Below are positions 1-64,000 of a stretch of DNA of 64,000 nucleotides, piece by piece. The stretch is from Heterotrichella gracilis (lineage: Eukaryota; Sar; Xanthophyceae; Tribonematales; Xanthonemataceae): NCBI GenBank assembly GCA_032358255.1, contig JAULBX010001891.1:62001-126000 (forward strand), read 5' to 3'. The position numbers were made by a program, and so were the translations under genes. The notes beneath the pieces are model-generated. The model ran no database searches and was not told where the DNA came from. It was given only the letters and a program-made list of their open reading frames with translations. Within the stretch, counting starts at the first letter, position 1. Every line of letters begins with the position of its first letter.

Positions 1-3000
1 AGTGAGTGACAAGGGGTGGTGTAATGTACATTTAGCACCTGTTTCAAGCCCTGGGTTGACAGGCCATTATCCACCACTTCAAAGGGTCTCCACAGCACAG
101 TCGCATCTCCAGCCAAAATTAGCACCACCACAGCTCAAATTTCTGAACACATCGTTGCCAGCCAGAAGCTACTCCTGCCCAATTATCGAGTACCCAACAC
201 ATCCTGAACCCCAACCAATGTGATCAAACCAGAAACCTCCGATCTCCATTTGATAAAACATACCTGTGGCCACAAACGTGCCTCCTGGTCCCCAGCCCGC
301 CCTGAATGAGCGCCCCAGCAGCAGCCCGGCATCCACCAGGCACCGGTCAGTGGGGGCAGGGGGAGGAAGGCGCGCAACGCAGCGGGAGGGGGACAGCAGG
401 GGGGTGCCGCGGGGCCGAGCCATGGGGGGGGAGGAGGGGGGCAAGGGGGCGAGGGCGAGGGCGGTTGAGGGGAGGGTGGCTCCGGCAAGCTTGGCGACTG
501 CAGGTGGGGATGTTTTAGGGTTTAAGGGGTTGTGGACACATTTCCGGAATGCAACATACCCCCCATTTCACAGTGGCACTGCATTTGCCACATTCCTTGC
601 AATGCAGTGCTGTTGCTCCCAAACCTGTTGCTGCACACGCAGGAAGGGATACAAGTACACTCACAAATTCCAACATGGTGCATGGAGTCGGCAGGTCATG
701 AGGCGCGGCCTACCTGGTGGCTGCAGCGCGCTGCCGGCTCCCACCACCCCCGCCTTGTGCCGCCATGTGCGCCGCTGCAGCTGCTGAGTGGCCGCCACCT
801 GGCGCTGGGGCGCATGTGGCTCCGCCGTCTGTGGGAGGAGGTGACGGGTGTCGGTGTGCGAGCCATGCACTGTGCAGGGTGGCAGAGCACGACGAGGGCA
901 ATGCAAAGTGGATGGAAGTGCCACCATCAGTGTGTGCCTCCAAATAGATATCAATTTTTGAGCTATTCCAAAGCAGGGATACATGGGGTGTGATGTCAGG
1001 TAGGTCCTGGTGGGTGGGCAGCGCACAACGCAATGCACAGCCAATGGAAGGGCCACCATCCGTCTTTGCCTCTAGACAGCTCAGCAGGCGATCAACTTTT
1101 CAGCAAGATCAAAGCACAGTTTACATGGGATTTGATGCCAGGGATTGCCTGCTGCATCAGGCAATAAGACCTTGAAACATCTTCCGCAGGACCAAAAGGC
1201 AGACGTAAATGGGGTGTGATGTGAGGTAGGTCAACACCCAGTAAGACTTGGATTGCGGAAGGATTGGCATAAGCCAACAGCCTGGTTAGCACTATGCGGC
1301 ATGTGGGCGGTGCATTCACCCGCACCTTGAAGCGAGGCGGCGCCCCTCCCTTGCCCCGCCGCCGCTCCCCTCCCCATTCCTCCCCGCCGTATAACGACTC
1401 CTTCCACCCTGCCAGCTCAGCAGGATCCTGACCCAACTGGGCAGCCAGGGACACCTGACGCACAGGGGACGTCTCACATCGAAATCCTCCCAAACAGGCA
1501 CTAGGAATAGGCCATGGGGATCACTTCATTTGTCAACGGGGTGCATTTGTTACAGTGGAGCAAGATACGTGGAAACAAGTTGTATACGCAGGGTCACTCA
1601 ATCGTCAGGTATTTTCGGACTGTCCTCCAATATGCACATACACAATCAACACGTGCTCGCTGCAAGCATTAAAGACCTGATGTCTGGCAGTCGCAGAAAG
1701 AGTAACAAAAATTATGTTTGTTCCTTTTTTTAACTGGATGTAATGTGCACAAAATTTCCCTGGCGTGTGTGTTTCCCCACCTGGAGGCCGGGGCTGATGT
1801 CAGCGCCAGGTGGCCCCGCCTCCATGACCTCATCGCTGAGGTCATCGCTCATGCCCTTCAGGTCAGCGATGCCGCTCTCAGAGTAGCCAGAAAAGTCGTC
1901 GTCGCCTACAGGGTTTTGGGTAGAGTTTTAGGGTTTTGGAGGGCTGGGGGCTTCAGCGTATTCCCCGTGCATCACCAGATTCCATGGTGGCAGCTATGGT
2001 ACACAACAGAGCGCGCTGGGTGGCTCAAGCTGGGCAAGATTGACTGCTCAATGGCTGTGCTGTTGGATTGCAAGGGAGATGCTATTGTCCCAATAGTCTC
2101 ATGTGCATGCTAGACACATCCACATGCATACCCCTTCTATGATGGTTTGGCGCAAGTTAAGAATAAGCCGCCACCACAGACAACATGCATCCAGCCACCT
2201 TCCACGCACTTGCTTGCATCCCCTCTGCGTCATCCGTCTCCTCCTCGCCTGGATACCCCAGGAAACCCTTGCGCCCCCTGTCGCCCCCATCCTGCAGCGA
2301 CACCTCATCCTCCCATTCCTCATCATCATCATCTTCGTCACCCTGCACCAGCCCATACCTGCACACACAAACACCCCACCACCCCATCAGCACCAGCACA
2401 CAGGAGAACAATCTTCAAATCCCAGAGACAGCTGACGACGCGTATTTATATGCAAACCACTGATAAACACAAGCTTATTTTGACCATCCTGCACCCTTCA
2501 AAGCTACAATAGCATTCGCCACCAACCCGATTCATGTGCAAGGACGTACAAGTCAGGCTGAGGCTGCAGCTCCCATCGGGTGTAATTAGCAGCACATGTG
2601 TGTCCCCACTAATTACTTCAAATTCATATGTGTACCCGGGTGTACCCATTAACTAGTTCACATTCATTCAAACCCACAGTTTTGCCCCCGGCCCTCACCT
2701 GCTGAAGTGCTCCACCCTGAACACCCACTTGCCCGCCGCCGGGTCGTAGCTCACAAACTGCGACCCCTGCTCCGCGCTGAACTTGATGAGCTTGCGCCTG
2801 AAGCGCTCCTGGGACTCGGGGTCCGCCACGGGCTGCTTGTCCTTGCCCAGCTTGAAAACCCTGTCGAGGGTGACCTCCGCGGGCTTGTTGAGGCCCACGC
2901 CCTCCTCGGCCTTCTCGCCGCCGTCGGGGTAGACGTCCACCGCGCCTGCGGGGACAAGAAGGGTTCAATTAGGGTTTTGCGACTGGGACGGTACGCGTGG

Positions 3001-6000
3001 GGAAACCCCAATCGGCTGTGGTACCCTAGGAAGCATTGCTTGACAGCTGGAACCCGCATGCTGCTTCTTCACCCACAACGCATCACGTAAAACGATTCCA
3101 GGCATCCCCAGACCATTGCACAACCTCACCCCCCCCACACACACACACCCCGCCAGCCCCACCACCACCCACCTGACGAGAACTGCACCAGCGCATCCAG
3201 GTCCAGCCCGCGCACATCGGTTGCCTCCAGGAATCGCACGCTGCCATAGCCCGTGCGCCCCACCGTGAAGTGGTGCACAGCCTCAAGGGAGGTGGGGTCC
3301 TCGCGCGCAATGGCGGCAAGGTGCTCCGGCGGGGGGTGCATGTAGTAGTCGCGGCGGCGCAGGCGGGGCAGCAGGCGGGACAGCTGCGCGTGGGGGGTAG
3401 GATTTAGGGTTTACTGACTAACGTTAGGGTTTAGGGTGCATGTAGTAGTCGCGGCGGCGCAGGCGGTGCAGCAGGCGGGACAGCTGCGCAAGGGGTTCAA
3501 TATTTAGGGTTTAGGGTTTACGGTTTATCGTTAAGGGTTTAGGGTGCTTGTAGCAGTCGCGGCGGCGCAGGCGGTGCAGCAGGCGGGACAGCTGCTGGTA
3601 AGGGGTGGGGGGTGAGGTGTTGGAGGGTTGGGAGGAGATCAGAGGGTGCTGTGCAACAGACTGATTGTGACAGACCACTATGTACGTGGGAGCAAAATCA
3701 GGACAATGATACACTGTGCCAGAAAAGACATACATCCCACAAGTTCAAACGCCTGTCCTACATGGTCTGCGCCAGTCAGCCCTGTACCAGCACACTTTAA
3801 GATCTCAGAAAGCTCACCTGCGCGTCATCCACATGGCCCCCCTGTCGCCCGCCACCGTGGTGCCCATTCATGTCCCCGTTTTCGTAAGTGTCCTCCTCCC
3901 GCCCCCGCTCCCCCATACCCCGGCTCGGGGTTTCTGCGAAGGAGGCGGTGGGGGACGCCCCATCGCTGTCTCCCCCACGATGGCGGTCGGTGTGTGTGGC
4001 GCCCACTGGGGTGGAGGTGGTGGCTGACTCGGTAGAGGGCAGGGGGTCCCTGCAGGCGGCAAGGGGGTGATTGTCGGTAAGATAAAACTAAAGAATAGGA
4101 ATAAATGTACCTTTACACTGCCTGGTCTTGAATAGACGCATAGTGCAGAACAAGCAATCTTATTGCTTACAAAGAAGTTACTCCCAAAATACCAAGCATT
4201 CATAATAAATCCAATTGAATTACAATAAAATAGAAATGAACTGACGGAATACAAACATCCGGGGTTTCAGCACGCAGCGCACCTAATGAACAGGCGCCGC
4301 GGGTTCTCACGGCTCATAAAGATGCTCCCGCTGCCGCCACCCGCCTTCCCATCGCTGCCGCCCCCCGCACCCCCGGCAAGGAAGTCCCCACCGGCGCTGC
4401 CGGGGGTCCCCGCCCTGCCCGCGCCCCCCAGCCTGGCGGCTGAGCGGGGGCGGATGCGCATGGAGGAGCGCGGGGTGATTGAGCGGGGGGTGAGGAGGGC
4501 TGCTGGGCGCGGGGTGGTGCCACCCATGGTTGAGCTCGCGCGCTGCGTGAGGCCCACCTTGTACTCTGGGAGGGCTTGGGCAAAGGTGGGGGCGGCGGGG
4601 AGGGTGCCGTAGGGGCTGGAGGCCACGCCTGCGGTGGATGAGAGCGTTCAGATGTGAAATGGTAGGTTTAAGGAGAGGGGCAGTTTGAAAGTGACGATGC
4701 CGCCAGTCCAGCTCACCCAGTGAATGGCTGTGGACCATGAAAACCCACACGTTTGGGGGCATATCACACGCAAACATAACCATGCACCACCAAACAAACC
4801 CCCCAAAAATTGTTCGACAGCACTGGGAGCAAAATGCCTGCAGGCCCAATCTACCCCCCACCCTTGGGCCCCTCTACAAAACCACTGCCTGTCCTGGTTC
4901 CCTTCTCTTGCAACCAGGAGGAAGCACACAGCCAGGGGCTACCCTCCTGGCACTATGTCGCCCACCCAAACCCATCTCAAAAACCCTTACCTGGGGCCTG
5001 CATCGGGACCATCGCCTGCTGCTGCGCCGCCCCCTGGCCCTGCGCAAAGTTGAACGGCGACGCCCCCTGCGCCCCCCCGAAAATCGACCCCCCTGCTGGG
5101 AAGCTCGGCGTGGTGCCGCCAAAGATGCTGCCCCCAGTGTTTCCAAAAGCAGGGGGGGTAGTTGTTGCAAACATAGAGGGGGAGGAGGAGGCCCCAAACA
5201 TGGTGGTGCCTGCGCCAAATGCCCCTGGCTTCTGCTGCGTGTTGGCGAAGAGGGAGCTGCCTGCGGGAAAGGGGGAGGTAACAAGCGTGAGGAACAAGGT
5301 GCTGCCTGGGAAATTGTGGGTGGGTGGGTGGATGGCAAGTGGAGGGGCGTGGGTGGGGTGGGCCTGTGAGGAACAGGGAATCATGTGGCATGGCACATGA
5401 TTAACAAGGGTGGCATTATCGCTTGTGGTGCCACACTTCACATTCCTCCATGGTAACACCACCCACAAGAACAGGAATCATGGAGCGCAAGGAAGGAGGC
5501 AGTAGCTGTGCCTTCAGGGAACATGCCCCCCACATCCCCCCCCCCCCCGCCCCCGCCCCCCCTTTGAGTGACCCACATGCAGGCTGCACACACAGCCGCA
5601 CACCACATTGCCCACATGCCCACCCCTTGTCCCTACCTGTCGCAAAGCTGGGTGTGGACTGCGCACCAAACGCCGGCGCGCCAGTGGCGCCGAATGCGGG
5701 CCCGCTGGCCGCGCCAAAGCTAGGGGTGCCTCCGCCAAAAGAGAACGCGGCGCCGCTCTGCCCAAACGTCGGCGCGGGGGTGGTGCCAAATGCCGCGCCG
5801 CTCGCCGTGCCAAATGTGGGGGCACCGAATGCCGGGGCACTGGCTCCACCAAATGCCGGGGCGGATGCGCCCCCGAATCCAAATGCCGCCGCGGATGCGG
5901 GGGTGCCAAACGAGGGCGCGGACGTAGATCCAAATGAGGCGAACCCTGTGCTTGCCCCAAATGCCGGCGCCTGCGTCTGGCCAAATGCGGGGCTAGTGGT

Positions 6001-8886
6001 GCCAAATGTGGAGGTGCCAAACGCCGGGCCGGATTGTGCCCCAAACGCGGGGGTTGGCGAGGTTCCAAATGCAGACGTGGCTCCAGGGGTCCCAAATGCA
6101 GGGGTAGAGGCCCCCAGGGTCCCAAATGCAGGGGTGGCTTGCGGGGCGCCAAATGCTGGGGCGGGTGTGCTCCCAAATGCCGGCGCAGCTGTGGTGCCAA
6201 ATGCCGGGGATGAGCTTGCAGTCCCGAATGCTGGCGTGGATGCCGGGTTGAAGAATCCTCCTGGGGTGGTTTGTTGCTGCTGGAACCCCATGGTGGGGCT
6301 GGCTGCACCGGTGTTGCCCTTCACTCCAGCCTGCATCACAGTCGTTGCTCTCGTCAGTTGGGATATTTAATGGGCAAGCACCCCGCCCCTCGAGCCCTGC
6401 TTCTCCTTCCCAATACATGGTGCATGACATGCCAAAGAACCTACATCTCCTGACCTTTACTAAGTTGATAACGGCAGCGCCGGATGCTAGGGGCTGTAAA
6501 ACCGGCCGTGCTGAATCACAATCCCATCCCAAAGCGCTGAGCCCCAAGCCTATTATTGCATTGGCAGGTTCCCCTTGAGTTCATGTCACCATCCCTGGTG
6601 GCCAGGGCAACCCGTCCATCCCATATGCAATTACCCTGCCTACCCTCCTTACAGTAAAGGGCCATGTGTGTCCACCACATGTGGAGGAGCATCCACACGC
6701 CATGCAGCATCCCCACCACCCTACCTAGTGGTCCTCCCCTCCCCTCCCACGCCCAATATCCGCTGACCCTGCCCTCCAAAGATCCCTAATAGCCATCCCA
6801 TCCCACAGCCTAGCCCCTTCCCAAAGCCAAAAGCCCCACCTGACAGTCCTCCCAGCTCAAACCCCTTCACCAACTTGTTTGCAGGCAGACACGCATGTGA
6901 TATGGCGGTGACTAAGCTGAACAAACCCAACACCCTACCAAGCAGTCCCCTCCAACCCCTGCCGTGGCCCTCTCCCAAACCCCAGCCCAAACCCCGGGCA
7001 CTCAAGCACATGCCCCTTCCATTCCACATCCTAAATCCTATCAACCCCACCCACCTGGTAGTCCTCCCAGCGCAGCTCCTCCACTGACTTGTTTGCATAG
7101 GCAGGCATAGCAGTGATGGAGCTGAAATACACAGTCTGTTTCTGCCCCCCAGCACTGGTGCTAGACTGGTCCTGATCTTGGGTCTTCTGGTAGGGCACTG
7201 CGCGGGTGCCGGTGGGAGCGCCCGCGCCTCCAAAGGGCGACCCAGCCTGGCCAAAGCCGCCTGGGCAAGGGGGAGGTAACTTGTCAGTCTGGATTCCAAC
7301 CAATGCTATAATATTAGGCATAAATTAATCCCTTGCGGATTCTCTTTAAGATCCTGAAAGTGCGTAAGAGGGGTTGGGATGGGGCGGGATGCGGTGGCGT
7401 TGACTGGGTCGCATTTGTGCTACAAACCAAAGCATGGCGTACATGCGTGTATAGCCAACACAGGCTTGTCACTTCAGAGCTGGGTGGCGCAACCTGTGGG
7501 AAAGTCAAATGCTGACGTGGCTGCTGTACTGCTGGAATGCAGATGACCCGACTAACTATCGGGGGCCAAAGTGGATACCTGCTCCAAAAGTTGTTGCTGG
7601 CTGCTGCCCAAAGGCGGGCGTGGCTTGCTGTGTTTGGCCAAAGGCGGGTGTGCTGGCCTGCGCCCCAAAGGCGGGTGTGGCAGCAGCTGCGCCAAAGGTG
7701 GGTGCGCCAAAGGAGGTTGTGCCGAACGCTGGTGTGGACGCGGCTCCAAAGGCGGGCTGGGCGGGGCTGGTTGTGGTCCCAAAGCCAGGGGAGGAACCGG
7801 CGCCAAACGCAGGCTGGGGAGGGGAAACACAGGAGCAACGTCGGTTGAAAAGCAAGCATGAATGGGACAGCAGCATGAAGGGTGTCCATCAAGAGTGATG
7901 CCACAGGCCTAACCCAGGGTAGGTTGAGGTGCGTTGAGGTGCACGCCGCAATGCGTATATCTTAGAAAGCAAAGGCTATATGGCTCAGCAGTGATAGAGG
8001 GAGCTGTACTGTCCAGGCCAGGTGCCCCATAAAGATGCTGTGCATCGCCGAAAGTCAGAACCAATGATGAGAAATAAGTGGATATAGGCAGTGCTTGTAC
8101 GTCGCTGTGAGCCTTGCCCTGTGCAGCAGTATGGTTTTGCACATTGCATAGTCTGCTATGCTCTGTTGTGCTGTACCTGAGCCTGCGCTTGTCCAAAGGG
8201 GTTGGCAGTAGCGCCAAAACCGAAGCCTCCCGCAGGTTTAGCCTGTGTGCAAGGGCAGACGTGAGCAAATAGCCTCCCGCACTAGACAGTGGCAAACACA
8301 GCATGCGCCAAAGTAGAATAGCAAATAGTCAGGGGCGCCACGCTTACCCCGAACGCAGTACTCCCAAATGCCGGCGTGGATGCTGCACCAAACGCGGGTG
8401 TTGACGCTGCGCCAAACGCAGGAGTAGATGCGGCCCCAAAAGCCTGCATGGTTGTATACAAGGGAGTCAAGGTGGTGCGCCATCCCTGTTGGGCAAGCTA
8501 TATGCATGCTATATCAAGATGGGAGTGGCACTTTGCACGCACCGGTGTGGAACTTCCAAACACACCCGCCCCAAACGTCGCTGTCGTTTGCTGTGGACCA
8601 GAGTTAGGTGGGTTAGGTGGGTCGCAAACTCCCATATGCGGTAAACTATAGGGCGAGCCGTGATAGCAGCAAAACGGGTTTCAAACCCATATCATACCTG
8701 CTGCTGCCCAAAAGGGGTGGTCGGCTGCCCGAAAGGAGAGGCAGGAGCCGCCCCAAACGGTGTTGAGGTCTGGCCGAAGCCTGCAGAAGAAGTGGCGTCA
8801 GCAAGTGATGATCAGAGGCACCCACAGTGCAAAAGGTGCACAAATGCATCCTTACCAGTTGCCCCCGTTCCAAACCCAAAGCTCAT
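1..8886 (-). CDS. NUP98: Nup98-Nup96 precursor nucleoporin (3' end beyond window)
   Basis: Precursor of two nuclear pore proteins: an FG-repeat barrier/mRNA-export nucleoporin (Nup98) and a scaffold nucleoporin (Nup96), normally separated by self-cleavage. Eighteen exons keep phase: about 8886-8856, 8780-8698, 8590-8543, 8443-8348, 8242-8177, 7813-7579, 7260-7055, 6330-5637, 5260-4991, 4628-4283, 4049-3818, 3383-3173, 2945-2699, 2358-2210, 1905-1781, 1454-1326, 828-714, 497-264. The start is ATG at 8886 ([11 protein letters not shown]). Order: FG/PAFG repeats; a GLEBS (Gle2/Rae1-binding) motif ending EELRWEDYQ in exon 7; about 30 more FG repeats in exon 8; then the autopeptidase domain ([25 protein letters not shown]) ending HFS|RYGL across the 2699/2358 junction. 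Acidic residues follow (DEDDDDEEW), then Nup96-like [10 protein letters not shown] and [19 protein letters not shown]. Shares a 0.6 kb divergent promoter region with the SBPase gene. The last exon falls off the left edge. Confidence 0.93.
3338..3597 (-). repeat. Ghost copies of the Nup98 autopeptidase exon start, with telomere-like spacers
   Basis: The real exon begins at 3383 and its first ~45 nt plus the end of the acceptor occupy 3338-3390. Two diverged copies sit upstream in the same intron at 3438-3490 and 3546-3597, spaced 100 and 108 nt. Each keeps an AG acceptor and the codons for LSRLL-RLRRRD, then runs into CCCTAAACCC-type repeats in the sense of the gene. Neither copy has a donor site, so they cannot be complete exons. 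Confidence 0.85.
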
Positions 8887-9498
8887 GCTGACGTGGACGT
8901 CTAGATACCTTCCGCCATGCTTGGAATTATTATGCAAAACGTGGAAACAGAGCCTGGTGTCACTTCTCTGGCAACACCAACAGGTGCCAGGGACAGGATG
9001 ACTGTGGCCATGCACCACGCCTGCCGCAGTTCTGCCAGTGATGATAGATAAGCAACCAACCACTGTCAGTGCCTGGAATACCCCAGTGTTGTGCTAGAAT
9101 CCTCCTACTGCATGCACTACCAGCGTGGATACTGGTTTGTCTGGAGGTTGCAACCAAAGGTGTTTTTGAACAGAGTTTCTCAGCAACTTGAAAAAGGTCC
9201 GCGGTCAGTGTCCCCGTTTCCGCCCGGCCAATCCCGACGCTCGCGGGCGGGACCTGGCCATGCCAATATACAAGCAAAAAGCTGCTGACAGTCCAAAAGG
9301 AAGTGTGGCAACGCTGTTCAGAGACGACATATTGCTACGCTGCCAATGTATGGTGCCTGGTTGTCATTCCTTCTGCTGACTTGCAACACATGCATGCATG
9401 CATATGCGCAACCCACAAACGGCACTGGAACCTGCCAGAGCCGCTACCTATCAGAAGAAAGCAACTTTAAACCTAGTACAGGTCAAGCATGCGGCAAA
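8887..9498. promoter_or_regulatory. Divergent promoter region between Nup98-Nup96 and the SBPase gene
   Basis: This 612-nt gap separates two divergently transcribed start codons. I see no convincing ORF, tRNA or repeat, apart from a CATGCATGCATG run near 9390. It probably holds both 5' leaders and promoters; no TATA box stands out. An upstream SBPase leader exon here is possible but not visible. Confidence 0.4.
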
Positions 9499-12080
9499 AT
9501 GACGTTCAGCAGCCTCTTCCCCGACGTTGACGCCTCGCTGGTACACCCTGCATACATGCCAGTGTCACAGTGTCCGCTGCGAGATATCGCCTGTGCTCCT
9601 ACTCACCCACCGTGGTGCCCGTGCAGGTGACTTTGCTTGAAGCCTTGGCAAACGCAGCTGCACATGTCTCGGTACGCTGCCCACTGTGCATAGCCTGCTC
9701 CAAGGCACCCGCCAGGCAACTGCACTGCGCAAGCTGGCCTGTTGAGTATGGTCTTAAGGAGCTAGTCACTAGCCGTAAAGCCAGTTTTCTGAGTTGTCAG
9801 CAGGCCAGGCGAACCCTGCTGACAACTCAGGGGATAGTTGATACTCGCCCATGCGCAAGGATATGCTCTGAAGTCGTGGCGGTGGTACATGCCAGTGCTT
9901 GCTTGCACTAGTAGGGCAATGTACTTTGCTAGTTGTGGAGGCTCGCGGATGTGCATTGGCTGTGTTGCCCTACAGCATGATACATCACGCATGCCGACAG
10001 CCAGTGTGCCTCTCTGTGTATCTTTAGGAGTCGCTCAGGACAGCGGGCGTGGATGAAATAGGCACAGAAAATGCTTTCGGTGACAAACAGCTGCAGGTGG
10101 GGACTTTGTGACTGGGTACCATTATTGCACCAGTGGTGCTCACACCGCTGCAAAGTTGCCAGCACTGCACACTTGAAGAACACATAGCCGCTAGGATGGC
10201 AGCCTGTGTCAAGCTGGGTCACTATGCATCAGTCAAAGGCCTCGAGTTTGATGCCGTACCAAACGCCCGGCAATCTACTCCCCAAACACACTGTGCACCC
10301 TCATTCTCCTCCCGAGAGACAATATACCAGCTGCCATATTGCGTCTACGCGTGTTCCACATACCCACACTATTTGACCCCATCCCCTCCCCTCGCAGGCG
10401 GATGTTGCCGCAGATGAGCTCGTATTTGATGCGCTGCGTGCCTGCGGGTGTGTGGCCACCGCCTCTAGTGAGGAGAAGCCACAGGAGCTTGAGCTAGGGG
10501 GCATGGGGTACTCGGTGTGTGGAGGGATCTGGATGGGGATTTGGCAATGGTTGCTCTGCTGCTTGTGTTGGTTCTCAGAGGGATGTCCTCGTGCATACAA
10601 GCACATTACACACTACAAGATTTCATGTAGTGCACTATTTGGTGCAATGGTGGTAATGCTGAGGTTCATAATGATGTCCCGTTTCATACATATCCATGCT
10701 GTACACTCTGTAGACAAGGTGCGCTAAACACTCATCCCGCTCCCCCCTTGGTGCCCAGGTCGCCTTTGACCCGCTGGATGGCAGCAGCATCGTGGGAGCC
10801 AACTTTGCTGTGGGCAGCATCTTTGGGGTGTGGCCAGGGGACAAGCTGGTGGGCAGGACGGGGAGGGAGCAGGTGGCGGCAGCCTACGCGGTGTATGGGC
10901 CCAAAACCATCTTGGTCGTTGCAGCAACCATAGGTCTGTTCCTTATGTCCTGATCAGTGCCATCGCATAGACACGGTGGCTCATATGCGTGCACGGTCAG
11001 CGCATGCATAGTAATCAGAGGTTAAAATATAAATTTTGCCAGCAGGTGCTGCTGAGATTTTAAGGATACCCCCACCTCCGCTCGCAGCTGATGGTATTGT
11101 CAAGATCACAGAGCTTGATGCTGCCTGAACACATGTGGATCATACCCTTAAACTAAGTCAAGGTGCTCAACCTCCCCTTTGCAGCTCATGGCACTGTCCC
11201 GGTCACAGAACTGGTGCTGCTGAAGTGCATATACATCACATCTTCAACTCTAAACCCTAAACCCTAAGCAAAGTGCCCATCTCCCCATGCAGCTGTTGGC
11301 AGCGTCAGGGTCACAAAGCTGCTGGTGCTGGAATGCATGTAATCCTACCATATACCCTAAAGCCTAAGCAAGGTGCCCACCTCCCCATGCAGCTGATGGC
11401 AGCGTCAAGGTCACAGAGCTGGTGCTGCTGCCCCAGGGGCCCTGGGCCGTGTCCCGCTCCCACATCACCATCGGGGAGAAGAAGCTCTTTGCACCCGCCA
11501 ACCTGCGGGCTGCCGCAGAGAACGTGGCCTACGCCACCCGCGTCGCGCAGTGGATGACTGGGAAGTACACGCTGCGGTACAGCGGCGGGATGGTGCCGGA
11601 TGTGCACCATATACTGGCCAAGGTGGGTGCCAGCGGGATAATAAATCTCTTTTGCAAGGCTTATCTCTGTGGCGTTGGTGAGCAAAGCTCTGTCATCCAT
11701 TGTCCCTGGAGTCCCCTCCCCAAGCAAAGCATATACCAACCTGCAGCTCTGCCATTTTATTGCAACCATCATACATCAAGCATGGTGTCCAGCAGCCATC
11801 TGACTGCCCCGCTGGTGCTTGACCCACACCCCTTCATCTCCTGCCGCAGGGTGGCGGCGTGTTCTGCAGCCCCGCCTCCCCCTCAGCCCCTGCCAAGCTG
11901 CGGGTGCTGTACGAGTGCGCCCCGCTGGCCTATGTGGTAGAGGCGGCTGGGGGTGCGGCGCACTGCGGCCGCGGGCCCATGCTAGACGTGGTCATCAACA
12001 GTACCGATCAGAGGAGCGTGGTGTGCATGGGGTCCAAGCAGGAGGTGGAGCATTCTGTGGAGGCACTGACCAAGCAATAG
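9499..12080 (+). CDS. Sedoheptulose-1,7-bisphosphatase-type sugar bisphosphatase
   Basis: Member of the FBPase/SBPase family, which hydrolyses the C1 phosphate of sedoheptulose-1,7- or fructose-1,6-bisphosphate. Seven exons in continuous phase: 9499-9540, 9627-9671, 10028-10096, 10398-10514, 10759-10933, 11393-11622, 11850-12080 (TAG stop); about 302 aa. The metal-binding signature FDPLDGSSI starts exon 5 and is followed by FGVWPGDKL, typical of SBPase rather than FBPase. Further family marks are [17 protein letters not shown] and a C-terminal [12 protein letters not shown]. The region aligned to the plastid redox segment (usually CGGTAC before NSFGDEQ) reads [10 protein letters not shown] without cysteines, and no transit peptide is visible from this start. 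It may therefore be a redox-insensitive, possibly cytosolic form, or the transit peptide may lie in an unseen 5' exon. Intron 5 carries ghost copies of exon 6. Confidence 0.88.
11071..11392 (+). repeat. Ghost copies of SBPase exon 6 start
   Basis: Three diverged copies (about 11071-11127, 11161-11227, 11268-11338) precede the real exon 6 at 11393. Each repeats the acceptor tract plus about 30-40 nt of exon, recognisable as GCAGCTGATGG..GTCA..GTCACAGAGCT. Short CCCTAAACCCTAAGC-type sequence stands before the later copies. They have acceptors but no donors. Confidence 0.85.
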
Positions 12081-13261
12081 CCCTAGTGTGCAGTTGAGCA
12101 AACCAAAAGAGGAGGCTGGGAATGGGACTGCTGACCTTTGCCTATTCCAGGTTTTGAATCAGATCGCAGAATATATAAAATAATCCAGTTGTACATGTGA
12201 TGTTATCTGCAGGACCTGTCAATCATTGGCTACGTTTCAATGTGGTACTGCTGGTATGGGATGCTGCGGGACTCTTAATAGAAATACTGATCAATTAGGG
12301 TTTTGATTAGGGTAGTCTACCAAGGTTGACTATTATAGTGAACTGAGCAAGGGAGTGTTGATTGGCTGGCAAAGTGCCTGGTACTTGAAGGCCTTTGCTT
12401 GTCTCTCTCTGTAGTGCGTAGTACGTCCTCTACTACGTGCTCCCGTGTGGTCTGTAACCTTTGACATGGACAGCATGCAGTGATACTACAACCCCTGCCG
12501 GTTAGATATCAGTGGTGCCGTATCAAACTGGTTTCGGAGCTTGTGTCGACACCGGTGGACCTGCGTTGTCTTCGGTTTGTCGTTATGACACACATGCGGT
12601 AGCTTGCCAAGATGTGCTGCACCCGTCGAGAGCACGGCAGACCTGTCAAGTCGAGCGAGTGACAACTGCATATGGACGCCGTTCAACGGGTACGGTGAGC
12701 CGCAGTTATTTGTGTGTACAGTGCGAGCATCGGTAGTTGGGCCGAGGTCCTTGCCGTAGCACTGAGTACACCGAGTTATGGAACAGCATGCTGAGTGTAC
12801 ACTCGAGATTCAGCTACCCGCATGCGACCAACCCGAGGCGTTCCACGAAGGCCTTCACGCAGTGACAGTGCGTGTAAACGTTGGACAGTGAGGTGAAACA
12901 GCTTGGTTGGAAACTATGGCGAATCTGAGTTGGGCAGTTTGACCAGTGAACTTCCGAAACAGCCAATTGCAGCTAGCTTGTCTGATGGACATATCGCACG
13001 TCAAGTTTGAGTATTACTAAGCTTTTCTGTGCGCTTGTTACAGGTGCACACAACCGTTAGCCATTTTTTCCCACCCACCCACCCTTTTCCAGGTAGGGTT
13101 CGCATGAGGACATGCGACCCACCCTCCCAAACTCATTTCATGAGTTTTACCCAGTCATAGTAGGGGAGGAATGGTAGGAGGACAGTAGGCGTACCCGAGC
13201 CCAGAGGTGACGAAGGGCGAGGCGAAGCAGGCATGCCGATCAGGGACAGGTCGATCTCTCC
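12081..13261. other. Intergenic DNA, no gene seen
   Basis: About 1.2 kb of lower-GC sequence after the SBPase stop. I see no ORF with coding character, only short inverted repeats near 13090-13150 (GCATG/CATGC, CTCAT/ATGAG). It should contain the SBPase 3' end. Confidence 0.4.
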
Positions 13262-13545
13262 AAAAACGGCAGCGGCCCCCTCCCAAACCCTAGCCCAAAC
13301 CCCAGACACTCAACCATGCGCCCCTCCATCCCACAACGCGGTGGACTGCAAGCCCTACCCACACCCCACCTGGTAGTCCTCCCAGCGCAGCTCCTCCATC
13401 GACTTGTTTGCATAGGCAGGCATGGCGGTGATGGAGCTGAAGTACACAGTCTGCTTCCGGCCCCCCACACTGGGGCTGAACTGGTCCCAGTCCTGGGTCT
13501 TCTGGTAGGGCACTGCGTGGGTGCCCATGGCCGCACCCATACCGT
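13262..13545 (-). pseudogene. Stray duplicate of the Nup98 GLEBS exon with flanking intron
   Basis: This segment matches Nup98 exon 7 and its downstream intron (about 6957-7240) on the same strand, some 6.3 kb away. The reading frame is open and reproduces [27 protein letters not shown] and EELRWEDYQ, followed by an intact GTGGGG donor. Intron sequence 3' of the exon is also copied. No neighbouring FG exon, promoter or start is present, so it is an orphan exon. It is well conserved at the protein level but differs from the source at several positions, which argues against an assembly artefact. Confidence 0.85.
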
Positions 13546-14126
13546 CATCGGATGGTTATTACCTGGTTATTATAAACCTGTGCATGCATATGCACCCATC
13601 TTTGGCACACCCAAATACTGTCTCAAAAATTTGAGTCAAAATGTCATGTGCAAGAATTGCAGCCTGAGGAAGTGTGGGCTGTTGACATCCAATGGCAGGA
13701 ACCAAAGAAACAAACCCAGGACATCACGGCTGTCCAAAATGCTGAAGGGCACAATACATGCGTTTGCGGGCACACACGACGTTTCAGGCAAGCCAAGGGT
13801 GTTCTGTCGTTCTAGAGCCGCAAGCCAAAGGAAAGCCGTGCCTGGTCAAAAATCCAAGTGTCATGAGAACAAAGAGGCAAGAGGAGGAGCCGCTGGCAAA
13901 ACGAACGAACCGCGGCCCGCAATCCAACCGTTGGTGTACCCTGAGCTAAAGTACCGTTCCAGCACTGGAATGCCCATTCGGGATGCCACGGCTGTTGAGT
14001 CGGCAATAGTCACCAAAAAATCTACACTTTATGAAGTGTTTGCACCCAGAATGCAGGGGGACGGCACGCAAAAACGACAATGGAGCACCAAAAAGAAACA
14101 AAAAAGGAGCCAGGATGTAAAAAGGT
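13546..14126. other. Intergenic DNA, no convincing gene
   Basis: A long plus-strand open frame crosses this stretch and the tRNA gene, but it shows no recognisable domain and is interrupted in function by the tRNA. I treat it as chance. The stretch nearest the tRNA is A-rich on the plus strand. Confidence 0.4.
14118..14124 (-). terminator. Pol III terminator of tRNA-Lys
   Basis: A run of five T on the minus strand follows the tRNA 3' end by a few bases, the usual Pol III stop. Confidence 0.7.
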
Positions 14127-14199
14127 CTCCCGATGAGGGGCTTGAACCCTCGACCATTAGGTTAAAAGCCTAACGCTCTACCGACTGAGCTAACCGGGA
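14127..14199 (-). tRNA. tRNA-Lys (anticodon UUU)
   Basis: A 73-nt cloverleaf on the minus strand. The acceptor stem is TCCCGGT/ATCGGGA (one G-U pair), the D arm GCTCAGTCGGTAGAGC, the anticodon stem TTAGG/CCTAA around CTTTTAA, and the T arm GAGGG-TTCAAGC-CCCTC. Box A and box B promoters are intact, there is no intron, and a T5 terminator follows at about 14119-14123. Confidence 0.95.
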
Positions 14200-14955
14200 C
14201 CAAATTTGCAGAGATGCTGCCGGAGCGCATTTCTGGCCTTTAGGTTCGTTTGCCGCACGCTCAAGGACCTCGAGCTTTCTTTAGTGCGCCTTCGCCACCG
14301 TTTGTTTTGGCAATCGTGTGGTGGGTGCTCTCCAAACCAGATGGGTATTATCCTGTGTACAAGGGCTCGCCCTGTGGCCCGGCAAGGTTCATCATGCTTG
14401 AAGCCTTAGCTACACTGCGATTGCCCAATGCGGCATGTGTTCGGAATGGCACCCCATGCGCACATACAAAGCGACAGAGGAAGGCAAGGAGAAACATGGC
14501 AAGTAAAACACGGCAAGTAAAAATGCTTGTAACCAATGCAAACGTTGCGCTGAGGATAGCCCATATGCCTGGTCGTTACAAGGAAGCTTCATACAAACAG
14601 ACTCCCAGCAACGAGCAGGCTGTTTTTCTACCACTCACCCCCAGTATGCAAGGGAAGAGTCTAGGCGCGCCCTGCTGTTCACATTGAGGATGAACAAGCA
14701 TGAGAAAGCTGTGCAGTTGCTCCTTCCTCCCCCTTGCAGCAACTGCCCAACTGAGCCTCCAGCAATTCTCCCACTAGCCTGCTCGAAAAAACACCGCCAA
14801 GCACACAGTTTACCCCACCCACCACAAAGACTTCGACACCCACTTCAGAGTTACACCGTCACAAACCATCAGCCACCAGGAGTCATCTCATCAGCCCTCC
14901 CGCCCTCCCAACCCCTGGAGCCCCCCTCCCACCCAACGATCCCCCTTCCGCAGCT
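14200..14955. other. Region between tRNA-Lys and prohibitin, no gene seen
   Basis: No ORF with family resemblance. The right end is C-rich and should contain the prohibitin 3' untranslated region. Confidence 0.35.
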
Positions 14956-17521
14956 TCACTTCTTCTTCACCAAAGTGGTTTCCAAGTCGCCCTGCAAGTA
15001 AGGGGCACCAAAATAAACAAAGCAGGCGCATCATGTTGTGCACTGGCCCTGCACACCTGCTCTTAACCACAGGTGCATGCACAATTAAGACCAAACTCCA
15101 ACAGCACGCCAAGACCGCCTACGCCACGACTGCAGCAGCAACAACATTTCCTTGTGTCCATCACTTGCCACCTAGTCTAAGCACCATGCACGGTGCTGAC
15201 ATGCACACAACGATGGCGTGTGCACCAAACCATCTGGGCGGGTCAAAGTGCGCACCAGCCCGATGACCACCTCCTGCTGCAACATGCACATCAACGCATC
15301 ATGTGTGCAGTGCTTACCAGGTTGAGCAGCAGTGAGTCCGCTGACAGGAACATGCGGTTGGCTGAGGCGGCAACTGTGGCAGCAATCTCCTTGGCGGCCT
15401 GCGGGGGGAGGGTTAAGGGTTTAGGGTTCAGTGCACAGGAACACTGTTCAGCCCACCAGCATGGTCATAGGTCATGTGAGCATAGAAAACATGACCACCG
15501 TGGGATGGAGGCGATGCGAGCACCCGGGACGTCTCCCCATAATATGCTATAATCACCCGCTGGTGCACGGTCAGCTATGAGGTAAGCTGTGACAAGCGCC
15601 ATACAAATCATGCTACTGGAGTGCATGGCGGGTGGTACAGCAGCACGGGTCTCCGCCACGCAACCAGCGGTAGAGCATGCAGCACAGAGCAGTGATGATA
15701 TAGGTAATTAAATTGTTAAAGCACAGCACGCGGCAGGCCCTTGCTGGCCGCCACGTGGCATCCCCGCACCTCGATCTTCCTGAGCGTGAGGAAGGCTGGG
15801 TTCTGCTGCATGGCCTCGCCGATGAGCTTGGCTGACTGCGCCTCACCATTGGCCCGGATGATGGCGCTCTGCTTGTCCTGCTCAGCCTTCTCAACCTGGT
15901 GGGGGGGTGGTGCAAGAGGGGGCGTCAGCAGGGAGTAAATACCATGCCAAAGTGGGCGAGTCATGCACACGGGGGTAGCAAACTGGCGCTGGAATAATCC
16001 ATGTTGTTCACAGGCCATGATCCCATGCAGCAAAATTATAGAGCTAATTGTTAGTCTTAGTTACATCATGTAACTTACATGCATTCCAGCAACACAGCCA
16101 GACTAGCATTGTGGATATACTGTATGAATGCTGTAACTGGCATCTGTGCACTGCAAGCGGGACTACCATAGGTACCATGTGCAGGCATGCCCCTGGCCAT
16201 GTACTGTGCAACAGTGCCCTGATAGCCAGCTTTGCAAAGTGAACCCCCGCGCCACTCACAATGAACTTTGCCCTCTCCGAGTCCTGCTGCGCCACCTGCT
16301 TGGCCTCGATGGCAGCGGTGTACTCGCGGCTGAAGGTGAGCTGCGTGATGGACACGTCGTCAAGCAGGATGTTGAAGTAGGCGGCTCGTTGCGTGAGGAT
16401 GCGGCGGATGTCGCGGCTGACAACCTGGGGGTGGGGAGGGTGAGGAGGGGGTTGGGTGGTGGGTGGGGTTGGCGTGCATTGGCGGTAGGGAAGGGGGGTG
16501 GAGGAATGGTGTGTGGTGCAGGGGTTGAGGCAGATGCGCGGTTGATGGCGCAGCGGGAGGTGGAGGGTGTGGGAGGGGAGAGGCGCAACTGCCATACAGC
16601 ACGCATAGATAGTTGCAACAATCTGCCAATAGCCACGAGGCAATGGCCCGGAAATTCATCACACAGACTGGTGTCGCAAGCGATGCGAGATATGATAGCC
16701 AGCAAGCCCTCTCCGCATCTTTAGCAATGCACCGAGGTGGTTAGGGCTTTTCATAGGGTGGTGGGTTGGCGGTGTGGAGGAGTGGTGGGTGCAGGGGGTG
16801 CGATGCTTACCTCGCGCATTGTCAAGAGCTGGCTGGCGTTGTATTGTGCGATGACGCTCTTCAGGGTTTCCTGCAGGGCATCTCATGGTGTGAGCGGCAA
16901 TTGGTTGGCTGCTCATGGCAACTTGCATGCATACAGAAGAGCAAACTGACGTGCCTGTATGATGGAGGGCAACACACGCTCCGCATAGTCTGTGCCCAGG
17001 GCCCTGTAAATTTCCGGCAACCTTTCTGGCATTGGGCGGGTCAGCACACGCAGCCCGATGTTCACCTGCATGCATCTCGCGTCAGTGGTGGCACCATCTA
17101 GAAGGGGCTGCGACCTAAATCAGTGCCTGTGACTCAACTCACCATCTGCAAGTCCTTGGACCCTGACGTGCTTTGGATAACGTTAGGGCGGGCCCTCACG
17201 TCGTAGATGATCGGCCGCTCGAACCAGGGCAGCATAAAGTGCGTGCCTTCCTCGTACACCTGCCGTCACCATATGCATGCATTAGCCGCTGTGCAGCAAA
17301 AAGGTGGATGGACTACACACCACCGCGGGGCACCGAGCCGTGAAACGTACCGTTTCCTTGAGACCCACTACTCTATTGAACACGATGGCCCTGTGACCAC
17401 CCTCCACGTTGAACAAGCTGTTAGCCACGCCATACACCGCAGCGCCACCCAGCACAATCACCCGTGCGAGCCGCCCTGCAGCGTTCCCCTGGGGGATGTT
17501 CACGTTCCGGAGGTTCTCCAT
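14956..17521 (-). CDS. PHB2: Prohibitin-2 (mitochondrial inner-membrane SPFH protein)
   Basis: Prohibitin subunit that forms ring complexes with prohibitin-1 in the mitochondrial inner membrane, acting in cristae organisation and m-AAA protease control. Eight exons, all in phase: 17521-17351, 17259-17143, 17065-16955, 16870-16811, 16424-16260, 15895-15770, 15398-15318, 14991-14956 (TGA); 288 aa. The start is ATG at 17521 ([12 protein letters not shown]). An N-terminal hydrophobic stretch ([15 protein letters not shown]) precedes [10 protein letters not shown]-like [14 protein letters not shown]. The SPFH/prohibitin signature follows ([41 protein letters not shown]), then the coiled-coil [19 protein letters not shown] and LTLRKIE. 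PHB2-type features such as EGGHRAI decide it against PHB1. Intron 3 starts with GC (CAG|GCACGT) instead of GT. Confidence 0.95.
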
Positions 17522-18976
17522 CACACCAGACACCCAAACAAGGGGCTTGATGCCTGCCCAATGTTCTGTGTTTTACCCGCAACTTGCACAAAAAACTAGG
17601 GAGGATTTATGGGTGGTCTCTAGCTATCAATGAGATGCCGTCAATCAAAACACCCTTATTTCACGCGCTGCTTCCACTACTGACAGCAAGATAGGACGGA
17701 GGGGGCGGATAGCGTTGAGCTGATAAGGAAGATGGTGCACCAGCTGCAGCTCTTCATAAGGCTTTTGCTGAAATGCGAAATGCCATGGTGGTTTTTCCTC
17801 TTCGTTATCATTATTGCAACCCCCCTTTAGTCCCCTCTGTTTTTCCAACCCTGGGAAGGTCTATGCGCCAAACAAAAAGGTGCTAAAGTGTGACTGCTAA
17901 CCCTTATTGGCCAGACACTGCATCAAACAACTCCCATCTGGAAGCCATGCACAGATGCGCCACTTGGTCAAGTCACCCATGGCATGGCCGTCAATCTGTG
18001 AACAGACCCGAGCGGCAGTGGTGCGTGGTATCAAGTCCAACTGAGGTATCATTGTGGTGTTTTAAAAAGTTCCAGGCTAATTTACAATAATTGCTACAGC
18101 TTGTGGAGCTGTCAAAGGGAACTAGAGGGCAGTGCCCAGCCTAGCGCACTTGTGCATTGGGATGAAGTACGGGCTTACAAGCAGGCTACAACTTGCAATG
18201 TACAGGAGCACACCCAATGGTGATACATGTGCATAGCAATGTGCCCTTGCTTTCCAAGACAGTATGCCCTGCAAACCGCACTACTTGTGTCAAGTTGCCA
18301 GCACACAGACGGTGCAGACGAATCGATGGCATGTCCATGCGCTTTGTACAGTGCTGGTGAGCTGTACAGGAAAAGTATGGATAGGAAGGCTGGCAACTAT
18401 ATATTTGTGCTGCCAGCTGCCCTGTTTTCTTCATAGTGAAGAAAACTGCGTTAACCCTCGGCGCAATATTGCGTGTCCCCCCATATATGCCCACCAAAAT
18501 TTGGCGCTTCAAACCCAGAAACACCCCGTAGACCCGTAAACCGCGTAGGCAGAGCCTCTCACCATCGCTCTCTACTCTGGTCCCACCCACCCACGCCAGA
18601 CCCTCCAGACACTCCAGATACTCCCAAACACCCACTCCAGACACTCCCGCATTTTATTCTGCTGCTGCACGACCAGTCGTGGCTGCACATTGCAAACATC
18701 CAGAATAGATAAGCAGCGGAAATTTACTCCGTTGTGGGCTGTTTCCCGCTCTGACCTGGTTGCTCCTTGCTAGCCTACACGGAACACCACATGACCTCAC
18801 ATGCCATACAGGGTTGAAGAACCCCATAATGCTTGTGCAATACGCATAGAAGTGGTGAAATACCACCAATAAATCAATTCAAAAACAAGTCTCGATTGTT
18901 TAGACGTCACTGGGCTCTCTTGGGTGCGACAACTCCCTTTGCAGTATATGCATGCATGCGTCATGAATAGCCTTAC
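17522..18976. other. Prohibitin upstream region and intergenic DNA
   Basis: The prohibitin promoter and leader should lie in the first few hundred bases. No other gene is recognisable. A short imperfect tandem repeat of CTCCAGACACTCC-like units occurs at about 18600-18650. Confidence 0.35.
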
Positions 18977-19096
18977 AGTGTTGTAGTATACAAAGCCGTT
19001 GATCATCGTGGCTCCCAGCCACCCTCCAAACGTGAGTGTTGCCAGGCCTAAAAATCCCGTGGTGACCTTGAACGCTATGTCTGAAGCTCGCGTCAT
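18977..19096 (-). CDS. Possible small single-span membrane protein (first exon)
   Basis: An exon of 40 codons starting MTRASDIAFKVTTGFLG and ending at a GTAAGG donor at 18976. It has one hydrophobic span (FLGLATLTFGGWLGATM). The SDIAFK...G-A-T pattern recalls tiny plant mitochondrial proteins of the COX14-like, one-membrane-segment sort, but this is resemblance from memory only. I could not identify the next exon downstream, so the C-terminus is open. Confidence 0.35.
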
Positions 19097-19300
19097 TGCC
19101 ACAACGCACGGTGGGTGCCCACCACCCGTAACCCCCCAAGCAGTACACGATGGGAACAAACAGTTTTGGCCGGGATCCTACTACTGAATGCAAGAACACA
19201 ATCTACGTCAGTTTTGTGTCGGGAAAACTCTGAAGGTTGAGCATATGACCCAACGGTTGTCCCAATGTGTGGTCCAAACCCTAACAAACCCTTTAACTTA

Positions 19301-19329
19301 CCCGGGGTTGCAGGTCCTGCAACCCCGGG
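19301..19329. repeat. Perfect GC-rich palindrome, 14-bp arms
   Basis: Arms CCCGGGGTTGCAGG and CCTGCAACCCCGGG with a single T between. It lies in non-coding DNA about 300 bp from a second, longer palindrome. Confidence 0.95.
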
Positions 19330-19622
19330 CTTATTGGTTACAACCCTTGCAGTGGCGCCTACATACCTGCTCGGAGCCGGTGATATAATAATATTTTCAC
19401 AGGGGCAGCCACACCTTTGGCCACTGCCGCAGCAATTAATAATATTTGTTTGCAATCTGTGGGGCAAAGCAGGGATCATCCCCAGGGCGTGACATGTAGC
19501 CCAAAATAGGGACCTCCCCTGTTGTGCACTACGGGCGGCCTGTTGGCGGCCTGGTGGCTATTGTAGTCTTATGGGTTGCATGTACAATGGGGTAGCCACC
19601 GTTGCCAGGCTAAGCCTCCAAC

Positions 19623-19676
19623 CAGGGGTGTTAAAATATAAACCAGGAATTCCTGGTTTATATTTTAACACCCCTG
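19623..19676. repeat. Perfect 54-bp palindrome, 27-bp arms without spacer
   Basis: Centre at 19649/19650 on GGAATTCC; arms run outward through an AT-rich part to CAGGGG / CCCCTG. The 9-mer CTCCAACCA occurs on both sides (19616-19624 and 19683-19691), as a target-site duplication would. It may be a miniature transposon remnant. Confidence 0.95.
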
Positions 19677-20301
19677 CAGCAGCTCCAACCAGTGTAGTGC
19701 CAGACCAGCCGAGCCAAGGTGCCCTGAGCCCACATCTGCCCAAACTTTTCTATTTGATCACTGGTTGACCAAACAGTATCGTTACAGCGGAGGCAATGAA
19801 ACAAAATGTCAAGGGTTGACTCAATTGAATTATGAAGCCAAAACCGCACCAAGGGACTACAGGCACTCACCACCATGGCTACATCACTGCAGCTCAACTA
19901 TTCAAACAGCAGTACCTCACGTAATGGGTACCCCACTTCTACACAAGTCTCTGGGTTTGATTGCAGTAAGAGTGTTCACCTACCAAAGCTATCTCAGTAA
20001 GGAAGTAAAAACCTCCCAACTCTAACTGCTCATGCTGTTTTTACTACCAAAAGAGGAGTACATACTATATAGTGTCCTGCGCGCTGAGGTGATTATAAAC
20101 ACTCATCTAGCAAGAGTGCTCATTGACACATCCCAGTGTCCTGTGCCCTGTAGCAAAAGAATATGCCCTGCTGAGACCAGTGCCTATGTGCGCAACCCCC
20201 AGTGCCTATCTGCGCAACCCCCTGCTCTCCACAACCATGCACTATCCCTCGGCCTCCTCAAGCACCCTGCGAGCCCAGATTCCCGAAATTTCCCCTTCCC
20301 C

Positions 20302-23300
20302 TCAGCGTCTGCCGCGTTTACCCCCCTTCTTGCGCTTGTTGCCGCCCCCCGCACCACCACCACCACCACCACCGCCGCCGCCGCCGCTGTTCTGGTTGCG
20401 CCCACCCCTGCCACCACCGCCACCACCACCACCTCCTCCGCCTGACGACCACACATTGGTCATGAGGCCGTTGCAGGTGTTGGCCTGCACAGGGGGCACG
20501 TGCTCAGACTGGCAGTTGCTTAGGGTTTAGGGTTTTGTGTCATGAAATTCACAGCCTTCCCAACCCCCCTAAAACCTGCCAGCACTGCCCTTGCTCCGCA
20601 GCTCACTTGCCAAATCCGCCTGCTCGGCGCACTCACCCGCGCCACGAATTTCGCCGCTGTGGCAGGCATTCAGGGTGCGCGGCAGGTGCCACAACCCCAC
20701 AGCTCCCTTAATCACTTAATACGAACCCACAGCCTTCCCACCCCCAATCGCCCCACCCCCGCCAATCACCCTGCTGCCCAGGCCCATGGCCACATCCGCA
20801 TGCTCGGGGCAGCGCATGTACTCCCTCATGCCATACACCCTGCCGCTGTGGCACGCTTCAAATCGCACACCACAGCAGCTACCCCACACCCCACAAGGTC
20901 ACTGCACCCTAAACTTTAGATTCTGCAAGAAAACCACAGCCTTACCACCCGCCTAAACCCTCCACTCACCCTGTTCCAGAGCTCGCTCGCCAGATCCGCC
21001 TGCTCGGGGCAGCGCATGTACTCGCTCATGTCATACACCCTGCCGCTGTGGCAGGAGTAGTAGCTGCAAGACAACAGGCCCCGCTCCCCCCACATGTCCC
21101 CATCCCTGATGGGATGCGCCCCCAGGTGGCAGTCGCAGGGCCGCTGGGAGGTGGCGCGGGTGCGGGCGGTGGGGCGCGCGTGGTGGGTTTGGTGGCAGAA
21201 GCAGGGGACGAGGATGGGGGCCTGCGGGCGTGGTAGGGGGCATTTGGGGGCGGGGGTGATGTGGGGGTGATGTTGGAGGCAATGTGGGGAGCGATGTGGG
21301 GGGTGATGCAGGGGACAATGCGGCAGTTCGGTGCAGCCAGGGGTGTGTGTATGCACATGTGGGACATGGGCCAGATTTTTAGGCTTTTAGGCATTAGGGT
21401 ATCCAATGCACATGGATCCATGTGGGCGGGCATACCTCTCCGCCAGGGGGGCTATACCCCTGTCCCTGTTGATGCTGCGGTGGTGGGGTGTGGCGGGGAG
21501 GGGGCGTGTAATCTCGCGCGCTGATGGCGGCATCGTGTATCCGGCGCAGGCTGGCATCTGATAGGCCTTCATACGCCTGCAGGCATTGTGGGACAGCCAT
21601 TTTGCCCCAGCCAGCCACTGCATCATACCAGCACACAGCCAACAACCACCACCACCATTGACACCACTCCAAAAAGCTACTTTTTCTGATGCGGTTTGTG
21701 CTGCGTATGTCATCAATTTTCGAGATATTTCTAAATCCTAAAATCCTAAAGAAGAACAAGAAAACCCAATATACAACAAGCGGGTAACCCCATCCCAGGC
21801 ACCACCACCCACCCCCCACCACCCCACCCACCCACCGCTGTCACGCGCACAAACGCCTCCGCTGTCCCCACCGCGCTGCTCTTGTCTGGGTGCACCAGCA
21901 GGCTCTTCTGGTTCTTGGCCTTGCGCAGACCAGCTTCATCAGCAGACTTGGTAACCTCGAGCACCTAAAACAAGAAATAAATGGTCAATTTTAAAAAATC
22001 AGCCGCAGTTGGCAGAAACAAAGGCACCTCCTCCAGCGGCCCACTTTCCAATTGCGGGCGGCATGCACAAGCAACAGGCCCCGTGCATGCAAAGGAAAAG
22101 AAAGAGAGAAAGAAACGAACGAGTACCAGGTAGAGATCCTATCTGGTACCACCGTGCATGCACAGAAAAACAAAGAAGGAACATGGAAGAAGGAGAAACA
22201 ACCAAGAATAGGGACAGGACCCCGTACCTGGTACCATGTGGTGGCCGCGAGTATGCGCGCTGGCTCCCCAGTGGCCCCCTTCACCTTGTGGGGGCGCAGC
22301 AGGCCACCGGCGGATGGGGGCGGGCCTGCGGGGGGGAGAAGGTGGGGGGGTGTAAGAGGTGTAGGGGGGCGAAAACACAGTGTGTGGCCGGATGTGGTGC
22401 CATGGAGTGGAGGTGAATGTTGATCAACAGGCGAGTGTCTGAACTGTCGCCTGCCCGGCAACAGGATGATGACTCCAGGTTTCCAAGGTCTGCCACAGGC
22501 AGACACCGATTAGGCACCTACCCACCCACAACCATCACCACCCACCATCCACCTTTTGCCTGCTCTTGCTGCCTCATCCACTAACCCATACTCAGCACCA
22601 CCACCGCGCACAGCATCGCACCCACCCACCGCTGGATGCAAACAAACCACTCGGCACCCACAACCACCCGCACCACCCACCTTCCGCCTCCGCCTCCTCC
22701 CCGTCCTCCTCCCCCTCCGGGAACTTCATCCCCTGGCCAAGGCTCAGCGCAACCACCACCAGGGCCATCGCCAGGGTGGCAACCAGCCCCGCTGCCAAGA
22801 AGGAGCCCGGGGCCCAGTGCTGCATCCCCGCCAGCACCAGGCAATATGCCCCCATGGCGTAGGTTCGGCCCAGAGGGGTGGTCATGGCGATGATGGTGGC
22901 GGGGAGGCAGAGCGCGCCCCCTGCCTGCCACCACATGAGGGGGAACACCCACAGGTGGGGCTCGCCACTCTCGTAGAAGGCGTACCCTGGGGGTGGGGGG
23001 TGAGGGTGAGGATGAGAGTGAGAGGGCGGGTGAGGGTTGCACTTTGGGGGGTCAGCCTGTTTCGTATTCCAGCGGCAATCATGTAGAACAGGACAAGGGT
23101 ACAGCCAAGTTTGCATGCAATTGTTGTCCATGTGAGCAACATTTTGGATGACAGGAGCAGCCCAATTTGCATGTAATCGGCGTCCACCTAGAATCCACTT
23201 CCCCACTGCTTCTGTCCACTTGGAATGCAGAATCAAGGGGCGCACACTGCAATACCAGAAACAGGGAATGCAGGGGCACAGGGGCTTGTCACACACCCCA

Positions 23301-26300
23301 AAAAATGGGAATGCCATGGCATGGCGGACACACTGAAGTACCCTTGTCAGAGGTGCATAGTCGAGTACCCTTGTTAGGGGTGCATGGTGGAGTCCTACCG
23401 ACAAAAGGGAAACCATGGCTCAAGGGTGCGTACCAATGAGCCCCGACAAGGGGAAGGCTATCCACCAGGGTGGGTTGTAGAACGTCAGCCACCCCCCCAG
23501 CTTCAGGCACCACCACACAAACCCCGCCAGGCGGCACACCGAAGGCCACATGCCCAGCCAGCACAGCGCCAGCGCCCCCACCCCGTAGAGGCACATTGTG
23601 GCCCCAAAGGCCCCTGCCATGGAGGTAGCGCCCCCCTCCAGGACGGTCTGGGGCACACAGGCAGGCGAGGCTGTGTCAGCTGGATGTTGAAAAAAGGAGA
23701 TGTAGCCTATCTACGAGGCAGGGTTTTGTCGGCTGCAAATTGGGTGTAAGATCTTCTCTACAGCGGTAGAAATGTACTAGTCTAAAGGGATGCCATTGGA
23801 CAGTTTCAACTTGACTAAAGGGATGCCATTGGACGGTTTCAACTTGACAGATTAGCACAAACACACAAACACACACTACTTCGCCACTTGGGCACTCCTT
23901 CACCCAAAGACAGTTATAAAACACAATATTTATCCCCCACCCCTCCCCACCCGCCACTCACCCATTCCATGACCTTGAACCAGCCGATGTACTTGGCCCC
24001 CACCAGCCCAACCATCACCCCCAGCTTCAGCCACTGCAGCATGTGGTGGAGGCACAGCAAGCCCAGGGCATACAGCTCAAGCACTAGGTAGGTCCCAATG
24101 GTGCTCCAGGGCTCCTGGGGAGGCGATTGCGGCTGTGACTGTGGCTGCGGCTGTGGTTCTGGCTGTGGTGGTGGCGGTGGCTGCGGCCGTGGCTGCGGCT
24201 GTGGGCGGGGGCGGCTGGGGCAGGGGGAGGGGGCGCGGCGCGGCGGCGGGTCGGAGGGTTTCGAGCTAGGGTTTCTGCGCGGCGGCGGGTCGGAGGGTTT
24301 TGGCTCGGGGTTGCTGCGCGGGGGCGGGGTCGCTGCCTTAGCCTGCACCTTGGCCAGCTCCTGGTCGTACTGGCCTGGGTGCAGGTTCACGGCCTTGCGC
24401 AGCAGCCGCACCTGCAGAGATTTTGGTGAGTTCCTATTCAGGGTTCTGGCATGAACATGGTGGGGGCGTGAGGCATGCCGTGGCAGGGGCGTTGGCTGGC
24501 ACAGCCATCAATTCCAGACATCCATTAATCCAGTATCACAATGATGGATGCAGCATGGCAATCTTCACAACACTCGCTGCGTCACAAATTCACAACATCC
24601 AACAATGTGCACCAGGTTTTGAATTTGGGGTTTTAGGGTCCCTGTACCACTCACCGCTTTCTCCCCATCCCCCGCCTGCATGGCCTCCAGCGCCTTGTCA
24701 CGAAACTGGCGGGCGCTCTCGCGGTTGGAGGCAGCAATCCCCTCACGGTACTGCGCCTCCTCCAACTCCTGCGGGGAAGCGTCAAGGGTTTAAGGTTTTG
24801 GGGCGGGGTGCGGGAGGGGTCATGGGAAGGGTTTTTGGGGTGCACAAGCAGCACCATGGTGAAGGGTTTTCAGGCTGCACTGGAGGGTTTTTATCCGTCT
24901 GCTCACACAACAGAGGCCTGCTCAACAACTAACTGTACCGCTGGCATGCATGTACACTGTACCTTATTGACATTTGTTTCACCAACTAGTTTCAACAAGT
25001 GAGGATGCATGGCTGGCCACATGCGTGCGATTCAGAGCAATTGCGTGCAATCCAGGGCATTGGCGCACATTTCACAGGCACACCTATACAAGCACGTGCA
25101 CCCTGGGGGTCACAATTTACTCCCCATTTACCCACCTTGTCGTATTGCCCAGTGCGCACTCCTGCCCCTGGTGGCCACTGCTTTTGGGGTAAGGACGCGC
25201 CACCTGGCGCACTGCCACTGGCCTTGTTGTGCGCATGCGATGACGATGCGCCACTTGCAGCACTGGCACTGGCCTTAGTCTGCGCATGCGATGAGGACGC
25301 GCCGCCTGGCGCACTGCCGCTGGCCCTGTTGGGCCCATGCGATGACGATGCGCCACTTGGCGCACTGGCATTGCCCCTGTGTGTCGCAGGCCCTGCACTG
25401 CCATTGGCCGCTGCAGGCTGTGGTTGCTGTTTCTCCTGTGGCTGCTGCTGCTTTTTCGCCTGTGGCTGTGCCTGCTTTTTCGCATGTGGCTGCTGCCCAC
25501 TGCCAGTTCCCTCCTCAGGGAACAAAATGTCGTTAAATTCCCCCTTTGCCCAGCCGGGCACTTCCGTGCTCCAGCAGTGAGCCGCAACCGGCTCGCCGGA
25601 GGCCTGGGAGTCGAAAAACCCTCGCCTCAACCCCGGCTGGGCCCCCCCCCTCCCCCCCCCCGCCCCACCCGACTTGGACCCATTACTCCCCACGGTGGAC
25701 CCACGTGCAGGGGGGGCAAACCCATCAAAATCTGGCAGATCTTCGACATCTTCGAGATCTGGGAGGTCCTCATATTCCTCCTCCCCTGCATTACCCTCCG
25801 CCTCCCGCTCGCTGCCCGGCCCATTGCTGGTAGGGTTTGTAGGGTTTTGGGACCAGTCCCGGGCCTGGGTTGTGGGGGGCGTCCCGGGGCTTTTGTTGAT
25901 TGGGGATGCCTGTTTGGGCTTGGCTGATGGGGTGGCTGTGGTGGCACCGTTGGCGGTGGGGGGGGGTTGAGCACGTGGAAGCTGGGTTTGATGCGCAGAC
26001 TTGACCACCGTGATGTCAACCTAGGCGAGGGTGTAGGGTTCTGGTTAGGGTTCGTGCATATGTCTGATAGAGTGAACAAGCAAGCATTCGTGCTGCAGAT
26101 GTGATGAGCGAAAGGCCGCAAGATGTTGTGCATACTGCCATGGCCATTAGTGAGAAATGCAATTAATGACAGCCCTGACATGGTTTATGACCAATGCATC
26201 CAGTCATAAGACTGAACACACACACACGCGATGCACGCCATGCATTGGAAATCTGGTGTTGAAGTGGTTGCACCGCACCTTGAGCTTTGCCTTTGCCTTG

Positions 26301-27241
26301 TTGAATCGCATGGACTGGGCTTTGGGGTTGAGCTGGTGCTCGATGGGCACATCCTGGAGAAACGCACCACAACCGTTGGCTCTTCAGTCAACTTGAAAAG
26401 GCTACAGGTTGGTTAGCTACTTGCAGTATGCTTCATGGCTGTGCGATGCAGACCAGCCGGGGACCGGGAACCGATTGAGTGTCCCCGGTATTAAATAGCC
26501 CTTAATAGCGGTACACAAGGGGAGGAATATGACCACTAGACAACACGATGCCTGAAGAAATGAACGCCTGAAAGTGAGTGGCTTGATGCGACTCGAATAT
26601 GCCTTCATACAGGAGGTGGTGGGTATGTGAGGTGCGCGGGGTGGCCGGGGGAGTGGGGGAGGTGCGAGGGTGTGGAGGTGCAGGATTTGCTGGCGTGAGA
26701 CATGGAGGGGTGTGGATGAGGAGGCGTGCGCACCAAGAAGTATCTGCCAGAATACTCCACCGTCACCCTGTGCGGCTGTACATCCAGCTTGAGCGCCTCT
26801 ATGCTCTCAACGCCTGCATAGGACAAACACGGCCTGCATGCTGAGGTCGGCAGTGCGTTGCAAGGTATGGGGTACAATGATACAGGTGAGTATCTGCCGG
26901 GTGGGGCCCACTGGAATGGAGTGGGGGAGATAAGCGGTTTGTGTGCAGAGCTGTGGGAATAGGAAACCAGCGGTAAGCGCTACGCAAGATGGGTGCAGCA
27001 GCCCCTGACGCCCAGTACCCATCACCATGCAACGCATCTGCACCAGTCGCAAAGCAGGCATTCTATAGTAGGATGAAATGGCACAGGGCACGCATGCCTA
27101 TGAGCAGTCGGTGGTGGGTATTGTGCATGTGGTGGGTGGGTGGGTGGGTGGGTGGTGCTCACCAGGCAAATAGATGCTCAGCGTAACCACATCCCTCTGG
27201 TCTGTGTGCTTGAAGGCCAGCACATACTGTGGCTGCTTCAT
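20302..27241 (-). CDS. PIH1-CS / multi-span membrane DnaJ / Jiv90 co-chaperone
   Basis: DNAJC14-like membrane co-chaperone that should recruit HSP70 through its J domain. Thirteen exons keep phase to give about 1001 aa: 27241-27163, 26813-26734, 26353-26279, 26020-25136, 24768-24655, 24411-23962, ~23648-23434, 22986-22681, 22325-22228, 21964-21836, 21576-21436, 21221-20970, 20484-20302 (TGA). Order: a PIH1-type CS domain (residues ~1-85; LSIYLPGVESIEALKLDVQP, GRYFLDVPIEHQLNP); an acidic and Ala/Gln/Ser-rich linker; a TPR-like pair of helices (ARQFRDKALEAMQAGDGEKA); Pro-rich tract; about six membrane spans; J domain with WYQVLEV and HPDK; Jiv90 zinc region (CFCHQTHHA, CDCHLGAHPIRDGDMWGE, YDMSEYMRCPEQ); Gly-rich tail ending KRKKGGKRGRR. 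The PIH1 part could be a separate gene, but the TPR-like exon has no usable start of its own. Confidence 0.75.
20560..20900 (-). repeat. Ghost copies of the Jiv90 exon 3' end
   Basis: Two diverged copies (about 20565-20680 and 20725-20875) of the donor-side end of the exon at 20970-21066 lie in the following intron. They retain the codons around the CPEQADLA and YDMSEYMR segments in decayed form, plus the intron start with ACAGCCTT..CC. Unlike the other arrays, the copied end is the donor side. Confidence 0.75.
23775..23850. repeat. Direct repeat of ~34 bp in DnaJ intron
   Basis: The unit CTAAAGGGATGCCATTGGAC plus GGTTTCAACTTGA-like sequence occurs twice in tandem with one or two changes. 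Confidence 0.85.
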
Positions 27242-28414
27242 GGCGGCGGTCCTCCACCAGGCACCACCCCTTGTGGCGGGGACGCCTGGTGGCGTGCAGC
27301 TGCTAGCAGTGGGGGGTGGGCGGTGGTGCCTGGTGACTCATCGGCTGTGGTGCGCCACCCACCAGTTTGCTGCTGCGCCTCAGGTGATGGTTGGTTGTCG
27401 ACAGCTGTGGTGATAAGATAACTGGCGTGATGACTACGTGACGTGCTTTATTGCGACACGGTTGCTCAGATGATAATTATACAGCTAATGGGTGATACTC
27501 AACGGCGATTCCTGCGAAAACGTTGCTTATCAAGCCCGCCAGGCGGTTGACAATAGTACTGCGTCACTGCTATCGTTTATTGCTGGGCAACTGGGTGCCT
27601 CAGCCCGAGGAGTGGGTGCCTGTGTGGACGCAGTTTAAAGTGCAACAATGCATGCATATATGGCGGTGCCGCATGGGAGGAGGGAGAGGCGGTTTGCTGT
27701 CACAGCCCACTAGTGACAACTTTTGAATAGCCCAATGTGCACAACAAATATATTGTTTGTGTGCCTTTGGAAGGACACATCTGCGCAGCTTTTGAATGAA
27801 AACGCCCATTCGGCCAAGTTTGTCGTGGGTGTCCATTAAACTGCTATCCTCCCCTTGCACAAGGCCTTGGGACAAACCACAAGCCCACAGAAAAGAGACG
27901 GTGGCTTGCCAACTTGGCGTCACATCTCCAATGGAATCACATCTCCAATGGTCCAGACTGACAGGGAGCTGTGATGCCGTGTCAACAAGTATGTGCGGAA
28001 TCCGCTGCATCATGATGCACCAATGTTCCGCCAGCGCGAAGCTGCCAGGGCCAAAATGCTATGGAACTTTACCAACCAGCACGAATTCTGGTGCTGTGAA
28101 ACTGCCCTGCTCCAGATTGACGTGGTGGCTAAGGGGGTGGTGATTTACAGCTATACACTCTAAACCACAAAAACCAAGGCACAAGCCCACACGCAGCAAG
28201 CAGTGCACAGCTCAGTGCGGTGACAACAACCCTTGGGAACCAGTGTCTTGCAAGCAGATTGCACTACGCACTCAACACTTCGCAGCATTCATTGCTAGAA
28301 CGGCATCTGCATCCCCAGGGGCCGATCACCAAGCCATGGCGCTGCTGCACCCCAGTGCCCATCGCCATCCCAGGCGCTTGCCCCTTGGCCCAAACACCCA
28401 TCCCAGTGCGTGCT
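27242..28414. other. Region between the co-chaperone gene and RPN12
   Basis: Contains the presumed promoter of the minus-strand co-chaperone gene and the 3' end of RPN12. An in-frame upstream extension of the co-chaperone start is blocked by a stop about 40 codons back. No other gene is recognised. Confidence 0.35.
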
Positions 28415-30294
28415 TCACACAATGCGCTCCATCTCACGTGCATATGTGAGGGCGTTCTTGATGATCTCCAGTGACGGGAAGTCCTTGGGGTCGGTGGTGG
28501 TTGGCTCCTGCAGGAACACCTTGCCTCCCTGTACGCTCCACCCTCGCTGCACAAACACGGGAGGGGAGGGGATCAATTGATAGGGTTGTGTATCACAAGA
28601 GCGTGTGAAGTGCAGTTGACAGTTATGTGTGCAGCCCTTCTAAAGGTTGGTGATGTCATGGCATGGGCGGGTTTGAACGCAAGCCTGCTTGATTACAAGG
28701 GTTTTGGAGGGCATTGGCCGCTGCTGCTAACAAACGGAAATGGTACAAGCAATGGCAGGACAAGGCTGGGTAGCCCAAGCTTGTGCAGAGCTGACTGCTG
28801 ATCTGGCTTTCTTGCCGGAATGCAAGTGATGATAAATAATAGTTGACCGCTGCTGCTGACCCAGCTCCTGCGAATGGAACTGCTTTTGCCGGCCTGGTGA
28901 GTTGAGGTGGTCAAACGGCATACCTCTTTGGCATACTGCAGCGTCTCCTTCTCATTGGAGAACTTGAACATCTTTTGTGCACCCGCCAGCGTCAAGTGTG
29001 CGTAGGCCCGCTCGCCACACCCAGCAACCTCATCCCTGAAAACACACCTTCAAATTGTCGACTATTGAACAGGCAAGTGAGGTCTTGCAGCCAAAAGGCG
29101 TGGGTCCATTGCCATTCACCCCCCGCACCAGAATGGCACACACTGTTCGCAATTCACCGTCAAGAGCTGCAGGGTTGTGCTAGTCAGCCACAGGTTCCCC
29201 TCTACAAGCACTTGTCCCCAGGGGTTCTGCTTGCTCTGTGTCATAGCCTTGGCGCCCAACGCTAACTGGTCGCTCACCTGACTGTGCTGGACAGCAGATC
29301 CATGAAATAGGCGTATGAGGGGTCTGGCGCCTGCTGCTTGGCTGCCAACACCTTGTTGTACGCCCCCTCCATCAGCCACTGCTCCAGCTGAATGGAGTGC
29401 TTGATGAAGTCTGCTTGCTGCTCCTGCACAGGAGTGAAAAGAGGCGGTATGGGCTCGAGTCTTGTTCTTGTAGTCGCCTTGCGAGGACGGTGGCAGTTTG
29501 AACACTTTATTCACCAAGTGGGTGACAGTGATGGGTGTGTGCAAGGCTTACCTGTAATGAGATGAGCTCTAGCTCTGTGTGGAACTCGGCAATGCGATTT
29601 TGCACCAGTAATCTCAGGAGGTTCAACCCAATGATGAGGTTCTCTGAGGGCGACTTGGGAAGGATGCCCCTGCACGATTGGACCATCACGTGTTCAGTAT
29701 TGTTGTTTGAGAGGGCCCAATGTCCACATGCCAGGGTGGTAGAAGTAGAGAGCTGCACCTTGTATCTGTGTAGTACGTTTGCAGCTGTTGGAAATTCCTT
29801 TCGAAAAGGCCCTCATCTTCCAGCTTTACGCTGAGAAAGACTGCTGCCTCAAGGATGTCCCCTGTTTAACAACATGGGTGGTTCGTCAGCACTTCTTGAA
29901 GGCAAAAGCACCCCTTGCTTCCCTCCAAGCTGTGTGACTTACTTGCAAGTTGGAGCTCTTCAGCAGCGGTAGGCGTTTGGTCAAAAGTTGGAGGCAGTGC
30001 TGAAAATTGCGTCAGTTTGATCTACAAAGTGCATGCAAAAGTGTTGGTGGACGGTGAATGGGGATCATTAGCGGTCCTGCATGCAAACTTGAATATCGGG
30101 GAGTTACCTTGAGCTGAGTCAAAAGTTGAAGACATGTTTGAGCGTCGCCTTTTGCATACGAGACCTACACCAACGAGTTGTTGTCAGTTGTTGGTGCCAT
30201 CACTTCCAGATTTGTGATGGTGCCAAGGATGGTGGGCTTGCAACTGCACCTGGAACTGACTGAACGTTTTCTTGGCGTCTTGGAGGCCCGCCAT
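28415..30294 (-). CDS. RPN12: 26S proteasome regulatory subunit RPN12 (PSMD8)
   Basis: Lid subunit of the 19S regulatory particle, needed for final lid assembly. Eight exons in phase: 30294-30250, 30164-30108, 30021-29943, 29862-29760, 29669-29552, 29423-29278, 29035-28924, 28546-28415 (TGA); about 263 aa, the usual length. The start is ATG at 30294 (MAGLQDAKKTFSQF). Family marks are LSVKLEDEGLFERNFQQL, the strongly conserved IIGLNLLRLLVQNRIAEFHT (PCI/CSN8-type helical region), AYFMDLLSS, and the C-terminus RGWSVQGGKVFLQ...SLEIIKNALTYAREMERIV. Divergent with RPC4 across a 1 kb gap. Confidence 0.95.
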
Positions 30295-31284
30295 GGTTGG
30301 TCAGTCCGCGCTTCCCTTTTCACATACAAGCCCTTTCCGCGACTGGTCTGATTGCAACTTTTGCACAATGGGCGTGCCGTATATATGGTTTACAGCAACC
30401 AATCAGTTGTAGGCTGAACTAGTAGATTCGTAACAACCTTAGGACACAGTCTGCATATGAATGCATCACTGTATCACCTGCTATTATGCGTTGCAAGGAA
30501 TTGGCTTCAAGTCGGTTTTCCTAAAATGCTGGGGATGCATGTGGTCCCCTGGAGCGTTTCCAGTTCCAACTTGACTTCCTAGACCTTCAAAGCAACACTT
30601 CAGGGTGGAAGAACACCCAAAAGCTGCCGAGCACGCAACAAGCACGCCACATGAACCTCGATCCGCTTCCAGCAGTATGGAGGGCAGTTGAACTCCTCTC
30701 GCCATAGCAGTGCATGCATGCATGTTCAAAACTTCCAGTGAACTGCAAGAGTGCGCGCTGTCTGAACCCCAAACTGGGTGCAAAACGGCTTGTACACAAC
30801 CTTAGTGCAAGTGGGTATCACAGTAATACGCAGTACCTGGCAGCAGCAGATGGCTGGGAAGCAGGAAGGCGGGCCAGGCAAACGGCTAGGCAGCCTCAAC
30901 ACCGATAATGGGGGACCAACCAGCCGCCTAGGTAAGCAAGGGTTCCCCCTATAACCCACGTAGAATACTCCTCCAATGTGCACCAAACCATACAGTGGAC
31001 AGCTTCGCTGCGAAAAGTAAACGGGGACAGATCCACCCAAAACTGCTGCTGCCAGCCCAACTCAGGTCTGCACAGTTGTACCTGTGCTGAAGGCTAGGCA
31101 GCAACACCTACAGCCTTGCACACACCCAATGACAAGCTTGTGCAGCATTGGTGCTTCCCAACCCTTCTCTCTGGCTAGCCACCTGCTGGCCGTCCTTCTG
31201 CAACCCATGCATGCATATGCCCTGCAAACCCTGGCCAAGGGTGTAGCCACCAGGCCCCTCCGTCCAACCACAGGCAGCCTCAAA
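30295..31284. promoter_or_regulatory. Divergent promoter region between RPN12 and RPC4
   Basis: A 990-nt gap between two divergent start codons. It contains CATGCATGCATG runs near 30715 and 31205 and no recognisable gene. Both promoters and leaders should lie here. Confidence 0.4.
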
Positions 31285-34200
31285 ATGACTGCAACCCCCG
31301 TGGCAGCGGACCGGACCCGCGACAGCGCCGCCGCTGGGCCTGGGCCTTCCAGCAGCGCAACAGCCACCACCAGGGGAGGGTCACGCAAGGTGCGGCCAGG
31401 GACCCTAGTCAGGGTTCTCAGTTAGGGTTTATAGGCTTTGCAGGGCTTAGGGAACGGTGTGAATCCACACTGTAGGGTGCAGGGAGGTATGGCAAGCAGC
31501 ATTCGTTGCTCTGCTGGGGGGGGGGCATTCTGTCCAGTCCAGCAGCATGGTTGCAATACGACGCAGCAGGGGAATGCGGAGTGCACCGCCTTTGCAACGC
31601 TGGCATCATCTAAAGACCACACCAGCACTGATCTCATCACCCCTTCCCTCACTCACCGCTATCCCGCTATTCCCCTGCCAACCCACCTTGACACACCTGC
31701 AGATGCGCTTTGCCCCCACCATGCCCACCCGCCGCAAGAAGGAGGAGGGTGGGGGTGGGGGCGGGGGTGGCGGGGGCGGTACCCCCTCCACGTCTGGTGG
31801 AGCGGTGCTTGAAGAGAGCTTCAAAAAGCTGCTGAGCGCGGTAAGGGTCCCTGAACCCTAAACCCTTAATTTAGATGTCACGACCCTGGTGCACATGCAG
31901 AACCTCGTTTGAGATGATGCATGTGCCCGTGTATGTAAGGCACATGGGTGCTTGGTTGGGGCCATGTGAGTGATCGCGCCAGCTGGCAGAGGCAACGCTG
32001 CCGGAGGCTGCGTGCACAGGGCCATGGGGCAATGGGGGTGTGCGGATTCAGCCAGGTTTGCATGCTCATGTGGCACAGTAGAGTGCCAGAACAACACACT
32101 CTTGGTGCCAGCCCGATTCAGCCCTTTTGGACCAAGGGCAGGTAGCCCCGCACAGTACCTGGGCACAGATAAATATCATCGCGGTTTGATCACATTGCAT
32201 GGGCACATGCAGCCATCTTAGCCCTGGATCACACATAACCTGCAGTGCCATGGTACTGTAATCCGATGCAGTTTATATACCTGACAGCAGAACCCTAATC
32301 CTTCATCTCAACTTTGTCCTGCAGGCCCAGGCGGATGCGGGGTGGAGCCGCGGCAGGGGGCGGGGGGCCAGGGGCCGGGGGGGGCAGCAGAGGATGCAAG
32401 TGGCGTTTGGAGGAGGAGTGGACGGTGCGTGCCATGTGCATTCGGGGCTGGGCAGGGCTTCTTTAATCGCGGTCACTGGTGCAGTAATCATAAAGCTGCA
32501 ATACCGCTGCGCAGAGGAATAAAATGCTGTGGTGCACATGGTGGCCACGTCACGGCCATTCTGACGCAACAATCCATGCTCAACCCGTGCCCTCACAACC
32601 AAGACATGGTCCTTGCATGACAACATGTCCACTGCATCAGCTACAGTTGCTATCGCAGATGAGTTGCCATGCCCGGACACCCCAACACGTCACAATGCAC
32701 ACCATACTTTTTATCCGCATTCCAGCAGCCCACGCCATGCGGGTCCAAAACCCTTGCCCAACCCTCAACCCTAAGCTCACAACCCTGAACCCTGCAGTGC
32801 GACCGGGCAGCGGCGGCGGGCGGCTAGGTGTGGGTGCCCGGCTGTACAAGGAAGGGGGCGTGAAGGGGGAGGGGGGGCAGGATGGCGCACATGATGGCAT
32901 GTTGGAAGGGGAGCCTGACGAGGGGGGGCCCATCCTCGATTACTCCCAGTATTACCCTACGCTGCTCCCCTTGCGACCGCAAGAGGAGGATGGTATGGAT
33001 GGCGAAGGGGAGGATGAGGTGGCGCCGCCTGACCTGATGGTGTATGAGGTGGGTGCAGGGTGTGGGGGGTGTGTGGGGGAGGAGAAGGGTGCATGGAGGT
33101 TGGGGGGTACTGGGAAGGGTAGGTATGGGCGCATGGGTGCATGGGTGCCTACACAGGGAGGCCACCAGGCACACAACTGCCACCACTTCACCTCCATTAT
33201 CCATGTTGGCCTCTCCGTCATTCGTCACTGCTACACCGTATGGTCTGAGTCCTTGATATCAAGCATGGATGCGAGACTACATAAGCCTACTCGAGTCAAG
33301 TGGTAGGTCTCGCATCCCTGCTTGATATCAAGGACCCAAACCATACAGTGTAACAGTCACCCCTCCCACTTGTTGGCCTCACCTCCCCGCTCTTTTTCCC
33401 TTGGAGGTAGCAAATCAAGCACTGAAATTTGGCCTGTGCCCCCCTTGATGCAGGACCCCTCCGCCTCCCTACCTCCTGCGCAAGAGCTGGGCTTGGATGA
33501 TGAAGACAGCGAAGGCAGGCTGCTGCTATTCCAGTTCCCCCCTTTGCTGCCACTGAGGGGAGGGAAGTCGAGCGCCAGCCTGGACGAGGGTGCATCGCCA
33601 GGCGGAACCACCCTGGAGCAGCTGCCAGGTGGCAGGCTGGGGAAGCTGCTGGTGCGTGCAGAGCGAGGTTGGTGCATGGGTACACGCACAGCCTTAATTT
33701 AACACCGAAGCAATTACGCAATCACTTAGAAAGAAAGAAAGGGAACGCACAGAGGCGTAGTTACAATGACAAGCAAGGCTCCCATGGTACTAAATTTCAA
33801 CAGACAGGGGAAAGTACGCTGTATACGTATGACAGGTCTCCCTTGATGATGGCAGTAGTGATCGACATGGAAGGGTTTCACTGGTGTCTGTAGCTGTAGA
33901 TGCATACGCTAGTGGCACTCACTATTCACCTGTCTCCTATCGTCCCATTACCCCATCCTTCCCTCCCGCCCAGAGGTGTTTCAGGGCGGCCAGGTGAAGC
34001 TGGTGCCTGTTGCTGTAGATGCGCGCCCTCATTGGGAGGGGTGCACGCGCGAATGTGCCAATGGCACTCACCACTCACCTGTCCTCTGCCACCTCACATA
34101 CACCCCCCACACCCCACCTAACATACACCCCTCATCCCCCCACCACCCCTCCCCCCCCGCCCCCAGGTGTTTGATAGCGGCCTTGTGAAGCTGGTGATTG

Positions 34201-35392
34201 GCGACGTGGTGCTCGACGTGGGCCCGGGGGTGTCCTGCCGCCACCGCCAGGAGATTGCCGCCATCAGCGCGCAGGAGCGGGGGGCTGTGTGGCTGGGGGA
34301 GGTGGGGCAGAGGGCGGTGTGCACGCCGGATGTGGGGCAGCTGCTGAGGTGAGGGGGGTGGGGTGGGGGGTGGGGGGCATGTGGGGTAGGGTGGGTGGGT
34401 GTAGGGGCAGGGGATGTGGGGCAGCTGCAGAGGGTCGGAGGGGCCCGTGGAGTGGGGCGGTGTACCATCATTGCAGTCTACACAGGCCACAGGGTGCGGT
34501 GACCGGCACCCCATCAGCCAGCTGGGGATTGGCTGGGATTGGTTCCAGCCAATCGCCAACCGAAACCCTAAACGGCGTGCTGGCCCCAGGGCCAGATGGC
34601 CATGCAGGCTGCCGCTGTACTGTCTGTGCGGTAGGGTTTTGTAGGAGGGCAACAAGGGTTCATGTGCAATGGGGCTACGCTGACTGGCCTCTTCCTCACC
34701 CTATGCAGTGACGAGCCGGTCCCTGATTGGCCCAGAGCCATCCACCATCCGCCACGTGGCGCCCGTGGGGGACCCGCAGCAGCCTCAGCGGCAGGAGGCA
34801 GGGGGGCGAATGGCCTGGATGACATGGATATTGATCATGTGAGTGGGTGGGGGGGCTTGGGGGTACATCTGGCTAAATTGCATGCCATGTGTACTACGGA
34901 GCACATCCCAAGTTTGCACAAACACGGTGGTGGGCCCTGTGCAGGTCTTGCATGCCAGATTGCATACAAGGGGTCATATTGGAATGCCTGTGATACAAGC
35001 TGTATCACTACAGCGCCGCCTACGATGCACCCACAGCAGGCAGGCATAGCTTCCACAGAGTGCAGCACAACAGTTGCATGTACTGTAGCTGGACAGCCGG
35101 AGTAGCATTCATGCATGCACAGACTGCGCCGCATTGGCCTATCCATATCCAGCCATGGCATGGGTGCGTGCATACCCGATTCATGATGATGGAAAGCCTG
35201 TGGGCACATGCCCACCCATCTTCTGATGCAACATGCTGTCTACCGCTGCGTGCCATTTAGCTTTGAATTCCTCTCTTGCAGGTGAAAGAGGAGGAGGGTG
35301 GGGGGTGGGTGGTTGGGGATGATGAGCTTATGTCGCCCAGGGCACGCCGCAAGGGGAAGGTGATAGACGAAAGTGAGGTGGAGTCTGAGTGA
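31285..35392 (+). CDS. RPC4: RNA polymerase III subunit RPC4 (POLR3D/RPC53)
   Basis: Pol III-specific subunit that pairs with RPC5 in initiation and termination. Eight exons in phase: 31285-31389, 31703-31840, 32325-32424, 32798-33048, 33454-33651, 34167-34348, 34709-34838, 35282-35392 (TGA). The N-terminal basic motif MRFAPTMPTRRKKEE is characteristic of RPC4. An RG-rich stretch (GRGRGARGRGG) follows, then LDYSQYYPTLLPLRP. The C-terminal Rpc4 domain comes next (LLLFQFPPLLPLR, QLPGGRLGKLLVFDSGLVKL, VLDVGPGVSCRHRQEIAAI, AVCTPDVGQLL). The tail is acidic and basic mixed. Exon 1 (MTATPVAADR) is short and its start is inferred from phase and composition. Intron 4 holds a long hairpin and intron 5 holds ghost copies of exon 6. 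Confidence 0.88.
33224..33360. repeat. Long imperfect hairpin in RPC4 intron 4
   Basis: Arms at about 33224-33282 and 33301-33360 are inverted copies, matching at roughly nine of ten positions over ~58 bp, with an 18-20 nt loop. The core CCTTGATATCAAG is itself palindromic. It could be a foldback miniature transposon or a precursor of small RNA. Confidence 0.9.
33870..34166 (+). repeat. Ghost copies of RPC4 exon 6 start and intron pieces
   Basis: At about 33965-34010 a decayed copy of the exon 6 beginning (GTGTTTCAGGGCGGCC, then GTGAAGCTGGTG) precedes the real exon at 34167 (GTGTTTGATAGCGGCC). The stretches 33879-33950 and 34001-34090 are also copies of each other. No long telomere-like tract lies here. 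Confidence 0.65.
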
Positions 35393-37248
35393 GGGCACTG
35401 ATGGCGCGGATGGCAGAGACAGCTGGGCGCTGTCTAGGAGCACCGTGCACGTGACGTTCATGTATTCCCTGTACGTTTTAAGGGTATATGTATTCAAATA
35501 GTGAGTAGGTGAGGGGTTGGAGATTCAATTTACCGTGAATATTACCGTGAATTAAGGGGCCGAGCCGCTTTTGTCTCCAACCGTGCAACTTGTCAGTGTC
35601 ATCCAGGGTCATCCACAATGCTACCATCAAAATGCTATGGTCAGGTCTGACTCAGAATTTGCAGGCACTGAGTGCACTTTCAGGGTCCACTTCAAAATTT
35701 ACCTCCTACAAGGACTCGTCCTGCAAAAGCTAGGCAGGATTTGGGCTTGCACCTGCAGCCAGCCCATAACTACACGTTCCAAATTTCTTTCTTACAAATG
35801 CTGCTTTCAACTGGCATGTTGGCAAACTTGTCGCTGCGGCACACAAGCAGCAATTCACCGTTCAGTGTGCATGTAATAATGTTCCATCTTATGCAGATAC
35901 TTTGTGCGACTGCCACATCATACTTGTGCACCTGCCATAAAGTGTGGGATCTCAGTCCCAATTGTTCAACCGTTTGACTTGCCATGCTGGGTGCATGGTG
36001 CCAAAACGCTGCAGAGAAAATAGTTAGGCAACCCAAGGCTTGCTGCCGTGGAAGGGCAGTGCCGGGTAAATGGTTTGGCCACTGTACTGGATGCACAGTG
36101 CCGGGTAAAACGGGGCCAGGCTTGCTGCTGTGGAAGAGCAGTGCCCGCCATGCATGAAAAGGTGGCTCCTGCAGTGGATGTGCAGGGCCCAAGAGCAAAA
36201 AAACAAAAGAAAATTGTGCGCTGCAGTGGATGTGCAGCACAAAGACGCCAGTTCTGACCCCAAGACAATACAAGCTAGCAGTTCAGCGTCCCACAAGGAT
36301 AACTGGGAGCAGGGGGCAAACCACCAGCATGCCCGACATAACGCTTTGCAACACACCCAACCCCGAGTGAACCCCCTTGCCAAATGTCAGCACATAACTC
36401 ATAAGCGGCTATACAGCCAGGGCCTCGCATAGTGGTGGGGGAGTGAGGCCCGATGTGCGTAACAAAAAAACAAAAGGAGTCTGGTGGCAGTTCACTCAAT
36501 ACAGAAACGGGAGGCACCCTAGCCTCAAACCCTAACCCCCCTTGTGTTGCAGAACCAAGTGCCGGCTGCTGGCCAACGAGAAACGCGGATGCCTTGCATC
36601 CCATCTGCACTGGTCTCCCTATACGAACGGCTCTGGAGGCACTGGTGGTCAAGTCCAGACCAGGCAGTTCACGAGTGGCGCGTGCACCTCACGCAGCTGA
36701 GCGTCAGAGCCCAAAGCAAAGGTAGGGCTCTGGCGCGTCCAAACAGAAAGCATACGTTTATGGCACAGCTTAAATGTAGCAAAAAGGTGGGCGCAGGGAA
36801 GCGTCGCACAATACGCAGCTACCGAGCACGATAAATTGATGGAACAGGCTCGGTGGTGGGGGTGGGCATGCGCAGAGGCAACGGCTGGGTAAACCCGGTG
36901 CTCAGAACTGCTCGTCAAAGTTGCAACCCCATGCAACCCCAAAGTGTCAACCCAAACAAGCACTAGTGTTGACTATGATACAGCGGCACGCGCACAAAGG
37001 AGAGTTCACTGCGGTGGTGTGACCACGGTAAAAGAGCACCACTGCATAGCAAACAAAAGCACCCGTGAAACAGTTTCTAGCACTATTAACACAGTCACTC
37101 GTGCGCTCAACTCTGGCTGTGCACAACACGCTCAGTTCCTACTCTACACTCTCGCTCTCACACTCACGCTCAGTACCAGTACAGCCTTGCTGAACCGGCC
37201 TGCTTATGCAGGCCAAAACTGTCACCAGGAGCGCTGCGCTCGCGGCAG
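35393..37248. other. Convergent intergenic region with short repeats
   Basis: About 1.85 kb between the ends of RPC4 and the RNA helicase. It holds the two 3' regions. Near 36039-36240 several phrases recur: GGCTTGCTGC-GTGGAAG-GCAGTGCC twice, GCACAGTGCCGGGTAAA-like twice, and CTGCAGTGGATGTGCAG twice. No gene is recognised. Confidence 0.45.
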
Positions 37249-39167
37249 CTACTGGCAGTACAGGGACTTCTCAATGACGGGGGGAATGGGCTTGATCTCG
37301 GTGCCCAGCTCCTGCTCTGTCTTGTACAGGTTGAACCTGTCGTCGTAGGTGATGAGGTTCACCGCCAGGCCCAGGTGGCCAAAGCGGCCCGAGCGCCCCA
37401 CGCGGTGCAGGTAGGTCTCCGAGTTCTTGGGGAAGTCAAAGTTGATGACCACGTTCACAGCTTGAATATCAATGCCTCGGGTGAAGAGGTCTGCGGTGGG
37501 AGAGGGTGGGTTACAGAAGTGCATCTACATGCTGCAGTATCCTGTGTAAACCACTAGGTAAATTGTCTGCTGTGCCAAAGGGCTTGGCGTGGCAACCAAT
37601 ATCATGCAGCAGCGCACTGGCGTGGCCAAGGTTATGCACAGATACCCTACGCCGCCGTAGCAAACCATGGACTCACCAGAAGACACCAAGTTCCTACAGT
37701 TGCCGTTCCTGAAGTCGTGGAACACCCTGTTCCTGTGGCTTTGCAACATCTTGGCGTGGATGTAGAAGCAGGAGTAGCCCAACTCGGTGATCTTCTTGGC
37801 CAGGAGCTCCACGCGGTTCACAGAGTTGCAGAAGATGATGGACTGGTTGATTTGCAACTGCACAGGGACAGGTTTGTGTCCAACATCAGCAAGCTGTCCA
37901 TGGTTGAGGCTACGCAACTGCTTGCGGGCAGGTGAAAAAAGTCCCTTACCTTTGAGAACAGGGTGTTCAGACAGTGCACCTTCTGCTTCTCCTCCACAAA
38001 GGCGTAGAACTGCAGCACATCACAGTCGTCTTAATACAGCTGTTTGTTGCAAGTTACGACCTGGTAAGCATAACCCAGCAAAACCAAGCCAGCCTTCCCA
38101 GTTACTAACACGCACCTGCGTGATACCCTTGAGGGTCAGCTCGTCCATCAGGTTGACGATGTATGGCTTCTTCAGGAACTTGTCCTTGAACTGCTTCACT
38201 GTGACAGGGAAGGTGGCAGAGTACAAGCAGATTTGCCTGTCAGGGGGCAGGAAGGCCACCAGCTGCTCGATGATGGGCTGGAACTCTGGTGAGAGAAGCT
38301 TGTCAGCCTGCAAGGATATCCACGGCCATCAGCCCCCCGCTGCACCTTCCAGAGCAATGGGCAGCAGAAAAAAACTCGGATACAAATCGTACCTCGTCCA
38401 TCACGAGCATCCTGCATTTCCCAAGCTTGGCAACCCCTTTCCCTGACAAGTCCAGAATACGGCCGGGCGTGGCCACGATGACGTGCACCGTGTTGTACAG
38501 CCTCATGATGTCGTCCTTGAGCTGCGTTCCTCCGGTGGTCACCATGACCTCGACCCCCATATGCTTGCCAAGCTCCTTAGCGACTTGGGCCGTTTGCAAA
38601 GCCAGCTCACGAGTAGGCACCAGGATCATAGCTGCGAGAAACAAGGGCGGTGAGGCACAACCAAGGCGAGCACACGGTACAACGGTGTGACCACCCCCAT
38701 CAGGCAGTACCTTGAACCTCGTTCTTGGTGACATCAATCTTCTCCAGCACGGGAATCGTGAAGGCTGCGGTCTTCCCGGTGCCATTCTTGGCCCTGGCAA
38801 GGATGTCTCTGCCTGTCAAGGCAATGGGAATGGTCTCTTCCTGGACTGGAGATGGACGCTCAAAGCCTTTCTCATAGATGCCCATCAACAGCTCGCGCTT
38901 CAGAAAGTAGTCCTCAAACTCGTTGCCTTTCGTTGCCGTCACATCCTACAACCACATAGGCACCTAGGTGAGCTGGGAGCAGCAAAGGTCGTCAACTCGC
39001 GAGTGTCAAGCCTGCAAAACGTGCGGTGGGGTTTCTTCAATGGAATGCAGCCTCACCTCGGTCCGGAATCGAGTGTCCTTGGGGGGGACGCTCAGAGTAG
39101 TTTTCCAGTTCTCGGTGGGACCCACAGGCTCCGAAGGTATTTGCGCAGGCTGCGCAATCTGCGCCAT
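37249..39167 (-). CDS. DHH1: DEAD-box RNA helicase of the DHH1/DDX6 (RCK) type
   Basis: ATP-dependent RNA helicase of P-bodies that activates decapping and represses translation. Seven exons in phase: 39167-39057, 38945-38711, 38631-38393, 38307-38116, 38009-37950, 37857-37677, 37490-37249 (TAG); 419 aa. Motifs in order: Q motif ([13 protein letters not shown]), Walker [29 protein letters not shown] split across the 38393/38307 junction, [39 protein letters not shown] and [10 protein letters not shown]. The tail [16 protein letters not shown] is diagnostic of DHH1/DDX6 (Arabidopsis RH6/8/12 group). No long N-terminal Gln/Gly extension as in land plants. Divergent with the DUF1764 gene. Confidence 0.97.
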
Positions 39168-39782
39168 GGTAGCTGCACTTTGCTCAGTCAATGCCTCCTT
39201 TCCACTGTTTGCTTCGATGATGCCTCACAAAGAGACAGCAGAGTGACAGAAACCAGGCGCCAATCAAACCCTTCCAAACACAGGTGGTAGTTCACTATCC
39301 TTCCAGCACAAACCGTACGAAATGCTGCGGTGAATCCACGGAAAAAGGGCGTCGTTTATGTCGGTGCACGCTGTTTTATCGCTTGCTCCAGCGGTCTGTC
39401 TGCGCCCGCAATTGCAGGATAGGCTGCCTGGCCTGAGCAAAAAGCCCGGATCCGCGGGCGGCACTTAGCCTAGGAGTTTCCGTGCAATGCTTGTGCAGCA
39501 GGTTTTAAGGGGGCCTGACAGGCCTCACAGCGTTGTGGTATGCAAACAGGGTCACCAGTGTGCCTGAGGTGTCGTGCGCAGGTCCGTGGTTGATTTGTGA
39601 CCTTCTGCCATGTGCATGCATGCAAAACATGTGAGCATGCAAACATAGCGCGCCCAAGTGAACACCGTACACTCACTGCCGTCGGCCTTTTCAACTCTTT
39701 TTAGTTTATATTTACCGAAGTGTGCTTGACTAGGCCACGTTCGTCCTCACATACCCCACCGCAAGCTCCACCCACAGCAGAC
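39168..39782. promoter_or_regulatory. Divergent promoter region between DHH1 helicase and DUF1764 gene
   Basis: A 615-nt gap between divergent starts. A cluster of GCATGCA/CATGTG motifs lies at about 39608-39645. No ORF of note. Confidence 0.4.
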
Positions 39783-40205
39783 ATGGGCAAGAAACGAAAG
39801 GCGGTGCCTGCAGCAACACACCCAGCCACTCCACACACAGGGGCCGATGCCAACCAGCAGCCAGCAGCCAACCCTGCCAATCCAGACGGCAAAGTGGGCC
39901 AACAGGAAGCCAAGGGCAAGCCAGGGGGCAACGCAAGTGCCAATAAGCTGGACTTGGATGAGCTGTTCTCCAAGCTGAAGAAGCCCCTGCCAAGCAAAGC
40001 CAGCACTGCTGAGCAGGCCACAGCACCCGTGGCCAAGAAGAAGAAGAAGGTTGCGGGGAGCAAGGATGACCTGTTTGGAGATGGGCCCACCAGCACCCGA
40101 AAGCGCACCGAGGAGGGGTACCAGGTGTATGGCGAGGAGGAGCTGAACGTTGGCAAAGGGGGGGACACGCCGCTGTGCCCATTCGAGTGTGAGTGCTGTT
40201 TCTGA
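39783..40205 (+). CDS. DUF1764-family small nuclear-type protein
   Basis: Single-exon gene of 140 codons, unusual in this intron-rich window. The N-terminus is basic (MGKKRKAV), the middle is Lys/Ala-rich with DLDELFSKLKK and KKKKK, and the C-terminus carries the DUF1764 signature RKRTEEGYQVYGEEELN...GGDTPLCPFECECCF, the last residues being the most conserved of the family. The function of DUF1764 proteins is not established; the basic stretches suggest a nuclear or nucleolar protein. Confidence 0.92.
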   Translation: MGKKRKAVPAATHPATPHTGADANQQPAANPANPDGKVGQQEAKGKPGGNASANKLDLDELFSKLKKPLPSKASTAEQATAPVAKKKKKVAGSKDDLFGDGPTSTRKRTEEGYQVYGEEELNVGKGGDTPLCPFECECCF

Positions 40206-40818
40206 CACTCTAGGCGCCAGTTGAAAATGGCATGAAGTTGCAGCACTGGTGTAGGCACAATGTGGCTTGCGGTCTTTGCAATTTGTTTGACAACCACCGC
40301 GTTTTGCTGGCACACTGCGGGCTGTGGGCTGTGCTGCAAAAGCAGACATGAAGGACTGTAGGCAAGCAGTGATACTTTCCAGGCTGGGGTTTCAATTACA
40401 GATAAAGTCCTGGCACGCTTGACGTTCGAAGCGGCGGTGCAGTAGCGTCCTTCTCTAACATATACTGTAACAAAACCATCAACATGACAGCAGCAAGTTT
40501 CACTCTACGGTCATTGCACTACCAGCGGTACAATACTGCTTCCTCACCAAGCACCCTAACTCAACACTCAACATCATATTGGTAGCCCTGAGCAGATTTC
40601 AAAACTTTGGCAAACATACGTTAGATCTCAAAATCCCGCTTCAAAGAAAGAACGTTGCCACCAGCAATCAGAAGTGGGGCAACAGCTCTTGTGACAACAT
40701 AATTATGGCTCAAGTACACAAATAGCAGTTCGTATTGTACAAAAGTTGCCCTATAAAATTTGTCAACCAGCATCACGTTTGCAAGTTGCATGTTTCAAAG
40801 GGAAATCGATACACCAGC
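40206..40818. other. Convergent intergenic region
   Basis: Holds the 3' ends of the DUF1764 gene and of glycerate kinase. No ORF or repeat seen. Confidence 0.4.
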
Positions 40819-42368
40819 TCACATTATTGCCGCTGGTTGCTGCGCGATTGGTGCCCTCCCCTTGTCCACCTCCACCACCAACAGCTTCCCAGGCTGCGCT
40901 GTGGTGGGCCCCTGGCTGTACAGACCCGGCAGGTAGGCCTTGTAGGCAGGCATGAACCTGTCCACAAAGTCCGCCACCTGCTGGTCGGTCATGCCAGACT
41001 TGCCACTGGCCCGCATCTGCAGCTCAGCCTGTAGCCGCCAGTCATACACGTTCTGGGGGGCGCCCACCCTCACCACCAGCCAGCTGTCCACAAACCTGTC
41101 CCAGGCTGCCTCGTAGCCAGTGAGGAACTGGTTGACTGCAGCCAGATCCGGGTCCACAGCAGCTGCTGCGTCCTGCGACAAGGGCGCAAAACCAGACATC
41201 CAGCCCTCAAACAGGACGACGCTCACAGGGCCCTTGACAACCGGCCACGTGCTGGGGTCGGCCCTGTCTCCCCTGCCGCCATACTTGGATTTGTCATAGC
41301 GTGGGAGCGCCACTGACGAGCCTGGCGCGGTGGCATCCTTGAGTTGTTGCAGGACCTGCGTGCCCAGCTCCATGTCGTGGCTGCCAGCGTTGCCTCGGTA
41401 CTGCAGCAGCCTGTTGTTGGGGTACGCCTGGGCAACAGCATTCTGGCCCTCATAGGTGAGGTAGAAGTCATCCACTGACACCGAGGCAGCTGTCTCCCCG
41501 ACAAAGGTGAAGAGGTCTTGCAGCTCCTCGCAGATGGTGGTCTTGCCGCAGCCCTGGGGGGCGGAGATGCCCAGCACTAGCGGAGATGCCTGGCCGCTGA
41601 ACTTGCTGCGGTGGGCCTCCAGCTGCTTGGACGCCCAGAAGTAGATTGGGAGGTAGTAGTGGAAGATCCTGAGCCTACAGGGCAACAGGGGTGATAATGA
41701 GCGGCTTGAGAGCAAGTTGCTTGCAGAATGCACTCATACATAAGCAGCAGCAAGGTTGCAACTGTTGAAAGCTTACCGTTGGGTCTCCAGCAGTGACTCC
41801 AGTGGCGGGAAACCCAGGTTTTGAGCCACCCGCTCAGCTAGTTGCACCCATGATCCGATGCTGGCAAGCACGTCCTCAGCTGAGATTCCGCAGGATGCCA
41901 GCAGTGGGCCGCTCAGGATGTACTCTGCGGGTGGCAAACGTGGTTGTCAGGGGTGGGAGGGTCCACAGCGTTTGTCCACAGCATTGTTTCGGAGCAAATG
42001 TGTCGGAGATCTTCACATAAGCAAGGTGATCTGGGCTGCTGCACAAACCCACCAGGGTGGTGAGTTTCAAGTACCCGTAAAGAAGCAAGGCAGACTGCAG
42101 ACTTACCAACCAAGTGCTTCCTGTCCTCCACCTCGCTTGGTGTTTGCGGAGTTAGCTGCGGGGAGGTGCATGCATGTAGCCTGCCCTTGCCGTAGTCACT
42201 GGAGAGGCGAGCGCTGGCAGTGTTCAAACTTGGGAGCACGAGCGGTTGGGAACTCATTGGGTGGCTGGTTAATCTGTGCCGTGAAGCTGCTTTAGGTAGT
42301 GGACTTTGAAAGCCAGCCAGCGGACATACGTTAGCTGTAGTAGACAGAAGCATCGTTGGTTGCAGCAT
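40819..42368 (-). CDS. GLYK: D-glycerate 3-kinase, plastid type
   Basis: Last enzyme of photorespiration: phosphorylates glycerate to 3-phosphoglycerate in the chloroplast. Three exons in phase: 42368-42107, 41924-41777, 41674-40819 (TGA); about 421 aa. The N-terminus MLQPTMLLSTTANVCPLAG with many Ser/Ala/Arg and few acidic residues looks like a plastid transit peptide. The P-loop LVLGISAPQGCGKTT lies near residue 170. It is followed by SVDDFYLTYEGQ, NRLLQYRGNAGSHDMELG, PRYDKSKYGGRGDRA and VLFEGWMSGF, and the C-terminal DWRLQAELQMRASGKSGMTD, all typical of plant GLYK. The first ATG is at 42368; no in-frame ATG lies just upstream. Confidence 0.95.
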
Positions 42369-43187
42369 GGTTATCAAGGGTTGCACACCAAAGGTAGTAG
42401 GTTCCTAGACTGGCCAAGGTGGGAGGCGTTCACGGGAACGTCAACGAGATTGAGATAAGAATCGTATCAAAGTCGCTTCGCAAGCGGCTTCGCAAAGTGC
42501 AAACGGTGCCACCTCGGATGTTGGAGGACTTGCACAGTGTGCACGCACAGGCAGACCGGCAGAGAACACGAACGGTCTATGGCCTCTCGAGAGTGGCAAG
42601 CTTGATCAGCGGCCGGCACAAACGTTAATAGTCGACTAAAGACACCGTGCCGTTTATAAAAACGTATCATTTGTAAACTGTAAGGAACAGCTTTAAGTTT
42701 ACATCATCGCCTTATGCATGCATATACAAGGCCGCCGCAGGGGCCCATATAAAACCTACTAGGGTTTTAGCCAACCCTGGCCAATGGGTTCAAGACTTGA
42801 GCAGCAATCCAGGCCGCTGCCATCTATTCAGTTGGTCCAGTTAGACAATTCTTAGCTGTACAGTCAGTCATGCACAGTCCGTTCGATGACCAGAGCATAT
42901 GGCCGCCCAAAGGGTGTCCAACGTAAAACCTACTAGGGTTTGCCCATCCCAGGTGTCTTGAGCACCCAAACCAGGCCGCTGCCACCTATTCAGTTGCTTC
43001 AGCCAGGCAGATATTACGCTATGGAATATAGTTCTTAGCTGTCAGTCAGTCATGCGCAGTCCGTTCGATGACCAGAGCCACAAGTTGCAGGCTGCCAGCA
43101 TGTGGCATGCCCACGGCTGCATGCACCAAGCGTCAGCTGTGCTGGTGTACAGAATTGATGGTCGCATGAGTTTTTGTCACTGAAGTG
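42369..43187. other. Intergenic region with GLYK promoter and a tandem duplication
   Basis: Upstream of glycerate kinase. A tandem pair of ~170-180 bp units fills 42728-43080. No coding feature. Confidence 0.5.
42728..43080. repeat. Tandem pair of ~175-bp units
   Basis: Copies at about 42728-42898 and 42899-43080. Shared phrases in order are GGCCGCC, AAAACCTACTAGGGTTT, CAGGCCGCTGCCA, CTATTCAGTTG, TTCTTAGCTGT, CAGTCAGTCATG and CAGTCCGTTCGATGACCAGAG. The second copy has a small insertion. No coding potential. Confidence 0.9.
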
Positions 43188-45485
43188 TCAGCTGGTAACG
43201 AATGTGGCTTGAGGGTTGTCGTGGTCGATGTCAGCATGCAGCGGGAAGTCAAACGCCAGCGCCTCAGCCCTGCACCCACAACAACGGTGTGAGCATTCCC
43301 CACCTATTTGACAGGCACCTGGCATGCTACTTGTCCTAGATGGTCAGTATTTACCATGGGCGCAACATGCAGCATTGCAATGCAGTGCGGGGACCGTTGG
43401 TATGTCATGGCCCCAAGTCATGGCCCCAAACTTGCACCAGATGTCAGGACAGTGCCAGACAGGAGTCTCACATGCATTGCGAATTGAAATACACCTCCTA
43501 GGAACACCACACACTGCATACCATGCCCGCCATCTGCTGCACCCACCTGAGCTCGGGTATCTGTTCCTCAATCAGCGCCAGCAGCTGCCGGTGCACAAAG
43601 CGCCCCCCTGCAGCCGTTAAGTGCAGCCCATCACTCAGCAGCTCCCCTTGCCACCCCTCCTCCTTCTGCACCAGGGACCACAAGTCAAGCACCGGGATCC
43701 CCAGCTGCACCCCCAATTGCTTGCAGGCGTCGGCATATTGCTGCGTGACGGGGTTGGTGCGCTCGGATTGGGTCGGGGCATCAGCCTCGCCTAGCAACTG
43801 CAGTGGGGAGGGAACAGAAGTTGAGGAATAGGGCGATGGTCATGTGATGCAGGATACGCCACATGGTGGTAGTGCACCTGGTCATGCATGCCTGTCACAT
43901 GAGGATACACGACCTATTGCTGCCCCTTCCCACTCCTGCATGAACAGCCTGCCAGTGCCAACAGCAGTGGCATGGCACAATGTGTTGTCCTGCATGACCT
44001 AGCATGCACGTTTCTCCTTGCCAATGCATGACTACAATGGTGGCCCACTTCACTGCACATGCTATGAGATCCAGTCATGAAGCGGGGCCAAATGTCACCA
44101 GACGCAGTTGTTGGCGCCAGCATCTCGTCCCCCGCACCTGCTTGGCCCACAGCAGTCGGTGGTGCTCCGACACGGGTGGTGGTGTGATGAGCACCAGGTG
44201 GCGGGTGCCAGCAGCCCTCACAGCCTCCACAATGGCCTTGACGTTGTCGGCATATTCCGCAAGGGAGACGTGCTGGCGAGAGCTGGGGATGGCAAGTGAT
44301 GGAAAGCATTAGTAGGCAAAGAAAACGCTGAGGCCCAAATGCAGACAGAAGTTTGGCAGGCAGAGGGTGGCGCAGGCACGCATTTCTGAATGTCCATCTG
44401 GCTTTACTGCCTCCAAAAAGACAGCTTTTCATACATATTTTATTAATTTGGATTTCCCCACTATTCTGAGGCATAAATGCAGGTAGCGCAGCCATTGGCC
44501 TGCATATATGCAAGGGTATTGCATGCTTTCACACACTACAAGCTCGTCACCTTTGCCTCTAACCGCACTTGCACTCACCACGCCGTGAGTTTGTTGTGTA
44601 TTGATACACCAGCTATGGCCTAGCTTAAATGAACATTTTTTCAATTTTCACTCATTCATTTTGCCAGTGGCGCATGGCATGACAGGACGGGATGCGCTAC
44701 TGTGCATGCTGTGCATTCTGCATGCAGGACCAGCCAGTGATACCCCACCTTGTCCTATCTGGCAGTGCCGCGTCGTTGGCCCCAAAGAACACAGTCACCA
44801 GCAGCGGTGGTGGCAGCGGGCTGTTGGCAGGGAAGATGCTCTTGACCAGGTGCAGCGCCCAGCGGGTGTTGTAGCCACTGTATCCCCGATTGATAATGTC
44901 AACCTGCGCGTATCTAAAAATAAAAACGATTTTTATTTGAGGGTTACACATGCAATAGAAACCTGCTGCGGGCCGTATCCATGGCATTGGTGGGTTGTCA
45001 AGCACTGACTGCCTGAACACAAGCTTGAGAGCAAAGGCCAGTGGTGCAGGCAGGTGAGACATTTGACCCGCTACAATGCAAGTGGTGCGGAACATGTAGT
45101 TGCTGGGGCTGTCTGCGTTCCGCTGCTTGCCCGCAACAAGGGCTTGCAACAAGTGTCAAGAGGCGCTGAACCACAGCAGCAAGCTACTTGCTGTTTGCTA
45201 ACAATATTACACTAGTGGTTCAAACTGGTAGCGTCAGCAAGTGAACGTGCTACCAGCGTGAACAGATCAGTGTGAAGATGGTGGGCTTGAAACCACAGAG
45301 CCAAGGTTGCAATGTCGGTCAGAGATGAGGGCTCAAGATTGCAGCTTTTAATGTCACAAAAGTACTATCTTTAATACCACTACCTTTCTTTGGTATGTGT
45401 CAGCCAGGCCTGCTGCCCACTGCCCAGGTTCAAACCCTCTCTGCGTAATGCTGTCTCCAAACAGCAAGAACCGTGGCCTGTCCAT
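43188..45485 (-). CDS. GDSL/SGNH esterase of the IAH1 type
   Basis: SGNH-hydrolase related to isoamyl acetate-hydrolysing esterase; hydrolyses short-chain esters. Five exons in phase: 45485-45384, 44903-44749, 44282-44138, 43797-43547, 43269-43188 (TGA); 244 aa, the usual IAH1 length. Block I is FLLFGDSITQRG (catalytic Ser), followed by INRGYSGYNTRWA (Gly), VTVFFGANDAALPD (Asn in GAND), LVLITPPPV, and the catalytic Asp-His in LLSDGLHLTAAGG. The start ATG at 45485 (MDRPRFLLFGDS) matches family N-termini. An in-frame upstream hydrophobic stretch exists but reads as non-coding. Divergent with RPT4. Confidence 0.93.
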
Positions 45486-45965
45486 CTGTAAAACCCCACA
45501 AGTACCTATGTCACCTGAAGCTGCAGCAGACGCAACTACGAGTGCAAGCAAGAATACTCTTACTTGCACCACTGGTGGCATGTGGGGTGGGGTTGGTGCA
45601 TGCGCTTGTCTGGTCAAAGAGCTATTGTGCCAACTTGAAGACGCTACGGACGCAAGGTGTACTTTGTAGTACTGGGCAGTCTTTCAACCACCTGTGGACG
45701 ACTTGTGCGCTGTAAATTTATGCATGCAAACAGCGCATACCTACCTCCCGTCTAATTTCGTATTACGCCCCTCGTGCATGCATGGGCCATCACTAAAAGG
45801 TTTTCTACTGGACAACAAGGACGACCCAACGTTGTATCACACTTCAGGTCTGGGCGACGATTTTTGAATAACCCTGTGAAGAAAGTATGCTGTTTGGTTG
45901 TTGCAGCTGATGCCTAATACAGACCCTGTTTCATATTTGCTGGGTGGTTTCGGTAGGTAGCTGCA
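45486..45965. promoter_or_regulatory. Divergent promoter region between the GDSL esterase and RPT4
   Basis: A 480-nt gap with no ORF and a GTGCATGCATGG motif near 45775. It should contain both promoters. Confidence 0.4.
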
Positions 45966-47451
45966 ATGACAGAAGAAGATCGTCGCCAGCAAGCTCTAGA
46001 AGACTATAGAAAACGTCTGCTGTCGCACAAGGAGGTGGACTCAAAAGTCCGCAAGCTACGAGACGAGGTGAAAACTTTGAAAAAGGACTATGACAAGACT
46101 GAGGACGACCTCAAGGCACTGCAAAGTGTTGGGCAAATCATAGGAGAGGTTCTTCGGCAGCTAGATGAAGACAGATGTGAGTAACCAAATATGCATGCAC
46201 CTTGCAACTGCCACAAATTTTGATGCCAGGCACTGTTCATGGGGTATGCTGGACAGACACACCTATGCAAAAGAAACAGATGGTCCTGCCTCTTGAACCC
46301 ATTATTTGTGTCCTTCTGCAGTCATCGTCAAGGCCAGCAGTGGGCCCAGATATGTGGTGGGGTGCCGGACCAAGGTTGACAAAACCAAGCTCAAGCAGGG
46401 GACTCGCGTGGCCCTGGACATGACAACGCTGACCATCATGCGGGCACTGCCAAGAGAGGTGGGTGTGGGTCTCTCGATGCTTCGCATACCAGCAACTTAC
46501 TTTTACCATATCCACACCCACTGTTCCCACGCCCTGCACACTGGTGAACTGGTGGTGCAATGCAAGTCCGCTGCCCTGCTCAGCAAACTCCACCCCTTGC
46601 AGGTTGACCCCGTGGTGTTCAACATGTTGCAAGAGGACCCTGGCAAGGTGGACTACTCCAGCATCGGCGGGCTGTCAGAGCAGATCAGGCAGCTGCGTGA
46701 GGCCATAGAGCTGCCCCTCATGAACCCAGAGCTATTCCAGCGGGTGGGCATCACGCCCCCCAAGGGCGTCCTCCTGTATGGGCCCCCAGGCACAGGCAAA
46801 ACCCTGCTGGCCAGGGCCATCGCCTCCAACATCGACGCCAACTTCCTCAAGGTGGTGTCCAGTGCCATTGTGGACAAGTACATTGGGGAGAGCGCCAGGC
46901 TCATCCGCGAGATGTTTGGGTATGCAAGGGAGCACCAGCCATGTGTGATTTTCATGGATGAGATCGATGCAATCGGGGGCAGGCGCTTCAGCGAGGGTAC
47001 CAGCGCAGACCGTGAGATCCAGCGCACGCTCATGGAGCTGCTCAGCCAGCTGGATGGGTTTGACGTCATCCACAAGGTCAAGATGATCATGGCAACCAAC
47101 AGGCCAGACGTGCTGGACCCAGCCCTCCTCAGGCCTGGCCGGCTGGACAGGAAGATTGAAATCCCACTTCCCAACGAGCAGGCCAGGCTTGAGATCATCA
47201 AGATCCACGCCCAGAAGATCACCAAGCACGGGGACATTGACTACGAGGCAGTGGTCAAGCTGGCTGAGAACTTCAACGGGGCGGACTTGCGCAACGTGTG
47301 CACGGAGGCGGGCATGTTTGCCATCAGGGATGAGCGGGACTACGTGATCCACGAGGACTTCATGAAGGCAGTCAGGAAGCTGAACGAGGCCAAGAAGCTG
47401 GAGTCGTCAAGCACATATGACTCCAGCTTTGGGGATGGTGGCAAGTCATAA
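45966..47451 (+). CDS. RPT4: 26S proteasome AAA-ATPase subunit RPT4 (PSMC6)
   Basis: One of six AAA+ ATPases of the 19S base that unfold substrates. Three exons in phase: 45966-46176, 46322-46458, 46603-47451 (TAA); 398 aa, as expected. An N-terminal coiled coil ([18 protein letters not shown]) is followed by the OB fold ([13 protein letters not shown]), Walker [12 protein letters not shown] near residue 175, pore loop [14 protein letters not shown], Walker [35 protein letters not shown] with the arginine fingers, and the C-terminal [20 protein letters not shown]. The phrase [18 protein letters not shown] together with [17 protein letters not shown] identifies RPT4 among the paralogues. The second intron happens to be open in frame. 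Confidence 0.97.
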
Positions 47452-47632
47452 GCGGGCTGACTTTGAGCAAGTTTAGCCATGGCATGGGGGCCCAGCAGCA
47501 AGCAGAATTGAGTTCACACAGCTTTTGACACGGCTAATTAGTCATTAGTCACGCTGCAGGAATTCTATACTACCCAGCTCAATTGTTGAACAGCTGCAGC
47601 CCACAGCTCTTGTGCCGGTCTTGGGACATGCA

Positions 47633-50600
47633 TCACTCCTGTGGGGTGGCAGGTGGCTGGCGGGCCTCCACGTGGCGGAACCGCTGGCGGCTTGAGAACT
47701 TGACACGCTTGCGCTGTGTGTCTGCATGGTCTGGGTCTGGGGTTGCTGCATCGGGTGTGCCTGCCTTGAGTATGCCAGCAGGGGTGAGGGGCCCCTTGGT
47801 GACATTGGCAACCTGCAGCAATTCACAATACATAGGGTTGGGATATTGCATATGGTATGGCCTGACTAAGTGACTGCTTGCAAGGGATGATGCCATGTTG
47901 CAGCTGCTGCTGCAGTTTACAGTTTGGCCAACATAAGGGAATGGAAATCCAGCGCATGTTGTGCATTACTGACAGCATTTGCAGCATTTGCATTCAATGA
48001 ACAGTGTGTCAGGTGTCACCCCTGGCTGTTGATCATGATCGTGTGCATTACTGACAGCATTCACAGCATTCAACAAAACAACCACAATTACACTGGCAAT
48101 AATTGCAGCAAATTGCCATTCGATGCAACTTGTACATTGAATGTGACAGAGTCTCAGAGATTCAAATCTCGGTTGGGACTCCAAAAATACACAAATTGCC
48201 CACAGACAAGCACAATGGTGACCTGGGTACCGCCAGCGGGGGGCATGCCGCATTAAACTTGTTGAACTGAATTCACAACATCTAATTCTTGAATTATTCT
48301 GCAGATCATGATATTATTATTAATATATTTATGAACATCATAAAATCTCGAACATTGGCTGCGCCCATGCATGGCAGGACCTGGTGCTGGGACTCACCTG
48401 CTTTGCAAAGGCTGACATAACTGAAGCAAATTTCTCCATTCCATCATCCTGTACATCAAAAGTACCCTGCAGCCGTACAGCAAAGTTAGCATCAACATGT
48501 CACAAAAGTAGACCAAGCAACCAAAAACATCACCTTGTGAGGGTCAGCTGCTGTGCTTGCTGCATGTAATGTGGACTGCGCGGCCGGCTTGTAATGCACC
48601 TCCACATGCCGCATGTGACATGGTCAGTGACATGGTCACGTTGACTTGCAGTGAACAGTTTCAGATTGCGGCATGCTTGCAGGCAATGCTAATTACTAAA
48701 TGGTGGATGGCATTGGGACATCTAATGACATGACTTCAGCCATACCTCCACTTCCTTCAGCAATGTCGCAGCAATGTCCCTGCTGTGCCTGGATGCCGCG
48801 CCATGCCGCGCCATTGCATTGCGCTGCACGCGCCCTGCCCCGCTGTGGCTAGCTGGTGCCCTCCTATGCCCGTCACGCTCACGCCCAAAAGCATAAGCCC
48901 GCTGGTGGGTTTGGTGCCTGTGAGCCTCTGCTACACCTGGCGCAGGCACAGCAGCAGCGGCCTGCTGAGCAATCCCAGGCTGCATGCGGAGGCGCTGCGT
49001 GTTGCGTGGAGGATGCAGTGGTGGGTAGCCACCGGAAAGGGCTTCCCCACCCTCACAATCGCCATGTGACCAGGAGCCTCCTGTCTGGGACTGCAGCAGT
49101 GGGTTAGGTGTGCTGTAGGCTGCTGCAGTGCGCATGCTGCTGCCAGGCCGTGCACCCACTCCTGCAGCGGGCTGGTGCGTGTACTTGGTGTGCTGCTGGG
49201 GCGCATGCTGCTGTGGCATGTCATCCTGGTCAACCTCGAATGAAGCATCGCGGCGGTGTGTGGTGGACTCAGTGCTTGGCCTGTGCTGGATGGAGTGGCC
49301 TTGCTGGCTGTCTCTCTCAAGGTCTGCCATGCCGTATCCCATGGGAGCCACATGTGCAGCATACCGACCATGCTGGCCATGCGCAGGTGCCTGCCTGTCA
49401 CCCCGGGGAAGGGTGTGTGGTGCTGCGGGCTGGTGCATGCCATGCTGGGCAGGTGGCACAGCCATGAAGGCTGCCTCCCCATTGCTACCCTGCCATTGCT
49501 TGCCACGTGCGCCAGCTGCTGCATCCACGCCAGGCTGTGTGACTTGGGGTGACCAGCGCCAGCTCCCTGACCCATCCTGCTCCTGCACTGCAGGCGACTC
49601 CACCCCCTGCCTGGCTGCACGCTCGTCTTCAACTGCATCCAAGAAGTCATTATACCTCCGCCAGTTGCCGCCTCCTTGCCTGGCACGCTGTCCTCGCGTT
49701 GGTCCATGCATGAGCGAATAGTGATGGGGTTGCAATGGAGGCGAGGTTTCAGCTGGCTCCATGCCATCGCCTTGCAGCGGGTGTTGATCACCACCCATCA
49801 GCTGCGCCCTAGGACCACCACGCAGAGGGTGCTGTTCAGCGCCCATCGGCCGCATCCTGGTACCATCCTGCAGCGCCTGCTGATCAAGGTCCATGAGGCG
49901 CGCCCTGACCCCATCATGCAGGATGAATGAGGTGGGGCCCTGCGCAAGCAGCGAGCGCAGGTCATGCGTGGTGAGTGGGCGGTCGCTGATGGGCAAGGCT
50001 GCCTGTGGCTCTGGTGGAAAAGGTGGAGCAGCCTGATGAACAGGGACTACCCCCATGTGGGTACTGCCAGCATGGTAGCCATACTGCCCTCCGTCTGCCA
50101 CAGCATCGGCAGATGCGAATGCATGGTCATCAAGAGAGGCCAGATGTGGTAGTTGCTGTGGCTGTAGCTGTGGCTGGCGCGGTGGGGCTGGCTCCTTGCG
50201 GGAGGGTGCCCATCTCACATCTCCAACCGCTAGTGGGGATGGATTTGTTGCCTCGATTGGGTGTGGTGCGTAGTGATGCTGTGACTGATGATGCGGCTGC
50301 CATGGGTGCTGTCGCTCTGGCACGCTGCATGGATCTGGTGAAAAGGTAGTCAACGTTGGTGGGGCAGCCAGTTGGCTGGGGCGTGCACCCATTGGACTCC
50401 ATGCGGCATGGCCACCGTGATAGTGGTTATCATACTGCGCTGCCTCAACCCTTGCATTGCCACATGGGTACTCGGCTGGCTCATCATGGTACTGAGTATC
50501 ATACTGCGCTGCTTTGGTCCCCGCATCAACATATGGGTACTCGGCTGGCTCATCATGAGGGTGGTTGTAGGGTCCACACATGGTGCTGGAGTGCTGTCTG

Positions 50601-52169
50601 CCATCATGATGATTTGCCCCAGGTGGGCTAGGGGGAACGCTGCGCTGGACCCGGAAGTACCACTCCCTGAATGCCACATCCACCTTGTTGCCAGCCGGTT
50701 GGCACCACATCTGCTGGCCAGGCACTGCAGACCAAGAATAAGGTTTATCCTCTGTCTGCAATACCATGCTGGTTTCATAGCCTGCCACTGTGTCACTGTA
50801 GCCCACAGCATCCGATGCCAAAGCTGGTTCCTGGTGACCATTCTGTGTAGGAGGATCATTGGCTGGCAAGGCTGAAGCCCCTGGTGGTGGCAGATTGAGG
50901 CTTGAAGGCGGTTTGAGGCATGAAGGAGCTGCATTTGGCCTGCTCCATGGCTCCATTGCGTGCTGGCATGTGGGGGGCAGGATGGGCTGTGAATCTGAAT
51001 GTGGCTGCAACAGCAGATCAGCTTGAGCCTGTTGAGCATGTGTCCCTGAATGAACCCCAGGTTGCCGTGGTGACATCGAAGCGTGTTGCCCCTGCAGTGA
51101 CATGGTGGAGGTGTGACGTGGCGCCTCAAGTGGTGGTATAGCCTTGTCTATTGAGTTGGTGTAAGGTTCAAGCTTTAGGGCTTAGCTACCCACCACATCA
51201 CTGTTGCCATGACCATGCTGATCTTGAATGAAGACCAGCAATGGGGTTGGTCCGGGGGGAAAAGTGCGGTCTAGCTGACCATGTCCTCTGCTGCTGTCTC
51301 CATTTGGTATTGTGCTGAACCCACAGCCTCCCATGTGTGGGCCACAATCAGTCGTCGATCCAGGTCCAATAGATTGGCACACTGGAAGGCGCTCAGTGTT
51401 GTACGCCATTTGCACAGGGTTTGACGGCCTTGCAGGGGCACTTGCCATCCTGCTGCCAGGCTCAGCAACATGAAGCAAAGCTTCCTCGTTCTGTTGACCA
51501 TCTTCCTCCTCTGGCCTTTCCCATATCTCGTATGCCATAGGAGGGGAAGCTGGCTGCGGTGAATCTGCAAACTGAGGGAGGCAGGGACCCACAGAAGCCG
51601 GATCATCCTCAGGCTGTGGATGGGGTGCTCCTGGTGCATATACTGCATATGGCCATGGAGTATGGTGCTGTGCCATATGCTGGACCATAGGTTTGAAAGT
51701 GCTGACAGCTGAGTGGTGTTGCATCTGGTATCAAGAGTCCTTCGGTCAGCCCAACTTGTTACTGGTAGGGGGTGCCCTGCATGGTCTCTAGCAGTACAAG
51801 AATGTTCTTGGTAAGATATAGTGATGATTTATTACAGACAGTGAATGTATCAATGGTGGTGTTTGCGACTCACTTATGGAAAGCCTCGAAGAATTGCTCA
51901 ACCAGGTCGGATCCTTGAAACACCTGCACGTATAGTACAGGATATAGTACAGGATATAGACAATATCATACCTTTCCTGCTGCATCCTTTACAATAAAAG
52001 AGACTTTGCAGTCTCTCAGTGCAACGATTGTAAGGTTTTCCCAATTGTGTGTCTCACCAGTTGCTGCCGTATACAAACGCCTCAAACCTTCCACGACTCC
52101 TATCAATGGTTGATAAGCAGTGAACAAATCAATGAAAAGTGGGTCTTCAGTTCGTGTGCATTTCAAGCG
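47633..52169 (-). CDS. Unrecognised protein with a 2.4-kb low-complexity exon (5' end uncertain)
   Basis: I do not recognise this protein. Reliable 3' exons in phase: a large exon from about 51130 to 48746 (ends RDIAATLLKEVE), 48466-48398 (GTFDVQDDGMEKFASVMSAF), and 47812-47633 (ANVTKGPLTPAGILK... then KRVKFSSRQRFRHVE, TGA). The large exon is rich in Gln, His, Pro, Gly and Ala and contains short repeats such as DEPAEYPY/DEPAEYPC. Upstream, 51724-51185 continues the same composition in the same frame after a probable short intron. Exons 51923-51874 and 52169-51972 (LFIDLFTAYQPLIGVVEGLR, ENLTIVALRDCKVSFIVKD) look globular, but their phase does not join cleanly to 51724, so they may belong here or to another gene. 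No start codon was identified. Confidence 0.5.
47955..48080. repeat. Direct repeat in intron of the unrecognised gene
   Basis: GTGCATTACTGACAGCATT occurs at about 47960 and again at about 48042, each followed by a CAGCATT-CA variant. Confidence 0.8.
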
Positions 52170-52196
52170 CTACTGAGGTTCACCACTTGAAGTCCT

Positions 52197-52445
52197 GATG
52201 GCGCCAAAAGCATATGCATGCATAAGCACATGCATGCATGTGGCGGCAGCAGTTGCCAAAGCAGTTCAACAGGGTTGTCTTCCCAGGCTTGTGTGCAGCT
52301 AAATGAGCCCGTTAATGCTTTAAAACAGAACCCAGCTGTTGAAAACAGCGTTTGTCCTCGTAATCTACACTGCCCGACTCGTATGTCCCCTGCACGTTGA
52401 CTTTTATCGGTGCCGTCCGTTCCTAGTGGGCAGTCACTGCCACAG
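52197..52445. repeat. Upstream part of the tandem duplication, copy 1
   Basis: GATGGCGCCAAAAGCATATG, GGCGGCAGCA, GGGTTGTCTTCCCAG and TCCTAGTGGGCAG recur in the same order at 59185-59450, about 7.0 kb to the right. The duplication of the paralogue pair therefore includes upstream, probably promoter, DNA. Confidence 0.85.
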
Positions 52446-54774
52446 TGTACACGATACCATTTGCTGGAGGGCAAGGGTTGAGGCTGCACAGTATAAGATC
52501 TTTGCTTCGTGAACAAGAAGTGCTCGGCTTGCAGCAAGGAGCGCAGGCGACCCGAAAGGAAAGCCCTGCTATCGCAGAGTGATGTGTACCGGAGCTTGCA
52601 CAACTGTTTTGAACAACTAAGCTTTGCTCCCCATCACACCCCACCCACTGCCTCCCACATGGTCACATCAGCGTCATATTCCCGCAAATCGCTCGATAAG
52701 TCGCAGGGCAAGCAGCGCAATGTCGTCTTCCTGGTGGGATAGTGCACCAGTGAAAGAGCTCAAAGAATACCTGTCGAGATGCAACGTCGACTACTCTGCA
52801 TGTGTGGAGAAGAGTGAGTTGAAGCGGCTGTGTGAGGAGACAGAGGCGAGGCAAAAGCAGCAGGTACCCCCGTTTTGCCACTGCATGCATATGCTTTTTG
52901 CATGCCTCCTGTGCGAACCAGAGTCCAGGTCCACGCACCTCAAGCTTGATAGTTCAGCCCACAAAAAAATCTTCTTTGGGTGGACACTGCTAGCACTACT
53001 TACGAAAGCCATTCAAGTCAGGCATCACTGCTTGCGCCCTTGCAAGGGCGCCAATGGCATTCCAATGAATGCCTATGGCTAGACCTCTAACATTGCGCCT
53101 CCCCCAAGCAGGCCACGCACCCCCCAGGCACCTGTCAGGGCTCCACCACCCACCCTGATGACCCTCCACTGCTCAAGCTGCCAGAGGTACGTGCTGGACA
53201 CCCTAAACCACCTGTGATAAGGTGTTGGGTGGGTGGATAGGGATTGTTGGCACAGGTATCTCGATCGTCGATGGTCGCCTGTACAGGCACATGTGCAGAC
53301 ATCGCAACAAATTTGGACACCAGCCCACCAACTATGACGGATGACATTCTCCTGGGCCTGTTTTTGCTTGCATTGGTGCATTGTCTTGTCCATTTCTATG
53401 CTTCATAGTGACAATCCCGAATGGCTTGTGGCAATAAGGCGATCATGTTGCCCAAGCACATGGCATCAATTAGCACGCATGAATGCGGTATTGCAATGGT
53501 CACTGGCAATTACATGAATAAATAACCGTCCGATCGTGGTAGTGCAGGAAAATGTACACAGCACAGGGTGCACCATGTGACGCCTGGCCCTGTACTTGAT
53601 GTCTCACTCGCAGCTTTGAAAATTCCAAGATTTCATGATGGGCTGAGCTCCTCTCCCACACGGTACTCTTGCAGGTTCCCCCTCCAGCACTGGATGAGGT
53701 TCCAGGATTAGCTGCCTTTCTGACCAATGCGTCCAGCCCCCTGGTGGGAGTGGACATGGCCGCCCCATGTGAGCATACCATGACACTAGAAAACACGGGC
53801 CTGTCCAGCCACTGGAACAGACGTCTGCTGGAGAAGGTAGGGCATACTGCACATTTTGGATGGCCTCCTCATATTAGTGTGCTCACATTTTCATAACAAT
53901 GCCACATTTGTAGATGGTGAGCTGGGCGTGCCTACAGTATATCCTGTTCACGTTGTAGTGTGGCCTAAAACCTGTGTGGTTTTGTGCACATCCAGTGTCA
54001 ACAGCTGCTGTTTTGTACACATCCAGTGTCGAGATCTCTTGTGAATTGAGGTGTCACAGTGGTATATTCCGAATGGAAGCCCTGGCAAGTAAAAATTTGT
54101 CTTCACTCGCTGTTCGCTCCCATTATCATGTAACCCCCTGTGCCGCAGAGTGCCTTGGGCCGGGTGCTGCGCAACATGTTGACAAGGGGAGTCATCGCCA
54201 ACTGGGAGCCATGGTGCACCTTTCTGAACCACATGGTTAAAAACCGCCTGGAGCCCGTTCCACAGCTCTCTCAACTCCCCCAGATTGCCCAGCTGGACGC
54301 AATAACTGCGCTGATGGTGGTGCTGCGCGAGGGGTACACCTCGCCCCTGCGCATGGATACATGTGAGTGCCTGCATGGCATGACATGCCGTAGTGTGGCA
54401 CTGACGGCAGGCAAAAAGCCTCCTGCACCAATGCCTGGCAGGTGCACATGTGGTAGTGCAGAATATATGTGCAGCTCAGCTGCGCTGTTTACCTTGTTAA
54501 AAAGTTGCTCGGCTGATCGAAGCCTCTTCTCACTCACGGCATTGGCTTCAACTTTGGCGCCTTGCAATGTTCACATGCACTTGGTCCATTGCATGGCCTT
54601 GCCCACCCACTGCCCTTTTGCCATCAACTGTTTGCCCCAACCCTGGCGTAAGTGCAACATGGGGCAAGGCATACCCAGCACCGGTGGCCTGGTGACCAGG
54701 TACTTGCACGGTGCAGGTTCAGGCACTCCCAGGACTTGCGCCTTGCTGTGTAACCTGCTGCCTCACCCTAAACC

Positions 54775-55079
54775 CTAAAGCCCTAAAATCCCTAAACCCT
54801 TAAGTCTAAACTGCTGCCTCACCGTTGCCTTGCGGCTCCACTGCATGTGCACTTACCATCACGTTGTATCCTTAGTACTACTGGCCTTTATCATATATAT
54901 AGCGTGCCGCGCAGGTTGCTGCCACACCATTGCATCAGGGTTTAGGGTTTACGCTTTAGGGTTTGCCCCACTTGCAAGGACCGCTGCCTTGCCGCTCCAC
55001 TGCATGTGTTACATCTGCACGTACCATCACCTTGTAGCCTCTACTACCGTGACGATATCACTCCCAATGATCTGCGCAG
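54775..55079 (+). repeat. Ghost copies before exon 5 of paralogue 1
   Basis: The phrases CTGCCTTGCGGCTCCACTGCATGTG and CTGCCTTGCCGCTCCACTGCATGTG-type units recur (about 54820 and 54985), interleaved with CCCTAAACCCTAAA at 54768-54800 and TTTAGGGTTTAC at 54950. GCTGCCACACCATT at about 54920 is a copy of the real exon start GCTGCCACACCATC at 55083. Confidence 0.75.
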
Positions 55080-55261
55080 ACCGCTGCCACACCATCCCAA
55101 TGCTGCTGTTCTCCATGTTCCCTGCAACAATATCAGCCAGCTAACAGGCCCTGGTGGCCAATGGCGGCATCAGGGTGATCGCCAGCATTTTCATGGACAT
55201 CAGCCGCCACATCCGCACCAACATGGGCAAGCCCATAGCCCACGAGCGCAACCTCATCCAG

Positions 55262-55559
55262 GTGTTGCTGAAACTAACCCTAAACCCTGAACCCTAAACC
55301 CTAAAATGACCGCAACCTCATCCAGGTTATGGGTCTTATGAGCAAGCCCTCAGCCCACGACCGCAACCTCATCCAGGTGTTGCTAACACTAACCCTAAAC
55401 CCGTAAACCCTAAACTCTAAACCCTCAATCCTAAACGCTTTAAAGGACGGCAACCTCATGCAGGTGATGGGCCTCATGGGCAACCTGTTGGTCCATGCAA
55501 CGGCAGTTAAACCCTAAACCCTTAACCCTAAACCTTAACACGGCCGCAACCTCACCCAG
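55262..55559 (+). repeat. Newly gained intron made of tandem exon fragments and telomere-like spacers
   Basis: The phrase CGCAACCTCATCCAG|GT occurs at the donor (55247-55263), twice inside (near 55312 and 55365), once as GGCAACCTCATGCAG|GT near 55447, and as CGCAACCTCACCCAG|GT at the acceptor (55545-55561). Copies carry up to ~50 nt of the following exon (ATGGGCCTCATGGGCAACC). They are separated by CCCTAAACCC-type tracts. Paralogue 2 has uninterrupted coding sequence at this site (within 62216-62573). Confidence 0.9.
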
Positions 55560-55687
55560 GTGATGGGCCTCATGGGCAACCTGTTGGTCCATGCCACAGC
55601 AGTGGGTCCCCCATCAGGGATCAAAGAGTGCCCCAGTCTGGATGATGGCAGGGGTCTCAGGCGGGATGGAGCGGCCAGCCTTTGCAG

Positions 55688-55905
55688 GTGTGCTCTGTTT
55701 TGGGTTAGGGTTTAGGGTTTTGAGTTTAGGGTTTAGGGTTTAATGTATAGGGTTTAGGGTGTCAGGCAGGTCAGCCTGTGCAGGTGTGCTCTGTTTGGGC
55801 TTAGGGCTTAGGGTTTAGGGTTTAGAGTGTCGGGCAGGTCAGCCTGTGCAGGTGTGCTCTGTTTGGGCTTAGGATTTAGGGTTAAGGATGTCAGGTGTGC
55901 CAGCC
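55688..55905 (+). repeat. Ghost donor-side exon copies with TTTAGGG spacers
   Basis: After the real exon end (CCTTTGCAG at 55687) the unit GTCAGCCTGTGCAGGTGTGC plus TCTGTTTGGGCTTAGGG recurs at about 55765, 55828 and, decayed, 55890. The units are separated by TTTAGGGTTTAGGG in the gene sense. Copies keep the donor-like CAG|GTGTGC. Confidence 0.85.
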
Positions 55906-56189
55906 TGTGCAAGCGTGGTGTGTGGATGAGAGTAGTGGGCAGGGATGGCAGTGCCCTTACCTTGCCAATGCTCCTTGGGTGGCCAGGCACAGAGTAGGAT
56001 GCTGTTGAAATTTACCTACATTTGTTCCAGCCGCACAGTTTTATGTACAAGTCATTTTTGAACATTGACATTCAAATGCTGTCATCAGAGGTGAGACTGA
56101 GTTGAGGTGTGGCTGGGCTGGAGTGCACACTTGAGTACGCCATGCTGGCGGTGCAGGGGTCAATTGCATTCATTGCAACCTTTGGCCCT

Positions 56190-56388
56190 ACAATGCTCAC
56201 AGTGAGTGTTGTCTGTGCACAGGCTGCTGCTGTGGCATAGCTCTACCATTCCCATATATTTATTGTTTGTTTACGCTTTTATTTGGCATTGCCTGTGCAC
56301 ATGCTGCTGCTGCGGCGGCATAGCTCTCCCATTCCCATATGTTTATTTGTTTGTTTACCTCTTTTATCTGGGCATTGCCTGTGCACAG
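56190..56388 (+). repeat. Tandem copies of the acceptor region before exon 6 of paralogue 1
   Basis: Units of ~85 nt containing TGCCTGTGCACA, GCTGCTGCTG, GCATAGCTCT-CCATTCCCATAT and TTTGTTTAC recur two to three times before the real acceptor GTGCACAG at 56388. No telomere-like spacer. Confidence 0.8.
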
Positions 56389-57584
56389 GTGGTATAAGCG
56401 GCAGGGCGTGTTGGAGGAGTGCGCGGCTTTCCTCATCTCCAGGGTGGACGACCCGTACCCTGACAGGCACCGCAACTCATCCATCAATGCCCTCCAGTAC
56501 CCCTACTCTGCCATGCTCAGCATGCTCGTGAGCATGGCTCGGGCCATCCCCGGGGATGTGCGGCCGTTTTTCAGGGACAATGAAAACCTCATCAGTGCGG
56601 TGATGCAGTACGGCACCCAATGACTGTGCCCGGTCTGGTACACAAATGCAGCCTTGATGGTAGCGGTGCTGACAGAGCTTGAGACAGACCTCGTGCGCGG
56701 CGCCACCGTCCTGGCCATGGACAACTTTGTGGGTTTCATTACCGTCAAGGCGCGCACCCGTTTCCAGGTGGCCCACCCCTTGCTGGATGGGCTTCAAAAG
56801 GGCACCTTGAACGCCCTCGACCATGTGATGGTGAGCGAGCGCATGCACCGGCAGCCTGGCGTAAACCCTGTCGTGGTCTACAAAAGGCAGCTGGCTGTGC
56901 TGGTGCCATGGCTGGCGAGCCTGGCAGATGCGGCCAATGGAGACCTCTGCGTTGATGACATGGCGAGTGCGTTCACCCAGCTGCTGCGCATGTATGAGGA
57001 TGAGCAGGTCACGGATGAGCAGATGGAGGTACGTGACAGTAACAAGCGTTTATGTATACATGTAGCCACAATAGCAGGAAGTATAAGTACGGTACAGATG
57101 TAGTAAGTTGTTATTGTAACCTGTTTTGTTACAGTAACTGTTACACTCACAATTACAATCAGATTTTTATAATTTAATAAGAATAATAAGAATAATCATG
57201 ATAATAACAATAATGATACTTCAACAGGCTTTGGTGCTGGCACCGCTGGCAGCCCACCTCGGCGCTATGGAGCTTGCGCAGGGTGCTCGTGGCAGTGCCA
57301 CAGCGCGCCTGATGGACCGAATCAAGCACCTTCTGGATGTCATGAGCTATGCAATGACGTCATTCACGCCGGGCGCTGGTGCCAGGCCGTTTCCCCGCTT
57401 TGTCAAGGTGGGGCCCACACTTCCCTCCCCATTCCAAATGACTCCCCTTGCCGAGGCTGCTCGAGTCTTCAGACCAGTCAGGACTGGTTGTTCACAAATG
57501 TGGCTCATGCGTGACGATGCTGGCTGCTGCACAGGATGTACAGCGTACCTGAACCCTCCCCAATATTGTGGACACTTGTGCCTG

Positions 57585-57929
57585 CCCCCCTTGGTTCTCC
57601 TCATGCACCGCATCAGGCTGCTGCACATGTACCCTAAACCCTTAAACCCTAAAATCCTACCTACGTGCAGGTGCGCCTGGCCTTCTTGGTTCTCCTCATG
57701 CACCGCACCAGGCTGCTGCACATGTACCCTAAACCCTTAAACCCTAATCATGTGCAGGTGAGTCTGACCCTTTGGGTTCTCCTCATGCACCACATCAGGC
57801 TGCTGCACATGTACCTAAACCCTAAGCCCTAATCATATGCAGGTGCGCCTGGCCCCCTTGGTTCTCCTCATGCACCGCACCAGGCTGCTGCACATGTACC
57901 CTAAACCCTTAAACCCTAATCATATGCAG
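57585..57929 (+). repeat. Array of ghost copies of exon 8 start with CCCTAAA spacers
   Basis: Four copies (starting near 57575, 57667, 57755 and 57840) precede the real exon 8 at 57930, spaced roughly 88 nt. Each reads GTGCAG, GCGCCTGGCC..TTGGTTCTCC, TCATGCACCGCA-CAGGCTGCTGCAC and then ATGTACCCTAAACCCTTAAACC. The real copy continues into coding sequence where the ghosts switch to the telomere-like tract. Confidence 0.95.
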
Positions 57930-58439
57930 GTGCGCCTGGCCCCCTTGGTTCTCCTCATGCACCGCACCAGGCTGCTGCACGCACTGCTGCGCCTAGTGGA
58001 ATCCCAAACATCCGCTGTTGAGACCCCTGCTTCAAGCATCGTCAACCAATGTCTGCATGAGGTGGGGAGACACCAGGAGCTGGCTGGTGCGATGTACCAG
58101 GACACGGAGGTGATGCAGAGGGTATACAGGTGGGTGCTTGGGTGAGCGGGGGGTTTACGAGTGAATGATGCTGGGGATATGTCAGTGAAGAGGGGGGGAT
58201 GGGTTTGACTGCTGGTGGGTAGGTGGTGAAGGGGTGAAGAGATGATGAGCCAAAGTGTTTAAAAAGTTTGTGCAGTTGGTGACTAGATATGCCTGGGGTT
58301 TGGGGATGTCAATTATAACTCTGGATCGGTTGTTTTGGTAGGATGGGCCAGCGCGCGTCTGTTTACTGACGGCTATAGGGCACTGGAAAATGGTCATTGA
58401 TTGTGCAAGATCCTGACTGGCTGATTGACCAATCCATGG

Positions 58440-58690
58440 CAAGGCATTGTGCAGATACACTGTGGTGCCTTGTGCCCACCGTGGCTGATCCACGGGCTTG
58501 ATCACCGTGGTTGATCCACTGTGATCGATGCGGTGTGATGGATCACCATGACTGATGCATTGTAATTGGTCATCGCCTTTGATCGCCTTGGATGATGCAT
58601 GTTGCTGCTCTGTGCCCACGGTGACTGATCCATGTGTCCGATCACTGCGATTGATCACTTCTGATCGATCATTGTGACTGCTCCATTCCC
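58440..58690 (+). repeat. TGATC-rich degenerate short repeats in last intron of paralogue 1
   Basis: The words TGATC, GATCAC and TGATGCAT recur more than fifteen times with spacing of about 10-14 nt, e.g. GTGGTTGATCCACTGTGATC. It is a degenerate minisatellite with no coding potential. Confidence 0.7.
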
Positions 58691-58784
58691 ACCGGCGGTG
58701 CCCTGCAGGTACATCATGAACCTTCCCCCAGAGGCCCACAGTGGTCTTGCCAAGTGCAGGGCCGTTCCACCGCTATGTTTCTGA

Positions 58785-59732
58785 TATCCTAATACCATGT
58801 CGTTGTGTGGCTCTAGGAAGTGTCATGTGATCCATTTCCAGGACGCTAAACAATTTCGCGCCTTCCAAACCCTAAACCCTAAATGCTGTCAGAGGTGCGA
58901 AGGGTCACCCATATTCCTTGATGTCGGACCTTACGCACTTGATTGAATCAGAGTGCAAAAGCCTCTATCTAACCTCAGGGGGCATGAAAGCCATTTGCGT
59001 CCCTAGGGCCTAGGGTCTAGGGTTTCTGAAGGCCGTCACGGTGCAATACCTGGCTGGGGTTGATTAAATGAATACTCACATAGTAGCCTATAACGATCCC
59101 GACTCTTGCGACAGTTGCGGATTGGTGAAGGAGTATGGTAACGTGGGATTTTAGTAACTGTGCACATCGCTACAACATGGTTCCGATGGCGCCAAAAAGC
59201 ATATGCATGCATAAGCACATGCATGCATGCGGCGGCAGCACTTGCCAGTGCAGCTCAACGGGGTTGTCTTCCCAGACACACATGCGACTGAGTGATCCAG
59301 AAACTAACTTTCATCGAACCCATGTGTCGAAATGAGTGATTATCTTCCTCACAGTCGAGCGTCAGACTGGGAACCCGACTCGCATGCCCCTCTGCGTTTG
59401 ACCTTTGTGCTGGGTGCCCCTGTGGGTTCGTCCTAGTGGGCAGCACCCAGAGAGTAATGCTGATTTCATTGCTTTATATCTGAGGGGAAACACAGAGCTC
59501 TTTGTTACAAATAGCTACTATATATAGCGCAGGCAAACGTTGTGAAGCTTCACTTCGAAGTGAAGGGCATGCCAGACTTGCAAGCTTGTGCGGAACAAGG
59601 TTGTCGTTCAGCCACTGCGCAGTTGCTGACTAAGGCAGCCCTGACCCTTTACAAGAAAAAAAATTTACAAGTTGCTCGTACTGTCAGCATTAGATTCAGT
59701 AAGTGCGAGCAGCAACAGGACACTGTTGACCG
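58785..59732. other. Region between the tandem paralogues
   Basis: Contains a short CCCTAAACCCTAAA tract near 58870, GGGCCTAGGGTCTAGGGTTT near 59010, and the second copy (59185-59450) of the upstream duplicated segment. It should include the promoter of paralogue 2. Confidence 0.5.
59185..59450. repeat. Upstream part of the tandem duplication, copy 2
   Basis: Matches 52197-52445 in the same order: the GCATATGCATGCATAAGCAC phrase, GGCGGCAGCA, GGGTTGTCTTCCCAG and TCCTAGTGGGCAG. Diverged by scattered substitutions and small indels. Confidence 0.85.
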
Positions 59733-62700
59733 ATGTCGTCCAGGTGGACCAGCGCGTCAGTGAAAGAGCTCAAAGCCTACCTGTCGAGCTGCAAGGTCGA
59801 CTTCTCTGCTTGTGTGGAAACAAGCGAGTTGGTGTGCCTGTGCCAGGCGAGCGAGAAGAGGCAGCGACAGCAGGTGCACCCCGGGTTGCCAAATGTTTCA
59901 GTGCATGCATGCATATGATGCCATGGCAATATTACTCACCGTTTGCGGTTTTAGAGCACTGAAAACAAAGAGACCCTTGTTAAATAGGCCATGATGGTGT
60001 CACACATCGCTGCAAACCCGTTTGCAAGACACCCACAGCAAGTTTCCCCTCAATTGAAGCTACCTTGCACGCCATTGCATGGATATCAGATGCTGTGCAC
60101 TCTGCCATAACACCAAGGACAACACACCTACCTTCCCTAATTATACCTAAAAGGGATGTGTGTGTTGATCCCTGTGACCAAGTTACACCTGGGTACCATA
60201 TGCAATGGTCATGGACACCTCAACCCAAAGCTTTTTAAATTAGGTGGCCAGAGCTAGACCTTCTGATACTACGCCCCACCTCCCAGCAGACCACGCCACC
60301 CCCAGGCACCTTTCAAGGCCCCACCACCCACCCTGATGACCCTCCATTGCTCAAGCTACCAGTGGTACGCGCTGGGCATATAGAAAGCATGCCAAATTTG
60401 GCAGGTACAGATTGACACTATTATATGCGCTGCTGATATCATGATGCGGGCGCCGGTCAGCGCACGCATGGCTTGCGCGTAGTCAGCAGGGCGTGCAATC
60501 TTCATGGAGCGACCACAAACAAGAAGCTACTAGGTAGCTCCTTGGGTAGATTATATCTTTACAAATGCGTCTGTCTATTTACAGCGGCCCCCGGGTTCTT
60601 TCTTTATTCGCCTATTCTCGATCAGTTTCATACCTTGTAACTTTTTACTGTGACATGACAGAATTCATCGTTCGTGGTGATTGTAGCACAGCAGTAGTGA
60701 AATGCATGTTGTGTACCACACATTGGCATGGCCTCTGGGGCACCTGCACGCCGCCCATCACTGCTCTTGGGTTTGAACCCTTTTGGCAAATAGGTAGGGC
60801 CTGCTAGACTGCCTTCTTCACCCAAAGCCCTGGTAGGGGGACCGCCTACTTTATTCATTGTTGATTGCGCCTGATCCCCTACGAGTGTGTTATCCCATGT
60901 TGACCTGCCTCCTAGGCTTGCTCTCTCTCACTCTGTCCTTCCTCTTCCTCAACCAACACCCTCACACTTATTATGACTCTTCTATATTTATTTTATATAC
61001 CTTATTCTATTTAGTTATATTACATTTGTATTATTTATTATGTTTGATGTTTCCCTACCAGGTTCCCCGTGTGGCGGATGATGAAATTCCAGGTCTGGAT
61101 GCCTTCATAGCCAGTGCACCCCCCCTCTTCCCGAATTTCGATAACACCACACCAAACGGGGCAAACCTGCAGCACCAGCACACACTGGCTATGGGCAAAC
61201 ACATGCAGAGTCGCGTGCTGGAGGAGGTAAACTACAGTCAAAATTGAATCCAGCTATGTCAAGGATTTGCTGAAGCTAACAGACATTTAATCGGGGCTAT
61301 GCTTAGATGCTATGCCCCTGTTACCCGCGCCATGTTCCACTGGTTGCTGCCCGGCCTGGCTGTGTTTACGTAATACAATATATTGTTTTGTTTCAATACA
61401 TAATGATTGCTGGTTGTGGTGCGCCGCCGTGTGTGGGTGCGTTTTGTTTCTTTCTTTCTTTCTAGCGTGTGATACAGTGACACATGTGACACGGTGGCCT
61501 GTGCATCAGTGACCCAATACTGTGACATATGAGCCACTTTGAGAGCGCTCTAACCCCTTTATGACCTTCATGTGCTGCAGAGCGCCCTGGGCAGCGAGCT
61601 GCGCAACATGTTGACACAGGGGGTTATTGACAACTGGCGGGCATGGTGCCTCTTTTTACAGCGCATGTCTCAAGCAGCCAGCCTTCCTAGATCATGCAGA
61701 TTGCGCATCTTGACGCCATGACCGCCCTGATGGTGGCACTGCGGGAGGGGTACACCTCGCCCCTGCGCCTGGACATGGGTGAGTGTCTGCATGTGCATGT
61801 GACACAAGCAATGCCAGGACAGGCCTGGGTGGCGCATTTTTGTGCAAGGCTGATTGCTGATCTGGCTTTCTTGCCGGAATGGATGGCCAAGGAATTATTC
61901 CAGGAATTATTTTATCATACATGCGGAACCCACATGTGCATCAGCGGGGATGTTGTGTATACTGCTCCCTCACCGCCCCTCCATCACCCAATGCTCACAC
62001 ACCGCCATGCTGTGTAGACCGCAGCCTCACCATCACCATGCGTGTCCCTGTAGAGCTTCTGCAAATGCGCATGGAGCAGTGCTCGCTCAGTGCTCGCTCA
62101 GTGCTCAATACTCGCTCAGTGCTTGCTGAGTGCTCAGTGCTCGCCCAGTGCTTGCTGAGTCACCATCGGCTCCTCTCCCGTACGCCCACTCACCACAGGT
62201 TGCTGCTCCATGCAGACCGCTGCCTCACCATCACCATGCTCCTGTACTCCATGCTCCCTGTGGTCGGCAGCGCACAAGGCCTGGTGGCCAACGGCGGCAT
62301 CGGAGTGATCACCAGCATGTTCCTGGACATCAGCCACCACATCCGCACCACCAGGGCCCCGCCCTCAGCCCACAACCAAAGCCTGTCCCAGCTGCTTGCG
62401 GTGCTGGATAACGTCCTCTCCATGGCGACCTATGTGGCGCACCCCTCGGGGCTGCCGTGGTCCCACCCCGACCTGGATGAAGGCAGACCTTTCATGTGGG
62501 AGGAGGCGGCTGCACTGGATGCCCAGGAGAGGCGGGCCATTAGGGATGCGGCGGGGCATGCAGGCCTGTGCAGGTAGGCTTTGTGTGGGGTTTAGGGTTT
62601 AGAGTTAGGGCCAAAGTTTATAACCCTTCCAGGGCATGCCAGCCTGTGACACCATTTCCTGTCAGCATAGCTTTTTCTTGGTTAATGATATAATACTGAT

Positions 62701-64000
62701 TTTTGTGGTAATGAGTCCTTTGTTTAGCTCTTACTCTTCCTTGTACATCTGGGTATTGCCTATGCACAGGTGGCTGGTGCGGCAGTGGCTGATCTGTAAA
62801 TATTCTTGACGTTTGTTCCACCACATACGAATATGCGCGGTGTTCTTCTAAGTATGCACCAGGTGTTGATATGGCAGAAGGCCATGTTTTCTTTTGTTGT
62901 GCTTTGTAGTTGCCCCCAGTTGAAACGATATGATTTGGTTTGTGCATAGGTGGCTGATACGTCAGGGAGTGATGGAGGAGTGCGCGGCATTCATCGCTGC
63001 AGAGATGGAGCACCCCCGCCCAGACAGGCACCAGCCAGTCAGCTCTTGGAAATTCCTCGTCAGTCCAGACGCCCCCACCCTCCCCCTGCTGAAATTCATG
63101 GCTCGGGTCATCCCCAGGGAAGCAGGGCCATTCTCCAGGGATAACAAAAAACTCCTCAGTGCGGCGTTGAAGCACAGCACTCAAACGCAATGCAGTTCCT
63201 GGTACACGCATGCCGCCGAGCTGGTCGCGGTACTGGCAGATCCAGACGTAGACATCATCCCCAGGACCAGCTTTCTGGCCATGGACGGCTTTGTGAGTTT
63301 CATCACTGGCCAGGATCCCCGCCCCACCCCACAGGGCTTTAAGGTCGACACCTTGAAAGCAATCCACAATGTGATGAGTAGCGAGCGCAGGCACCGGCAG
63401 CCTGACGTCAAGTCTGCCGTGGATTATAAAGCGCAGCTGGCGGTGCTGGTGCCATGGCTGGCGGGTATGGTGGATGGGAGCACCGGGCATATCTGTGTTC
63501 CTGATGCGGTCACTGCCCTCACCCAGCTGCTGCGCATGTATGAGGATTGGCAGGTGACAGATGAGCAGATGGAGGTAGGTCATGATCAAATTACAATTAA
63601 CAATCAAACAATCACAAATTTACTCACATGTATGATGATATCCTCATACATCGATGAGCAGGTGACAGATGAGCAGATGGAGGTGCGACACAGTTAATAT
63701 CATATTAAAGATATGATACTCACCATTACAGCACCATTTGCATGACATCACAATCGCTATTGTTCACTGTCAATGACCAGATGACGGATGAGCAGGTGGA
63801 GGTAGGTCACAAGCACAGTAGCAATACCGGGTAGTAACCTTACCCGGTTACAGTTAAGTTACAGTCACGTCACAATTGCAATCGCAGTTGCAATCGCAGT
63901 CAAATTAAAAGAATTCGAGGATGTACGAGGATGGGCAGATGGAGGTAGGCCACAAGCACCAAAAAAACACAGTCGCAAGATGGTAATTGCAACGGTTATA
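59733..64000 (+). CDS. Paralogue 2 of the SAP-like-domain family (3' end beyond window)
   Basis: Same exon plan as paralogue 1, about 7 kb to the left: 59733-59873, 60290-60364, 61062-61226, 61581-61778, 62216-62573, 62950-63574, then off the edge. Starts MSSRWTSASVKELKAYLSSC and continues with DDPPLLKLPV, EIPGLDAFI, REGYTSPLRLDM, SHHIRTTRA, GVMEECAAF and LTQLLRMYEDWQVTDEQMEV. It lacks the two stops and the extra intron of paralogue 1. However, exon 4 (61581-61778) is 16 nt shorter than its counterpart. Its first half (GSELRNMLTQGVIDNW) and second half (IAHLDAMTALMVALREGY) are in different frames, so either the splicing differs there or this copy is also damaged. Function unknown. Confidence 0.55.
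62005..62060 (+). repeat. Ghost copy of paralogue 2 exon 5 start
   Basis: TGTGTAGACCGCAGCCTCAC and CATCACCATGC copy the real acceptor and exon start at 62210-62245 (ATGCAGACCGCTGCCTCACC). No telomere-like spacer. Confidence 0.8.
62080..62160. repeat. Short minisatellite, AGTGCTCGCTC units
   Basis: Seven or so 10-11-nt units of the type GCTCAGTGCTCGCTCAGTGC, alternating with TTGCTGAGTGC, in the intron before exon 5 of paralogue 2. Confidence 0.9.
62750..62800 (+). repeat. Ghost copy of paralogue 2 exon 6 start
   Basis: TGCCTATGCACAGGTGGCTG followed by GTGCGGCAGTGGCTGATC copies the real acceptor and exon start at about 62940-62970. Confidence 0.75.
63640..63960 (+). repeat. Ghost donor-side copies after exon 6 of paralogue 2
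   Basis: The exon end GATGAGCAGATGGAG|GTAGGTCA at 63574 recurs as GATGAGCAGATGGAGGTGCGAC (near 63670), GATGAGCAGGTGGAGGTAGGTC (near 63790) and GATGGGCAGATGGAGGTAGGCC (near 63935). Each copy keeps a usable GT donor, and the last two keep CACAAGCAC after it. Confidence 0.85.

Follow-up and report, generated by a model that had tools for sequence, protein, structure and literature searches.

Where spliceosomal introns come from is a long-standing question, and few recent cases have a well-described anatomy. The accessible part of PMC4974935 sets out the AGGT tandem-duplication model together with the cases of ATP2A1, the potato RdRp and a fission-yeast intron across four duplicates, and the corresponding part of PMC3443670 describes intron gain by break repair with short direct repeats. 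In mammals, telomeric sequences are inserted at breaks, some of them with target duplication: the available portions of PMC2246262 and PMC7215372 give a simple target duplication at 6/130 rodent, 4/25 primate and 3/66 horse loci. No human interstitial telomeric insertions are in exons and 31% are in introns according to the accessible text of PMC7215372, which treats their effect on splicing as a matter for testing. TTTAGGG is ancestral in green algae, as far as the available part of PMC8226300 goes. Among open-licence papers we found none that connects telomeric repeats to the gain of introns by duplication, and PMC6549138, PMC11782384 and PMC9860276 offered nothing decisive.

The locus described here, an intron-like insert in one of two tandem paralogues within a 64-kb window (the whole stretch of DNA analysed), shares features with several of these systems. 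As in the cases treated in the accessible part of PMC4974935, the putative donor and acceptor each fall within a copy of a single duplicated exonic AGGT phrase, there is a multi-copy array and removal leaves the protein unaltered; unlike them, the core repeat is only 17 nt around telomere-like filler, more tracts lie between the copies and the splicing is predicted. Like break-repair gain as described in the available part of PMC3443670, it has short end repeats, such as gap filling would leave, around a foreign filler (exact 17-nt direct repeats flanking 47 nt); the differences are that this filler is mainly telomere-like and that the unit was apparently later multiplied in tandem. The mammalian interstitial telomeric insertions of those excerpts have in common with it a short telomeric or telomere-like tract at a putative break and, at some loci, a target duplication, whereas here one such tract is part of an intron-like unit with exon sequence on both sides. 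Like introners (in the accessible part of PMC9860276), similar sequence recurs in introns of several genes, but only the tract does so across genes, the rest being local exon copy; comparison of the window with itself found local, gene-specific copies at the array and no single dispersed element with its ends at the splice sites. In our best reading, what is new here is a telomere-filled, direct-repeat-flanked insertion that was later multiplied, amid many related tracts. One locus, next to a sister copy that is uninterrupted, shows apparent successive steps, from a short direct repeat with telomeric filler to enlargement in tandem; related arrays lie at splice borders of conserved genes within the same 64 kb. 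If RNA and relatives were to bear this out, telomere-type filler in break repair would be linked to both the birth and the growth of introns, in a genome in which such events could be counted.

The paralogues and the candidate intron

The two paralogues lie in tandem, paralogue 1 at about 52.7-58.1 kb and paralogue 2 from 59.7 kb up to the end of the window; our gene models give eight exons to the former and five, up to position 63574, to the latter. Exons 4 (182 nt; 55080-55261, + strand) and 5 (128 nt; 55560-55687, +) of paralogue 1, delimited by homology to paralogue 2 and, for exon 4, also by translation, are together the equivalent of a single uninterrupted exon of paralogue 2 (62216-62573, +), and the aligned proteins show neither insertion nor deletion there (NLIQ/VMGLMGN vs SLSQLLAVLDN). 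Between them lies the candidate intron, 298 nt at 55262-55559 (+). Its donor side is AACCTCATCCAG, ending at 55261, then GTGTTG, and its acceptor side is AACCTCACCCAG, then GTGATG, with exon sequence starting again at 55560. A preliminary description of this DNA had already given the coordinates and motifs of both borders, the length, the two exon pieces with their fitting phases and the continuity of paralogue 2, and had recognised donor and acceptor as copies of one exonic CAG-GT phrase and the insert as further exon copies with telomere-like tracts; in all of this it was right.

The array contains five CAG-GT copies (at 55261, 55325, 55376, 55463 and 55559), and the 298 nt consist of 156 nt of exon copy, 113 nt of telomere-like tract and 29 unassigned nt; exon copy and tract together make 269/298 nt, the exon-copy limits being drawn by eye. 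The last 20 exonic and the last 20 intronic nucleotides agree at 17/20 positions, against 4-10/20 in the same comparison for 12 other introns (10 for NUP98, 4-8 for the other eleven). These 13 introns comprise 11 of the paralogues, including the site, one of the SBPase gene, whose donor was taken one base early, and one of NUP98. The four other copies in the array match the exon end at 16-19/20, and among the 3377 CAG-ending 20-mers of both strands those outside the array do so at 15/20 at most.

An exact 17-nt direct repeat, CGCAACCTCATCCAGGT, which includes CAGGT, is found at 55247-55263 and again at 55311-55327 (both +), and the 47 nt between them (55264-55310, +) are mainly telomere-like, with tract 1 at 55276-55305. 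The two repeats bound a 64-nt GT...AG unit (55262-55325) whose removal restores the exon. Apart from this short exact repeat, which tightly abuts the tract, copies 1 and 2 have nothing in common, and an exact flanking repeat of at least 12 nt occurred in only 0.5% of 600 random placements. Copies 1 and 3, by comparison, have the exon-to-tract joint itself in common: the block 55223-55294 recurs at 55338-55409 (+), offset by 115 nt, with 9/72 nt differing (4/47 outside the tract), and the joint of this duplication falls on ATGGGCAA, two copies of which lie in the exon at a distance of 51 nt. Tract 2 follows (55385-55436, +), then the fourth CAG-GT copy together with 44 nt from the downstream exon (55438-55507, +), which is offset by 96 nt from the copy at the predicted acceptor and differs from it at 4/58 nt, and finally tract 3 (55508-55538, +), 21 nt upstream of the acceptor. 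The inter-copy spacings of 51, 87 and 96 nt are all multiples of three, which we take to be a coincidence because the 87- and 96-nt units contain stops.

Reading frame and state of the genes

Ten CAG-GT donor-acceptor pairs were tested, and 55261/55559 is the single pair that adds no stop; it also keeps the frame into exon 6. Retention of the insert would add seven stops and break the frame. The donor GTGTTG is weak, judged by eye. A yUnAy match lies about 22 nt upstream of the acceptor, while the last 60 nt of some other introns have none, and motifs of the tract might serve as a branch site. On frame logic the insert is a candidate for removal as an intron, a case weakened by two in-frame stops in paralogue 1: a TAA at 55142-55144 in exon 4, 117 nt upstream of the donor, and a TGA at 56621-56623 in exon 6. 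The exact restoration of the reading frame that the preliminary description proposed is therefore good locally, for this pair, and fails over the gene as a whole. These stops had been overlooked there, as had a frameshift in exon 3 of paralogue 2 and the similar arrays at other splice borders treated below.

The lesions are accompanied by a fairly relaxed pattern of substitution. Over 403 aligned codons (exons 1, 2, 4+5 and 6, stop codons excluded; exon 3 was left out for its frameshift and exons 7 and 8 for want of a partner) the paralogues have dN 0.36, dS 0.58 and dN/dS 0.62. Together with the stops and the frameshift, this indicates that both genes are weakly constrained, and they may be pseudogenes by now unless the lesions are assembly errors. 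As to what the genes encode, a Pfam search with the paralogue protein gave no family at cut-off, the only sub-threshold match being to a rififylin-like N-terminal family (E 0.0023; score 18.3 bits, cut-off 27), and one paralogue 2 exon scanned against viral and prokaryote genome collections gave 8 and 16 pattern matches and no relative.

These same observations are what recommend the likeliest of the alternatives, namely that paralogue 1 is a pseudogene undergoing decay, where exon pieces and telomere-like repeats grew into a minisatellite that is left unspliced: its in-frame TAA and TGA, the dN/dS of 0.62 and the frameshifted sister copy would all be expected. We nevertheless consider it unlikely, if worth keeping in mind. 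Apart from its two stops, paralogue 1 is open across eight exons with GT-AG borders, and the sole stop-free pair keeps the frame into exon 6; moreover, similar arrays in NUP98 and the SBPase gene have a last copy that runs on into a protein-conserved exon, which indicates that border arrays occur in functional-looking genes. Paralogue 1 may have decayed after the insert was formed, and, given its two stops, the intron may have seen only brief use.

Origin of the insert

On balance we lean towards the view that paralogue 1 gained an intron by telomere-filled repair of a break followed by duplication. The starting point would have been a continuous CAGGT-containing exon, broken with staggered ends; if these were filled in and joined through telomere-type filler, the result would be CGCAACCTCATCCAGGT on either side of 47 nt of mainly CCCTAAA sequence. 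This first product would at once have been the 64-nt GT...AG unit, removal of which restores the exon. A 115-nt tandem duplication, joined at the exonic ATGGGCAA repeat, would then have produced copies 1 to 4. Copy 5 would stem from a second duplication, of 96 nt, and with growth of the tracts the total would reach 298 nt, while only the outermost CAG-GT pair would still add no stop. What the sequence itself shows is the anatomy with its direct repeats, the absence of an interruption in the other paralogue and the low divergence of the copies; a break, where the filler came from, in which order the steps took place and the splicing are inferred.

The divergence of the copies bears on timing. 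The copies within the insert (4/58 and 4/47 nt differing) are far less diverged than the synonymous sites of the paralogues (pS 0.41): the binomial chance of so few differences is 8e-9 and 1e-6 at that rate or, if the rate is set to 0.29, 3e-5 and 6e-4. The visible duplications are accordingly later than the gene duplication, which dates the enlargement and, only indirectly, the first insertion.

An old intron might also have been lost from paralogue 2, the array in paralogue 1 having grown later, as at other borders. The window does contain border arrays at older introns, and the comparison is limited to two gene copies. However, an old intron is not expected to end in a copy of the upstream exon (17/20 here, with 16-19/20 for the array copies), and paralogue 2 retains the four other comparable introns, so we regard such a loss as improbable and, from the sequence of the intron end, favour gain. 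Paralogue 2 can serve as an empty site for this insert only.

Least probable of all, in our opinion, is a plain AGGT tandem duplication to which the telomere-like tract was added later: five CAG-GT copies and the tract-free border duplications of paralogue 2 (the exon 6 donor, present four times, and the exon 4 acceptor, with one extra copy) speak for it, but copies 1 and 2 have only the short, tract-abutting exact repeat in common, and the exon-to-tract joint common to copies 1 and 3 means that the tract was present before the 115-nt duplication. The gain by AGGT tandem duplication put forward in the preliminary description thus survives as to its duplicated CAG-GT borders and the continuous paralogue 2; a lone, clean duplication is not supported, since the core looks like telomere-like filler inserted between exact 17-nt direct repeats, which is closer to gain in the repair of a break.

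Against a general role for the fill-in route that we prefer at this locus, its signature is rare in the window. A tight exact flanking repeat of at least 7 nt is found at only 4 of the 29 tracts, and such repeats occur at 5.5% of random placements. The four tracts are 13282 (7 nt, C-rich and of low complexity), 54765, 55276 (tract 1) and 55798 (where the 30-nt repeat belongs to an array). The second of these, tract 54765-54811, lies in the intron upstream of exon 4 and has an exact 13-nt direct repeat, CTGCTGCCTCACC, on its two sides, the whole spanning 54755-54823 (+).

Telomere-like tracts and duplicated splice borders

A local-alignment scan of the 64 kb found 28 telomere-like tracts, whereas four dinucleotide shuffles yielded none; splitting a merged row gave the 29 tracts used in the duplication and flanking-repeat tests. 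Their units are CCCTAAA/TTTAGGG, which we assume to be the species' own telomere repeat, and the window holds no chromosome end. Direct duplications flank tracts at the site, at the acceptors of NUP98 and the SBPase gene and at the borders of paralogue 1 exons 4, 5 (donor) and 8, with best scores per locus of 26 to 61; of 2108 control placements, 95% score no higher than 12 and 99% no higher than 23, and the highest reaches 44. The duplication at the exon 4/5 donor of paralogue 2 is weaker (score 11, reached by 8% of controls), and flanking-duplication scores at the 13 remaining single-tract loci (6-9) are no better than those of controls.

In paralogue 1 the exon 5 donor border is duplicated with TTTAGGG tracts (55673-55902, +), and the exon 8 acceptor and exon start form tandem copies with CCCTAAA tracts (57580-57980, +). 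The NUP98 acceptor and exon start (3334-3609, − strand) likewise occur as tandem copies with CCCTAAA tracts in sense, as do those of the SBPase gene (11071-11432, +), where two copies have such tracts. The homology-supported exons of NUP98, SBPase and prohibitin-2 are all preceded by sense-CCCTAAA tracts. The best structure match of the SBPase exon is 7b2o ('FBPase domain-containing protein'), which we take to be the Chlamydomonas SBPase, followed by 5iz3 (sedoheptulose-1,7-bisphosphatase); on these matches the eukaryote from which the window comes has a green-algal look. We considered a special enrichment of tandem arrays at splice borders and dropped it, because in intron-dense genes a 250-nt array will often overlap a border by chance.

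Some border duplications have no tracts. At exon 6, paralogue 2 has four copies of the donor border within about 390 nt (63560-63946), and paralogue 1 has one; an extra copy of the paralogue 2 exon 4 acceptor lies at 62015; and the paralogue 1 exon 6 acceptor border is duplicated with a period of 83 (56209-56389).

Orientation of the tracts

By eye, 8 of the 13 duplication-free tracts inspected (514, 1910, 15409, 20520, 24785, 26028, 31422 and 32760) are in CCCTAAA sense just upstream of a YAG and an open stretch. The clearest is at the 3' end of a prohibitin-2 intron, where the tract (15399-15428, −) lies directly upstream of the acceptor: ten bases ending in AG follow it, and then 27 residues that match solved prohibitin-2 (E 0.0017). 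Another prohibitin-2 intron has an apparent GC donor (ATACAG/GCACGT; 16950-16965, −), judged by eye. The other seven of the eight tracts have no family match, five having been scanned at that exon. The Pfam scan of seven stretches gave none at cut-off, so the exons after 1910, 20520, 24785, 26028, 31422 and 32760 are putative, as open frames or coding scores would have them. A DUF1771 domain considered for the exon after 24785 was rejected, the matches there being to bZIP and CcmH, both below cut-off, and the Jiv90 match in the gene at 20520 falls on a different exon. This Jiv90-domain gene has diverged local copies of an exon and its donor region (20526-21053, −), resembling a tandem exon duplication.

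When 21 loci were scored on both strands alike, a post hoc exercise whose idea came from 13 tracts of the same data, 17 gave a score for each strand, and in 14 of these the CCCTAAA-sense side looked the more coding (Wilcoxon p 0.002). A p of 0.15 or less was obtained for 9/19 scorable sense sides and 1/18 antisense sides, with one of the nine (25831) inside an open frame; nine of the eleven stretches that trained the coding score were exons of the two paralogues. The locus 13282 could not be scored, and 58867 and 59004 have no coding side. There are counter-examples: 54937, in the intron upstream of exon 4, is TTTAGGG-sense, as are the donor-side tracts 55697 and 62588, which lie in homologous introns and so are not independent, and 31849 is apparently CCCTAAA-sense just 3' of a putative donor.

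The AG dinucleotide is absent from (CCCTAAA)n and occurs once per unit in (TTTAGGG)n, so purifying selection against TTTAG acceptors could by itself explain the bias, with no positive role for the tract. A more ambitious and quite tentative possibility is that this lineage has repeatedly built introns from telomere-type repeats that were captured at breaks. Sense CCCTAAA, being AG-free and C-rich with CTAA-type sequences resembling branch sites, might make a telomere-filled repair in a CAGGT exon spliceable from birth, and existing introns might acquire such tracts at the 3' end and amplify them along with exon pieces.

Other features of the window

Several further repeats were seen. A dispersed direct repeat, possibly a mobile element, joins 6950-7223 and 13258-13538 (80% identity over 284 nt), and two copies of about 150-170 nt with 71% identity form a direct repeat at 42750-43078. 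A 51-nt tandem repeat at 25197-25388 lies within a long minus-strand open frame and encodes a repeated segment. Finally, a 54-nt stretch at 19623-19676 is identical to its own reverse complement.
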